From positions 5,952,001-6,016,000 of the forward strand of contig NC_092663.1 of the NCBI RefSeq assembly GCF_032118995.1: DNA of 64,000 nucleotides, in the 5' to 3' direction. The DNA comes from Asterias amurensis (Eukaryota; Echinodermata; Asteroidea; Forcipulatida; Asteriidae). The notes beneath the pieces were generated by a model that made no database searches, was not told the origin of the DNA, and saw only the letters and a list, made by a program, of their open reading frames with translations. This document shows, piece by piece, positions 1 to 64,000 of the stretch (its first letter is position 1; each line of letters begins with the position of its first letter). Position numbers and translations under genes: made by a program.

Positions 1-110
1 ATTTTTAAACTGGGCACATTTGGTAATTGTCGAAGACCAGTATTTTCACTTGATTTGGTATCAAAAAACATTCCGGACCACAACTGTTCATTATGACCGT
101 CAGTCTACTT
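1..110. repeat. Degenerate fragment of the GGACAC miniature element
   Basis: The stretch contains a ggtaattgtcgaagacc-like block followed by a cacttgatttggtatc-like block. These resemble the terminal and subterminal parts of the TTAA-flanked miniature element seen intact at 55460-55845. Only one end is present and it is diverged. Confidence 0.4.
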
Positions 111-1175
111 TCATAATTGCCCTCCCTCCCCCTCCCAACCATATCCAGACATATTTTGTTGAGCAATTAAGACTTGGCAATGAAAGCAAGCGCGACGCAT
201 TTTATTGACAAAAGGTAGAGTTGTACAAATACGCAGTTTTACATGGTACTAAAATATACATGTACACTGTACATGTAACATGTGTATGTGTATGCGTGTA
301 TGTGTACATGTTTAATATGCGTGAGTGTATTTCCACAATTATTATTACGTCGAAGTACGCATGTGCATGGGAAAATGTATAGTTAACTACGCCCATTAAT
401 GTAAATTGCCCACGTTCGTCCTAGGAAAAAAAAAATACGCTGGTGGTACCACACCTTCTGTACAAAGAGATCTAATCATGCTCGTTAATCGGCCGTCCAG
501 CTGGAGGTCTCCTATTTTTTTCCCCTTGGTCAGGGTATTCTTTTGTTACTCTGCGGTTTTGCGGGCCGTTCGAGCTTCTTCTCTTCCTTCCTCCATGGTA
601 AGACTTACACGTAACGGGCATGAATCTTTGTAAATAAAGGGACACAAATCAAATGTCCCTCCATGTTTTTGACCATCTTAGTTTTTGCACTGTTAAGATC
701 AAACCCTGTCCCCGTCATTGGCATCAATCCGGGGGGGGGGGTGTTTCCCCCAATTAATGTTAGCTCGTGTGTCTTATAAACTTATAAGGGCACGTGCAAG
801 TCATTTCCATACTTTTTAGTTCTTTTGTAATTATAGCGCTGTCTCTGTCTGTAATTGCCGTTCTGCGGCCCCCATGACTAGCTCGAGCGATATCGGTCCT
901 CTCCTAACCTCAGGCTGCGCACCCAGTGGTGTTATTTCTGTTCCATTTTGACACCAAATTCATTGAGACGTTTCTGAGATTGTTTTCATTTTCCGTAAAC
1001 CTTGCGTACAAACATTGCAAGCAATCGACTAAACATACCCTTTTATGTTAATTTTGTTTTAATCAAAAGTCAAGTATTTTCAAAATCCAAAAGGGCCAAA
1101 GTTGTTTTGCTCAAATTTGTATTGTTTCGTTCGCCGTAACACAATTACAATCATGCTTACTCTTTGACAGATTTG
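111..1175. other. No gene recognised
   Basis: I see no coding exon here. There is a simple TG/TA-rich stretch near 255-320 and a G-run near 730-741. Short open frames show no family resemblance. Confidence 0.5.
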
Positions 1176-1575
1176 CCCCCTAGAGTTCGTGTCATAGATC
1201 CACACCTGAAGATGCTGTTAACTCAAAGGGTTCTACTGCTGCACACATTTTAAAGGCTTTATGTTCTGCTTCATTATGCCTCAAAATTGGTCTAAGACTG
1301 CACCACAGAGGATCTACAACGATAAATTTTCCCGGGCCCTTGAGAGGCCCGGACCCCACGTCGTATAAGGTTTTGCGTTCTGCAGTTTTTATTTTATTTT
1401 ATATAAACAGTTAGAGAATAAAATGGTGCACCATCATTGGAAATAGGCGTTAAATTGCAACATCTGAGAGGGGCACATCATCCCTCATACTCCCTAGATT
1501 GCACCATAAAGCATCTCCGGCCTAAAATTGTCCTGGGCTCTAAAGCGGACCCGGACTCCACGCCGTTATTTTTAT
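1176..1575. repeat. Two diverged copies of an interspersed repeat (family Q)
   Basis: Two successive blocks carry the string ctagattgcacca-like, a cccgggc-type core and a ggacccca/ggactcca block. The same blocks recur in inverted orientation at about 50100-50290 and 52600-52770. The ends are not clear. The copy at 50091 begins CAGGGGCGTCAATCC, which resembles a hAT terminus. Confidence 0.45.
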
Positions 1576-1698
1576 GGCTTACGATGTCCCCTATATCTTC
1601 CATGGTCAATATGTGAATAATATCACACTTGTTGCTATGGATCGACCAATCAGAATAAAAATAATAATATTATATTCTATATTATCGTTATAGTCTAC

Positions 1699-2089
1699 TT
1701 AAAGGAACACGTTGCCTTGGATCGGTCGAGTTGGTCTTTGAAAAGCGTTTGTAACCGTTTTTTATAAAATGCATATGGGATAGAAAGATGTTGTAAAAGT
1801 AGAATACAATGATCCACACAAACATGCCTCGAAATTGCGTGGTTTTCCTTTTACCTCGTCGACTAACACGTCGGCCATTTATGGGGGTCAAAATTGTGAC
1901 TCCCATAAATGGCCGACCATGTTAGTTCGCACAGTAGAAGGAAAACCACGCAATTTCGAGGCAAACTTGTGTGGATCATTGTGTTCTACTTTTAAAACAT
2001 CTTTCCAACCTTATGCATTTTATAAAAAACGGTTACAAACGCTTTTGTTTTGACCAACTCGTCCGATCCAAGGCAATGTGTTCCTTTAA
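1699..2089. mobile_element. TTAA-flanked fold-back miniature element (family I), copy 1
   Basis: The element has TTAA at both ends and terminal inverted repeats AAAGGAACACGTTGCCTTGG / CCAAGGCAATGTGTTCCTTT. The arms run almost to the centre at about 1895, where the sequence reads through a palindrome around gactcccataaatggccg. A second copy lies at 6801-7185. TTAA target sites are used by the piggyBac and Kolobok superfamilies; no transposase is encoded, so this is non-autonomous. Confidence 0.75.
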
Positions 2090-2516
2090 GACGTGGTGTG
2101 CGCGCGTGCCCAGGGCGGGTAAACTCATCAGCAGTCATGCAATAAGGGGTTGGTGTTGGATATAGACCTTCATCACGGTGCAGCCATCTTTAATATCAAT
2201 TTTACCAATTACCAAACCGAGGCTGGACGAACTAAATAGTCTGGTTCCTATTTTCAAAAGGATTGTTAGCATTCATTATTGTTATTCGATTTGAGGAACA
2301 TGACCAAGATGGGGGCAGCAATAATGGACCTTTATCATAATATTATTATGATAAAGGTCCATTGTATTAAAAGTCGTTGAGAAATGTACTTCTCAAATAT
2401 TCGAGTTTTGCAAACCATAGACATACTGGAATAATACCTAGGTATTATTGTTTATAACTTTGGTCTAGACGCGTACTAGAATGTCTTCTGCACTGTGATG
2501 ACACAGAGTTTAATAA
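2090..2516. other. No gene; short perfect hairpin at 2321-2364
   Basis: The only structure seen is the hairpin aatggacctttatcataat ... attatgataaaggtccatt centred near 2343, with arms of about 20 bases. No gene is recognised. Confidence 0.55.
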
Positions 2517-2687
2517 GGGAATCAGTGTGTGTTGAATCGGTTTTCAAGTAGTGGTTTAATACAATCCCAACAAGGCCTGGTACTTGATAATATTACCGAG
2601 ACGAACAAGAACCATGCCTCGGCGGGTTTAAACCACTAGTTGAAAACCGATTCAACACACTTTGATTCCCATTCGTAAATACCTTTT
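2517..2687. mobile_element. Fold-back element, GGGAATAA family (S1), copy A
   Basis: The ends are GGGAATCA / TTGATTCCC. The right side continues into an ATTCGTAAATACCTTTT tail that is shared with copies B (8224-8406) and C (28749-28938). The arms pair through gtgtgttgaatcggttttc / gaaaaccgattcaacacac. The arm sequence is unrelated to the arms of copies B and C. Confidence 0.65.
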
Positions 2688-2786
2688 CGGTCAAAAAACA
2701 TCAACACTTTTGGTCAAAAAGTAAAATAAATGCAAAAATTATAATTGTTCAATGATTTCTTTCAACACAAGAACACCCCTCCAGCT

Positions 2787-3475
2787 TAGCCCTATATAGG
2801 ACTCTTTCTCTGTACACAGGAACAGAGTCCCAACTATTGAGGCCCGTTTCTGGGGCGGAACAATTTCACAGCTTCATAACTTAAATCTTACCTGCGACAA
2901 GCCACTAATTTCAACAGATTCACATTTCATGGCGGCATACATTTTTCTGCGGTGGGTTTTCATTCTCATATTTTCCTCACAAATCCGTCATTTTCGTGAA
3001 ATAATGCAGCTTCCAACATTAAAAAATTCCAGTTTCGATCGTTTTCTCACAGTGTTGTCTGTCGTGCGTACGCGTATACATTCGCGTGCAAGACGCATGA
3101 TGCAAGCTTAGACGCATGAATTCTTGGTCACCGTATCTTGACTGCACAGCGTTAACAACACAATTCAAATTTGCGCGTCGTGCGTCTTGCGTACACACGG
3201 CAGACTGTGAGAGTACGAACAAAAATGGGAATTCCTTAACGTTGGGAGCTGCATTATTTCATGAAAATGACGGATTTGTGAAGAATATATGACGATCAAA
3301 TCCCACCGCAGAAAAACATATGCTGCCATGGAATGTGAATCTGTTGAAATTGGTGCTTTCTTGCAGGTAAGATTTGAGTTATGAAGCTGTGAAAATTGTC
3401 CGCCCCAGAACCGTACCCTGATGTCCAGGACGTCACTGTAGTACAAAACGAAAGTGTAAGGCCGCCAGGGCTATA
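2787..3475. mobile_element. Fold-back element of family H with 10-bp target duplication, copy 1
   Basis: The element begins TAGCCCTATA and ends GGGCTATA. It is flanked by a perfect 10-base direct repeat, CCCTCCAGCT (2777-2786 and 3476-3485). The long arms pair from the ends through the blocks near 2930 and 3330. Duplications of 9-10 bp are typical of MULE and Foldback elements. Each arm contains a gccgccATG-like start followed 13 codons later by CAG/GTAAGA, a canonical splice donor. A second copy lies at 13266-13821. Confidence 0.75.
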
Positions 3476-3500
3476 CCCTCCAGCTATGAAATGGTAAGCT

Positions 3501-3830
3501 TTATAACACCCCTTGCAAGTATTCTGCCTGCTCATTGGTTTAGAGCGCGTCACATGACATGTCTTAGTTTTGCCAGACGACGGCTGTGTGATAGAGCGTC
3601 GGTTTGCCATGCGCTAGTCCAACAGGCTAGCACATGGCGTGCAGTACCCAGACGTCCGTTGCGTATACTGGGATGATAAATTAATAGTCTGTAACCACTT
3701 CGGATTGCGCGACACTACATGCAACACAGTAAGTAAAAGTGTTTGCAATCTGTATTCGCGTCGTCCGTGGATTGTAGCATTCAGGTCTGTAACTTAATAA
3801 TAACATTTAGAAATGTTTGGGGTGTTATAA
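3501..3830 (+). repeat. Repeat G, copy 1 (TTATAACACCCC termini)
   Basis: This is a 330-bp unit with terminal inverted repeats TTATAACACCCC / GGGGTGTTATAA. It is directly followed by a fold-back element of family D. The same G-D-G-D order is found at 34551-37557 in inverse orientation. No gene is seen inside. Confidence 0.65.
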
Positions 3831-3988
3831 AACAAATATTGACTGCTTTTACTCGTGCAATGGTTAAAAACTATGACTCCCTCGGTGATCCCCGGAGCGT
3901 TCTATTTTCCCGGAGCGTTCTATTTTCCGGAGATCACCTCGGGAGTCATAGTTTTAACCATAGCACTCGAAGCAGTCAATATTTGTAT
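3831..3988. mobile_element. Fold-back element, ATTGACTGC family (D), copy 1
   Basis: The outer ends are ATATTGACTGCTT / AGCAGTCAATATT. The arms pair through ggttaaaaactatgactccc and its complement and the centre is gc-rich (cggagcgttctattttcc). It lies between two G repeats. Confidence 0.7.
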
Positions 3989-3989
3989 A

Positions 3990-5462
3990 TTATAACACCC
4001 CTTGCAAGTATTCTGCCTGCTCATTGGTTTAGAGGGCGTCACATGACATGTCTTAGATTCAGTGGCGTAACCAAATGCTGCCGTAAAACGGAAAACTTTT
4101 ATTCCTTATCAGTAGGCCCTATGTGGACTATAACATGAAAAATGCGTGGAAACGCGCGCGCGATCGTATTGGCGGTAAATGTTTGTTGTGGTTTTGCGGT
4201 TACAGAGAGTGCAGGATGTGACAAAGTTCTGTTAAATACGTGGTGGTCTGAACGCAGACCAATAGCTCCGTAAACACAAAGTCAGATCATGGAGGTAGAA
4301 ATTTCTACCTCCATGGTCAGATGCACTACAGAGAAATTTACTACAGCACAACAATGGCCAGCGAAAAAGGTTGCTTAGACCATTTCTTCTCCTTTGAAGC
4401 AAGCGGTGCAATTGAGAGGTAGGCCTATTATTTTTAAATATCCGTTTCGTAACTAAAATGTGATTATTAAACACCCACACTTGTTACAATAAGGCCGAGT
4501 AAAAAAAGAAACATGTTTAGTGTCTGGGTTTCTCAAAAATAAGGAAGGAGGAGGGGCTTTTTATTTTTTATTTCAAGATGGTCGCCATGAATGTCAAATA
4601 TCAACTGGTTTTTTTTCTGCTGCTGAAATACACAAAACATTAATGAAACAGTTTGGTCAAGGCATTCAGACAAGACATTCAGATTTTTTTTTTTTTTTTG
4701 CTGAGATCATTTAAAATAACCCTTTTTCAAAAAAAAAAAGAAAAAAAAAATGTGCATAAAAAAACTTAAGAAAAAAAAAGAGGTGTCCTGTAAAAAGGAA
4801 GCGGGCGGGGACGCTAAACATTTCTATTTTTCTATTTTTACTTGGCCTAATATTATTATGTTTTGGGTATTTACACACCCACAAAGCCTAGTTGAGAATA
4901 CCGTGTACAACTCTAAATTGGTACTTGTTGACCACAGTTGGTAATTTAATCCTTTTATACAGTCAAAAAGATTTATCTTATACAAAATGACATGTTCTCT
5001 AAGATTTTGTTGTTTTCGCAATCTTTTGTTACATGCTGACTATAGACTGTTTTAGAACTGCATTGGTGTGTATCAACTATATATCAGTTAACATATTTAA
5101 TAATAATCTTGCACTTCTTTGGCCCCCCAAATTTAATCTTTGCCCCCACTTGCCCCACCAAATGAAAATGTCTAGTTACGCCACTGCTTAGTTTTGCCAG
5201 ACGACGGCCGTGTGATAGAGCGCCGGTTTGCCATGCGCTAGTCCGACAGACTAGCACATGGCGTGCAATACCCAGACGTCCTGTGCGTGTACGAGGATTA
5301 TAAATTAATAGTCTGTAACCACTGCGAATTGCACGACACTACATGCAACACAGTAAGTAAAAGTGTATGCAATCTGTATTCGCGTCGTCCGTGGATTGTA
5401 GCATTCAGGTCTGTAACTTAATAATAACAGTACAGTATTTAGAAATGTTTGGGGTGTAATAA
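3990..5462 (+). repeat. Repeat G, copy 2, split by a hAT element
   Basis: A second G unit starts with TATAACACCCCTTGCAAG, breaks off at 4059 inside the block acatgtcttag, and resumes at 5187 with the same block. It ends in ggggtgtaat just before the next D fold-back. The break is the insertion described at 4060-5186. Confidence 0.7.
4060..5186. mobile_element. Non-autonomous hAT element, 1.13 kb
   Basis: The termini are perfect inverted repeats CAGTGGCGTAAC / GTTACGCCACTG. They are flanked by an 8-base duplication, cttagatt (4052-4059) and cttagttt (5187-5194), with one difference. An 8-bp duplication and a CAGTGGCG terminus are diagnostic for hAT. A small hairpin sits at about 4288-4315 (atggaggtagaa/ttctacctccat). 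No transposase is recognised. Confidence 0.85.
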
Positions 5463-5463
5463 A

Positions 5464-5636
5464 ACAAATATTGACTGCTTTTACTCGTGCAATGGTTAAA
5501 AACTATGACTCCCTCGGTGATCCCCGTAGCGTTCTATTTTCCCTCGGCTTCGCCTCGGGAAAATAGAACGCTCCGGGGATCACCTCAGGAGTCATAGTTT
5601 TAACCATAGCACTCGAAGCAGTCAATACTTGTATAC
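5464..5636. mobile_element. Fold-back element, ATTGACTGC family (D), copy 2
   Basis: Same outer ends and same stem as the copy at 3831-3988. The centre folds on ccctcgg-cttcg-cctcggg. Confidence 0.7.
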
Positions 5637-5736
5637 TAGGCACTCCGCCGCCCTCGGGTAAACAACTCCTTATAAGGGAATGCTGTGCGCGTCGCGCGTA
5701 TCGCGTGATGTGGCACAACTTACTGTCCCGGCTCTC

Positions 5737-7620
5737 GACCAAATAATATGGTGGCCCTGAAGGGACACAGCCAGTCGTGAATATTTTTGTGACGTCGTAT
5801 ATTATTTATTCACGACAAGTCGGGAATATTTTGGCGACGTCGCGAATAATTATTTTCACGACTAGTCGCGAATAATTATTTTCACGACTAATCGCGGATA
5901 AAATAAACATCTGTTACACTTCAAGAAATCAAAGAGGATTCAATTATATTTCTCAATTAATGTTAATTGTTGAGAGCCATACAGAAAACTACTCTGATTG
6001 AAAGCAAAAAAACATTTGAACACATTTTTAGTAAAGTAGTTATTTTTGTTATCGAAGTTCGAAAAAACAGTGTCTGATTTCCATCAATATTCGGGGGTTT
6101 TCAAGGCTGAATTACTCCAAACCCAAATAATTCTGAATGCTAAAGGATTAATCTTTCAGTTAAACTTGGTAGGGGATTACGTGATGCGTTGCACCCTGCC
6201 GTGACGGAACGAACTCGCATTTCAAGTTGGAAATAACAACGCAAATTGCTCTAACATTTCATGTAAAAATTGTCAAATTTGTTGCTGAAATTGTCTACAC
6301 ATTATAATTAAACTTATCATTGGGTTGTTTGTAAAATTTACCTATTGTTGGTCCGACTACGCCGGGCCGGGGTTAAAAATTGATGTTTTCATTTCGTAAA
6401 AAATAGTTGTTTTAATGAGTGTGTGAGACGTCGCAATTTTAAAAGTTAATTTTTCTAGCGTTTATGTTTTCAAAACGGGTCGTAAAATTTATAGTGTCAA
6501 GGTCATCGAAAACTACATATTATTTTGGATAGGAAGGTCGTATGATCATGATTTTTATTTAATTTAAAATGTTGAGATTTGCTAGTTGGGATTATTATGA
6601 TATAAACTCAAAAATGAAATTTACTCGATATTCAACATTACGAAGGAGCGGGTGACATATAACGTTATGTTTTTCTGAAGAGTGAAAGTGCCAACGTTTA
6701 TTGCCTATAGCATAGGATGTTCCATATAGAATAGCTTACTCCTACTAAAGTACTAGTAAAACTATAACGTTAGGCCTAGGCCTACCGTTAGGGCCATACG
6801 TTAAAGGAACACGTTGCCTTGGATCGGTTTAGTTGGTCTTTGAAAAGCGTTTGTAACCGTTTGTTATAAAATGCATTTGGTTAGAAAGATGTTGTAAAAG
6901 TAGAATACAATGATCCACACAAACATGCCTTGAAATTTAACGGTTTTCCTTTTACCTCGTCGACTAACACGTTCGGCCAATTATGGGAGTCAAATTTTTG
7001 ACTCCCATAAATGGCAGACCGTGTTAGTTCGCAAAGTAAAAGGAAAACCACGCAATTTCGGGGCAAATTTGTGTGGATCATTGTATTCTACTTTTAAAAC
7101 ATCTTTCCAATCATATGCATTTTATAACGGTTACAAACGCTTTTTATAGACCAACTCGTCCGGTCCAAGGCAACGTGTTCCTATAACGTTAGTATTGTTT
7201 AAACAACCCACCATCGATTTGCATCAGTCGGAATTCTCCTCCGGATCCATCATCGTACGGGAAAGCTTTTACTTAGTCTTTCTAAGCCGTCAACGTGAAT
7301 ACAGTAATTACACACTCAAGCTACTGAAAAAAAATCGCGACTAGTCGCGAATTTATTCGCAACTAGTCGCAGAAATATTCACGACGTCATGAAAATGTTC
7401 GCGACTAGTCGTTAAAAAAATCGCGACTAGTCGTGAAAAAATTCGCGACGTCGCCAAAATATTCGCGACTTGTCGCGAATAAATTCAAGACGTCGCAAAA
7501 ATATTCACGACGTTGCAAAAATATTCGCGACTTGTCGTGAATAAATTCACGACGTCGCAAAAATATTCACGACGTCGCAAAATATTCACGACTGGCTGTG
7601 TCCCTTCAGGGCCACCATAC
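5737..7620. mobile_element. 1.9-kb TIR element with subterminal GTCGCGAA arrays
   Basis: The ends are TATGGTGGCCCTGAAGGG / CCCTTCAGGGCCACCATA, continuing as inverted repeats into acacagccagtcgtgaatat. Both subterminal regions (5770-5900 and 7330-7600) are runs of short direct repeats built on cgcgactagtcgcgaa and gacgtcgcaaaaatattc, about 10 units on the right and 4 on the left. The centre contains family I copy 2 (6801-7185) and no recognised gene. The architecture resembles sea urchin TU-type fold-back elements, whose outer domains are also tandem repeats. The target duplication is not clear. Confidence 0.7.
6801..7185. mobile_element. TTAA-flanked fold-back miniature element (family I), copy 2
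   Basis: It starts TTAAAGGAACACGTTGCCTT and ends caaggcaacgtgttcctat, so the right TTAA is degraded. The central palindrome on gactcccataaatggc matches copy 1. It is nested in the element at 5737-7620. Confidence 0.75.
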
Positions 7621-8136
7621 TAATAGGAATGAAGAAACTTACTGGTCATAAACAAAGGTTTATACACACCCACGTGACGCGCTCTCCACCAAAAGGAATA
7701 GCGAAACTGTCTGAGGTGTTTATGAATGAATATTTACCGACGGGCATGCAGCGCTTCCACACTCCCCATCAAGTCGGGACCTCATTAATTGCGTGCTGGG
7801 GAGTTTCCCTTTTGCTGTTAGACCATGGGATGATCGCTAGAATTTTTCAAAACCGTAGTCCCCACTTTTGGACCAGGCAATTTTTGTATGTAGGTATGAA
7901 ATAAAATACAGAACATCCATTTCTTGCTGTTGCTTGGCGAAAATCCTGCACCGTATCCCGAAAGAAACAATTACGGCGACAAATAGTGATCTAAAAATCC
8001 TCGGAAGCCTGCGATGTGGGTGACGTCATTCGAAGCATTATCGTGTTTCGTTCCCACACTGTACCGTTATAACATACAGTGTAATTCTTTAAACCCCTGA
8101 ACAAAAGGATGCCTATTTACAGGCTCGTTCGACAAC
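7621..8136. other. No gene recognised
   Basis: A 91-codon open frame runs across 7629-7904, but it has no family resemblance and no clear exon signals. I treat the stretch as unassigned DNA. Confidence 0.45.
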
Positions 8137-8222
8137 ATTATAAGTTATCACACAAGCGTGAGTGGAAATACGAACAAAATAGTGTGTCTGCGTCCCATAA
8201 CTCGGCCGCGCGTGTGATAATT
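8137..8222. repeat. Short fold-back, family E (TAAGTTATCACACAAGCG)
   Basis: The left end is ttataagttatcacacaagcg and the right end is cgcgcgtgtgataatta, with the inner block tctgcgtcccataa. Related copies are at 16387-16528 and 26365-26478. The right end abuts fold-back S1 copy B. Confidence 0.5.
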
Positions 8223-8223
8223 A

Positions 8224-8406
8224 GGGAATAAACAGTGCGAGTACCCGGTCTTCACTGCGTGGTAATGACCGGGTTGGTGGCTGGCGCTGTTAACGGACCG
8301 AGCCGGAGACGAGGTCCGTTAACAGCGCCAGCCACCAACCAAGGTCATTACCACGCAGTGAAGACCGGGTACGAACACTGTTATTCCCATTAATAAATAC
8401 CTTTTT
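8224..8406. mobile_element. Fold-back element, GGGAATAA family (S1), copy B
   Basis: The ends are GGGAATAAAC / GTTATTCCC with an ATTAATAAATACCTTTTT tail. The arms pair through gtacccggtcttcactgcg, continue through gcgctgttaacgga, and close at about 8305. The stem shares nothing obvious with copies A or C. Confidence 0.7.
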
Positions 8407-8572
8407 TAGCGAATTAAATGGCTAAAATTGTCCACATTTTGTGACTTTTCTCTCGGCGGTACTTCCAGACATATTCAGGGGCCATATTTGAGCTTTTGAT
8501 GGTTCCCATCTCTTTCGTGCGTTAATCACATTACTGATCTTTGAGACCAGTGACTCTTTTAAATAATGATCT

Positions 8573-8945
8573 GGGGCCAATTTCATAGAGCTGCTTAAGC
8601 AAAAAAATTGCTTAAGCACGAAAATAGCTCGCTTATTTTTCACATGTTACTGGCCAAAATGTCATGCCATATACATTGCTTATGACTAGTATTTAGCTGT
8701 TGTTTACTTAGCATAACAATTGAGTGGAGTCTTGGCTGGTAATCTGATTTTACTCAGCAATGAATTTTTTGCTTAAGCAAAAATTTTTGCCCAATTTCAT
8801 AGCTCTGCTTAACGGCCGATTTTTTGCTTAACGGGCGCGCTTAAGCAAATTTTCATTTCATAGCCTTGCTTAAGCAAAAATATTTGCTTAACGGGATAAG
8901 CAAGGAAAAAGGAGCCTTAACTACCGCATTTTTTTGCTTAAGCAA
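8573..8945. repeat. Cluster of GCTTAAGC palindromes upstream of the Harbinger transposase
   Basis: Three direct copies of a (g)cccaatttcatag-type block occur, at 8575, 8789 and about 8848. Each is followed by gcttaagc or gcttaac, and about nine GCTTAAGC or GCTTAAC words fall in 370 bases directly 5' of the transposase start. GGGCC-type ends followed by palindromes suit a Harbinger terminus. No matching inverted copy was found on the far side of the Myb-like gene, so the right boundary is unknown. Confidence 0.5.
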
Positions 8946-8959
8946 AAATTTCAGTCAAA

Positions 8960-11874
8960 ATGGCTGCCTTACTGCGGAGGAGACGTCACGTTGAAGAAAA
9001 TCAGCGAAATTATCCCATTCAAAGACAAAGGCGGGTTTTTCGAGACAGACAAAACCCCCTCGAGCTGTTTACTCCCGTTCAAATTTGGGCGCGGTACAGA
9101 TTTCGCCCGGCAACTATTGTAGGACTTGCCCAAGCATTGTCGGCTGAATTGGAACATCCAACTGACAACAACCACGCACTGCCACCCCTACTTCAAGTGT
9201 GCCTCGCATTGCGGTACCTGTCCTCGGGGACTTTTGCCATTGTTGTTGGCGACACATGCCCCGTGGTTAGCCCCCCGACGGCTTGGCGAGCCATAGATCG
9301 CACCGTCAGAGCCATCAATCGCGTTCTTGGGATTCGAATAAAGTTCCCAGATCCCCAAGATCAAATCTCCACACAGGCACTACAACAGGGCTTCTTCAAA
9401 ATTGCCGGTAAGATAATAATTGGTGGGTTTCTTGAATTATTATTAATTGGTAAAATGAGGGTGTAGGAAAGTTAATGTCCGCATCTCTTGGCAATATTAT
9501 TTTAAGTTCGGCATGAGTGACGGACAGATAGTAAATTCTCTGAGAAAAACCATGCCAACACTTTAAAACGTCAGCACTTCATCCAATTATTATTAATATT
9601 AGCCAACAATAAACAATTGACATAATCACACACAGCTTGGAGAACCATTGGCATCGATTTGCTGATATAAAAAATAATTTATAACAATTATTAGTTTTTA
9701 TTTACAATAATTACAAGCATATTCAGATATATTTTTGTAAGATTTGTTTTGAATAAATAACCAATAGGGCCTATACATGTATACAAATACTTAATGGCAT
9801 CCATATAATAATTTAACCACGAGTTGAGCTTTACAATTTATTGCCAAATGAGAAGTATACATTGTAGTCGCTAGCATTTAGGTTAACACAATAGGGACAC
9901 CTTTCGATTATGACTTAAAAATGTTTTTATACTGTAGTGGGTTTGAACATTATTTTCAAAATTGTTCAATTTTATTGATAGGATTTCCCAATGTCATTGG
10001 AGCCGTGGACTGCACCCATGTTCGTGTTGAACCCCCTTCCGAGTTGAGAAATGAGTTCGTCAACAGAAAGGGATACACATCCCTCAACTGCCAGGTGATT
10101 TAACAATTGTAAAATATATGCAAGCATGACAAATATTGCTATTGCTATTAAAAACAAATAATTCCAAACTACTTTTGTCTCACTTTGGATTTGTTGGTGT
10201 TTTTCATTTCTGTAGATGGTATGTGACCACCGCAAGCGGTTCACAAACGTAGTAGTCAAATTCCCCGGTGCTGCCCATGATAGCAGAGTTTGGCGGGAAA
10301 GTTCTCTGGGCGTGGCAATGGAAGCTGGTAGATGTTTGTTTTTTCTTGGATACAAAGTCGAAATAAAATTTGCAAATTTAACAAATGAATTGATAAATTG
10401 ATATCTAGTCAAATGAAACAGAGGAAATGGTTTACATCCCTATTTTTGATATATTTTTTTAGGCAGATGGCCACATTGTCTAATCTTGGGAGATTCTGGC
10501 TATTACCAGAGGGTTTTTCTCATGGCTCCCTACCCAAACCCAGCAACAGAGCAAGAAACGGACTACAATACTGTGCATGCCGTAACAAGGTACAGCATTA
10601 AACCCAACAATCCTCATTCAATCAAACTTCCACTCGAGTGTTTGTCGATATCTGCTGGCGAGAGTTTTTACATCAAGTGATACAGATTTACTTGGATTAG
10701 GCATACCACCCATGGAGCAGGCATCTCACCATAATCCAACAATCTTGATGTTGAGTTCCCATTTTCATCATTTGTAGAAGTAAGTTCACAAAGGCATCCC
10801 TAAAGAAAAAAAAATAAGTTTCTAGTTTTGCGTTACAACCTGTGGTTAAAAAACAAAACACCTTTATGGTAAAAATTCAGTGCACCAAATTCCATTTTTG
10901 TGTATAAATTCCAAATTTAGGGAACATCCAGACAAACTCTTGAAACTGATAAAAAATATTGACAATTCTAATGAGACTTGTGTTTCGTTTTTCGGTGCCC
11001 TAAGTGAAAAGACAGAAAAACCTGTGCAAACATGCGTTTCCTTATACACAAATGAAGCACCAGCTATAATTCATACAATTACATGTATTTACAGATCACT
11101 CATTGAGCAGACCTTCGGCATAACTAAAAGAAGGTTTGCCTTGATGAAAACAGGCACCAGGGTTCGCTCAATGGGCAAGGCCGCCAGTGAAATCCTTGCA
11201 TGCTGTATACTCCACAACTATGGGATAGATGAAGGTAAGTTCTTGACCGATAGTGCGTTTATCTTATAGGGTGGGTAAAACATTGGTAATTGGGTGAAAC
11301 ATTGGTAATTGTCAAAGACTAGTATCTACACTTGATGTGACCCAACATGTACATGAAATAACAAACCTGTGAAAGTTTAAGCTAAATCGGTCTTTAGAGT
11401 CATGAGAAAGAGTGAACACAAAAATGTGGTTTTACTTTTTTTTCAAGACATACAATTTGGTTTTGCAGGATAAATACAGTTGTTTTATTATTTCCTTAAA
11501 ACTTGCATTTTCAGCAGAAAATTTTCCACCATGTCCTTCTTCATACCATGTAAGTTATGTGCAAATCTGTGAACTTTTCAACTTTACCAATGTCGTACAC
11601 TAGGTCCCGAATGTGTAAATTTCTCAATGAGCTTTCCTTACGATGATGCCTTGGAGTGAACTGGTATTAACATGTGTAACTTGAAAGCCACTTTTGTAAT
11701 TTGTTTGAAGGTGACCTCATGCCTGAGGAGGCTAACAATGAGAGGGATGACCCAGAGGGTATTCTGCGTCTGGATTACAGAGGAGCAGGGACTGACACAG
11801 CACTTGGGCAGGCAATGAGAGATCGACTAGCTACATCCATCTCCAGACATCGCAGACAACTAAATGCACAGTGA
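8960..11874 (+). CDS. PIF/Harbinger (HARBI1-like) transposase, six exons, open
   Basis: The exons are 8960-9407, 9982-10094, 10216-10327, 10463-10589, 11095-11234 and 11711-11874. All junctions are GT-AG, the phases match, and the join gives 367 codons with no stop, close to the roughly 350 residues of vertebrate HARBI1. An N-terminal helical part (NPLE... PTAWRAI) leads to the DDE nuclease: D159 in AVDCTH, HDSRVW, D235 in LGDSGYY, and E271 in IEQTFG, 35 residues after the second D. CILHN follows near the end. The start ATG has context caaaATGG. The family cuts and pastes DNA in the nucleus with a Myb-like partner, and a candidate partner gene converges from 13893-16854. Either an autonomous element or a domesticated copy would fit. 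The call to family is firm; current activity is inference. Confidence 0.88.
11278..11470. repeat. Diverged half of a GGACAC-type miniature element in transposase intron 5
   Basis: The blocks attggtaattgtcaaagactag, aaataacaaacctgtgaaa and aatcggtc occur in the order seen in the intact copies. The ends are lost. Confidence 0.45.
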
Positions 11875-12056
11875 TGAAATTAAAAGCTCTTTCAATATAC
11901 TATACACACTTCAATCCCAAAGCTTTGTTAAGCAGTTAACATAATCTTGCTACAGTATGTTTAGCAGATAACCATTTGGTGTTGATTTCTAAACGTAAAC
12001 ATTAACTATTTAACCATGTTATTTTCAAACCGATAGCAAGAAAGTGTTTAGAAGCA

Positions 12057-12174
12057 TGTTTAAATGAATACTGCCTTGGATCGGACAAGTTGGTCTATAA
12101 AAAGCGTTTATCTCAGCCAAAATATGGCTTGACCTAGACAAAATTGCAACAGAAATGATTTTTTTATGCAAGTG
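12057..12174. mobile_element. Family I copy 3, left part (interrupted)
   Basis: The block ctgccttggatcggacaag...aaaaagcgtt matches the terminus of family I. The element then breaks off and resumes at about 12968-13130, with two other elements between. Confidence 0.55.
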
Positions 12175-12552
12175 TATTGAGACACTGGACACTATTGGTA
12201 ATTGTCAAAGACTAGTTTTCACAGTTGGTGTATCTCAACTTATGCATTAAATAACATACCTGTGAAAATTTGAGCTCAATCGGTCGTTGAAGTTGCGAGG
12301 TATTAATGAAAGAAAAAAAACACCCTTGTCTCACTAAGTTGTGTGCTTTCAGATGCTTGATTTCGAGACCTCAAATTCTAAATCTGAGGTCTCGAAATCA
12401 AACTTGTAGAAAATTACTTCTTTCTCGAAAACTGTGTCACTTCAGAGGGAGCTGTTTCTCACAATGTTTCATACCATCAACCTCTCCCCATTACTCGCCA
12501 CCAAGAAATATTGTATGCTAATAATTATTTTGAGTAATTAGCAACTGCCTTA
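12175..12552. mobile_element. GGACAC miniature element (family J), copy 1
   Basis: It has the family order: gacactattggtaattgtcaaagac, tgtatctcaac, aaacctgtgaaaatttgagc, a central hairpin on tttcgagacctca / tgaggtctcgaaa, then ttcagagggagc, ataccatcaacctctccccatt and tgagtaatt. The outer ends are somewhat decayed. It is nested inside family I copy 3. Confidence 0.7.
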
Positions 12553-12967
12553 AAACAACATATCCAAAAAGTAGAAAAAAAGTAAGCAGGGGAAATATGC
12601 ATAATTTGCAGAAACGAAAAATAACCGGGTCCCCTTAAATGCACACCGTATACAAAACAGAACTTTTATTTTTGTAGCAAGATTTTTTGTCATGGAAATG
12701 GTCACTAAAATCTATGAGCAAGAACAAATCCAAGATGACGGCCTTTTCCAAGAAGGCCGCAATTTTCCCGCCAAAACCGTCTTATTGCAAGTTAACAATG
12801 CAGTGACCATTCCCAAGAAAACAAATTATGTGAAAAAATAAAACTTCTACTTTGTATAAGGTGTGCATACATATTTTAGGGGGAAAACGGTAATTTTTAA
12901 TAATATGCAAATTATGCATATTTCCCCTGCTTACTTTTTTTCTACTCTTTGGATATGTTGTTTTAGA
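12553..12967. mobile_element. 415-bp TIR element with about 55-base inverted ends
   Basis: The ends pair as aaaacaacatatccaaa / ttggatatgttgtttt, continuing through agtaagcaggggaaatatgc / gcatatttcccctgcttact. The internal 300 bases show no gene. It is seen once in the window and is nested in family I copy 3. Confidence 0.6.
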
Positions 12968-13140
12968 GGGTTTCAGGAGACACTTGCAAAAAAAATCATT
13001 TCTGTTGCAATTTTGTCTAGGTCAAGCCATAGATTGACTAGACTATAAAATGCATATGGTTGGAAAGATGTTTTAAAAGTAGAATACAATAATCAACACA
13101 TGTTTGCCTTGAAATTGCACGGTTAGGATGAGACCATACT
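12968..13140. mobile_element. Family I copy 3, right part
   Basis: The sequence attaaaatgcatatggttggaaagatg-like through agtagaatacaata and ttgccttgaaattgcacgg matches the subterminal part of family I at 1760-1840. Confidence 0.5.
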
Positions 13141-13265
13141 GGCTTTAGACCCACCTAGCTATGTGACGGTACACAAAAATAACATGGTTTGAGGTTGGAT
13201 AGTTGCTGAAGGAACTAGTTTCCAGCATACAATACTTTAGGGAACGAATATAGACAGTTCAACCT

Positions 13266-13821
13266 TAGCCCGTTATAGGACTCTTCCTCTGTGCTGTACA
13301 CAGATACAGAGTCCTAGCTATTAAGGCCGTTTCTGGGGCGGAACATTTTTCAAAGCTTCGTAACTCAAATCTTACCTGCAATGAGCCACTAATTTCAACA
13401 GATTCACATTCCATGGCGGCATGCATTTTTCTGCTGTGGGTTTTGGTCGTTATATATTCCTCACAATTCCGTACTTTTCGTGAAATAATGCAGCTCCCAA
13501 CATAATAAGCATCCTGTTTTGATCGTACTCTTACAGTGTTGTCTGCTGCCATGCGTACGAGAATACGATCAAAACGGGAGATTTTAAACGTTGGGAGCTG
13601 CAATATGTCGCAAAAATGACGGATTTGTGAAGAAATTATGACGACCAAAACCCACCGCAGAAAAGATATATGCCGCCATGGAATGTGAATCTGTTGAATT
13701 TAGTGGCTTATTGCAGGTAAGATTGAGTTATGAAGCTTTGAACATTTACGCCCCAGAAACGGACCCTGATATCCAGGACATCACTGTAGTACAAAACGAA
13801 AATGTAAGGCCGCCAGGGCTA
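13266..13821. mobile_element. Fold-back element of family H, copy 2
   Basis: It starts TAGCCCGTTATAGG and ends gccgccaGGGCTA. The flanks gttcaacct (13257-13265) and atccaacct (13822-13830) look like a decayed 9-bp target duplication. The arms again carry ATGGAATGTGAATC followed by ttgCAG/GTAAGA. It lies between the Harbinger transposase and its Myb-like partner. Confidence 0.72.
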
Positions 13822-13892
13822 ATCCAACCTCCAGCAATGTTACATTTGCATACATTCACATAGCTAAATAGGCCTCAGGCTTAAGTCAAGGA

Positions 13893-16854
13893 TTATGGCA
13901 GCTGCTTCTCAAGGACTTTTGCCTTCAGCTCGTAATACCTGGCTTGAGCCAGTAATGCTCTCATCCTAACACCCTGTTCCTTCTCGATGAGGGCCAACTT
14001 TCTTTCCAGGTATTCAGCCTCAGTGATACCACTGGCACACTTCCGTTTAGGTGGTCTGATATTGGACGAGGTATCTTGCATTAGCAATCCTTGACCAGAT
14101 GTCCCTGACAAATAAATATAATCCAACATCAATATGTGTAACATTCAACGTATTATGGCAGTTTGCCACAGACAATATAAAATCCATCAGTACATCCATC
14201 TTAGATCTTGCCAAGAGGGGCATTTTGAATATGTGATACATTTTCTGAAAAGTTTAAGAAATGGGAAAAGTATATTTTGTTTTGGTTTGCAGTAGAACAG
14301 AAGCATGTTAACTGACTCACCAAAATTCATGACATTGACTGGCAAGTTGATCGGCATAGACACAACTAGAAATAGAAAAAAACTCATATTGTTAATGTTA
14401 CTATATGCAAATTACTGTAAACAAGTTATAAATCAATATAATGGACTGCCAACGAATGGACCAGGCTTGAAAAACATGTATGGTTCCACGCCTGAGGGAT
14501 ATCAACCATGCGTCACCTCTGAGATTTGTTTGATCAGAAAAGGCCATGAGCTACCATGGTGAGACCTTTATAATACCTTCACGTACACAGCCAAAATTGT
14601 TCTTAAAATCAACCTTTCAAAATCAACCATGTGATAATTTCTACCAACCAATAGCAATTTGTAAACTTTTAGTTACTCACCATCATCAGCAATGGTGATC
14701 GGCATGCTGTAAACTGAAAACAATCAACAACAACAAAATATTAGAAGAACTTCAACTTGTATTCAAAGAATGTGTAGTATATCACACATGTTCAATTTAC
14801 ATGTTTTTCCTGAAGATGTTTACAGCATATTGAATAAAAACTGTGTTGTATCTCTACTTTAAAAAAAGAAGAGGGGTGTGACTTGTGGTCGTGGAATTAC
14901 GCAACATGTTGAGTGCGATATGGCTGTGCAATCCAGGATAATATCATTGTTTTTTGCCATGGATTGACGACTACTCAGAATCGAGGATACACATTTGCAT
15001 GAAGATGATAACCTGTATCTGCTGTTTTAAAACATCATATAGGCCTACCTGGGTCTAGATTTACAACCTCGCATGCCGATACCTTTGGTTGGTCCGCTTG
15101 GACTGGAAGTTCTGAAAGTGAAAACAAGGCCTTCAAGATTTATCTTATTATGGGCAAACATTTCTTTTAAGTATCCTAAAGAACACTTGAAGTTTCTCAC
15201 ATTTTGCTTTGCAGATAAGTTGATAGTTGTAGATAATGTGTTCACTATTATGTACATAAAGACAACAGGTACAGGTGAACTTGAACACATTTTTTTTGGT
15301 AATGTTATTACCTGGGTTGTCAGCAGTGCTGGAGTTGCCAAAGGAATCTGATGAAAAATTAGACAAAAAATTATTTGGTGTTATTATAAGTACACAAATG
15401 GAGGGAGGGGAGCACCCGGCATGAGCCCTCCCCCCCCCCACCCACACACACACAATGATGCACATGAACGAGCTAAAGAATAGCTGGCGTTAGACCATTA
15501 ACGCCCTCAACTGTCTGGAAAGCCATGGATTTTCAATAAAAACATTAAAAAGAAGGAGGTGAAATCTTTCATCGCTTACCACTGAAGGTGTCAACTGGCG
15601 AGTCGATCCCTTCCAGCTTCACTTGAGACAGTGTACTCTCAATGAGTAGCTGGGGCTGGCTCAAAGGAGGAGGGTTTGGTCCACCTCCTGTGGCCCGAAT
15701 TTGCCATTTCCGTTTTGTGACTGAAAAAAAGAAGGGGGATAATTTTTGACTAATGTGACAATGAGCAGTTAGTTACAAAGCTTTATTCTGTATAAAAAAT
15801 TCTAAAGTTAAAGGTACCATGTATCATTTTTTTATGTGTTTGTTTTTTCTACGAAAAGAATATGCATTCACTTTGAGATTAAAAATGAAGGCTACTTTTA
15901 TTTATGAATAATTTTTGCTGTAACTATTTTGCCAGCCATATTTCTTGCTGATTAAACTGTTGTGCTTCATTAAAGTTGCCAGTTGATAATCAACCTCTCC
16001 AGTTTTCCTTACTAATATTACACAATGTGTTCTGTAAATGTATGTATGTGTTATGTAAATGTATGTATGTGCATCCCATATGGGGCGCAGCTGTGCTATA
16101 TTTGTTCGTATTCCACGAGCACACGTGTTATAACGAAAAAGTCTTCCAGGCTCACATGAATCGCGCAGAGTTTTAAATTTCAGAACAATATTCCGCGACA
16201 AACAGCATGCACGCTCACAAAGTTTAGAATGTAATTTTTGCACTGTCCGTATACGCAGCGTGAGGCATTGACACTCACAATACGCACTGTGCAATAAAAA
16301 CACTGAAGGTAGTGTTTAGATTTTAGCACCACCCTCCAGTTTGAGCATCGAATTGGTGGATTAGCGTGTACTGGAAGAAGATAGAGACTCCATAAGTTAT
16401 CACACAACCGCTAGTGGAATAAGGAAAAAAGGTAGCGCAGTCTGCGTCCCATACCCATCGAAGGATATGCGACACAGATGCGCTATATTTACGTATTCCC
16501 AAGATTGCGCGTGGGATAACATATTTATCTTGCAGCAAATTTGGCGCGTGACATAGAACACAAAAGACGCAGGTTAGCCAAGCTATATTAGCCATGCAAT
16601 ATAGGTTTTTATCACCACTCCATTCTGCGAATCTGATTGGAGAATTAGGGCGTACTTGAAGATAAATATTTTTATTAGACCTAGTTGTTCTGTACATTTT
16701 TGCAATAGGGAAATAAATGTTTTGTATACATGGGTGCATTTTGTCTTCAATGATATTGGTATAATTGGCAGCCAGGATGTACTTACTTGCTTGGACCAAA
16801 TTTCTGTATCGATCCTTACACTGAGCTGCTGTTTTGTTGTTCCCTCCAGCAACA
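13893..16854 (-). CDS. Myb/SANT-like partner protein of the Harbinger transposase, seven exons seen
   Basis: In transcript order the exons are 16854-16787, 15720-15580, 15347-15312, 15111-15049, 14713-14681, 14365-14321 and 14104-13893, ending in TAA. All have AG/GT borders and compatible phases, giving about 198 residues without a stop. The first exon encodes NNKTAAQCKDRYRNLVQA, a Myb/SANT third helix. The next starts TKRKWQIRATGGGPNPPP, the TGGGP hinge usual in this family. The last is a charged helix, EYLERKLALIEKEQG, ending KVLEKQLP. The N-terminal part of the Myb fold and the start codon were not found with confidence. In Harbinger elements the Myb-like protein brings the transposase to the nucleus and to the ends. 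It converges with the transposase at 8960-11874. Confidence 0.8.
16040..16145. repeat. Half of a family E fold-back
   Basis: The blocks catcccatat, gcagctgtgctatatttgt and cgtattccacgagcacacgtg match the right arm of the E elements at 16387-16528 and 26365-26478. Confidence 0.45.
16387..16528. repeat. Fold-back, family E, complete copy
   Basis: The left arm is taagttatcacacaaccg...gtggaataagg...agcgcagtctgcgtccc. The right arm is gacacagatgcgctatatttacgtattccc...gcgcgtgggataacatattta. The arms pair imperfectly over about 60 bases. The copy lies in the first visible intron of the Myb-like gene. Confidence 0.6.
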
Positions 16855-17404
16855 CTACATACAAACATCAAACAAATAGTTGAATGTTTATTTGATTCAG
16901 CAGTTAAGTGACAGCACATTAGCTATTTCTTGTGTTATATAGTTAACATGCAAGAACTGAGTAAAGAATTTTGCAGAAATAGTTATACCTGATAATGTCT
17001 AGGCAGGCTTTAGCATGTTCGGCTTTAAATATCAGACAACACAAGCTTTTGGCTCTCTGGAACTAAACTAAACTTACTCACTTAGTATTGTACTGTACTT
17101 GGCACAACAGCTGTAACCAATAGAGTAGAAACAGCTACAGGGGTACCAGATTTTTTTTGGGTAAAGTTATTAATGTGTAGTTCAAAAGATAAACAAATTG
17201 TAGGCACGGCACAAAACCTGAACGCAGTGCTAGGTGCCACTGCCATGACTGCTAGTGCTACGGTGCTGAAGCCATAAAACAAGTTTTGTTACTTTTTGCA
17301 GATGTGAAAAATAGTGAACAATAAAACAAGTGAAGTAGGCCTACGTTTATAACATGCATACGCCCTACATTAAATTAATAAAATGCTTACGTGTTGTGAG
17401 GTCT
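16855..17404. other. No exon firmly recognised
   Basis: This is upstream of the visible Myb-like exons. On - a short open stretch near 17065-16993 reads into a GTATAA donor of compatible phase and could carry a piece of the Myb fold (AEHAKACLDII). Its acceptor side is poor, so I do not call it. Confidence 0.35.
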
Positions 17405-17505
17405 GCCGTTGACGTAGCCCCACTTGTGTGGCCAAGGCTAGCTGAATCAGCTAAGGATTCAGCTAGCCTTGGCCACACAAGTGGGGTGCTGGGGCTACAG
17501 TTGAC
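17405..17505. repeat. Imperfect palindrome, arms of about 40 bases
   Basis: The left arm gtagccccacttgtgtggcc plus aaggctagctgaatc pairs with gattcagctagcctt plus ggccacacaagtggggtg around a 7-base loop near 17452. Confidence 0.7.
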
Positions 17506-17580
17506 GCAGTAAATGTTGACGGCATAAATCATTGGATGGACGAGCAAATTATAGTCTTATACGTCCGTGATGACTACGAT

Positions 17581-17628
17581 ATAACATAATGCTTGCAATC
17601 ATGACGTGATTGCCAGCATTATGTTATG
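17581..17628. repeat. Short palindrome on ATAACATAATGC
   Basis: ataacataatgcttgcaatca pairs with tgattgccagcattatgttat around tgacg. Confidence 0.65.
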
Positions 17629-17639
17629 GCTTATGACGC

Positions 17640-18227
17640 CAGAAATCATCACCAACGACAAACAAATTATCAACCCAATTTAGGCTGTTAAAACATCGTA
17701 TGTTGGCCTAGAACTTGAACAAAAAAAATATCTTTACAACATAAGACCGTAACGTTGAATCTGTTTATGTAATACTTTCGTTCGTTGTAGCGCACGTCGT
17801 AGCAACGAAAAACAAATGGCATTGTACTTGATGTTCAATTAATAAAAATCATGGGTTTTTGTTGTAGGCCTTTGCATGTAATCCGACAGAAAAGGGGAAA
17901 ATTTACTTCGTTCAGATTAAACACTTGGAAAAGGTTCTTGCATTGCCGTGAACGATTGGTAAATAGTCCCAGTGTATACAGACGTTGTCAAAAAATACTG
18001 TTTTGACCTAACATGACCCAAAAATTGGTCTGTTCACGAACTGTGCAGTTTTAGAGCTTAGCAACAACCAAATTCGGATTCAGTACCATTGAAAACCCTT
18101 CTGCGTCAAATTTCATGCGGTCCGGAGATGGGGACCACGGAACCCCTAAAATAGGCTCCTTTTCAATTAGTCTGGTTCCCTGACCAAATATTCCTTGACA
18201 TCTCTTGTTAAAAATCTTAGGTCAGGT
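17640..18227. other. No gene recognised
   Basis: I see no exon, tandem repeat or terminal repeat in this stretch. Confidence 0.4.
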
Positions 18228-18838
18228 ATCACCCACGGTTAAAATAGAGCATGACGCAACTTGTCAGGGTCGGGGGTCATCTCCAGGGAAACAATGTCTG
18301 CACGTACTACTAGTTGCGATAACGTAACCCTCCTCCCAACGGCCGCCAGGCCGGAGGGTTACCAGATTATTTTGATCGTCAATTAATTACAATCTGGTTC
18401 AACACGTATAATTTCGACAGCTAGTCACCAGATTTTGCCCCATTTTTACCACTTTTAAAAATCATGAAACTTAATCCTCAATCAATGTCTAATGAACACT
18501 CACAAGTCAAAACACCTTTGACAAAATATTTTTGAAGAAAAAGGACAAAAACTTACCAGATCCCGGAGCGAATTCCCAGGTTTATATATTTTGAACTTGT
18601 CGCATCGCTTTGCAAACGCTTTATTTAGGCACAACGCCTGCCTACATTGGCAATAACTGGCATAAAAACTCCTGGATCTACGGCCGACAGGACTGACATT
18701 ACGAGTCCGTACCGAACATCAACGATACTGTCCGAATGTTAACGACAACACGTTCGGAACATTTCGGATAACTTCGAAAGAGGAAGAATTCCTCCTTTTT
18801 GGTCACGTGCATGATTGTGGGTGATACCGGACCCTGCC
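18228..18838. repeat. Possible small TIR element with GGTATCACCCAC ends
   Basis: ggtatcacccac at the left is mirrored by gtgggtgatacc at 18827-18838. An inner gttgcgataacgtaaccc string at about 18310 recurs inside the fold-back at 27931-28139. No target duplication was verified. Confidence 0.3.
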
Positions 18839-18844
18839 ACGTAC

Positions 18845-19200
18845 CCGCGGCGCGGATATAAAATCGAGTCGCACGCAATCGCTGTTCTCTTCCCTCTCTC
18901 GACTCTCTTCGAGTGTGTATTGTCGAAGTCAGAGCCCTAGCTGATATTTATTGCTGTGTGGACGTACCGCAGGCCTTGGGTGAGTTGGCATCCGATATAA
19001 GTAACGATTACCAATTAACCGATAAAAGTTACGATTACCAATTAACCGACCTCTTTCACATAATCTGCCAGTAATTATTAAATAAACCTGTCCAGTAATC
19101 AGTGTGAAGTGTAAACTAATATTGTAGTCTCAGCCCTGTGTGGTGTTTGCGCGTGAACTGATCTAGACGCCTTGGGTCACAATGCCCCAAACGTCGAGTT
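18845..19200 (+). promoter_or_regulatory. Promoter-like stretch: TATA box, CT-rich initiator, later AATAAA
   Basis: gcggatataaaatcg near 18854 is a good TATA box. It is followed about 30 bases later by a CT-rich run, tctcttccctctctcgactc, and by aataaacctg at about 19081. Promoter, short transcript and polyadenylation signal in this order also fit a solitary LTR fossil. No coding remnant of such an element is next to it, and no paired LTR was found. It could equally be a host promoter. Confidence 0.3.
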
Positions 19201-19838
19201 CCCCTCCTCCTCGGGTCTCTGTGCTCAAATACCGAGGTACCCAACGAGTTACCGCGGTGAATACATTACAATATCTACAAATATTATTTGGAGTGCGGAT
19301 ATATATAGGGACATCTCGCACAAGAAAGGAACTTGAATCGAGTCCTATAGGCTATGACTGAAGTTCAAGGCCATGGCACATTCATACATACGCAAATAAT
19401 GGAGGTTTGGGGCTCCCCGCTGTTCCACACCTACCCATGTAATGCATGTACATGTATCTACACCTCATGCTTTTTGCAAATGAAGGCACAGTGTGTGTCG
19501 TAGTCTGTTGCGGCTGGTACGTTAGAGGCCGACGGGGAAAACCATAACCGTTGCAACCAGTATTGGCAACATCCCGTAGCTCAAAGCATCCCACTTTAAA
19601 TTTCACACTGCGGATTATGTTTACAACGTTTACCACAACACTGGGTGAGTGTTTTTTTCCCCGAGGGTTTCTAATAAAAGTAGTGATTGCCTCGAATGTA
19701 AAACCTATCAATGCTGTGTTACATTATCACAACAGGGCTCAAATGTTGAACTCGTGACCCGCTGGCCCGATTTAGGTTTTAGTGTACTAGGCATAATAGT
19801 AATTTATTTTTCAATTGAATATTCCCACTTTGTATTAT
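19201..19838. other. No gene recognised
   Basis: Short overlapping open frames on both strands (for example 19382-19711) have no family resemblance and no good exon borders. Confidence 0.4.
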
Positions 19839-19839
19839 T

Positions 19840-20207
19840 TTAAAGGCAGCGGACACTATTGGTAATTACTCAAATAATTATTAGCATAAAACCTTACTCG
19901 GTAATGAGTAATGGGGAGAGGTTGATGGTATAAAACATTGTGAGAAACGGCTCCCTCTGAAGTGACATAGATTATTGAGAAAGAAGTATTTTTCAACGAA
20001 TTTGATTTCGAGACCTCAAGTTTAGAATTTGAGGTCTCGAAATAAACCGTCTAAAAGCACACAACTTCGTGTGACAAGGGTGTTTTTTCTTTCATTATTA
20101 TCTCGCAACTTCGATGACCGATTGAGCTCAAATTTTCACAGGTCTGTTATTTTATGTATATGTTGAGATACACCAAGTGAAAAGACTGGTCTTTGCACTG
20201 CCTTTAA
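19840..20207. mobile_element. GGACAC miniature element (family J), copy 2
   Basis: TTAA flanks both ends. It starts AAAGGCAGCGGACACTATTGG and ends ctttgcactgccttt. The central hairpin is tttcgagacctcaag / ttgaggtctcgaaat. It lies in the opposite orientation to copy 1. Confidence 0.75.
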
Positions 20208-20421
20208 ACAAAGACAAGGTTATAGGTTCTTTCAATTTAATAATATTAACACATTGATGTTCTGGCTATAGCAGAGTGCCAATGTGTTTTAAAGTTTTAA
20301 TTGAGAAGTTCATGTGAACAGACTTCAACTGTGTTGGTAAGTAAAGAAACTGATTTAAACATCAACATTTTTCAACTATTAACTTTGTATGCAGATTTAT
20401 ACAAGCCTTGTACAATATAAA
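20208..20421. other. Short spacer, nothing recognised
   Basis: AT-rich DNA between two elements, with no gene signals. Confidence 0.4.
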
Positions 20422-21036
20422 GCCGTGTTCGCACTGGATTAATATTTTGGGTAACTTAACCATGACGCTGGGTAACATTCCGACGGATTAACTTTCCCAC
20501 CGTCTGCACTTGGATTTATTTGACTCGGGTAAACTTGCCGAGACCGTGGGAAAACTAGTCGAGCTGGCCCACTGCGTATAGACGATGTGACCTCTGACGT
20601 CACACGAAAACCATAACATGATTCGCGCGCATACCGCCGGGCAAAACCTTTGTGTTTTGGCAGCCAGCTAGAAAGTGTAAGCAATCTTACTATGACTACG
20701 CAACTCGGTGCCCGGCGAAACATGACGTATATAGTGTTTTGCCAATAGAGGGCGGTTTGAATGTAACATAGGTCACATCGTCTTATCACGAAAATCTTAT
20801 TCTTCCATGAGAAAACATGTCAGCTTCTTCGGGTTACGAACAGATGGGAGATTTAACCGAGTCGCTGCGTCCGCATTGGACTTTCTGGCTCGGTTAAACC
20901 ATGGTTAAACTACCCATACGGGTTGGGTAAGTTACCTGGGAGGAAAACTTCCTGGGCTGTTCGCATTGAACTTAAAATGGGCAAGTTACCCATTGGCTCG
21001 GTTAGTTTACCCAAATTCAGTCCAATGCGAACAGGG
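20422..21036. mobile_element. 615-bp TIR element (TGTTCGCA ends)
   Basis: The left end gccgtgttcgcactggatt and the right end gtccaatgcgaacaggg are inverted repeats. They continue into tttgggtaacttaacc / ggttagtttacccaaa. The words gggtaactt and ggttaa recur inside. The TIR style, with a GTTCGCA-type end, is like Harbinger or ISL2EU miniatures. No gene is recognised and the target duplication is not clear. Confidence 0.6.
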
Positions 21037-21380
21037 ATTTTGTTGTTGCTGATGCCATGAACACCGTGTCCTGTAGCATCGGGACTGATACTTTTACTGA
21101 GTCTGTTTTATTGAGTGGTTGATTTGTGTGCTTCCACCTGTTGGCTATTAGAAACAACTTTTCGATTTGAGCGTGACGAGAGGCAAAGAGTTGTATTTCA
21201 AGATTTGATTTTATGAATTTTGGTTAGTTTTGGTTTAATGAAATACTTATAGTCAGATGATTATGGGCATAGGCTTGCTCTTTGGTTTGATATAACTTAC
21301 TAATGTTTGCTTTTGACATTTGACATTTACTTTTATTTTAGACTTCTTGAAAGTTTACCATTTTGTATAACTTTTAAACC

Positions 21381-22559
21381 GTTATCACACTATAGGTATT
21401 TCCTGGGAAATGAAAACGTTTCGTCGATCTGACACTACAAAAAAATCCCATGAAATATAGCTTTCCCGGGAAATATAGTTAACCCTACTCGGGGTTAATG
21501 TTAATGAGTTAACCCCGGGGAAAAGCGTTTTTTTCCCCGGGAAAAGCAGCTAGTGAGAACGAAAGCGGGTTTAACTTACCCCACCTTTTGCTTCCACTGT
21601 GTTGAGACGTTTGTCACAGACGTCAAAAATAGCGCGCCAAATAATTCGCGCTGTACAATGAGCCCTTTTTTGTTTTCTCCTTCTGAAAGTGTTTACATTT
21701 AGATACGAAATTATAAGTGAGATTTACAAATAAAATTATGACTAAAAGAAATTGACCAGGTGAATGGAATAGGAATAGAATAAATAGTTGGCGTGAACAT
21801 GCTTCCTTCTCGTACACACGCCACGTGTGTGGTATTTCTTGTTGTCCAGAGTCAGATTTGAGTTCTTCGATCGACATTGTTGTCTACCACCTATAACCGT
21901 TAATGTCTTTTGAAACTATAGTTCAATTTTGGGCCAGATAGATGGGCATACAAGAATTGGGAAAGTTTTCTCAAAATTGGCTGACTGCCTGCGTGGTGCC
22001 GGATATGAACGGACCTCTGCCCAACGAAAAACTGAAAACCTTGAGAGAGAAAAAAGGTCGGTGAGGATACTAGTTTTTTTAAAGGCCGGAATGTCTATAA
22101 AATGAACTATTGTTCTCCTGCAAAAAATGTTTTAGACGAAACATACATTTAAAAGTATTTTAAGCCATTAAACAAATGGTTGCCACTAGGGTTTAAGCCT
22201 ATTCAGTATCCTTTCTTTACACAATGGGAAAACACGACTGTTGATGTTGGAAGGGAAGAATGCTTCTTTTTATTTCTATTGCATTTTCAGATTGTGCAAA
22301 ATTCACCATGCGGTATTTTTTGTATAAAACCTTTAATTAACTTATCCCGAATATCTGGACATTTTTATGCAATCCTTCCAAAATGCCATACAGAAAATAA
22401 CTAGGCCTTACCCCGGGGTTGAATCCCCTGCCCCCTGAGCAGGGTTTCTTTCCATGGGAAAAAATATTTACCGGGAAGTTCCCAGTAGTATTTTTTGTAG
22501 TGTGAACAGATCGACTAAAAGTTCCCGGGAATTTCCCGGGAAGTAACTCTAGTATGAAC
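21381..22559. mobile_element. 1.18-kb TIR element with CCCGGGAA subterminal words
   Basis: The left end gttatcacactataggtatt pairs with the right end aactctagtatgaac. Inner blocks cgatctgacactacaaaaaa and ttttttgtagtgtgaacagatcg are also mirrored, and tttcccgggaaa recurs on both sides. The centre (21600-22400) shows no recognised gene. Confidence 0.6.
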
Positions 22560-22815
22560 ATACGACAATTGAAATAAACGTATAGACACAAAAGTCCATT
22601 CAATTACAGTTCTCAAAAGAAATAAAAAGCTCTCGCAAAGTAATATAAAGAGCTCCCTTTCGCATTTCCTATTAGCAACTTGCTCCCACGTGGCCGCTCT
22701 TTTGGTAGACCACGATTGACCCCTCACCATTACTTCCGGCAAGTGCCACGTAATCCGTTAAAGAATCGTTAAACGGTACCACAAATTCCATCTGATTGTT
22801 ATACTGCGTGTCATT

Positions 22816-23183
22816 TTAAATGCAGTGAACACTATTGGTAATTATTCAAAATCATTAATTTCTTGGTGACGAGTAACTGGGAGAGGTTGATGATATTAAA
22901 CATTGTGAGAAACGGCTCCCTCAGAAGTGCCATAGTTGTCGAGAAAGAAGTAATTTTCCACGAATTTGATTTCGAGACCTCGGATTTAGAACTTGGGGTC
23001 TCGAAATCAACCATCTAAACGCACACAACTTCGTGTGAATAGGGTGTTTTTTCTTTCATAATCTCGCAACTTCGATGAACGATTGAGCTCAAATTTTCAC
23101 AGGTTAGTTATTTTATGCATATGTTGAGATACACTGTGAAGGCTAGTCATTGACAATTACCAATAGTGTCCACTGCCTTCAAA
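22816..23183. mobile_element. GGACAC miniature element (family J), copy 3
   Basis: It starts TTAAATGCAGTGAACACTATTGG and ends attaccaatagtgtccactgcc. The central hairpin is tttcgagacctcgg / ggggtctcgaaat. Confidence 0.75.
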
Positions 23184-23593
23184 CAATCGTCTTCTCCTGA
23201 CAAAGTAGCCTTGATCAAGGCGCTACAGCCAGCCGCGATCTGCAAAATCCCAGTCCCCATCACTGAATTCCACCAGTGCACCCCCATACATAACACAGTG
23301 CATATAATACGTATACAGCGTATGTACACACATACGTACTGTACATGTACATGTACCATCTGTATACGGTACACTTACGGTACATGGGTACCTCCTAAGT
23401 AGCGCCTTGATGGTTTTGTATCTGCCAAAATTTAGGGCGGAGCTCATTATGCTAATGTTTACTAACAACCCGTTCTCATTGGTTGTTGGTTGACCTATAA
23501 ACTCTCGATGCGATGTCAATCACAACGTTCTGCAAGCACTCGCACACATGTGCTCGTCGACGTAATTGTAAACAAACCGTGGTTGTAGTTGCA

Positions 23594-23637
23594 ATGGCGG
23601 CGGGCGAGGGAGAAATCCCTACTAGTAAAACAAAACA
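23594..23637 (+). CDS. Possible first coding exon of a host gene
   Basis: The ATG in context gttgcaATGGCGG opens MAAGEGEIPTSKTK and runs into a strong splice donor, aaaaca/GTAAGT, in phase 2. The stretch around it is richer in GC and lies downstream of a non-repeat region, as a promoter would. No second exon was recognised downstream, so the product is unknown. A chance ATG before a GTAAGT remains possible. Confidence 0.25.
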
Positions 23638-23644
23638 GTAAGTC

Positions 23645-25585
23645 GCTGGAAATCAGTGGTGTATAATTTGCAACACAACTACAGAAACTTTCAACAAAAT
23701 ATAACAACCGCGTTTAATGCATCAATCATGGGTTTAGAAATAGAAGGAAGAAAATTAGAACATGTGAAATGTGTTTGAGAAAGGTTAAAAAAGTATCCAG
23801 GTGTCATGGGTTTCCGGCAAGATGGCTACTTGGTAAGAATTCTTAGGTGTTGGGCATATGACAGTACAACACACCCCATCCCCTTGAAGCACAAACACAG
23901 AACAGATGAGATAAGAAACCCAGCTGTTTATTTTGTCTTAATGTAGACATATATTATTTATTACGTTTCTCGCGGTAAATCAAAGTTGAGGATCGAAAAT
24001 ATGTGTTGTCGAAAACATACCAGACGGTAGAAGATGGCGTGTGGCTGAACAACAACTACAAGTAAAGTTCACATTCATAAACAAACTCTTGCCATACTAC
24101 TAGTACTACACTACAACGTTACACTTATAGTACAGCAGCTTTAAATTCAGGGACAAATCTATCAGCTACGTTGTAATTATGATGCTAGTCCTCGTGTTAT
24201 AATGAAACGCAAGACAACGGAAGTTGTTCGAAGTTGTTCAACACCATTACCGACCGGGCGAGTCTTGTCCGGCTCACCCGTCCGGCAGCGCATTCAGACC
24301 CCTTACAATTATAGCTAATATACACACACCACGCTCTCGACACTGCTATAAAAAGCACGTATTACAGTACATGTCCATACAGCTAGCGTACAGCGTACAC
24401 ACACACACACACACGCATGCATGCATGGACGTGGCATGATTGCTCGCAGTAATACGTCATTCTCAATCGCGCCTGTGATTGGCCAATGTTTAGAATGACA
24501 CGCCCACATCATGAATACCCTTTTATCGGAATTCCGATAAAGCTTTACAATCCCATCAAGGCTGTTGTTTGAGCCACGTGTGCGAGGTTGAAAGTAGAAA
24601 GACACGACCGTACTCACGACTACGCTATACTGTTCTCGCTGTACAATGTATGGTAATGTACATTTGTGTATGCACTGCATGCGTGTGCAGCGAACCGGGC
24701 CGGGGAACAGTACGTCAACAGCCTTGATCAAGGCTACTGACAAAGCCGTCAGCGACGTCTTTCCCGAACTGCAAGACTTCTTCTCCGCCGTAAATATATA
24801 AATATTTGTATAACAATACGAAAATACACGAATGTGCAGCCATTTTAGGCCGCATGTGGGAAGTAGGTCTACATTTGCAGCCGGCCGCCGTGAACAACAT
24901 CATGCGCGTGGCATTGTTGGAACGGACTTCCGTCCGCTAATATTATAACATTAATTTTTGTAACTTCCGCATAGGCTGACCTGTTAACCACATTTGCTGG
25001 GGTTTGATCGTATGTGAAACGACCGTGCATATTCCTGGGAAATAGTACTCCCAGGAGTTACCAAATTGTGATAGTAAAAACGGTTGCTGGGGTGGCGGTG
25101 GGGTTAATGGAATGTCTTACAGTACCACACGTTAGTTTAATTTATAGATTAGTGATTTCCTTCTTCTTAAATGGCTACAGTATTTATTTCAAGAGTTTAA
25201 TTTTAGTATAATTTTTATTTGTATTTTTTGAATGGCGAGTAGTAATTTTAAACTTGGCCACTGGGCACCGACAGAGGAAACTTGTTAGATTTAACCCTCC
25301 AAGTTTCTTCAAGAAGTACACTTTGCCTCTGTCGGATATCTGCGTTGGATTGCGCCCGCCAAGTTCATCAAAATTGTTATATGATCATTTCGTGTCCTGC
25401 TCTACGCGGATTCCTAATCGAGAGAGCCAGCAGGACAGCGTATATAATCATCTTCAAATTCATTCAGTTGAAACATACCGGAATCAGTAATCCTTAGCCC
25501 TTATCTTCAACTTTGCCGGACGAACTTTTTCATTGTAGGCCCTTACATCACATCTTTAAGGATTTGGATACTTTTTGTAACACAA
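23645..25585. other. No gene recognised; CA microsatellite at 24393-24414
   Basis: The stretch holds a (CA)n run near 24393-24414 followed by gcatgcatgcatgg, a short tatcggaattccgata palindrome at about 24525, and otherwise unassigned sequence. If the exon at 23594 is real, this is intron. Confidence 0.4.
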
Positions 25586-25599
25586 AACACAATGTCCAC

Positions 25600-25845
25600 A
25601 CATTTACATCGTTTGAAGATGATGATTATTCCCTGAAAATAATATTAGAGAAATTGTTGAGAAATGAGTAAAACAATGTCATGAAAATACGTTTTTATAT
25701 GCTAAAATAATGTTCGTCTCATGATCAGTGAGACGCCAATTATTTTGATGACATTGTTTTACTAATTTCTCATTTACTTCAGCACTTTAGCAAGTAATAC
25801 TTTCAGGGAAGCTTTCTACTATCATTATCTTCTTCAAACTGTGTA
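25600..25845. mobile_element. Fold-back element, family F, copy 1
   Basis: The arms pair gtttgaagatgatgattatt with aactatcattatcttcttcaaac-like sequence and gaaatgagtaaaacaatgtcat with atgacattgttttactaattt. The centre is acgtttttatatgctaaaat... gtctcatgatcagtgagac. A second copy is interrupted at 51016-52210 and a fragment lies at 57107-57190. Confidence 0.6.
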
Positions 25846-26019
25846 AGTTTAATGTACATCTACGGACATTGGGTTCTTTTGTCCCCCAAAAAGTACATAG
25901 ACCCTATAAAGCCGTTTATTTTTTTAGCTTTCGTCATTTTCGTTTTTTCGTCCACACCAACAGATAGGCCATTCAGTTTTGGTAACTCGACCTTGTCGAC
26001 TTATAGATATGGCAATGTT

Positions 26020-26130
26020 TGTTTTCTTTCACTATCTCGCAACTTCGACGACCAATTGAGCTCAAATTTTCACAGATTTGTTATTTCATGCTTACGTTGA
26101 GATACACCAAGTGAGAAGACTGGGTTCCCG
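26020..26130. repeat. Fragment of GGACAC miniature element (family J)
   Basis: Only the part from ctttcactatctcgcaacttcgacgacc to gttgagatacaccaagtgagaag is present. Confidence 0.6.
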
Positions 26131-26360
26131 TATTTTCTTTATTTATGTAAATAACATTACATGTGTTAACAATGCTCTATAATTTTACAGGACTTGACCT
26201 GCTCTTTAAATTATGTTTGATGCATCGGACAGGACAACACCGTAGGTCAAAAGATGTAAAGGGGCTTCCAAACTCACACACAAAAAGCACGAATGTTCAG
26301 GTCGTGTAGGTTCAGTATTTTAAAACTAGGTATTCAGTAAAAACGTATACGTGTGCGTTT
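26131..26360. other. Unassigned spacer
   Basis: No gene or repeat structure seen. Confidence 0.4.
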
Positions 26361-26478
26361 ACGATGTGCGTCTGCGTCCCATATCCAACTCGGCCTTCGG
26401 CCTCGTTGGATATGGGACGCAGAAGCGCTATATTTTTCCGTATTCCACTCGCGCTTGTGTGATAACTTATAATGTAGG
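26361..26478. repeat. Fold-back, family E, third copy
   Basis: The inner palindrome ctgcgtcccatatccaac...gttggatatgggacgcag is perfect around tcggccttcggcctc. The right arm continues as agcgctatatttttccgtattccactcgcgcttgtgtgataac in the family order, whereas the outer left arm is missing. Confidence 0.6.
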
Positions 26479-27930
26479 TCGCGCAAGTGTTTGATGCGTT
26501 GTATACGCTCGTCGTGTCATGGCGCGAACTACATGAACTATAGCTGTGACCTTTATTCGCAGACGACCTTTCAACGTAGATGTTTGTGTGGGAAATTTAA
26601 TTGTTTGTGTTCATGTCAAACTCGCAACTTTTATCTACGTCAACAGAAGTTGATTCATGTGGTTGTTAATGAGCTTTAGATAGTCTTCAAAGACTTTTAC
26701 GGCGTATTTTATCAGCTGCTTTGTGCTTTTGCTGTCGGCGGCATCTTTTATCTCTCGTACTTGGATTTGTTCAGTGTTGGATTGGTATCCTCCGCTTACC
26801 AGTTTTCACGCTATTATGCCTTTTTCTTTGAATTGGGAAAAAAATAATGATGCCATATATCAACCGATGCCCTAATTATCTTCATTTGTTAATATGAAGT
26901 ATGCAAACATATATTAAAACTTGATGGACTTTGTAATGTTCACACCACACACCGATCTTCGATGACTTCAACTGGCCCCATTTGTTTTTAGTTTTTCCTG
27001 TTTTCACGGCAAACAAGAAAGTATGGTTTCCCGGTGAAGCCATACATGGAAGAAACATCTGCAGTGACTACAAGTGTTCTTTGAGACTCTGTGTATGACT
27101 CTATAGCCAGCAGTTGCCTTCATTTTATTCAAAATATTTTTTTTATGAAATTTTAAAAATTACCGCGGTAACTTGCAAAAAAAAAAAAATAATAATAATA
27201 AAATGTGTGAATAATTACTGGCTTCCAAATCTGATTTTTATTTATTTTTTTTTATATATTTTTTTCTCTTAATATTTATAATAAAGCGTATAAATAAACA
27301 GTGAAAATTGAATCAACAAGCTGATGTTTAAATTTTAATATTAATAATATTGATATGAGGGTTAATAAATAAAAATCTCAAAAAATATTAGAAAATGATA
27401 TAAGGCACATGGCTTCTTTAAGCCTCGGTATTTTTTTCCAGAATGCTCAGCAAAACATTCAGTCACATGATTTTGATCATCATGAATTGTGAATTGAAAT
27501 AGTGTTTGATGAAACTCTTTCGGTGGGCAAATATTTTTATATGGCCTCAACATTATGACATGTTTTTGAACCTTGTAGAAATGCCTAAAATACCAAACTT
27601 TTTGCATTTACAAGTGCAAATGACCAGTGGAGCCTTACGTGTTTCTAAGTTTGGGTCAAAGGAGAGGAGACTCTTTGCTTGGCAGATAAAACCACACAAT
27701 TTTTATCTAGGGACTGTTTACATCGCGCACAGAGAGGTAAAAGATTTGCCACGATTTTAGGGACACCTCGAAAACAGGAACTCTTACGATATATTTTACC
27801 CGTGTATGCGAACACGAAGACATGATTTTGGTAAGTTATTACACTTTTATACATTTCACAATCAAGGCCCAGTTCATGAAATCTTTTAACCAATCAGATT
27901 AGAAGAATCTATACTATTTGGTATATAAAA
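26479..27930. other. No gene recognised; low-complexity AT around 27125-27360
   Basis: The stretch includes a-runs and aat repeats at 27176-27200. Short open frames, such as the one at 27506-27760, lack exon signals and family resemblance. Confidence 0.4.
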
Positions 27931-28139
27931 GTAATATTGACTGCTTAATATTCGGGGCACAGTTGAAATTATAGGCCCTCGGTGGTGTCAAAACCATGAC
28001 TATGCCCTTAGTTGCGATAACGTAACCCGTTATCGCAACTACTATGCACTCAGCCTCGCTTCGGGCATGGTCATGGTTTTGACATCACCTTGGGCCTATA
28101 ATTTCAACTGTGCCCCTCATAGCAGTCAATATTTCCATA
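27931..28139. mobile_element. Fold-back element, ATTGACTGC ends (D) with a different stem
   Basis: The outer ends taatattgactgct / agcagtcaatatt are those of the D family. The stem, however, is ggcacagttgaaattata / tataatttcaactgtgcc, unrelated to the other four D copies. A small palindrome, agttgcgataacg / cgttatcgcaact, interrupts the left arm near 28010-28045. Confidence 0.7.
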
Positions 28140-28748
28140 CTATATCCGAAATTCAGATTTTTACATTTTCTAAATAGCGGCGGTCTCATAGTGTGCAACG
28201 CAAATTTCGAGATTTGGACTAGGAGAAAATCGAATAAAAGTTATAGGACCAAAGCAAACTTCTACTTAAAAATGCGCTTTTCACACGAATGGCGTCTCAA
28301 AGCGCGCCTTCCAACATTATCACCCTTGCAGGCCCTGGTCACTGGGCCTTATTTCATTCCTTAAAACCAACCATCTCAGCTCACTGGGGAGTACATGTAC
28401 AGCTAATCGGCTATTCATAAATAGACAGTTTCATTATTCCTATTGGCGTAGAGCGCGTCGTGGGGTATTTAAAACTTTGATAATGACCAGTGTTTACAAC
28501 CGGATGTGAGCGGATATTCCGCGCTAGTCTTGATGCGAGACGTTTCTTGTTACGGGCGATGCAGGCGCTGTCGGTGAGTTGGCATGGCCGCGCTGTGTGA
28601 AAGTTGACCATGTGTGTGAAAGGGAAACCAGCGTGTTGCACCAAGACTATACGCGCATGCGCACGGACGGAACCGGAAACTGTCGGAAATAGGCATGCAA
28701 CACACTCGTATGGACGTCGTACATGTACATGTAACTCGCCTTTTAACC
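28140..28748. other. No gene recognised
   Basis: No exon pair, repeat array or terminal repeat seen. Confidence 0.4.
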
Positions 28749-28938
28749 AAAAAGGTATTTTTGAATGGGAATAAAGGTGTGTCTACTAGTTTTTTCACGG
28801 CCGTTTAAAACCTTGCAGGGTCGAATTGTCGTTTGATAAAGGCCCAGAATCGGCTCGGGCCTTTATCACACGGCAAATCAACCCTGCATGTTTTAAACGG
28901 CCGTGAAAGAACTAGTAGATACGCTTTTATTCCCTAAT
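28749..28938. mobile_element. Fold-back element, GGGAATAA family (S1), copy C
   Basis: It starts aaaaaggtatttttgaatGGGAATAA and ends TTATTCCCtaatt, the reverse orientation of copies A and B. The arms pair ctactagttttttcacggcc with ggccgtgaaagaactagtag, then continue through gggcc-type sequence to about 28848. Confidence 0.7.
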
Positions 28939-30170
28939 TCAATAACAAGAACCATTTCTGCCCTCACATGTACCCATTTACACATGGAACCAGTAGTCAA
29001 GTGTCTTGCTCAGGGACACAAGTATCACGACCAGGACTCGAGCAGAAGCACCAGCTTGAGTTCGGTGCTTTAATCCGCTCGACACCTGGAAAGAACGTTT
29101 CGAAACGAGCATCGTTTCAAAATTATACTAGCAAAATATTGGAACGAACAATAATTTAGAACCATGTTCGCTCGTTATATTTGGTGTTCAGCACGAAGTC
29201 TGAATGCCGTCAAAGAGACTTTTTTCTTCAACTTGTAAAATTGCAGGGAATTCTGTCCGCCGACGCCGGAGATTCCTTTTCAACTTTGCACTATTCATTA
29301 AATGGTGAAATAAATTACTCATATCCGAGCCCTAATAATACGCGGAAAGGGGGAGTGGGAAGCAAGGCATCCTCAAACGCGACATAGCACGGTTCACAAA
29401 CAAACCATAGGGGGTGCTCTGAACTGGGTATAAAAGAGAACATGACAAAAAAGGTGTGTGATAAAAATAATACTGGAGAAAATGGGCCCACAACTCCGCT
29501 GAAGAAAAAACAATACATGTCAAAATATACCACTGTTATTCAATAGAGACGTACTATAGTCATTTTGGTTGGGGAGCGAGGAAAGTAGCAAAACACACAC
29601 AAACAATCCCAAGGCTGGGACATCATTTTATGCACCAGACAAATCTATGTTTGGATATTCTTATGAATATATTTTATTTGTGCATAGATTCATGGTCCAC
29701 GTTTTGTATTGTAACTATCAAACTCGGTTCCATTGTGTGCTGTCTGCTACCTTCCATTCATAAATTTTCTTGTGAATATTATTTTATTTTTGTAAAGACT
29801 TATAGTTTGATGAATTAAGGCGAAAACAAACTTTGATCCTTTTGAATTGAATTCATAATTTATTATCTAATTCTTCTCACGTAGCTATCTATAGGGTCAA
29901 AACGCGAGGCCATGGTAACAATATTTTGCACGTACATCATATAGTTTTAGTTGGACGCAGTTTGCTAACAACCTTTTTAAATAAAATCAATAAATTAATC
30001 AGTTTGCTTGTTACATAAAATAAAATTGAAGAGGATGCCTGAGTTGACTTATACAATCAGAGTTGGACTAGGTGCGGATAACGTGCTCTCATATAGTGCT
30101 TGTGTGCAAGATTTGATACACGCACGTTGCAACGCGTGTTCAGGCTGTGTATAAGTCAACGTCTTAGTTT
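28939..30170. other. No gene recognised
   Basis: Unassigned DNA. Open frames at 29315-29533 and 29569-29763 show no family resemblance. Confidence 0.4.
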
Positions 30171-30653
30171 CTGTAAGTCGACTTGGTGAGATCAATTATA
30201 TCAGTTAGTTTACTTATCATTTTATCTAAGTCTACTTGTTGAGATAAATTATATCAGTAAGTCGACTTATCATTTTATCTAAGTCGACTTGTTGAGATAA
30301 ATTATGTCAGTAAGTTTACTTATCATTTTATCTAAGTCGACTTGTTGAGATAAATTATGTCAGTAAGTCGACTTATCATTTTATCTAAGTCGACTTGTTG
30401 AGATAAGTTATGTCAGTAGGTTTACTTATCATTTTATCTAAGTCGACTTGTTGAGATAAATTATGTCAGTAAGTTTACTTATCATTTTATCTAAGTCGAC
30501 TTGTTGAGATAAATTATGTCAGTAAGTCGACTTATCATTTTATCTAAGTCGACTTGTTGAGATAAATTATGTCAGTAAGTTTACTTATCATTTTATCTAA
30601 GTCGACTTGGTGAGATAAATTATGTTAGTAAGTCGACTTATCATTTTATCTAA
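30171..30653. repeat. 53-bp satellite, first block, about nine units
   Basis: The unit is built on taagtcgacttgttgagata plus aattatgtcag plus taagt(cg/tt)acttatcattttatc. The taagt[c/t][g/t]actt word occurs twice per unit, so the unit looks like an old dimer. Units differ by a few bases. The block stops at a TAA where the element at 30654-32000 begins. Confidence 0.9.
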
Positions 30654-32000
30654 GAGGTCGTTCACACGCCGTACTAAAGTTGGTCTAAGTCCACTTAGAC
30701 CGGTTCGGGTTCAACTTTTGTGCGTGTGAACGCAAATAAAGTTAGACCGGATCGGGTTTAAACCCCAAAACTTAAACCGTCCAGCGAGGCGGTCTAAGTC
30801 TAAACCGGTTCGGGTTTATCTTTTAACACTGCGTGTGGACAGAATGACATCCGGTTTTAACTCACAACGGACGACCCATTGTGTGGTTCAATGCACACGC
30901 CCGGGACCCGGAGTGCTTGTATACGGTTTCTGTTGCCTCTGATGCTGAAAAGCACCGAGTATTTAGTATTACTTTCTTGCCGCTTACCGAGTTGGCGAAA
31001 CCCTCTCGATCGGTGTATGCAGTTTAACACAGGCCCACGCCCATGATTTATTAAATTCTGAAACAAAATTATATTTTCCAAGCTTTTTTTGTTGAGTGTC
31101 CTATAATAAATTGAAACTGTTTTAGTATACTACGAGCGCAGCGAAGAAGCATATTTTTTAATGCTTCTCACATGTACAGCGCTGCCATCCCATAGTGATC
31201 ACTCTCTGATATCCCATAGTTATCCATCACCGATCCCGTGGATGTGCCTTTCTATTGCCGTCACCGTTACTAGCGTGCTGTACTTTCAATCTAGGAGAAT
31301 GAACTGCAGTGGGCGCGAGGCTGTGTGTAGGGAAAATTCCCTACGCCAGCAATATCACCACGTTGTTGTTGGGAAGTTGGGAAAATACTGCGAAGTACAT
31401 GTATTTACGTAACTTGCACGTGTATAGTTGTGTTTATGAACGAATCGGAATAAAAATCGCGGCACCAGCTTTTGAGAGATCACAGCTTCCAATCGATTGA
31501 AGTACAAACTAAAAGTATTTATTAAATCGGAAACAGTGGTATAAAACAAAACGCACAAATGAAACGTGTTCTGTTTCATGGAATATGGACAATATTTTGG
31601 TGAGTTTTCTCGGCGGTTTGTATCAATATTTTGTTTGTTTAAAAAAAAAAAATTCGAGTCGTGTTCATGTTTGTTTTAAGTGCCCATATCATCCCAACGG
31701 TAAAACTGTTACCGCGTTCGATTTGGCCATTTGTATCCAATAATTATGCCCTGATGATCATCCAGGGCATGGGGCACTCAGTATCTCGGCAAACTCGGTG
31801 CATGAATCTGATGAATAAAACCGGATGTTAGAGCAACGGGGTCGCGTCTACTTTGACCTCTTAAAACCGAAGATAAACCGGATCGGGTTTAACTCTGTGC
31901 TGTCTGAACGCAAGGGGTTTTTATTTTTACGACCACCCCCCGCTGCTCGTAAAAGTTAGACCGGTTCGGGTCTAAGTTAGTACGCTGTCTGAACATACCC
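30654..32000. mobile_element. 1.35-kb TIR element inserted in the 53-bp satellite, TAA duplication
   Basis: The ends gaggtcgttcacacgccgtac and gtacgctgtctgaacataccc are imperfect inverted repeats. They sit between TAA (30651-30653) and TAA (32001-32003), with satellite on both outer sides. The word (a)gaccggttcgggt recurs near both ends. A 3-bp TAA duplication and G-rich ends point to PIF/Harbinger. No transposase is seen, so the element is non-autonomous. The interior (30860-31850) has no recognised gene. Confidence 0.75.
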
Positions 32001-32643
32001 TAAGTCGACTTGTTGAGATAAATTAAGTCAGTAAATTTACTTATCATTTTATCTAAGTCGACTTGTTGAGATAAATTATGTCAGAAGGATGACTTATCAT
32101 TTTATGTAAGTCGACTTGTTGAGATAAGTTATGTCAGTAAGTCGACTTATCATTTTATCTAAGTCGACTTGTTGAGATAAATTATGTCAGAAGGATGACT
32201 AATCATTTTATGTAAGTCGACTTGTTGAGATAAGTTATGTCAGTAAGTCGACTTATCATTTTATCTAAGTCGACTTGTTGAGATAAATTATGTCAGTAAG
32301 TTTACTTATCATTTAATCTAAGTCGACTTGTTGAGATAAATTATGTTAGTAAGTCGACTTATCATTTTATCTAAGTCGACTTGTTGAGTTAAATTATGTC
32401 AGTAGGTTTACTTATCATTTTATCTAAGTCGACTTGTTGAGATAAATTATGTCAGTAGGTTTACTTATCATTTTATCTAAGTCGACTTGTTGAAATAAAT
32501 TATGTCAGTAAGTTTACTTATCATTTTATCTAAGTCGACTTATCATTTTATCTAAGTCGACTTGTTGAGATAAATTATGTCAGTAGGATGACTTATCATT
32601 TTATCTAAGTCGACTTGTTGAGATAAATTATGCCAGTAAGTTG
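32001..32643. repeat. 53-bp satellite, second block, about twelve units
   Basis: Same unit as the first block. Some units carry gaaggatgac in place of gtaagtcgac, and one half-unit is duplicated near 32530. The satellite end runs into tggcggccattttc. Confidence 0.9.
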
Positions 32644-32732
32644 GCGGCCATTTTCAATTTTTTTGTTTTGATTTACATAAAAAATATAGACAATTCTAGA
32701 GTTCTCCTCGGCTAATATTAATTAACAGACCC

Positions 32733-33563
32733 TTAAAGGCACCTGGAAATAGATTTTTTGTTTCGTTCAAACATTAGAGTATATGTTCCTGAACAATAAA
32801 ATAATTGTTTGAGTAATTGTTTTTGACGATTTATATGTTTAACAAATTAAATAAAGTTGTGTGGGGGGTGACTCTGCCTACCCCTTTTGTGACGTCAATC
32901 GAGGAAGACTTTGCCTCGATCGAACATCGAACACACGTACGTGCAAGTACATTCAAGTCCTGGACGTGAGTTTGTACGTTTGAAAAAGTTGTTTTCTTGC
33001 ATTTTTCCGGCAATGTCAACCAGGTGTATTGCTGCTGGATGCAGCAAAACAACTAAAGATGGTATCAGTTTGCCAAGTTGTCCGGTCCGACGTCTTTTCC
33101 AGCGCTGTGCGGCAAACACTTCGAGCCGTCGTGCTTCGAGAATCCGGAATACACAACACATTTTGACATGAAGAGAAAAGTTCTTTTCTAAAACATGACG
33201 CCATCCCAATAATTTTTCCAGCTAGTGGGGAAGTCGAAGAAGGTACCTGAAAGACGTAACGAACCTAAAGGAGCATTTGCCTAACGTGAAAAAAATCAGG
33301 TATTGTTTCAACTTTGAGGGCATGTTTTTAGCTTGCGCCAAGCGTCACTATGCTATGTTGGCACTGCATGCGATTCATCGCGCCTTGATTGACGTCACGA
33401 ACAGCGCCCTCTCGGGTCGGGCTTTTTTTCCAATTTGTAAATAACATGGTAACTAATTGATGTAAACCCTAGTTAGTTGTTTATTCATATTCCACTCATC
33501 AAAACACATATTTTAGTGACAAAAGCTTTATTTTGACAAAATACCACTTCCAGGTGACTTTAA
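32733..33563 (+). mobile_element. Kolobok-type element remnant with a broken THAP domain, copy 1
   Basis: TTAA flanks both ends and the inverted termini are AAAGGCACCTGGAAAT / acttCCAGGTGACTTT. From 33014 it encodes MSTRCIAAGCSKTTKDGISL, the start of a THAP zinc finger. In another frame downstream it encodes CGKHFEPSCFENPEYTTHF, the second half, so one or more frameshifts split the domain. TTAA targets plus THAP define Kolobok. The catalytic part is absent: this is an internally deleted copy. Others lie at 42460-43027 and 50416-51015. Confidence 0.8.
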
Positions 33564-34267
33564 GAAGGCCTGTGCCAAAAGATAGTGCTTTTGTCCGCCG
33601 TGTAACAGTAATTTCTCTAAGCCACCTGACTAAAAACTTCCGTTACGCAAAAAGCCACCATTATTATATGCAGCATGGTTTTTCTGCATGGTAATTGCCT
33701 GATGATGCGGCACCGATATTGATGTTCAGCCTAAAGAGCCTGTCTAGCATGAGCTGAATCTGGGAACATATTTTTTCTGCGAACTTGTTTTTGCCTGAAT
33801 TTTAAACAAACAAGGAATAATGGTGTGCATATTTTTATGGCAAATTCAGTGGTTCACCGAATTGAAATTTACCTATAGTATGGTGAAGGACTGCTGCAGT
33901 AAAGTAGGTTTTTATTTAGTTTTAAAATGAACAAGTTGAAAATAAGAGGTGTTTCGGGCTGTTGGCCCGAACACCTAATGATTTTATTCTGTTTTATTCT
34001 GTACGATTAAAAACTACCCTGAAACAATTTATTAGCTCGATTTTTGGTTAAGCAACTAGCTAACTGCTTTGCGGTCGGTGACAGCATCTCTGGCCATAGC
34101 AATCTCAAACAGACACCACGCAGTTAGATCAGTGGTTTTTATCCCAGTTTTTCTGGAACGCTGCGTAATAATGCGCCCTCTCTGCCTTTTTTTGGAATAG
34201 TGTAATGAATTCGAACATTGTTACTTTGTCTTTGTAGCTTTATTCAATCGTGACCGCAGTGACAGCC
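33564..34267. other. Upstream region of the TRIM-NHL gene
   Basis: No repeat family was recognised. An acceptor-like ttgttactttgtctttgtag at 34218-34237 lies just 5' of the coding start, so an untranslated first exon probably lies upstream. I could not place it. Confidence 0.4.
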
Positions 34268-37200
34268 ATGGACAACCGTAACGTTGTAGTAAATGAGTTG
34301 ATAGGCCAGCCTGAGATCAAAAAAAGGAAAATGATGGATTCGCAACCCACGCATCAAGTCAAGCAAGAATCAAATCTCCAAGAAGAACAAGGCCAATCAA
34401 CATTTATACTACTGCCAGCGTTCAAAGGTATGTGGTACCTTTATAATCGCCTGTTTTTGAAAACATGTCTAACGAGTTAACCAGTTACATACTAAATTCA
34501 CGGTTATTGGGTGCCACATCTCAGTAAAAATTTAACTAATAATGTGCATATACAAATATTGTCTGCTTCGAGAGCTATGGTTAAAACTACGACTCCCGAG
34601 GTGATCCCCGGAGCGTTGAAAATGGAACGTTTCGGGGATCACCGAGGGAGTCGTAGTTTAACCATAGCACAAGTTAAAGCAGTCAATATTGTTTAACACA
34701 CCAACAGACTATTTATCATCTTCGTACACGTAACGTTCGTACGCGCATTTCAGATATACAGATGCACAACTGATTGGGTTTGAGTTGGTTAAAAAGACGT
34801 CTGGGCACTGCACATTGTGTAATAGTCGTCGGACTATCACACGGCAAACGACGCACTCACACGGCAAACGACGCACTATCACACGGCAAACGACGCGCTA
34901 TCACAAGGCAAACGATGCACTATCACACGGCCGCTGTCTAGTAAATTAAGACATGTCATGTGACGCGCTCTAAACCAATGAAAAGGCAGAATATTTGTAA
35001 TGGGTGTTATAATATACAAGTATTGACTGCTCCGAGTGCTATGGTTAAAACAATGACTCCTGAGGTGATCCCCGGGAGCGTTCTATTTTCCCGAGGGGGA
35101 TCACCGAGGGAGTCATAGTTTTAACCATTACACGAGTAAAAGCAGTCATCATTTGTTTTATAACACCCCAAACATTTCTAAATACTGTACTATTATTATT
35201 AACTTACAGACCTGAATGCTACAATCCACGTATGGGGCGCCGTTTGTCCATTAGTTGTTTGAAACTTTTCAGGCATGTTTTTACCATGGTTTACAGCAAT
35301 TAGATGTAAATCATAGAAACTGTTGCCAAATCCTGTTATGGTTTACATACCAGTAAAGTATTTGTTGTGTATAAGTTTATGGTTTACAAACCATGAACAT
35401 ACAAAAAACATTTACAAATCATGGTTCATAAACCAAGAAAATTTACGCATCTTAGAAGCATGGTTTATAAACCATAAAAAATGAAGCATCAAATTCATGG
35501 TTTACAAATCATGGTTTACAAACCATGAAAATTGAGACATCTTAAAAACATGGTTTATAAACCATGAAAATTGAAGAGTAAAAATCGTGGTTTACAAATC
35601 ATGGTTTTATAAACCATAACAAATGAACCATAAAATCATGGTTTGTGACAATGGTTTATAAACCATGAAAATCGAGACTTCTTAAAAAACATGGTTTATA
35701 AACCATGAAAATCGAGACTTCTTAATAAACATGGTTTATAAACAATGAAAATTTACACATCTCAAAAACGTTGTTTGTAAACCATAAAAAAAAGTGCACT
35801 TACAAATCATGGTTTACAAACCATAAAAATGTGCACTCAGAAATCATGGTTTACAAACCATAAAAAATGTGCACTCAGAAATCATGGTTTATAAACCATA
35901 AAAACGTGCACTCACAAATCATGGTTTACAAACCATAAAAAACTCCACTCACAAATCATGGTTTAACAAACCATAAAAGCGTGCACTCACAAATCATGGT
36001 TTACAAACCATAAAAGTGTGCACTCACAAATCATGGTTTATACCATAAAAATTGTGCACTCAGAAATCATGGTTTACAAGCCATAAAAAATTTGCACTCA
36101 GAAATCATGGTTTACAAACCATAAAAAATGTGCATTTAGAAATCATGGTTTACAAACCATAAAAAATGTGCACTCAGAAATCATAGTTTACAAACCACAA
36201 AAACCTATGTGATCGTCTCAATTAAACCTCCTTCCCAATTCTGATCGGTTCCCATTTCCCCCATGCCACGTGCGAGCCAGCAATGATGCAATGCACCATC
36301 ACGCTGTGATCAATGCACCTCGTGTGTTATGCTGCCAGCCATAGCAAGCATTCATAGAGCTATTATTGCAACAGCATTACACAACAGGTGCCTTGATCAC
36401 AGCTTGACACACATGGTGCATTGCATCATTGCTGGCTCGCACGTGGCATGGGGGAAATGGGAACCGATCAGAATTGGGAAGGAGGTTTAATTGAGACGAT
36501 CATATAGGTTTGTATGGTTTGTAAACCATGATTTCTGAGTGCACATTTTTTATGGTTTGTAAACCATGATTTCTGAGTGCACGTTTTCATGGTTTATAAA
36601 CCATGATTTCTGAGTGCACATTTTTTATGGTTTGTAAACCATGATTTGTGAGTGCACATTTTTTATGGTTTATAAACCATGATTTGTGAGTGCACGTTTT
36701 TATGGTTTATAAACCATGATTTCTGAGTGCACACTTTTATGGTTTGTAAACCATGATGTGTAAGTGCTCTTTTTTTTATGGTTTACAAACAACGTTTTTG
36801 AGATGTGTAAATTTTCATGGTTTATAAACCATGTTTATTAAGAAGTCTCGATTTTCATGGTTTATAAACCATTGTCACAAACCATGATTTTATGGTTCAT
36901 TTGTTATGGTTTATAAACCATGATTTGTAAACCACGATTTTTATTCTTCAATTTTCATGGTTTATAAACCATGATTTTTAGATGTCTCAATTTTCATGGT
37001 TTGTAAACCATGATTTGTAAACCATGAATTTGATGCTTCATTGTTTATGGTTTATAAACCATGTTTTTAAGATGCGTAAATTTTCTTGGTTTATGAACCA
37101 TGATTTGTAAATGTTTTTTGTATGTTCATGGTTTGTAAACCATAAACTTATACACAACAAATACTTTACTGGTATGTAAACCATAACAGGATTTGGCAAC

Positions 37201-40200
37201 AGTTTCTGTGGTTTACATCTAATTGCTGTAAACCATGGTAAAAACATGCCTTAAAAGTGTCAAACAATTAATGGACAAACGGCGCCCCATATCCACGGAC
37301 GACGCGAATACAGATTGCAAACACTTTTACTGTGCTGCATGTAGTGTCGTGCAATCCGAAATGGTTACAGACTATTAATTTATCATCCTCGTACACGCAA
37401 CGGACATCTGGGTACTGCACGCCGTGTGCTAGTCTTCGGACTAGCTTATGGCAAACCGACGCACTATCACACGGCCGTCGTCTAGCAAAACTAAGACATG
37501 TCATGTGACGCGCTCTAAACCAATGAGCAGGCAGAATACTTGCAAGGGGTGTTATAATACAAAATATGCATTCATCATATCATATTGCCGGCTGGTTTAG
37601 TTTACCTATGTTCATATCTTTCAAAAGCCAATGAATGATATTAATTAGACAAACAGTAGGAGGGGTGACTTTGTACAGTGAAAAATGCCTTTACAACATT
37701 ATCTATGGTGTTGGCTGGTAAAGTTTACCTATCATTCAAAAACAAATTGACTGTCTTATAATGGTCAGACTGTAGGAGGGTTTACTGTGAACTGTTAAGA
37801 TGCATTTACCACTTGACATCATATTTCAGGCTTGCATAGTGTATAACCACTTTAAACCAGACTGAATGATAGTAGGAATAGAAGGTACTGGGTAAAATGC
37901 ATTCACCATATGATACCATATTGCAGGCTTTGATTACCATTCCATCAGGTATTGATCTTCCAGACCGGTTTCCTGTCTGGAGCTGTTAGTATAAAGTTAT
38001 CGAAGCTGTTTGAATTTTTTGAGCCATCTCCCTGACTAGGGTGGATTATCCCAGCTGAAGCTTTGTCTATTGTTTGGTTCCACCAGTAGAGGAGCCATGG
38101 TTGTGGACTTTGTAACAAAGGCCCAAAAGGGAACAGCTTAAAGCTGGGCCAATACACCCTGTTGCTCACCTGGTTTCGAGACACAGGGTGGGATATGGGG
38201 GCGTTTGTTTCTACCTGGGAAGAAAAGATCTAGTAACGCCTTATCTATCATTAAAAATCACAGTGAATGACATTGAATGGTCAAGCATTAGGAGGGTTGA
38301 CTGTGTAACTTAACCTTAACCTTCAAATGCATATTGTTCTTCTTTCTATTTATCTTTAACAGATGAGTATAAACCTTCCACTAGTCACCAGAGTGATGCA
38401 ACATCTCTACAAAGCAACGACGGGCAGGCCGTCCTCTGCAAACTGTGCAATCACCAATACATCGACCCAAGATTTCTTGACTGCCTTCATAGCTTCTGTC
38501 TGAAGTGCCTTGACAAGCCTGAGGTTTACAAGACCAGCTCGGGAAAACAACTACGTTGCCCAGATTGTCACCAGGATACCGATGTACCACTGATGGGAGT
38601 GTCAGGTCTTTGCAAAGACTTCATTGCCAATAAATTAGTCGAAGAGCAAGGAAAACAGCTTTTGCCCCAGGGTTATCCAACTCTTTGCCAAGCTTGCCAA
38701 GAAAAGAGAGTTGCCGTCGCTCTCTGCAAGAACTGTGAAGAGTTTGTTTGCTTCACTTGCAAGATGGCACATCAGAGATTCAACAAGATGAAGTCGCATA
38801 TATTCCACAGTTTGGAAGATCTATCATCTGGCAAGGTGCCCCTGCATGCACAAATGGAGAAGTGCAGACATCACGCGGGGCATGACCTTTGCATGTTCTG
38901 CAATACCTGTCAAGAGAAGATATGTTTGAAGTGTGTGGCCTTCAAACACTGTAAGCCCAATCACGACTATGTTGAAATAAAAACAGCAGCAGCATCCTGC
39001 CGCTCTGATATCCTAAAGGTCTTAACACCACTTGAGCGAAATGCTAAGAAGCTCCAAGCTGCAAAGACCTTAGCGGAACAAACCAAAAAGAAGTTGGAAT
39101 CCAATGTGGCGGAAGTGCTTGAAAAGATGGCAAAGAAGAAGAAGTCAGAGCTAGGAAAGCTCACCAAAAGACTTAAGATCCTCAAGGACAAGGCAGAGTC
39201 TGTGGCAAAAGAGAGGAGTGAAGTACTAGACAAGTGCTGGGTTGCGAACACGAATGCAACTAAAGCAGAATTTATCTTGAAAAGGGTAAGAAGCATGATC
39301 AGTGACGAAGACTGCCATGACCTCATCACTCTGAAGGTACAAATCTTGAAGAGCCTGAATTGTATTTCCAAGAAGAAAGCAGAGAGTGTCCCTCTTGATC
39401 TAACATTCATTGACTTTACAGAAAGTTTATCTAGTGGTAACAACCTTGGGGAATTGGTCTTTGAAGAATTATGGGGCCTTAAGAATGAATTTGGAAACAA
39501 CTCCGTCCTTGACATTAATTTTGAATGGGTGAAGGCTGCTGTTGGCCGTTTGAACGGTGACATGGTAGTTTTGGATTGTCTTACCAACACAGTGGTGACA
39601 TTAACTTCAAAAGGTGTTAACAAGGGTACCATTAAAAGCCAGGACCCTAGGGGAATTTTCATCAGCCCTGTCGACATCGCCTTGTCCAGCTCGGAGCACA
39701 GTCTGGTTTTGGACTCGGCAATAAAGGTGTTCGACAAGGATGGGATTTTCATTTCCAGACTGGTGTTATCAGAGGGTGTATCATCGGCCAAATGCATGGA
39801 TGCAGGGGGCGGGAAGATAGCCATAGGTGCCCAGGAGACGATACTGCTCTTTGACGAAGACGGATCAAACCCAATCTCCATACCAGCCAAGCTGATAGAC
39901 AAACACATCGCTATCTGCAACAAAACACAGTCCCTGATCTACACCAACTACGAGAAGTCCCGACTGGTATCCGTTGACTTTTCGGGAAAAGAAAATTTTA
40001 ATGTTTCAACAGTTGTCAATAAAAAGTCTGTGAAGCCCACTGGTGTCTGCATTGATAAGACTGGTGAGATTTACATCGCAGTGCACACTGGGTTGCAGCG
40101 GGGTACCGGTGAGATCCACCATTATAGTGCAGAGGGAAGCTATGTTGGCTTTGTGACAAAAAACTTATACAATCCCGTTGGAATTTCCTTAAGCCCAATT

Positions 40201-40254
40201 GGTGAGCTGATGGTCGCAGACAGACATTCCGTGAAGGTCTTTCAGAGGGTTTGA
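34268..40254 (+). CDS. TRIM-NHL E3 ubiquitin ligase-like protein, two coding exons
   Basis: The coding exons are 34268-34427 and 38363-40254; the AAAG/GTATG donor and ttaacag acceptor join in phase 1 to give 683 residues. The start has a perfect context, gacagccATGG. Residues 17-34 hold a basic IKKRK stretch and a VKQE sumoylation-type motif. The RING is C79-C82-C94-H96-C99-C102-C119-C122 (C3HC4). B-box 1 spans about 162-199 and B-box 2 about 221-254. A lysine-rich coiled coil covers about 265-400, and a C-terminal beta-propeller with NHL-like blades (VDIALSSSEHSLVLD, PTGVCIDKTGEIYIA, PVGISLSPIGELMVAD) covers about 430-683. Such proteins transfer ubiquitin and can bind RNA or partners through the propeller. 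The order matches TRIM2/3/56/71-like proteins, but orthology is not resolved. The intron carries many palindromic elements. Confidence 0.93.
34551..34693. mobile_element. Fold-back element, family D, copy 3 (TRIM intron)
   Basis: The ends are caaatattgtctgcttcgag / aagcagtcaatatt. The stem ggttaaaactacgactccc matches copies 1 and 2. Confidence 0.7.
34694..35013 (-). repeat. Repeat G, copy 3, with a short 24-bp tandem
   Basis: It runs in the opposite orientation to copies 1 and 2 and lacks an internal part. Between about 34838 and 34935 the words actatcacacggcaaacgacgc repeat four times with small changes. Confidence 0.6.
35014..35158. mobile_element. Fold-back element, family D, copy 4 (TRIM intron)
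   Basis: The ends are caagtattgactgct / aagcagtcatcattt, with the same stem as copies 1-3. Confidence 0.7.
35159..37557 (-). repeat. Repeat G, copy 4, split by a 2.06-kb palindrome
   Basis: The left part reads ttataacaccccaaacatttc to gctacaatccacg. It resumes at 37291 with atccacggacgacgcg and ends tgcaaggggtgttataa. With copies D3, G3 and D4 it repeats, inverted, the G-D-G-D order of 3501-5636. Confidence 0.7.
35232..37290. mobile_element. 2.06-kb near-perfect palindrome made of CATGGTTTATAAACCATG units
   Basis: The termini atggggcgccgtttgtcc / ggacaaacggcgccccat are perfect inverted repeats. The host sequence atccacg is duplicated on both sides (7-8 bp), which fits a hAT-like insertion. 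Each arm of nearly 1 kb is a tandem series of about 33-36-bp units, each holding a small palindrome of the form catggttt[a/g][t/c]aaaccatg. The loop lies at about 36300-36410. There is no coding potential beyond short frames. It lies in the TRIM intron. Confidence 0.8.
37560..38362. other. Rest of the TRIM intron
   Basis: Three or four loosely similar stretches carry the words tgcattcaccat, gtttacctat and gtaggaggg(t)tgactgtg at spacings of about 130-150 bases. They suggest an old, poorly conserved tandem duplication. No exon was found. Confidence 0.4.
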
Positions 40255-40262
40255 AGAGTTGG

Positions 40263-40268
40263 AATAAA
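40263..40268 (+). terminator. Polyadenylation signal AATAAA after the TRIM gene
   Basis: AATAAA lies nine bases after the TGA stop. If used, the 3' untranslated region would be only about 25-35 bases. Other signals may lie downstream. Confidence 0.45.
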
Positions 40269-40399
40269 ATTTTTAAAAAGGCATTTTGTTCAGTTCAGAC
40301 ATGTATCAATTGCATGTAATGAGAAAAATTTATTAACATATCTGTCATCTCTACAAGAAGTTCCCAGCTAACACATTGCGTAGCTAAAACATCGTGCAA

Positions 40400-41750
40400 T
40401 GTCTGATAAGGTTAGCGTGTTGCGTCCGAGGGCAACGCCCTGACAAAGTCACATGATAGGTCAGAATTTTTCTCTTTTTTCAAATTAATGTTTCAATTTG
40501 GTAGTACAGTGTACATTGCTTTTAAAAATGCGACGTTACGTATAGGTTTAAAGCAAATGTTTTGACAACATTATATTTATAGTTAGTTGTCTTAAAATAC
40601 TACAAAATACGTTGTGCCGACGTACAGTATTTAGGTTCTCTGCAAGTAGCCGTTTTGCCGACGTTGTTTTTTTGTTTTCTGAACACGTAGTTTGCTGCCA
40701 CGACGATGGCTGACGTAGTATATAGGTTCGCTCACAATACGTAGCCTGATGTTTAGGTTGCCAAGGAGACGTTGTGCCGACGTACAGTATTTAGGTTCTC
40801 AGCACACGTAATATTTAGGTTGGTAATAAGACGCTGTGCCGACGTAGTACGTATTTTAGGTTCTCTCAACACTTAATAATTAGGCTGCCAAAGAGACGTT
40901 GTACTGACGTAGTATTTAGGTTCTCTCAACATGTATTATTTAGGTTGTTAACGATAACAAGTAGTTTAGGTTTTCTCTACGTAATATTTAGGTTTGCAAC
41001 AAGACCAATAACTGTGTCGACGTAGTATTTAGGTTCTCTCAACGTTGTATTTTAGTTGTCTTAAGATATAAAATACGTTGTGCCGACGTATTATTTAGGT
41101 TCTCTCTATACATTGTGTCGACGTAGTACTTTTGTTTTCTCACCACGGAGGGGGCCTAATATTTAGGTTTCTAGCAAAACGTTGTGACGACATATAGTAT
41201 TTAGGTTCTCCCAATACGTAATATTTAGGTTGCCAACGAGACGTTGTGGCGACATAGCATGTAGGTTCTCCCAATACATAATAATTTAGGTTGCCAACGA
41301 GACGTGAGGGACGACTTAGTATTAATTTAGGTTCTCTGGATCCCAATACGTAATAATTTAGGTTGACAACGAAACGTTGTGACGACATAGTGTTTAGGTT
41401 CTCCCAATACGTAATAATTTAGGTTCCCATAACAAGACGTTGTGACGACATGGTTTAGGTTCTCCCAATACGTAATAATTTAGGATGCTAACAAGACGTT
41501 GTGACGACATAGTATTTAGGTTCTCCCAATACGTAATAATTTAGGATGCTAACAAGACGTTGTGACGACATAGTAGTTAAGCTGGTTCACCACGTAGTAT
41601 TTAGATAACTCATAAGAAGCTATGTCGACGTAGTATTAGGGTTCATTTACCACGTAGCATTATTAATTGCCAAAATGTTGTGCGGACGTATTTTATATTT
41701 ACTCAACACGTAGTTTGTTTGTGGGAAACAAAAGGTTGTCGCGACGTTTT
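40400..41750. repeat. Degenerate tandem repeat of about 60 bp downstream of the TRIM gene
   Basis: The words cgttgtgccgacgtagtatt, taggttctctcaacacgta and atatttaggttgccaacgaga alternate about twenty times from about 40600 on, with many small changes. A later subset (41190-41570) uses cgttgtgacgacatagta and ctcccaatacgtaataattt. It continues at 42126-42260 after an insertion. Confidence 0.75.
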
Positions 41751-41753
41751 GTT

Positions 41754-42125
41754 TTAAAGCCATTATACACTTTCGGTAAACAGTATTGTCCAAGTCCCAC
41801 ACTTTGTGTATCACAACTTATATATAAAATAACAATCCTGTGGAAGTTTAGGCTCAATCGGACATCGGAGTCGGGAGAAAATAACGGGAAAACCCACTCC
41901 TGTTTTCGCGCGTTTCGCCGTGTCATGACATGTGTTTATAACAACTCCGTAATTCTCGTTAACGAGAATTTATATTGTTTTACCGTTTTCTCAAAAAGTA
42001 AAGCATTTCATGGACTAATATTTCAAGAGAAGTCTTTCACCATTACCTTCTGTAAACCCTGTAAATTATTTGTAAATCTGTGAACTTTTTTTTTTTTCTG
42101 TACCGAAAGGGTCCAATGGCTTTAA
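41754..42125. mobile_element. TTAA-flanked miniature element, a second GGACAC-like family
   Basis: It is flanked by TTAA. The ends are AAAGCCATTATACACTTTCGG / ccgaaagggtccaatggcttt. Inner words (gtgtatcacaactta, aaataacaatcctgtggaag, ctcaatcgg) are diverged versions of those of family J. A gttctcgttaacgagaat-like palindrome lies at the centre. Confidence 0.7.
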
Positions 42126-42270
42126 CTTTGTCAAATACGTAAAACTTAGGTATTTTACAAGACGCTCGTTCCGAGGTAGTATTTAGGTTTGTTCAACTTG
42201 AGTTTTGCAGATATGTAGTTGATTACCACGTAGTAATTTAGGTTGCTAACAAAACATTGTGCCGTTAGAT
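42126..42270. repeat. Continuation of the 60-bp tandem repeat
   Basis: acgaggtagtatttaggttt and ccacgtagtaatttaggttgctaac continue the array that was split by the miniature element. Confidence 0.55.
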
Positions 42271-42459
42271 TTGCACAAAAAGTAAAGTGTTTATACATGT
42301 ATTTATAATTACACTAGATACAATGTCAAGATGAGTGTTGTTAATTGTACATGGGAGCACCAGGTTTTTTTTTACAGAGTATTAAAGGCCTGCGAGCTAA
42401 AACGTCACTCTTTTGCCGTGTCGACATCAAATGATTTTCGCGCGACAAAAGTGCGGCAA

Positions 42460-43027
42460 TTAAAGTCACCTGGAAATATAATTTGTTTTCTTTCAAACAT
42501 AAGAGTATATGCTTACGAACAATAAAACAATTTTTGTAGTAATTGTTTGTCACGATTTATATGTTTAAAAAATTTATAAAGTTGTTTGGGGGGGCTGACT
42601 CCGCCTACCCCTTTTGTGAGGTCAATCGAGGCAGACTTTGCCTGCAATGCGTATAGTAAACACACGTGCAAAGTACATGTACGTTCAAGTCGTGAGTTGG
42701 TACGTTTCAAAAAGTGTTTTTCTGCATTCAGCAGCAATACACCTGGTCAGCATTGCCGGGAAAAAACTTCTTGTTTTGAAACGTACAAACTCACGACTTG
42801 GTCCGTACATGTACTTTGCAATTGTGTTTACTCTACGCATTACAGGCAAAGTCTGCCTCGATTGACGTCACGAACAGCGCCCTCTCGGGTCGGGGTCTAC
42901 TCTTAAATTTGTAAATAACATAAGAACTGATTTTTTTAAAACCTTAGTTAACTGTTTATTCACATACCACTCATCAAAACTCATCATTTTCTCTAAACTA
43001 GCCTCTTCTTGCAATTGTGATAGACTT
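42460..43027 (+). mobile_element. Kolobok-type remnant, copy 2, with internal inverted duplication
   Basis: It begins TTAAAGTCACCTGGAAATAT and keeps the gactccgcctacccc and gacgtcacgaacagcgccct blocks. The THAP part is replaced by an inverted duplication: ggcagactttgcctg... acatgtacgttcaagtcgtgag (42630-42705) is mirrored at about 42790-42865. The right terminus is missing where family J copy 4 begins. Confidence 0.7.
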
Positions 43028-43415
43028 TTAAGGCGGTGGACACTATTGGTAATTACCCAAAATAATTATCAGCATAAAACCTCAATTGGTAACGAGTAAT
43101 GGGGAGAGGTTGACATTATAAAACATTGTGAGAAACGGCTCCCTCTGAAGTGACGTAGTTTTCAAGAAAGAAGTAATTTTCCACGAATTTGATTTCGTGA
43201 CCTCAAGTTTAGAAGTTTGGGTCTCGAAATCAAGCATCTATAAAAAGCACACAACTTCGTGTGACAATGGTGTTTTTTCTTTCATAGTTATCTCACAACT
43301 CCAACGACCATTCAAGCTCAAATGTTCACAGGTTTGTTATTTTATGCATATGTTGACATACACTAAGTGAGAAGACTTGTCTTTGACAATTACCAATAGT
43401 GTCCACTGTCTTTAA
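43028..43415. mobile_element. GGACAC miniature element (family J), copy 4
   Basis: Both TTAA ends are present, with AAGGCGGTGGACACTATTGG and ccaatagtgtccactgtcttt. The central hairpin on gacctcaagtttag... gggtctcgaaatc is slightly decayed. Confidence 0.8.
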
Positions 43416-43444
43416 AAAGGGTTTTCTTAGTGGCCGCTATATTG

Positions 43445-44875
43445 GAGAAAACATTAGGCTGGGCTGAAGTATGACTTGCTTACAATTTTACAGAAAACAA
43501 TAATATTCCCGGTATGTTTTTGTTAATTGATTTGATGAAAGCCTTTGATTCAGTTTCACACAGTTTCATTTTGAAGGTTCCTGAACAATTTAATTTCGGC
43601 CCTCCAATTCAGAATTGGTTTAGATTTTTTTTTATAGCGGGGCGAAGGCTTCCGTTCTGGTGAATGGTTTTCTTTCCGAATATTTTAAGATTGAAAGAGG
43701 TTTGTAGACGGGGCGATGGCTTGAGCTCCTACTTATTCCTGTTATGTGCAGAAGTGTTCGGAATGTTGATCCGAAAAGACAAAGTGAGGGCATAATGGCT
43801 AGCGGTTGTGAGTTCAGGCTTTCCCAATATGCCGATGACACAGTTTTTTTTTTTTTTTTGACGGCTCAGAAGGCTCCTTTGAAACACATTAACTATAAAC
43901 ACTGGGCCAAAAAGGGTGTGAACTTCGTGTGTGACATTTTTGACTCGCTAGGTGTGGCTCCTGACTCGCTAGGTGTGGCTCCTGACTCGCTAGGTGTGGC
44001 TCCTGACTCGCTAGGTGTGGCTCCTGACTCGCTAGGTGTGGCTCCTTCTCTTGTGGCCTTTCAAAGAAAGTTCAGGGTCAGAACATTTTTTTTAGAGTAC
44101 GGGTGCGTGGTTAATGCAATCAAACATTCATTCCGTAGCGTACTGAAGGGAGAAACTACAGAAATTGCTCGCCCTTTTGTACCATTTAATTTGAGACTTT
44201 GTTGATGGACAAAAAGGGCTCCACCCGTCTGTACAGTCCAGCAAACAAATGGGAAGAACCAATTGGTGTGAATTTTCCGACTCCAAAATGGCACATTATC
44301 TGTGGTTTACCCTTTAATTGTACATGTGACACTAAGCTACGTTGGTTCCAGCTTAGATTGGTGCATAGAATTCTGGGTGTAAATTCCTTTCTTTCTAAAA
44401 TTGGTCGGAAGGATTATAATGTGTGTACTTTTTGTAAAAACGGAAGAAGAGACAGTATAGTCCACTCTGTTTTTTTGGCGTCAGATAAAACACTGGTTGA
44501 TTAATTCACTGAACATTGATATTAATTTTGACAACACGACCAAGCTGTTTGGAGTCCTTAATAGAAAATTATCTGCTCTTAATTTAATTCTTATTCTTTG
44601 CCGTTTTCATATCGCATGAAGATGAATGACAGAAAGCCCTCGTTTATTCTTACAAAACAATAATTATTTTGTTATGGAAACAAATGCCTTTGTTAAGAAT
44701 AACAACTTAGACACGTTCCATACCAAATGGGAACATTTTGTATTGCTATGTCAAGCATATCAATTTCCTGCTTTTGCCATTTGCCAATTCTATTTTCGTA
44801 TCGTTATTATGAGTAGTTGGTTTTACCAGTAGTTTGTGTAGCTCTGTACATTGAAGAAACTTGAATAAAATTCCC
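43445..44875 (+). mobile_element. Decayed L1/Tx1-like LINE, 5'-truncated
   Basis: Reverse-transcriptase blocks are readable in several frames: GMFLLIDLMKAFDSVSHSF (motif A), then FLSEYFKIERG, then GCEFRLSQYADDT (motif C, catalytic DD). Farther on, LRWFQLRLVHRILGVNSFL...CTFCKNG resembles the C-terminal zinc-finger block of L1/Tx1-type elements. Stops and frameshifts separate the blocks, and much between motif C and the C-terminus is gone. The endonuclease is absent. The 3' end near gaacttgaataaaattc is followed by a G-run. Confidence 0.75.
43942..44046 (+). repeat. 21-bp tandem repeat, five units, inside the LINE remnant
   Basis: gactcgctaggtgtggctcc(t) occurs five times without change, 105 bases in all. 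In the open frame it reads DSLGVAP five times. Perfect identity in a decayed LINE shows a recent local expansion. Confidence 0.9.
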
Positions 44876-45286
44876 CCTCCAAGGGGGGGGGGGGGAAGTA
44901 TATATATATTTATCATTAATTGCAAATACTATAGACCTACAGCGATATGAGAGGTACGCAGTGGAGTCGTATAAAACGAACACAAGTGGGCCCAACACAC
45001 TTCATTGGGGTACCTGAGGCCACTGGGAGCCAAGATCAAAGACAACCTGTACAAGAAGCGTCGGTCTCTTCCAGAAACAAAAGATTCAATTAATTTCCAA
45101 ATATTAACGGTTATGTTTATCGATGAGCCAGATTATACAAAAAACATGATGGGGCACCACAGCAAAAGCTGGGGGATTTATCATTTTGCTGTTTTGTGTT
45201 TTGCCTTTATGCTTGATTCTTGCTGGGCATTTTTGCTGTCAGGGTTTTCTAGTTTGTTTGCACACGTTGAGACAGGTGAGCTAGGT
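44876..45286. other. Spacer with a G-run and a TA run
   Basis: gggggggggggg followed by tatatatat at about 44884-44912, then unassigned DNA. A short frame at 45005-45298 has no recognised homology. Confidence 0.4.
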
Positions 45287-45676
45287 TTAAGACACTGATC
45301 ACTATTGGTAATAGTCAAAGACCAGTCTTCTCTCTTGGTGTATCTAAACATATGCAAAAAATAACAAACCTGTAATAATTTGAACTCAATTGGTCGTCGA
45401 AGTTGCGAGATAATAATGAAAGAAAAAACACCCTTGTCACACGAAGTTGTATGCTTTCATCAGATGCTTGATTTCAAGACCTCAAATTCCAAATCTGAGG
45501 TCTCTAAATCAAATTCGTGGAAAATTACTTCTTTCTCGAAAAATACGTTTATTTCAGAGGGAGCGTTTCTCACAATGTTTTATGCTATCAACCTCTCGCC
45601 ATTACTCATTACCAAGTAAGGTTCTGTGATAATAATTATCTTGAGTAACTACCAATAGTGTCCACTGCCTATAAAT
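45287..45676. mobile_element. GGACAC miniature element (family J), copy 5
   Basis: The left end ttaagacactgatcactattgg is decayed and the right end is ccaatagtgtccactgcct. The central hairpin is tcaagacctcaaa / tgaggtctctaaat. A 30-base fragment of another end lies at 45786-45815. Confidence 0.7.
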
Positions 45677-45846
45677 AAGGAAGGTTCGCCTCGTCAGTTT
45701 TGTACCTGTACTTACACAAGTTTTTTGTTTGTTTCAGGGAATCACACACAGTTGTTGAAGTAGATAAAGGAGCTGAATAGAATAAAAGGCAGTGGACACT
45801 ATTGATTGTTCACTTAAAGTAGGGTTTCAATTTTATAAGTGACCAA

Positions 45847-47430
45847 TTACTGACTGCAATGCTGAATATCATCACCGATGAACGTAATCTTATTTGAATG
45901 TGAACAGTAGACCTGAATATCTTCACCGATGAACGTAAACTTATTTGAATGTGAACAGCAGTCCTGAATATCTTCACCGATGAACGTAAACTTATTTGAA
46001 TGTGAACAGCAGTCCTGAATATCATCACAGATGAACGTAATCTTATTTGAATGTGAACAGTAGACCTGAATATCATTACAGATGAACGTAATCTTATTTG
46101 AATGTGAACAGTAGACCTGAATATCATTACAGATGAACGTAATCTTATTTGAATGTGAACAGTAGACCTGAATATCATCAAAGATCAACGTAATCTTCTT
46201 TGAACGTGAACAGTAGACCTGAATATCATTACAGATGAACGTAATCTTATTTGAATGTGAACAGCAGACCTGAATATCATTACAGATGAACGTAATCTTA
46301 TTTGAATGCGAACAGCAGACCTGAATATCATCACAGATGAACGTTATCTTATTCGAATGTGAGCAGTAGACCTGAATATCATCACAGATGAACGTAATCT
46401 TATTTGAATGTGAACAGTAGACCTGAATATCATCACAGATGAACGTAATCTTATTTGAATGTGAACAGTAGACCTGAATATTATCACAGATGAACGTAAT
46501 CTTATTTGAATGTGAACAGTAGACCTGAATATCATTACAGGTGAACGTAATCTTATTTGAATGCGAACAGCAGACCTGAATATCATCACAGATCAACGTA
46601 ATCTTCTTATTTGAACGTGAACAGCAGACCTGAATATCATCCCAGATGAACGTAATCTCAATTGAATGTGAACAGTAGACCTGAATATTATCACAGAAGA
46701 ACGTAATCTTATTTGAATGGGAACAGCAGATCTGAATATCATCACAGATGAACGTAAACTTATTTGAATGCGAACAGCAGACCTGAATATCATCACAGAT
46801 GAACGTAATCTTATTTGAATGTGAACAGCAGTCCTGAATATCATCACAGATGAACGTAATCTCAATTGAATGTGAACAGTAGACCTGCATATCATCACAG
46901 ATGAACGTAATCTCAATTGAATGCAAACAGCAGACCTGAATATCATCACAGATGAACGTAATCTTATTTGAATGTGAACAGCAGTCCTGAATATCATCAC
47001 AGATGAACGTAAACTTATTTGAATGCGAACAGCAGACCTGAATATCATCACAGATGAACGTAAACTTATTTGAGTGTGAACAGCAGACCTGAATATCATC
47101 ACAGATGAACGTAATCTTATTTGAATGTGAACAGCAGACCTGAATATCATTACAGGTGAACGTAATCTTATTTGAATGCGAACAGCAGACCTGAATATCA
47201 TCACAGATGAACGTTATCTTATTTGAATGTGAGCAGTAGACCTGAATATCATCACAGATGCACGTAATCTTATTTGAATGTGAACAGTAGACCTGAATAT
47301 CATCACAGATGAACGTAATCTTATTTGAATGTGAACAGTAGACCTGAATATTATCACAGATCAACGTAATCTTATTTGAATGTGAACAGTAGACCTGAAT
47401 ATCATCACAGATCAACGTAATCTTCTTATT
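45847..47430 (-). repeat. 51-bp minisatellite, about 31 units, open in two frames on the minus strand
   Basis: The unit on the given strand is ctgaatatcatcacagatga acgtaatctt atttgaatgt gaacagcaga c with few variants. Because 51 is 17 codons, a minus-strand frame stays open for 549 codons (47496-45847) as repeats of ICDDIQVYCSHSNKITF. A second frame is open for up to 203 codons as MIFRSAVHIQIRLRSSV. Units resemble each other in a longer pattern: the variant acgttatctt...gtgagcag at 46341 recurs at 47211, 870 bases away (17 units plus one extra codon). No protein family is recognised, and the open frames are expected from the period alone. Confidence 0.85.
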
Positions 47431-48936
47431 AGTGATCATTCGTTTTACACGTTCAAAGCACCGTAGCACGTCCAGATCTTGGCAATGCCCAATCACAAGC
47501 TGGATACTGAAGGCTCCACCCTACTCGGACCGTTGTCTTTGTTAAACGCTATACATATTCATGTATACGTTATTCAATAGAGGCAGGAGAGCTGGAGGCA
47601 TGTGTAAGCCCCAGGAAAATTATCTTATTGTCTGCTCCTTGAAAAGCATGCAGGTAGCGGACAATCACTCAGAAGGTAGTGCTAGCATTCACTATAGAGG
47701 AATGATTTACTAAGAATTGCTGTTGTCCACGAGTGCCCGGCCAAATATAACCAAAGGAAAAGGCGAAAAGGGGCACATTTTTGATTTTTTTTTAAGTACC
47801 CTCTTAAACTATTTTGCAAAGAAATGTATGTTAAGAAGGGGCTGGGTGAAGCATGTTGGGTGTCACTGTGGCCGAATAACATAAGGATTTATTTATAACT
47901 GTTAAAGCTGATACTCCAGCGTCCTTTACTTACTGTTATTATGTGCAAACACAAAAACACGATATTCATATCACTCGGGTGTTGGATTGAAACTCCACAA
48001 TCCAGTAGGGATCACACAAAGTAGGGTTTAAAAAGAAATGAAAAAAATATAATATTGTAAGTGACCAACTAATCTTATTTGAATGTGAACAGCAGACCTG
48101 AATATCATTACAGCTGAACGTAATCTTATTTGAATGTGAACAGCAGTCCTGAATATCAATTTACAGACGAACGTAATCTTATTAGAATGTGAACTGCAGT
48201 CCTGAATATCATTACAGACGAACGTAGTCTTATTTAAATGTGAACAGCAGTCCTGAATATCATTACAGACGAACGTTATCTTATTTGAATGTGAACAGCA
48301 GTCCTGAATATCATTACAGACGAACGTAATCTTATTTGAATGTGAACAGCAGTCCTGAATATCATTACAGATGAACGTTATCTTATTTGAATGTAAACAG
48401 CAGTCCTGAATATCATTACAGATGAACGTTATCTCATTTGAATGTAAACAGCAGTCCTGAATATCATTACAGACGAACGTAAACTTATTTGAATGTGAAC
48501 AGCAGACTTTTTCTTTACAAGTTGAGTACACCTACATTGTTAGACTCAACTGCCCAACCAAAGGGACTTACACATATTGTATTGGGCTCACAAATAGTGG
48601 TATTATACTGTATAATAGGCTATTGTTGCATTTTTTTTACACACCCTGCTTGCTTAGTAAATCATTCCTCTATAGTGAATGCTAGCACTACCTTCTGAGT
48701 GATTGTCCGCTACCTGCATGCTTTTCAAGGAGCAGACAATAAGATAATTTTCCTGGGGCTTACACATGCCTCCAGCTCTCCTGCCTCTATTGAATAACGT
48801 ATACATGAATATGTATAGCGTTTAACAAAGACAACGGTCCGAGTAGGGTGGAGCCTTCAGTATCCAGCTTGTGATTGGGCATTGGCAAGATCTGGACGTG
48901 CTACGGTGCAATGAACGTGTAAAACGAATGATCACT
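47431..48936. mobile_element. 1.5-kb TIR element inside the 51-bp array, carrying its own array block
   Basis: The inverted repeats of about 280 bases begin AGTGATCATTCGTTTTACACG and end in the complement. The target ATT is duplicated (47428-47430, 48937-48939) within ttcttATTtgaacg of the array. The inner 51-bp block at 48070-48510 is preceded by aaagtagggttt...taagtgaccaa, which also precedes the outer array at about 45818-45848. No transposase is seen. Confidence 0.8.
48070..48510 (-). repeat. 51-bp minisatellite block within the TIR element, about 8.5 units
   Basis: Same unit as the outer array, but with the variants acagacgaacgt and cagcagtcctg in nearly every unit. It is a distinct, separately homogenised sub-family. 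A minus-strand frame is open across it (FVCNDIQDCCSHSNKIT repeats). Confidence 0.85.
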
Positions 48937-49475
48937 ATTTGAACGTGAACAGCAGACCTGAATATCATCACAGATGAACGTAATCTCAATTGAATGTGAA
49001 CAGTAGACCTGAATATTATCACAGAAGAACGTAATCTTATTTGAATGGGAACAGCAGATCTGAATATCATCACAGATGAACGTAAACTTATTTGAATGCG
49101 AACAGCAGACCTGAATATCATCACAGATGAACGCAATCTTATTTGAATGTGAACAGCAGTCCTGAATATCATCACAGATGAACGTAATCTCAATTGAATG
49201 TGAACAGTAGACCTGAATATCATCACAGATGAACGTAATCTCAATTGAATGCAAACAGCAGACCTGAATATCATCACAGATGAACGTAATCTTATTTGAA
49301 TGTGAACAGCAGTCCTGAATATCATCACAGATGAACGTAATCTTATTTCAATGTGAACAGCAGACCTGAATATCATCACAGATGAACGTAATCTTATTTG
49401 AATGTGAAATCACAGATGAACGTAATCTTATTTGAATGTGAACAGTAGACCTAAATATCATCAGAGATCAACCTT
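48937..49475 (-). repeat. 51-bp minisatellite, continuation of the outer array
   Basis: The order of variants at 48940-49320 (ctcaattg, tattatcacagaag, gaatgggaacagcagatctg) is the same as at 46604-46995. This block therefore continues the outer array in register after the inserted element. Confidence 0.85.
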
Positions 49476-50090
49476 AGCGCCATAAGCCCCGCTCTCGGCG
49501 GATACCGGTGTCATGGGGAACTCTGTTCCCCGCACAATGTAACGGGGGAACAGAGTCTCCTAGGGGATTCTGTCCACCCGGCTAGGTTTTCTGTCCGCCG
49601 GGGGAATTTGTCCCCCTCTCATTTTAGACCAAATTTGTAGTTATATTTTTATATCATTTGTTTTCGTCTAATTGACTCATGTAATCTTTTCAAACAATAA
49701 AATAAGACATTTGTTGTTCCTTTTCATTAAAAATGCTCAACTTTGGGGAACTATGTGCAGCGTAGGCTGCCTGCAAATGTGCGCAATAGTATTGTTTCGT
49801 GTGGGCCTCCAAATACCGACGTGGAGATAAGACTGGGAAGTAGGCATAGCTACTTCCAATATTATAGTTTTGGAATCAAGTCGATATTCGTTGGGATGGC
49901 CGATCGGAACTACCTTAAGTGGTGTATCCAACTCCGTTTCGTTTTTCACGAAAAGATGTGGAAATCATATTGAAAATAATTATTCTGAAGGTAAAGCTGC
50001 AACGTTAATTATTGTACAGGCCCACATTGATACAACAGGTCTTCGAATATGTCTTCTGATCACCAATTTGTTGTTTTGAGGGTATATAAG
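49476..50090. other. No gene recognised
   Basis: GC-richer start (ccccgctctcggcggatacc) then unassigned DNA. Overlapping frames at 49737-49973 on both strands have no family resemblance. Confidence 0.4.
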
Positions 50091-50295
50091 CAGGGGCGTC
50101 AATCCGTCTTGAAAGGGGGGGGGGGACCATAACATTTACGGAGTGGGGTCCGGGCCCGCTTTTGGGCCCCGGGAAATTGTTTAGGCCGTAGATGCTCTCT
50201 GGTGCAATCTAGGGAGTCTGAGGGGTGATGTTCCTCCCTCTCAGATGTTGAAATTTAATGCCTATTTCAAGCTATGATCCACCTATTTTTGCTTT
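50091..50295. repeat. Family Q repeat with CAGGGGCGTCAATCC end
   Basis: It starts CAGGGGCGTCAATCC, a hAT-like terminus, then a G-run, ggagtggggtccgggcccgc, gccgtagatgctctctggtgc and aatctagggagtctgagggg. These are the same words as at 1176-1575, inverted. The right end is not identified. Confidence 0.45.
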
Positions 50296-50415
50296 CATGG
50301 TTATTGTACCTAACAAAAAATGTGACTAAAGCGCAAGTATAATCAAAAGTTAAACTGGAGCAGGAGAGAGTGCTATATAGAAAACATGAGAGCTATATGA
50401 GCAAAGCTATTTAAT

Positions 50416-51015
50416 TTAAAGTCACCTGGAAATAATTTTTTTTTCAAACATTAGAGTATAATTATGTTCCTGAACAATAACATAATTTTTTGAGTGATTG
50501 TTTTTAACGATTTATACGTTTAAAAAAAATAATAAAGTTGTGTGGGGGTGACTCCGCCTACCCCTTTCGTGACGTCAATCGATACAGACTTTGTCCCGAT
50601 CGAACATCGAAGACATGTACGTGCAAGTACATTCAAGTCCTAGTGGTGAGTTTGTACGTTTCGAAAAAGGTTTTTTCTTTCATTTTTTCCGGCAATGTCG
50701 ACCAGGTGTACTGCTGCATGGATGCAGCAAAACAACTAAAGATGGGGTCAGTTTGCAAAGTGGTCCGGTCCGACGTCTTTTCCTTCGCTGTGTAGCAAAC
50801 ACTTCGAGCCGTCGTGCTTCGAGAACCCGGAATACACTTCACATTTTGTCATGAAGAGAAAAGTTCTTTTCTAAAACATGACGCGGTCCCAACAATTTTT
50901 CCAGCTAGTGGGGAAGTCGAAGAAGGTTGAGGGCATGTGTTAAGCTTGCGCACAGCGTCACTTACTTGTGTTGGCACTGCACTGCATGCGATTCATCGCG
51001 CCTCGATTGACGTCG
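50416..51015 (+). mobile_element. Kolobok-type remnant, copy 3, truncated
   Basis: It starts TTAAAGTCACCTGGAAATAA. It holds the same THAP start (atgtcgaccaggtgtactgc) with an extra base in the finger, and the same CGKHFEP-type second half slightly altered. The right terminus is missing; the family F fold-back follows. Confidence 0.75.
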
Positions 51016-52210
51016 AAAATTATTTTAGCATGTAAAAACGTATTTTCGTGACAATGGGTCGTATGAATAAAAAGTAGTACTTACTTTTACTTGAAAATTT
51101 CAAGTATTTACTACCATCCATATGAATAAAAGGAAGTTAAAAACTGTTACTTAAAAGTATTTACTAAAATGCTAAAAGTATCTACTTTTACCAAAAAGTA
51201 AATTCTTTTAATTTTAGCACTTACTTTACTTCCATATGAATAAAACGGAGAATATACTACAAAATGCAAGTAAATACTAGTGATTTTTCAAGGTAGCTCC
51301 AGAGCTACCTTGGGCACAGAAGTAAAAGGCTCGTCCGAAGAAATGACAGTATTTATGAATGTTCCTCACAGGATAAATGTTTTAGTCCAAAGGAACGACA
51401 TCACTGAAATATTAAATAGACACATACACAGTGTTTCACAACAGAAACAATACACACAAACTCAAACTGCTTTTAATCAAACTTGTTTAAATATGCTGAG
51501 GATAAAATAAAACCGTTTGTAAAAAAAAAGGTTTTGTATCATTACAGTAAGCTTTTTAAAAAGATATAAAGAATTTTTCAACTCAGAAATGAATGCCTCG
51601 ATCATTAGGGCTTATTGTTCATAAAATCAGAAGAAGTAATTTTTTAAACAATTAAATGCATTTCAATAGAATGTTGTTCGTGCTATATTAAAACTTTTAA
51701 GTTTAATTTAAATAGCTATGCTCATATCCAGCTCTCATCTTCTCTATACAGCGCTGTCATGCACTCCAAGTGTGTCCAGATGAGTCGTCTTCATCAAAAT
51801 GTTGTCAGAATAAAAACCTCATGGCTGACTTGAAGATTTCTATGTTTCTATTAAATCAAATGCTGCTTTGGCTGTGTGTGTGAGCGCGTACGTAGATGTG
51901 AATGGGAGTTGTAATACAAAGGAAACCTTTTGTTAAGAGCCATTCAGCCATGGTATATCAGGAGTATTTACTCCAAAGCATTAAGTGAATACTTTGCAGT
52001 AAAAGAATAGGTTTATTCATACGGAATTCAGAAGATGCGTTTACTAAATGCTTCTACTTAGAAGTTTATGCTTTTACTTTTTGCTTAGTACTTGTCAGTA
52101 AATACTATTTTTTATTGATACGACCCATTGTTTTACTCATTTCTCAGAAAACTACAGCACATCAGCAACTAATATTTTAAGGTACGCGTTCTACTATCAG
52201 TATCTTCAAA
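51016..52210. mobile_element. Fold-back element, family F, copy 2, interrupted
   Basis: aaaattattttagcatgtaaaaacgtattttcgtgacaat (51016-51053 region) and attgttttactcatttctcag...tatcagtatcttcaaac (52126-52210) are the two sides of the F element. The long-TIR element lies between them. Confidence 0.55.
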
Positions 52211-52532
52211 CGGTGTTTCTGTTGTGAAACACTGTGCATGGGTCTATTTAGTGTTTTAGTCCAAGGTATAGCTCTGCTCTGAGAGCTACCTTGACAAATG
52301 ACCAGTACTTGTTTGCATTTTGTAGTATTTTCTCCTTTTTATTCTTAAAATGGAAGTATAAGTAAGTGCTAAACAGAAAGTGATTTACTTTTCATTAAAA
52401 GTAGATACTTTTAGCAATTTAGTAAATACTTTCCAGTAAAAGCCTTTACTTCCTTTTATTCATGGATGGTAGTAAACACTTGAATTTGTCATTTAAAAGA
52501 AAATACTAGTTTTTAATTCATACGACCCATTA
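51054..52532. mobile_element. Long-TIR element complex with GGGTCGTATGAAT ends
   Basis: The left arm begins aatgggtcgtatgaataaaa. Two right-hand ends of the same family occur, ...attgatacgacccatt at 52127 and ...aattcatacgacccatt at 52532. The outer right arm (52255-52532) mirrors the left arm (51054-51300) over about 240 bases, including aaggtagctc. Repeated agtaaatact / agtatttact words fill the arms. At least two copies are nested or overlapping. No gene is seen in 51300-51950. Confidence 0.6.
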
Positions 52533-52599
52533 GCCTTTAAAATGTAAACAGCAGTAGAACCTTTTGAGTATCTTCAGTTGCGGATCGAAGACAAAAGTT

Positions 52600-52775
52600 T
52601 TAGGGGGTAAATCTGTCGACGAGTGAGCATGCGAGTGTGAAGCGTTTACGGCATGGATCCGGGACCGCTTAAGAGCCCGGGAAAATTTTGCATTTTAATG
52701 CTCTGTGATGCAATCTAGGGCCAATTTTGAGGGGGGCATTTTGATATAGTGTCCCCTACCCTTCAAAAGGTTGTT
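52600..52775. repeat. Family Q repeat, third locus
   Basis: The words catggatccgggaccgcttaag, gcccgggaaaattttgc and ctgtgatgcaatctaggg match 1300-1370 in inverted orientation. Confidence 0.45.
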
Positions 52776-55459
52776 TCATCCTTTGCCCCCTATTATAAGA
52801 CACAACACACCAGCTTTGCGCATTGTGTGACCGGGGATTGCTTAATTTTTGAAGTGCTTAGCGAGAGTGTCTTTGAAGATATCTAATGAGTTGCTGGAAA
52901 TCACACTACCGGGTAAGGCGTTCCAGTCCTTGATGGTAGCCGGAAAAAAAAAATGTTGCCGTAGATTTTGGTTGAGTGACGAAGTTGATGAAATTGGAGA
53001 TTGTGTTTTCTGGAGGGTCGAGTGGAATGTTGTGCAAAGTCTTGAAGAGGGATTTCAACAAAATAATTGACGAGTTTGTAGAACATCTTCTAGCTTTCCT
53101 TCTTATTTCTAGTTGTTTCTAGCTAAGTTTTTCTAAAATAATGGTGACCCACCTGGCGTTCTACTGTAATTATTTGTGGTGAAGCGAGCTGCTTGTCTTT
53201 GAATTCTTTCCAGGGCTTGACAGTTCTTTGAACTATGTGGGTCCCAGGCTGATGTGGCATACTCTAGGATGGGACGAACCAAACTTGTGTAGGCTAGCGA
53301 TTTTACATGAACAGGGCATTGAGTTCCTTTTACTTAGTATAGCTGAAGCTGTTTGAACGTCCCAGTTTAATGTGTTGGTGATATGAACGCCAAGATACGA
53401 GTGAGTTTCCACAGATGCTAGTTGTTTGACACAAAAGGTGTAGCTGGTGGGGGTGACTTTTCTTGAAGCAATTGTCATAGTAAAACACTTGCTGGGGTTG
53501 AATTGCATGAACCAAGTGTCTTGCCATTCTTCAAGTCGCTTCAGGTCATCTTGTAGAATGGATCTATCCTGAGCTGACTACTGGTGTGATACAACGACAA
53601 TCATCTGCAAACAACCTTGACGAAGAGATTAGTTTGCTAGGAAGATCGTTTATGTTAGCCAAACACATAAGCGGTCCGAGGACAGTCCCTTGAGGTATGC
53701 CCGAGGTGACGGCAACAGACGAGGATGAAGTCCCATTTACGACAACTTGTTGAGTTCTTCCAATGAGAAAGCTTTTTATCCATTTGGCAATATTGCCGTT
53801 GATTCCATATAGTAGTTTAATTTGTGAAGGAGTGGGGAACTTTATCAAAATCTTTGGTAAAGTCTTAGATAGCTGCGTCGACCATGCATTTGCTTATTAT
53901 CGAGCGTCTTTGTCGTTTATATGAGTATAAGTTTAGTCTCAGTAGACCTTTTAGCATGAAACCATGTTGATAATCTGTGAGTATTTGATGATCTTCAAAA
54001 TGTTTCATGATGTGACTATGTAGAATGTGTTCAAGGAGTTTGGAGATAACTGGTGTTAATAAAACTGGTCTATCATTCGCTGGATCACATCTACTTCCCT
54101 TTTTGAATAATGCCGTAACATTGACCTCCTTCCAACCTTTGGGGACTTGGCCCGAATCAGCTGACGACTGAAACAATTCCTAAAGAATTGGTACTAGTTG
54201 ATATGCAAATGTTTTGTAAAAACCAAGGTGGGATACCGTCTGGTCCTTGTGTTTTAGATGGGTTTATCTTAAGTAGTTGGTCTTATTAAAGTGAGATGAT
54301 TAGTTTCACGATTGATCCGTATGGGTTTTCCCCCATGTCTGGCATTGGAGAGGATCCCTCTTCAGCGAAGACGCTTTTGAACTGATTGTTTAGAATGTCT
54401 GCTTACTGAGCGTCCTCACTAATGATGTTCCCTTCATTTTCAATGTCACCAATGTCTTGGTTGTCTTGTCGGAGTTTGGAGATGAAGTTCCAAAATGACT
54501 TTGTTTTTTTCTGGCGTGAGCAGATTTGAGATTCTTGTGGACGATTTTCCTTGCGTCACAAAACTTCTGCCAGTCGCCGTGAAGGTTTGCTCTCTTTGCC
54601 TTGTTGTACAACCGTTTTTTAAGTGTACATAGTTTTTTTTTTAGGTCGTTTGTAAACCATGGTAGGTTGTGTCTTGATGAGGTCATCCGGGTAGGGACAA
54701 TTTTGTTCATTATTTCAGTGATTTTGGTGGCAATCATGTTCCATTTGTCATCCACTGACGTATCCAAAGCAGAAGACATATACTCCTTAAGGAAGGAATT
54801 CAGAGCATATTGAATACCTGTTTGGTCTGCTTTACTACGGATGAAGATTGTGCGTTTTAGTCGACGTTTTAGCTTAGGAGCCCTGTTGTGATCTGACAGT
54901 CCATCGGTTATAGAGAGTCTCTTAATCAAGTCGGGTTTGATTGTATTGTGAATACAAGGTCCAATATGTTCTCTGTGTCACCTTGGATTCTTGTTGCTTG
55001 ATTAACATGTTGGAACAGACCATATTCTTCAGTGAGGGATACTAGCTTTTTTGCAGCGGGTGGTTGTATCCACTTCTGCTGTTGATTTGATGATTTTCCC
55101 AGTTAATGTTTTGAGAATTTGAAGTCCCCAACGAGAAATACGTCATGAGCGTTGATTTTATCTCCAACTCGAGACACGGCTAATTCAAGTTCATAAATTG
55201 TGTCACCTTGCTTTGTCTGATGAGGTACGCTCAAATGTTCCAATGGTAATTGATTTCCTGCCTTTGATTTGAGTTTCCGTCCAGACGCTTTCACAGTCTG
55301 TATCTAGGACAGTCCTATGATTGAGCCGTGGAGTTAGAGTTTTGGTCTTTCCTGAAAACACTGAGATGTGAGGGAAATATCTCACTGTTGTTTAATGAAG
55401 GGTCGAGCCAAGATTCTGTGGCACAGATAACATCTGGTTTGTGTAGCTCATCAATAACT

Positions 55460-55845
55460 TTAAAGGCAGTGGACACTATTGGCAATTACTCTAAATAATT
55501 ATTAGCATAAAACCTTTCTTAGTGACAAATAATGGGGAGAGGTTGGTGGTATAAAACATTGTGAGAAACAGCTCCCTCTGAAGTGCCATAGTTTTGGAGA
55601 AAGAAGTAATTTTCCACGAATTTGATTTTGAGACCTCAAGTTTAGAACTTGAGGTCTCGAAATCAACCATCTAACGCACACAACTGCTTGTGACATGGGT
55701 GTTTTTTTTTTTCATTATTATCTCGCAACTTTGATGACCGATTGAGCTCAAATTTTCACAAGTTTGTTATTTTATGCATATGTTGAGATACACCAACTGT
55801 GAAGGCTAGTCTTTGACAATTACCAATAGTGTCCACTGCCTTTAA
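55460..55845. mobile_element. GGACAC miniature element (family J), copy 6, inside the LINE
   Basis: This is the best preserved copy. TTAA is at both ends; AAAGGCAGTGGACACTATTGG is at one end and ccaatagtgtccactgccttt at the other. The central hairpin is gagacctcaagtttag / aacttgaggtctc. It postdates the LINE. Confidence 0.88.
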
Positions 55846-56443
55846 TGACAGCTGATTTTCCCCGGATGCTTTGACAGTTGATAAGAATACACTTGAAATT
55901 ATCTCTTTTCTTAGAACGATTTGATGGTTGCCGGAAATGTTTTTTTCCCTGGTCTGTCGTGGGTACCTATACTACTTTGCAAAGTGTGTTGACTGTTATC
56001 AGCTGTAAGTCAAAAGAGTTGGAGGTAATGAGTTTGGCACTGGAGTCGAAAAAAGAATCTAACAAATTATAGCAGTCACACCCTGGGCACGCCCATGAGC
56101 ATGAAGAGTTAATTAATGTTTCATACGTTTGGTCATCAATGTCACAGCAGTTTGTATGAATCCATAGTTCACAACGGTCGCATTGAACAGCTTTGTGCTC
56201 ATTTAGAACATGTCCATTGCAAATACCGCATGGTGCTGAGCATTGGTACAAAACCATGGTGTGGGATTTGATTTGCCTTTGAAGTACTCGGTGCGAGAGA
56301 CTCCTGCGCACTTGATGTGTATATGAACTGCATTCTTGACACGAGAGCTTCAAACCATAAGATCTAATTATTTTGGTACACTTGCTACAAATGTCCCTTG
56401 CAGTGGTTTTAGTGTTCTGGCCTGTAGTACAGTTCGAGGTGTT

Positions 56444-56470
56444 TGGGCCTGGATTTAATTCTACATCTCC
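56444..56470 (-). other. 2A-like ribosome-skipping motif at the LINE N-terminus
   Basis: The minus strand encodes GDVELNPGP, which matches the DxExNPGP core of 2A peptides. It is preceded by MLIFCLALS, a hydrophobic stretch. In known 2A-bearing LINEs the ribosome skips the glycyl-prolyl bond and releases a short leader. Position (residues 34-42) and context agree with that role. Confidence 0.8.
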
Positions 56471-56599
56471 AGATAAGGCAAGGCAGAATATTAACATGCG
56501 CCATGATTTCTGCTTGTGATGTGAAGGTGATATCGCTATACACAAATAACCCGATTTGATGCCCATCATCCGTTTGATAACGACTTAAAGCAATGTTAC

Positions 56600-57990
56600 A
56601 TTGTTCATCCTGATCAAATTGGCCTGGTTTGAAGGAGATGGTTTTCCGAAGCTTGCCAAATTCAAAATGGTGGTTCTTCTCATAAGAAAACGAAAATATG
56701 TTAGTGCTGTTAGTAGTAAAAACAAATTACTGAAGTTTAATCTCTCCCGGGAATGGGTCGCTATAATACCAGCAGCCGTGATGCTGTGTCACCGGGTCAC
56801 GTCACTCATGTTTAAAATAACAATAGAAGGAGTGGTCCTATGCTGGCTGTTTTCCGCGGGAAAAATCCGACGATAAAAATGTCTCTTAAAAGTCATAAAA
56901 TCCTCCAAAACTAAAAAATATAGAACGACGAAAGTCACTTGTACTTGCTGAACTAGTGTTACTTGTTAAAAAGACGAAACTATATGTTAAAACACACTCA
57001 AAAGAAGAAAAAAAAATGGACACTAAACACGGCGCTAAAAAACACACGTCCGTCCGATCCACAAGCTGCGCTATCTCTATGCTCACTAGGAAGCTAATAC
57101 TTTAAACATGCTAAAATAATGTTCGTCTCCCGAGACGAACATTATTCATGTATTATTGTTTCACTCATTTCTCGAAAACTACAGCACCTCTTATGGTTAG
57201 GGGTTGACGTTCATGAAGCGAGCTACATCGGTTACGTTATAGAAGCTAGTCAATCAAAACGTAAGTTTTTAGTGTGGATATTTTGTTTTGTGTTCTAGCC
57301 CGCATAATTTTGACGTCAAATAGCTATTTTTTGCATACTTCAAATCCAGACTAAGGCCCATGCTTATGATGCCAAATAGGGACTGACCAACTGCTATATA
57401 AAGCCAACTTTAAAAGTGTGGTAGCATGCTGCTGCCGATGAGTGACAACTTGGAAAGCCACACTGCGTATCCTGGTGTCATGGGTTTTCAGTAGGATAAC
57501 GGGAAAATTGTTCACAATCAAAAACTAAACGATTTTAAAAAAAAAAATCATCTATCCAACCTTTTTACAACGACACTTGCACTTCATCGTGTGTTGAAAT
57601 CTTAAAATTGTTGGTTTTACTTTGCGAGAGAGATAGTCCGTTATTTACAGTGCTTTAGTCAACTAGGTCCCAACTTAAAGCGCCTGAGAACTTGAATCCG
57701 AAATGTCCACCACTTATTTGAACAATATTATTTGTTATTTATTAAACATTAATTTCCTGATTATTTTTTAAATTGTAATTAGTACATTTTAGTATCATTT
57801 ATTATTACGCGCAATTTAACTTGTGATATTTATTATGTACTTTGTAAGTTTACATTTACTTTTTTATTTTCAACCAACCTTAATTTTTTATTCTTCATTT
57901 TGTTGGTACTGATTAGATATTATTTATCATTACGTGTAAATGACTTGATAATATTTATTCATATTTATTTTGAACTGAATTTCCTCATGT
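56600..57990. other. No gene; fragment of fold-back F at 57107-57190
   Basis: acatgctaaaataatgttcgtctcccgagacgaacattatt is a hairpin followed by tgtttcactcatttctcgaaaactacag, the centre and right arm of family F. The rest, including AT-rich 57720-57980, is unassigned. Confidence 0.45.
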
Positions 57991-57991
57991 A

Positions 57992-58377
57992 TTAAAGGCA
58001 GTGGACACTATTGGTAGTTGTCAAAGACTAGTCTTCACACTTGGTGTATCTCAACATATGCATAAAAAAAAAACCTGTGAAAATTTGAGCTCAATCGGTC
58101 AACGAACTTGCGAGATAATGAAAGAAAAAAAAACACCCATGTCACACTAATTTGTGTGCATTTAGATGGTTGATTTCGAGACTTCAGGCTCTAAATCTGG
58201 AGGTCTTGAAATCAAATTCGTGGAAAATTACTTCTTTCTCGAAAACTATGGCACTTCAGTGGGAGCCATTTCTCACAATGTTTTATACCATCAACCTCTC
58301 CCCATTACTCGTCACCAAGAAAGGTTTTATGCTAATAATTATTTTGAGTAATTACCAATAGTGTCCACTGCCTTTAA
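57992..58377. mobile_element. GGACAC miniature element (family J), copy 7
   Basis: Both TTAA ends are present: AAAGGCAGTGGACACTATTGG and ccaatagtgtccactgccttt. The central hairpin on tttcgagacttcag... ggaggtcttgaaat has mismatches. Confidence 0.85.
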
Positions 58378-59122
58378 CTCTCGGAAAGTGTACTGCTTTT
58401 ATATTATTTTATGTTTTTGGAGAAAATTGGTTGATAAAATAAAAATCTATGTTACACTTACAGAAAGAGGATTCATGCAATTGTCAATTTATGTTATTGT
58501 CGAGAGCTCTAAAGAAAACACTATACGCTGGTTGAAAACAAAGAAGCATTTGAACACATTGTTTTTCAGTTGCATAATTTATTGCCCAACACAGATGGTA
58601 ATTTTCAAAAGTGAAACACAAACATAATTTTTTATGTTGAATATAAAAACCAATGGGACGCTATTGAAGGCATCTAATATACCTCGACGATCGGTGCACA
58701 CCACTTATATAGCTCTATGGTGCACACTCATCTCGTTTCGTGACCAATTAGTTGTTTTTTTGTTTCCCATTTCCATTTCAAAGAAAAACATACCAATTAC
58801 TGCCCATCGATGCAACCATGCTTCCCATCGATCAACCTTACAGACCGAGTTGACTTGGGACCGAGTCATAGAGCTATATATGAAAGATGTCACTTTTAGA
58901 TAGCTTTATGGACCGAGTTGACTTGGGACCGAGTTGACTTGGGACCAAGTTGACCCGTCCATCCAATACGTCGTATGTTCTGTTGCGCCCTCTGCCAGGT
59001 TTTATAATACACACACAGCGCCAACCTCATACATGACGACGACGACAGAATCAGGAGACTACGTGAGGCTCTCGGTAGTCTTGAAGTCAAGACGGTAATT
59101 GTTAAGCGCGGTGTTCGCTCGG
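58378..59122. other. No gene; 18-bp tandem gaccgagttgacttggga near 58850-58960
   Basis: The word gaccgagttgacttggga occurs three times at 58848, 58911 and 58929, with tagagctatata and tagctctat words around them. A short frame at 59033-59093 could be an exon (ATGACGACGACGACAGAATC to a GTAATT donor), but the evidence is too thin to call. Confidence 0.35.
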
Positions 59123-59327
59123 CCCCAGCGGCCAGTTATGGGTGGATTTCACAAAAGTAGTCCTAACTTAGGACTAGTCCTAAGCAATGCTAAGAGATAG
59201 GACTGGTCCTAAGTTAGGACCAGTAACTCATCCTAACTTAGGACTGGTCCTATCTCTTAGCATTGCCTAGGACTAGTCCTAAGTTAGGACTACCTTTGTG
59301 AAATCCACCAGAGGACCGCTGGGATGG
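59123..59327. mobile_element. Fold-back miniature element, GTCCTAACTTAGGAC type
   Basis: The core 59141-59310 begins gggtggatttcacaaaagtag and ends ctttgtgaaatccacc. Both arms are strings of cctaacttaggac / actagtcctaag words. Weaker pairing extends to ccccagcgg / ccgctggg outside. Confidence 0.75.
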
Positions 59328-59509
59328 GCTAATCGCTATGGTCAGTCTCAATCTCGCGCTACCTACGACTGTTTTGCATGTGTAACATCGCACTGTGACT
59401 GTTGCATGAAAGGCAGACAAATGGGCAGCGTCTAACGACTTGTCATCAAGTCTAGGCTCTCGGCCGCCGACATCGACGACGTCTTTTTCAAGAGTAACCA
59501 AACACAGAC
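59328..59509. other. Spacer, no gene called
   Basis: A minus-strand frame runs through it (59501-59250), with an ATGTCGGCGGCCGAG possible start at about 59477. No splice partner or homology was found. Confidence 0.35.
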
Positions 59510-61387
59510 TAGTCTTGGCCCAAGACGATGGTGCTTGATTCTGGATAGTGTACAGGCCGGTTTATAGTCGGTCGCGCGACGGTCGCGCGATGGAAATCTT
59601 GACGCGCGATCCTAAAAAACACAGTTTATAGTCATCGTCGAGACCTCAGCGATGCTCAGCGATGCGTCGCTGAAAGGCGCTGGCGACGTCGCTACAGAGT
59701 TCAACTAATTGAACTTTGACACGATCGCTGACCTCACTTTTCATCCGTGAACCAATAGAATCGTTGGATTACCGAGAAACGATGAATATGCAAATTTATC
59801 AAGAGGCCGCTTACAAATAAAACAAAATGGACGACCGTAACTTTGTTCGCTGAGCGGTGTCCTAAAAAGTTAGTTTTTTCTTGTTTACGTTCGATTTTTG
59901 GAGCTGGTAAAAGTTACGAACATGTCGACAGGAAGGAAACTGCATGGGCAATCATTACAGTAACATTGCAGTCAATGTGTGAGTATTTTAAACAGTAAAA
60001 TTAACGAAAAAACGTCTACCGAGTGGGGCAGTTTTTTTGTGTATGCGTAGCCGTATGCACAAAGAATACAGATCACACTAAAAACAAAATACCTTGAATC
60101 CTTGATACAAACACACACGTACCCCCACTACTACTATTAAAATGTATTGTAATACATTGTTTTTCATCGAACAAAACTGGGTGTTACTGCATGTCATACG
60201 ACAGCTGCATGCTGCATGTTCTTGCTTTACCCTTCTTAGCTTAATTAAACTTTCTTGGGTCGAGTTGATTTGACTGATCTCACGACTCATCACTTGACAT
60301 TACTTTAACTTAGCAACAGCAGTACAACTTAGTTTTTTGATAATAAACACGAGTACTAGCTTGTTTTTTAACATAGGAGAAACAGTCATGTAATCCAAAT
60401 TTACAATTGAACACACAGACGGTCGGACGGTATTTTGAAACATTTATATATATATATGTGACCCTCTCAAATACTATGAGTCGTAAAGGATAGAGAGGCT
60501 AACGGCAAGTTGTTATCTTTACAATCGGTGCACCATTTTATTTCCTGTTGTAAGCAGACGAAGACAAATACATATGCTGCAAAATGTTATGTTACATAAA
60601 AAAAATTGTTCCGTTCCAACCCAAGTCAAAACAACTCTTGGTACTTTACTGCTTAGTAGTAGTAGTATTTTGGTAAACAGGTAAATGTTTATTTAAAATG
60701 CTACATACATTTGATATACTGATTTTTCGGTCCATTGGTCTACTTAGGGTAGTACCCAGTTTGATTGTATGAAGTAATTTTACTAATTTAATTCCTGACC
60801 GCAACTCCCCCGAATAACTTTCGTCTGACTCTTGAACTGTTTTCTTCTTGTTGCCCATACCAAGACTAGAACCCTTTTTGGAGTGAAATTGCACATTATT
60901 ATTATTATTTTTTTCTCAGTTTAGTGAGGAACAACTAGTGTTTTTAAAAAGTTAAAAGGTCCCCAACAGTGGAACAAAAAACAGTGGGCTGTTTTTATAA
61001 ATTTTATACTGAATATGACTTGGATCTCATGTTTACCGATTCTAGTTCGTTTGCAGATTGTTAGGTATTATGGATACTTGTATTTTTCAAATTAATATAA
61101 AGCTAAATTTTACATGTTCAATTGTTAACTTTTGCATTTTAAACAGCATAAAGTGGCAAATGCTATGGGAGATTGATGTACACATCCCTTTGTGAAAAGG
61201 AGCAGGCCATCAGAGGTTCAGGGAAAACCAACAAGTATTGAGTTGCCAACTGATCAGCATCATATAGAAACAGGTATGATGGTTACATCCAGGGACAATG
61301 GCATTGCTTAATGTATTCTTGACACACAGTTAGTAGAATATGCACAAAACAATTCCAAGTCATACAATGATTGATTGTGTCGGTTTT

Positions 61388-61675
61388 CAGGGCTCGAAAT
61401 CAACACTGGACCACAGGCCAAGTCCAGTGGTTATAGCGTTGGGCCAGTAAACTTACGACCGTACAAGTCCAGTGGTATTGTGTTTTTTAATTTAAATAGT
61501 AACACCTCATTGCATTTTAGTCTATTGAATGCCAATATATCTTCTTTTAGTGCTTGTTCCAACAGCAGTTTCAATGTAGTGTGTAGAAAGTGTTCTCCTC
61601 ATATCGATCCCAGTCTTGTCAGATTCTCTGGTCCAGTAAAAGTCTTGTGATTTTTTTCCCCCAAATCGAGCCCTG
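61388..61675. mobile_element. hAT-like miniature element, CAGGGCTCGA ends
   Basis: CAGGGCTCGAAATC at the left and gatttggggg-type then atCGAGCCCTG at the right are inverted termini of a well-known hAT form. The inner words ggtccagt / actggacc pair as well. It is nested in the 3.9-kb TIR element. The 8-base flanks match only partly. Confidence 0.65.
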
Positions 61676-62496
61676 GTTGTATTAACCATGTAAACAAACT
61701 GTTGGAAAACTCTTCATGAAGATAGGGCTATGTAACACAATGAATTTGTTTTTTTTGCAAGTTTGCAGGTGAAGTTTGTATTTTGTTAAAGTCCCAATCT
61801 TAGGTCAAATTGAAAAAGAGTATTATGTTAACAATTGAAGGATTTTGTTACAATGTTTTGGTTTGTTTTTTTGTCTCCCTGTATTAGAACAGTGGGCATA
61901 CTTTCTACACAAAACAAAACCTCCAGTTTGTCAGCCACACTTGCAGCATCTGTGATAAAAACAAATGGACACAAGAAGGACATCCTTTGACACAGACATC
62001 TGATACATCAATGATAATAATGTTGAAGAAAAGCTGCGATGAAATCCTTAACTTTAAAACTTTACTTTAACAATGATAGCCCATCAATTTAAATTTCCTT
62101 TGCATTGTATTTACTACAAACATTCTACAGCTACTCAAGTCATTCCTGATGATTTGTGCACTTGCTTTTCTAAAAAAAAACATTATTTAAAATATAATCG
62201 GTAAAAATTTATAAATTTGCCGCTGCATTAATTATGCAAAATTATAGCTTAATGTTCGTTGTCCTCTTCTGTACATACTGATCACTCTCTTGCTCGCTAT
62301 GTTTAATAAGTAAATCGTACCTTTAATTTCATTATAAGTTGATTTGAAATAAATAAATGAACAAGTCAAAAAACAGTAGTCTGTTTCTTTTCTCCTGTTG
62401 AGTTCACAAAGTTCAATAGTTAAATTCTGGACACTTTATTAAATTGTGTGGCTTGTATCTTTTTCATACCAATATTGACACAAAGTGATTCGGAAG

Positions 62497-62716
62497 CAGT
62501 GGTATGGCTATGACTTTTCATGGGGAGGGCTAGGGGTTAGTAGTTTTAACATGTGGGCAGGGGTTGCTTTGTTAGTCGGGAAGGAGTATGCTGTGCGGAG
62601 GGGGGTGCTTATGGCATTTTGTGGCTGCGTGTCCATTTTCCCTTTTTTTCAGAGGAGGGGGGTATTTTATTTGTTTGGGGTAGCCACTCCCCCCCTCCCT
62701 GCTGACTGCACCGCTG
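62497..62716. mobile_element. hAT-like miniature element, CAGTGGTATGGC ends
   Basis: The left end CAGTGGTATGGCTATG and the right end gactgcaccgctg are imperfect inverted repeats. The flanks attcggaag and attcgaag look like an 8-bp duplication with one indel. It is nested in the 3.9-kb TIR element. Confidence 0.6.
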
Positions 62717-63761
62717 ATTCGAAGTGTGGGAATTGTATTTGTAAAACCGAACGATTTAATGCCTGTCATATGTTTGGTACACTTCAGAACAGCAATGGTT
62801 GAGAAAAACTAACGGAATTGTTGCTTTACAATATATAACGCTTCCCATCGATGTTCCCTTTCAGAAAAAAAGAAACCCAAACATGTTTTTCAAATAATAC
62901 TATGCTGTTTCCAGAATATTAAGTAAACACTTAATTTCAAAATTCATTGATACAACTTCGAAAACAACTCTTTGTATGCTCGCAGACTTAATAATTTGAT
63001 ATCTGATCTGGTTAAGTGACATTATTGAGATTTTTTTCACAAACTCAACTTAACGAGTTTTTTAAAGGACGTGGCTGCAACGGGTTTTTTATTTTTTTTT
63101 TTAATTTTATTAAATTGGTTGAATGTAAAAACATGGAAAACAAAGTGAAAATGATGTGTTTTTGTTTATCCCCGAGTGAGTCCAGTCTAAAGGAAAATTC
63201 ATATCAAATAAACTAAAATTCTTCGTTTTTGGTTGTTCATAACGCTGATAACAATTTGAGAAAGATGGTTTTCTTTTTAACATAATTAATTGGGTATGTG
63301 TATACTGTACAAACTGCATCCCATCGCGCGACGACTATAAACTGTGCAAAAAATGCCAGCGTCCAGCGATCCTCAGCGTCCGACGATTTCCATCGCGCGA
63401 CCGTCGCGCGACCGACTATAAACCGGCCTTACTACGCGCGGTTGAATCGCCAAAGCGCGCCCGCCACGGTATGATTTAGTTACGTGGACGGCTCGAAATC
63501 TAGACTACACTCTGCAAGCTACCTTGCAGAGTGTAGTCTAGATTTCGAGCCGTCCACGTAACTAAATCATACCGTGGCGGGCGCGCTTTGGCGATTCAAC
63601 CGCGCGTAGTACACTATCCAGAATCAAGCACCATCGTCTTGGGCCAAGACTAAACACAGACGGGCTGCTGCAGCATTTTTAATACCTGCATTTCCATTAA
63701 TTTCATTTGTGGATTTTGGGGGGTTTGGATCCACGAAAACCGAACGAACGGACATCTCAAA

Positions 63762-63918
63762 ATGGCAGTCAGAACTTCGTTGTGCATGTTTCCAAAACTA
63801 TTTAAATTGAATGTGCTACGTCGTGGTCGTACCCACCATCATCAGATTTATTTGATTACCTACATGTTGTGTTTGGTGTCATTATTGCAATGCTTTTGCT
63901 TTGCAAGCTCAAGGAGCG
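63762..63918 (+). CDS. Possible first exon of a type II membrane protein
   Basis: The ATG in context tcaaaATGGC opens 52 codons, then splits at agcg/GTAAGT, a near-perfect donor in phase 1. The peptide has a basic cytoplasmic-type start (KLFKLNVLRRGRTHHHQ) and one hydrophobic segment (IYLITYMLCLVSLLQCFCF). This tail plus signal-anchor layout is usual for Golgi glycosyltransferases and sulfotransferases. The rest of the gene would lie beyond the window, so no function is assigned. It starts 110 bases after the MULE-like fold-back. Confidence 0.4.
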
Positions 63919-64000
63919 GTAAGTCAAGTCACTCTTTCATTTCATGTCATGTTTGTTTACGCCTATAGTTACGGCGCTATACGATCTTTGCTTTTCAAAC

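What the first reader, a model, noticed from the sequence alone, without database searches (positions are those of the whole stretch)
2517..2687. Fold-backs with constant ends but unrelated stems (GGGAATAA family)
Three fold-backs (2517-2687, 8224-8406, 28749-28938) share one outer side, aaatacctttt then attccc, and the other side, ggaat(a/c)a preceded by a taatta-like flank. Their hairpin arms have no resemblance: tgaatcggttttc, acccggtcttcactg and ttcacggccgttt. A normal transposon family drifts but keeps its arms; here the ends persist while the whole stem is replaced. A mechanism that copies ends but acquires a new palindrome, such as template switching or capture of flanking DNA as an inverted copy, would explain it.
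Basis: partly seen in the sequence, partly recalled or inferred. Interest (0 to 1): 0.72.

Follow-up and report, generated by a model that had tools for sequence, protein, structure and literature searches.

The report
Transposon end hairpins with drifting stems
The three hairpins are the tail ends of a very common Helitron-like jumping element; the two arms of each hairpin change together, probably by being copied from each other, so the stem drifts while the hairpin shape is kept.

Summary
The three fold-backs and their constant ends are real, but "unrelated stems" is wrong: ungapped, 51 of 99 bases at positions 15-47 agree (shuffled mean 25.9), and both arms change together. In the window's own genome (491.5 Mb) the end pattern occurs 1278 times. 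The hairpin is only the 3' end of a non-coding element, 489-720 bp in 30 of 31 two-ended copies. Its 5' end, ATTCATAAATACCT, is the reverse complement of the "constant outer side". An asymmetric inverted repeat, a 3' hairpin and no target-site duplication fit non-autonomous Helitron2/Helentron-like elements. At least five stem classes exist. Between class consensuses a-d, 20-31 of about 75 columns changed in both arms and stayed paired, 4-9 in one arm. Classes a and d share 89% of the body but 62-68% of the stem. In class b, 3 of 18 copies carry one arm's block in both arms; E1 does so for class a. Best explanation: a required terminal hairpin whose arms are rewritten from each other by template switching. 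The autonomous partner is not linked, and two tests of the mechanism were indecisive.

The parts
2517..2670 (-). E1: 3' terminal hairpin, stem class a; its right arm carries the left-arm version of a block
2671..2685 (-). E1: 3' copy of the asymmetric inverted repeat (AAGGTATTTACGAAT)
2671..2786 (-). E1: 3' part of the class a body; further pieces at 3476-3498, 5640-5742 and 7639-7728 (5' end), separated by other sequence, read as nested insertions
   Evidence: blastn of the class a consensus against the window
7639..7728 (-). E1: probable 5' end piece (consensus positions 3-92, 97.8% identical)
   Evidence: that it belongs to the same insertion as 2512-2786 is inferred from order and strand
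8224..8388 (-). E2: 3' terminal hairpin, stem class b
8389..8403 (-). E2: 3' copy of the asymmetric inverted repeat (AAGGTATTTATTAAT)
8218..8573 (-). E2: 3' part of a class b element (consensus positions 367-720, 97.8% identical); 5' part not found next to it
28412..28945 (+). E3: nearly complete class c element, 5' end to 3' end, with a small internal gap
   Evidence: 28412-28735 and 28737-28945
28752..28766 (+). E3: 3' copy of the asymmetric inverted repeat (AAGGTATTTTTGAAT)
28767..28934 (+). E3: 3' terminal hairpin, stem class c

Best explanation
E1, E2 and E3 are the 3' ends of a high-copy, non-coding, Helitron2/Helentron-like element family. Shown: a 5' repeat (ATTMATAAATACCT), a class-specific body, the same repeat inverted (AGGTATTTATKAAT), then a terminal hairpin of about 165 nt, then TWATT. 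Shown: the base of the hairpin (GGGAATMA) and its apex are conserved, while the stem diverges between classes with both arms changing together. Inferred: the hairpin ends rolling-circle transposition, so its shape is kept. Inferred: changes entering one arm are copied into the other by template switching or gap-repair copying, so stems drift without losing pairing; copies that no longer move decay one arm at a time.
For: Layout in 15+4+6+5 aligned long copies, body and arm consensuses, two-ended copies. Genome copy number 1278, reversed control 0. No target-site duplication in 26 two-ended copies (76 against 77.8 shuffled, P 0.62). Window copies: paired double changes 13/14/16 of 46 columns against 2.5-3.0 expected and 5/8/5 one-arm; slid controls 0-3. 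Class consensuses: 20-31 paired against 4-9 one-arm. Within classes the reverse: 41 one-arm against 2 paired (b, 17 copies), 87 against 9 (a, 24 copies, 8 of the 9 in one odd copy). Other window repeats show mostly one-arm change (C 27 against 2, D 19 against 1). Blocks carried on both arms: class b 3 of 18, E1 among 12 class a copies readable on both sides. Stem against body, a versus d: 25/77 against 40/362 differences, P 1e-5. Helitron Rep domain in the genome: 5 matches, E below 1e-30.
Against: Template switching should cluster the changes: runs are fewer than chance only for E1/E2 (P 0.009 and 0.035), not for the other two pairs (P 0.57-0.98). Paired changes are 99 of 159 transversions, but so are 30 of 40 body differences, so this does not tell routes apart. 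Class d rests on 4-5 copies; stem sites are not independent; the sample is not random. Block-sharing copies are few and could be old variants. E1's inner half does not align. The 3' repeat lies about 165-170 nt inside the end, further than the 20-40 bp described for Fusarium Helitron2.
Confidence: 0.6

Rival explanations
1. Selection alone keeps the stem paired: substitutions in one arm are later compensated in the other, because the hairpin is needed as single-stranded DNA or as RNA. No arm-to-arm copying is involved.
For: Hairpin shape, base and apex are conserved in all class consensuses. On the common strand G-U pairs are 9 against 2 on the complement over E1-E3, a small excess in the direction RNA selection would give.
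Against: Constraint should not make the stem diverge faster than the body, yet a-d stems do. One-arm intermediates are rare between class consensuses (4-9 against 20-31). Whole blocks are found on both arms.
Confidence: 0.17
2. 3' ends are swapped between lineages: class d is a class a body that took its hairpin from an older lineage by recombination, so stem and body have different ages.
For: Elements are mosaic: a and c share 82 of the first 86 bases but the rest of their bodies does not align as one piece.
Against: The a and d stems are the most alike of the six class pairs (52/77 left, 46/74 right), and body identity stays high up to the hairpin base (0 of 18 differences in the last block). 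Swapping does not explain why arms change in pairs.
Confidence: 0.12
3. These are ordinary cut-and-paste hairpin MITEs, for example of the Harbinger-like gene next to E2.
For: Short, non-coding, many copies. A DDE-transposase-like frame lies at 10880-11266 (DDE_Tnp_4 E 1.3e-4, 22.1 bits, under the 24.8 cut-off).
Against: No target-site duplication; the inverted repeats are not both terminal; no GGGAATAA end beyond that gene in the window.
Confidence: 0.06
4. New palindromes are captured whole from elsewhere.
For: A different repeat in the window, 42460-42990, did gain a hairpin by an inverted copy of its own left end. E1's inner half is unlike those of E2 and E3.
Against: Class stems align in register over most of their length; no donor was found, with the limits named above.
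Confidence: 0.05

Closest known systems
Helitron2 / Helentron and their non-autonomous DINE/HINE relatives (PMC5148889, abstract and passages)
   Same: Asymmetric terminal inverted repeats, a hairpin at the 3' end after the inner repeat, no target-site duplication, high copy number of non-coding forms. The apex here contains GCCTTCGGC-like sequence, the complement of the GCC GAA GGC hairpin quoted for FoHeli1; a short likeness only.
   Different: The 3' hairpin is about 165 nt, not a short one; its stem differs strongly between classes with paired changes. Rep protein and exact insertion site not linked.
Galileo, Foldback-like P-superfamily transposon (PMC3573991 passages; PMC4168063 passages and one section)
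   Same: Arms of inverted repeats exchange sequence; internal DNA is recruited into both arms; new subfamilies arise from that.
   Different: Galileo has long terminal repeats, a P-type transposase and 7-8 bp duplications; the present family has none of these.
Template switching that creates and maintains stems (PMC8794818 abstract and opening text; PMC8604942 abstract)
   Same: Multi-base paired changes in stems and homogenised arms.
   Different: Described for RNA genes and yeast coding DNA, not for transposon ends.
Bat Helitron Helraiser (PMC4778049, start of the abstract in a listing)
   Same: [quoted passage not shown] the listing is cut off there, that it is a terminator is recalled.
   Different: Canonical Helitron with a short hairpin (recalled).

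Membership tests
Helitron2/Helentron-like non-autonomous element | Asymmetric inverted repeat: one copy at the 5' end, the other inside the 3' end | tested here: met
   ATTCATAAATACCT and AGGTATTTATGAAT, class b differing at the same base in both
Helitron2/Helentron-like non-autonomous element | Hairpin between the inner 3' repeat and the 3' end | tested here: met
   Class consensus hairpins of 160-170 nt; longer than described examples
Helitron2/Helentron-like non-autonomous element | Hairpin at the 5' end (named for Helitron2 in PMC5148889) | not tested
   5' ends were not folded
Helitron2/Helentron-like non-autonomous element | No target-site duplication | tested here: met
   26 two-ended copies, 76 against 77.8 in shuffled pairings, P 0.62
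Helitron2/Helentron-like non-autonomous element | Insertion in a T-rich site (TT, or TTTT before T or C) | tested here: inconclusive
   TWATT follows the hairpin in most of 46 copies; one element has two paralogous empty sites with about three fewer bases and ambiguous alignment
Helitron2/Helentron-like non-autonomous element | Autonomous Rep-helicase partner with the same ends | tested here: inconclusive
   5 Helitron_like_N matches in the genome; their ends could not be fetched
Canonical Helitron (Helitron1) | 5' TC and 3' CTRR ends with a short hairpin 10-12 nt before the end | tested here: not met
   Ends read ATTCAT... and ...ATTCCC-TWATT in the aligned copies
Cut-and-paste MITE | Target-site duplication | tested here: not met
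Cut-and-paste MITE | Inverted repeats at both very ends | tested here: not met
   The 3' repeat lies about 165-170 nt inside the end

The most novel reading that the evidence does not exclude
The terminal hairpin of this rolling-circle family is a self-rewriting signal: during replication one arm templates the other, so the stem evolves several times faster than the rest of the element yet keeps its pairing, and new stem classes arise that may use different transposases or escape small-RNA silencing.
Probability: 0.3. Interest if true: 0.7.

Novelty: new variant of a known kind. Interest (0 to 1): 0.5.

Why it matters
Compensatory change in a stem is usually read as proof of selection on structure. 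A family with over a thousand copies in one genome lets one ask whether it can come from arm-to-arm copying instead, because decaying copies (one-arm change) and diverged lineages (paired change) sit side by side. It would also show how the 3' signal of Helitron2-like elements can diverge and keep its shape. The searches made for this (listings only) showed no paper whose title or shown abstract start describes it; most subscription papers are not in that library.

Tried and rejected
Chance: rejected. Target-site preference as the source of the outer side: rejected, it is the element's own subterminal repeat. Relatives in other collections: the exact end pattern gave 0 in viral contigs and 0 in genome contigs; a looser one gave 2 viral contigs, where the stretches read showed no matching right end; a two-end pattern gave 0. 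PHIS/Spy transposons were considered and not pursued. RNA-level selection: only a small G-U excess. Clustering of changes and the transition/transversion split did not decide the mechanism. The ungapped value for E2's own arms (15 of 47) is an artefact of one extra base in its right arm, allowed for. The gapped identities are inflated by gaps and are not used. Until I took the elements for hairpin MITEs; that reading is withdrawn. A THAP-domain reading of the F-type repeat is weak (E 0.012, under the cut-off).

Full report
Check of the observation. In a common orientation each reads AAGGTATTT-nnn-AAT, GGGAATMA, stem, apex, stem, TKATTCCC, TWATT. The left pattern occurs three times in the window against a shuffled mean of 0.02, the two-ended pattern three times against none. 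The claim that the arms have no resemblance fails. Compared without gaps from the shared end, positions 15-47 agree at 17, 19 and 15 of 33. The sum, 51 of 99, was reached by 0 of 20,000 dinucleotide shuffles (mean 25.9). Offset zero is the best of 17 offsets for two pairs and tied best for E2/E3. E2 and E3 stay alike to the apex; E1's inner half aligns with neither.

Arms change together. Of the 46 comparable columns of the outer stem, 25, 23 and 23 (E1/E2, E1/E3, E2/E3) are the same in both arms of both copies. In 13, 14 and 16 both arms changed and still pair (2.5-3.0 expected if the arms changed independently); in 5, 8 and 5 one arm changed; in 3, 1 and 2 both changed without pairing. Sliding one arm by 1-3 columns leaves 0-3 paired cases. 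Other hairpin repeats in the window mostly behave differently: family C has 2 paired against 27 one-arm changes, D 1 against 19, and four B copies 0-1 against 3-8 per pair. One B copy (27933-28133) behaves like E, with 11-13 paired against 4-6 one-arm.

The genome. The window lies in G000 contig 16 (491.5 Mb, 23 contigs). The exact end pattern occurs 1278 times, its reversed control never. I classed 121 copies: 119 from loci, E3 among them as L060, plus E1 and E2 from the window. The sample is not random: all have the exact pattern or are window copies, class c was enriched by a stem search, and most come from the rarer GGGAATAA subset (60 of the 70 further listed places were fetched). They fall into class a (33, with E1), b (37, with E2), c (20, with E3), d (18), e (4, moved by hand from the unassigned, a relative of c) and 9 unassigned, several of which look like shortened b hairpins. 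Genome counts by class-specific patterns: a 1047, b 126, c and e together 365, d 15, e core 509. In 25 of the 38 readable rows the repeat before the hairpin is GGCATTTATGAAT, a one-base variant. The pattern counts were not checked copy by copy for a hairpin.

What the element is. Upstream of the hairpin the copies share roughly 390 bp (a, d), 420 bp (c) or 555 bp (b), many less. Alignment of 15 (a), 4 (d), 6 (c) and 5 (b) long copies shows a common 5' end, ATTCATAAATACCT (b ATTAATAAATACCT), the reverse complement of the repeat just before the hairpin, with b differing at the same base in both. Of 46 copies with a complete 3' end, 31 had a recognisable 5' end, with lengths of 489-720 bp in 30 and 280 bp in one. 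In the window E3 is nearly complete, E2 is a 3' part, and E1 is in pieces between 2512 and 7728. A 5' end pattern occurs 1325 times. Of 61 loci, 26 had both ends under the stricter test, and these show no target-site duplication (76 against 77.8 in shuffled pairings). One element, L004, has two paralogous empty sites (L079, L089) with about three fewer bases and ambiguous alignment; there the TATT after the hairpin lies in the L079 target. The layout matches Helitron2/Helentron-like elements as PMC5148889 describes them (abstract and passages) and not cut-and-paste MITEs. The genome encodes Helitron Rep domains (5 matches, frames of 673-3394 aa without a stop), but their ends could not be fetched, so the partner is not proven.

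How the hairpin evolves. Consensus hairpins of the five classes are 160-170 nt; those of a-d are nearly perfect, e (3 copies) less so, and the apices are alike. Between classes a-d, of 73-76 columns 37-45 are the same, 20-31 changed in both arms and stayed paired, 4-9 changed in one arm and 2-4 in both without pairing. Within classes it is the reverse: class b 41 one-arm against 2 paired (17 copies); class a 87 against 9 (24 copies), 8 of the 9 in one odd copy, L111. Classes a and d share a body (322 of 362 identical), yet their stems agree at 52/77 and 46/74; left stem against body differences, 25/77 against 40/362, give Fisher P 1e-5. Stem sites are not independent and class d rests on 4-5 copies, so the ratio is rough. 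Of 159 paired changes summed over class pairs (not independent) 99 are transversions, but so are 30 of 40 body differences, so this says little about the route. Changes are clustered for E1/E2 only.

Sign of copying between arms. In class b the arms usually differ by a block, GTTCG on the left and GCGAG on the right: 11 of 18 copies readable on both sides. Two copies have GTTCG on both sides, one has GCGAG on both, four have other variants. In class a, 12 of 30 copies were readable on both sides; 6 have T and ATCG on the left with G and AGAG on the right, 5 are variants, and one, E1 itself, has the left version on both sides. Template switching between arms is known to make such changes (PMC8794818 abstract and opening text; PMC8604942 abstract). 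That the hairpin acts as a transposition terminator, as recalled for the bat Helitron, is inference here.

A palindrome being born, in another repeat. At 42460-42990 an F-type repeat has a hairpin whose right arm is an inverted copy of the left end of its relatives (129 of 153 aligned bases against 32830-33450), while its outer right end is the family's own (60 of 65). The relative's own two ends share only 17 of 19 bases. This is the anatomy that the Galileo authors explain by copying one terminal repeat and its neighbour into the other (PMC3573991, passages). It shows that inverted copying works in this genome, but it is not how the E stems differ.

Judgement. The likely story is a required 3' hairpin whose arms rewrite each other in mobile lineages and decay singly in dead copies. 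Selection alone and swapping of 3' ends remain possible.

Noticed in passing
42460-42990, relatives 32733-33514 and 50416-51014: F-type repeat in which one copy gained a hairpin: its right arm is an inverted copy of the family's left end, its outer right end is unchanged. A weak THAP match lies in a relative.
   Followed up: partly
27933-28133 versus 3819-4001, 5451-5632, 34555-34690, 35019-35153: Second hairpin family (ends AATATTGACTGCT) in which one copy differs from the other four by paired changes in both arms. A 20-base piece near its apex also occurs at 18311-18330.
   Followed up: partly
63430-63611: Palindrome with 89-base arms, two mismatches and a 4-base loop; no relative in the window at E up to 0.05.
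   Followed up: no
59141-59309: 169-base hairpin built of repeated TCCTAACTTAGGAC-like units, ends GGTGGATTTCACAAA.
   Followed up: no
35231-37291: Arrays of short palindromic units (TGGTTTATAAACCATG) arranged as a large inverted repeat, 377-base arms 97% complementary.
   Followed up: no
45709-49379: 51-base tandem repeats open in more than one frame, with an inverted duplicate of 285 bases, 99% complementary.
   Followed up: no
5' ends of the family, genome-wide: An A stands seven bases before ATTCATAAATACCT in all but 7 of the listed places (the first 100 or so; the pattern excludes G), with six variable bases between (also 32 of 34). Possibly the true 5' boundary or a coupling sequence.
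   Followed up: no
G000 C10:9074012-9074608, C10:14805046-14805636, C5:13683714-13684310, C10:9252420-9253016, C18:3492463-3493053: Helitron Rep domains in frames without a stop of 673-3394 aa, possible autonomous partners.
   Followed up: partly
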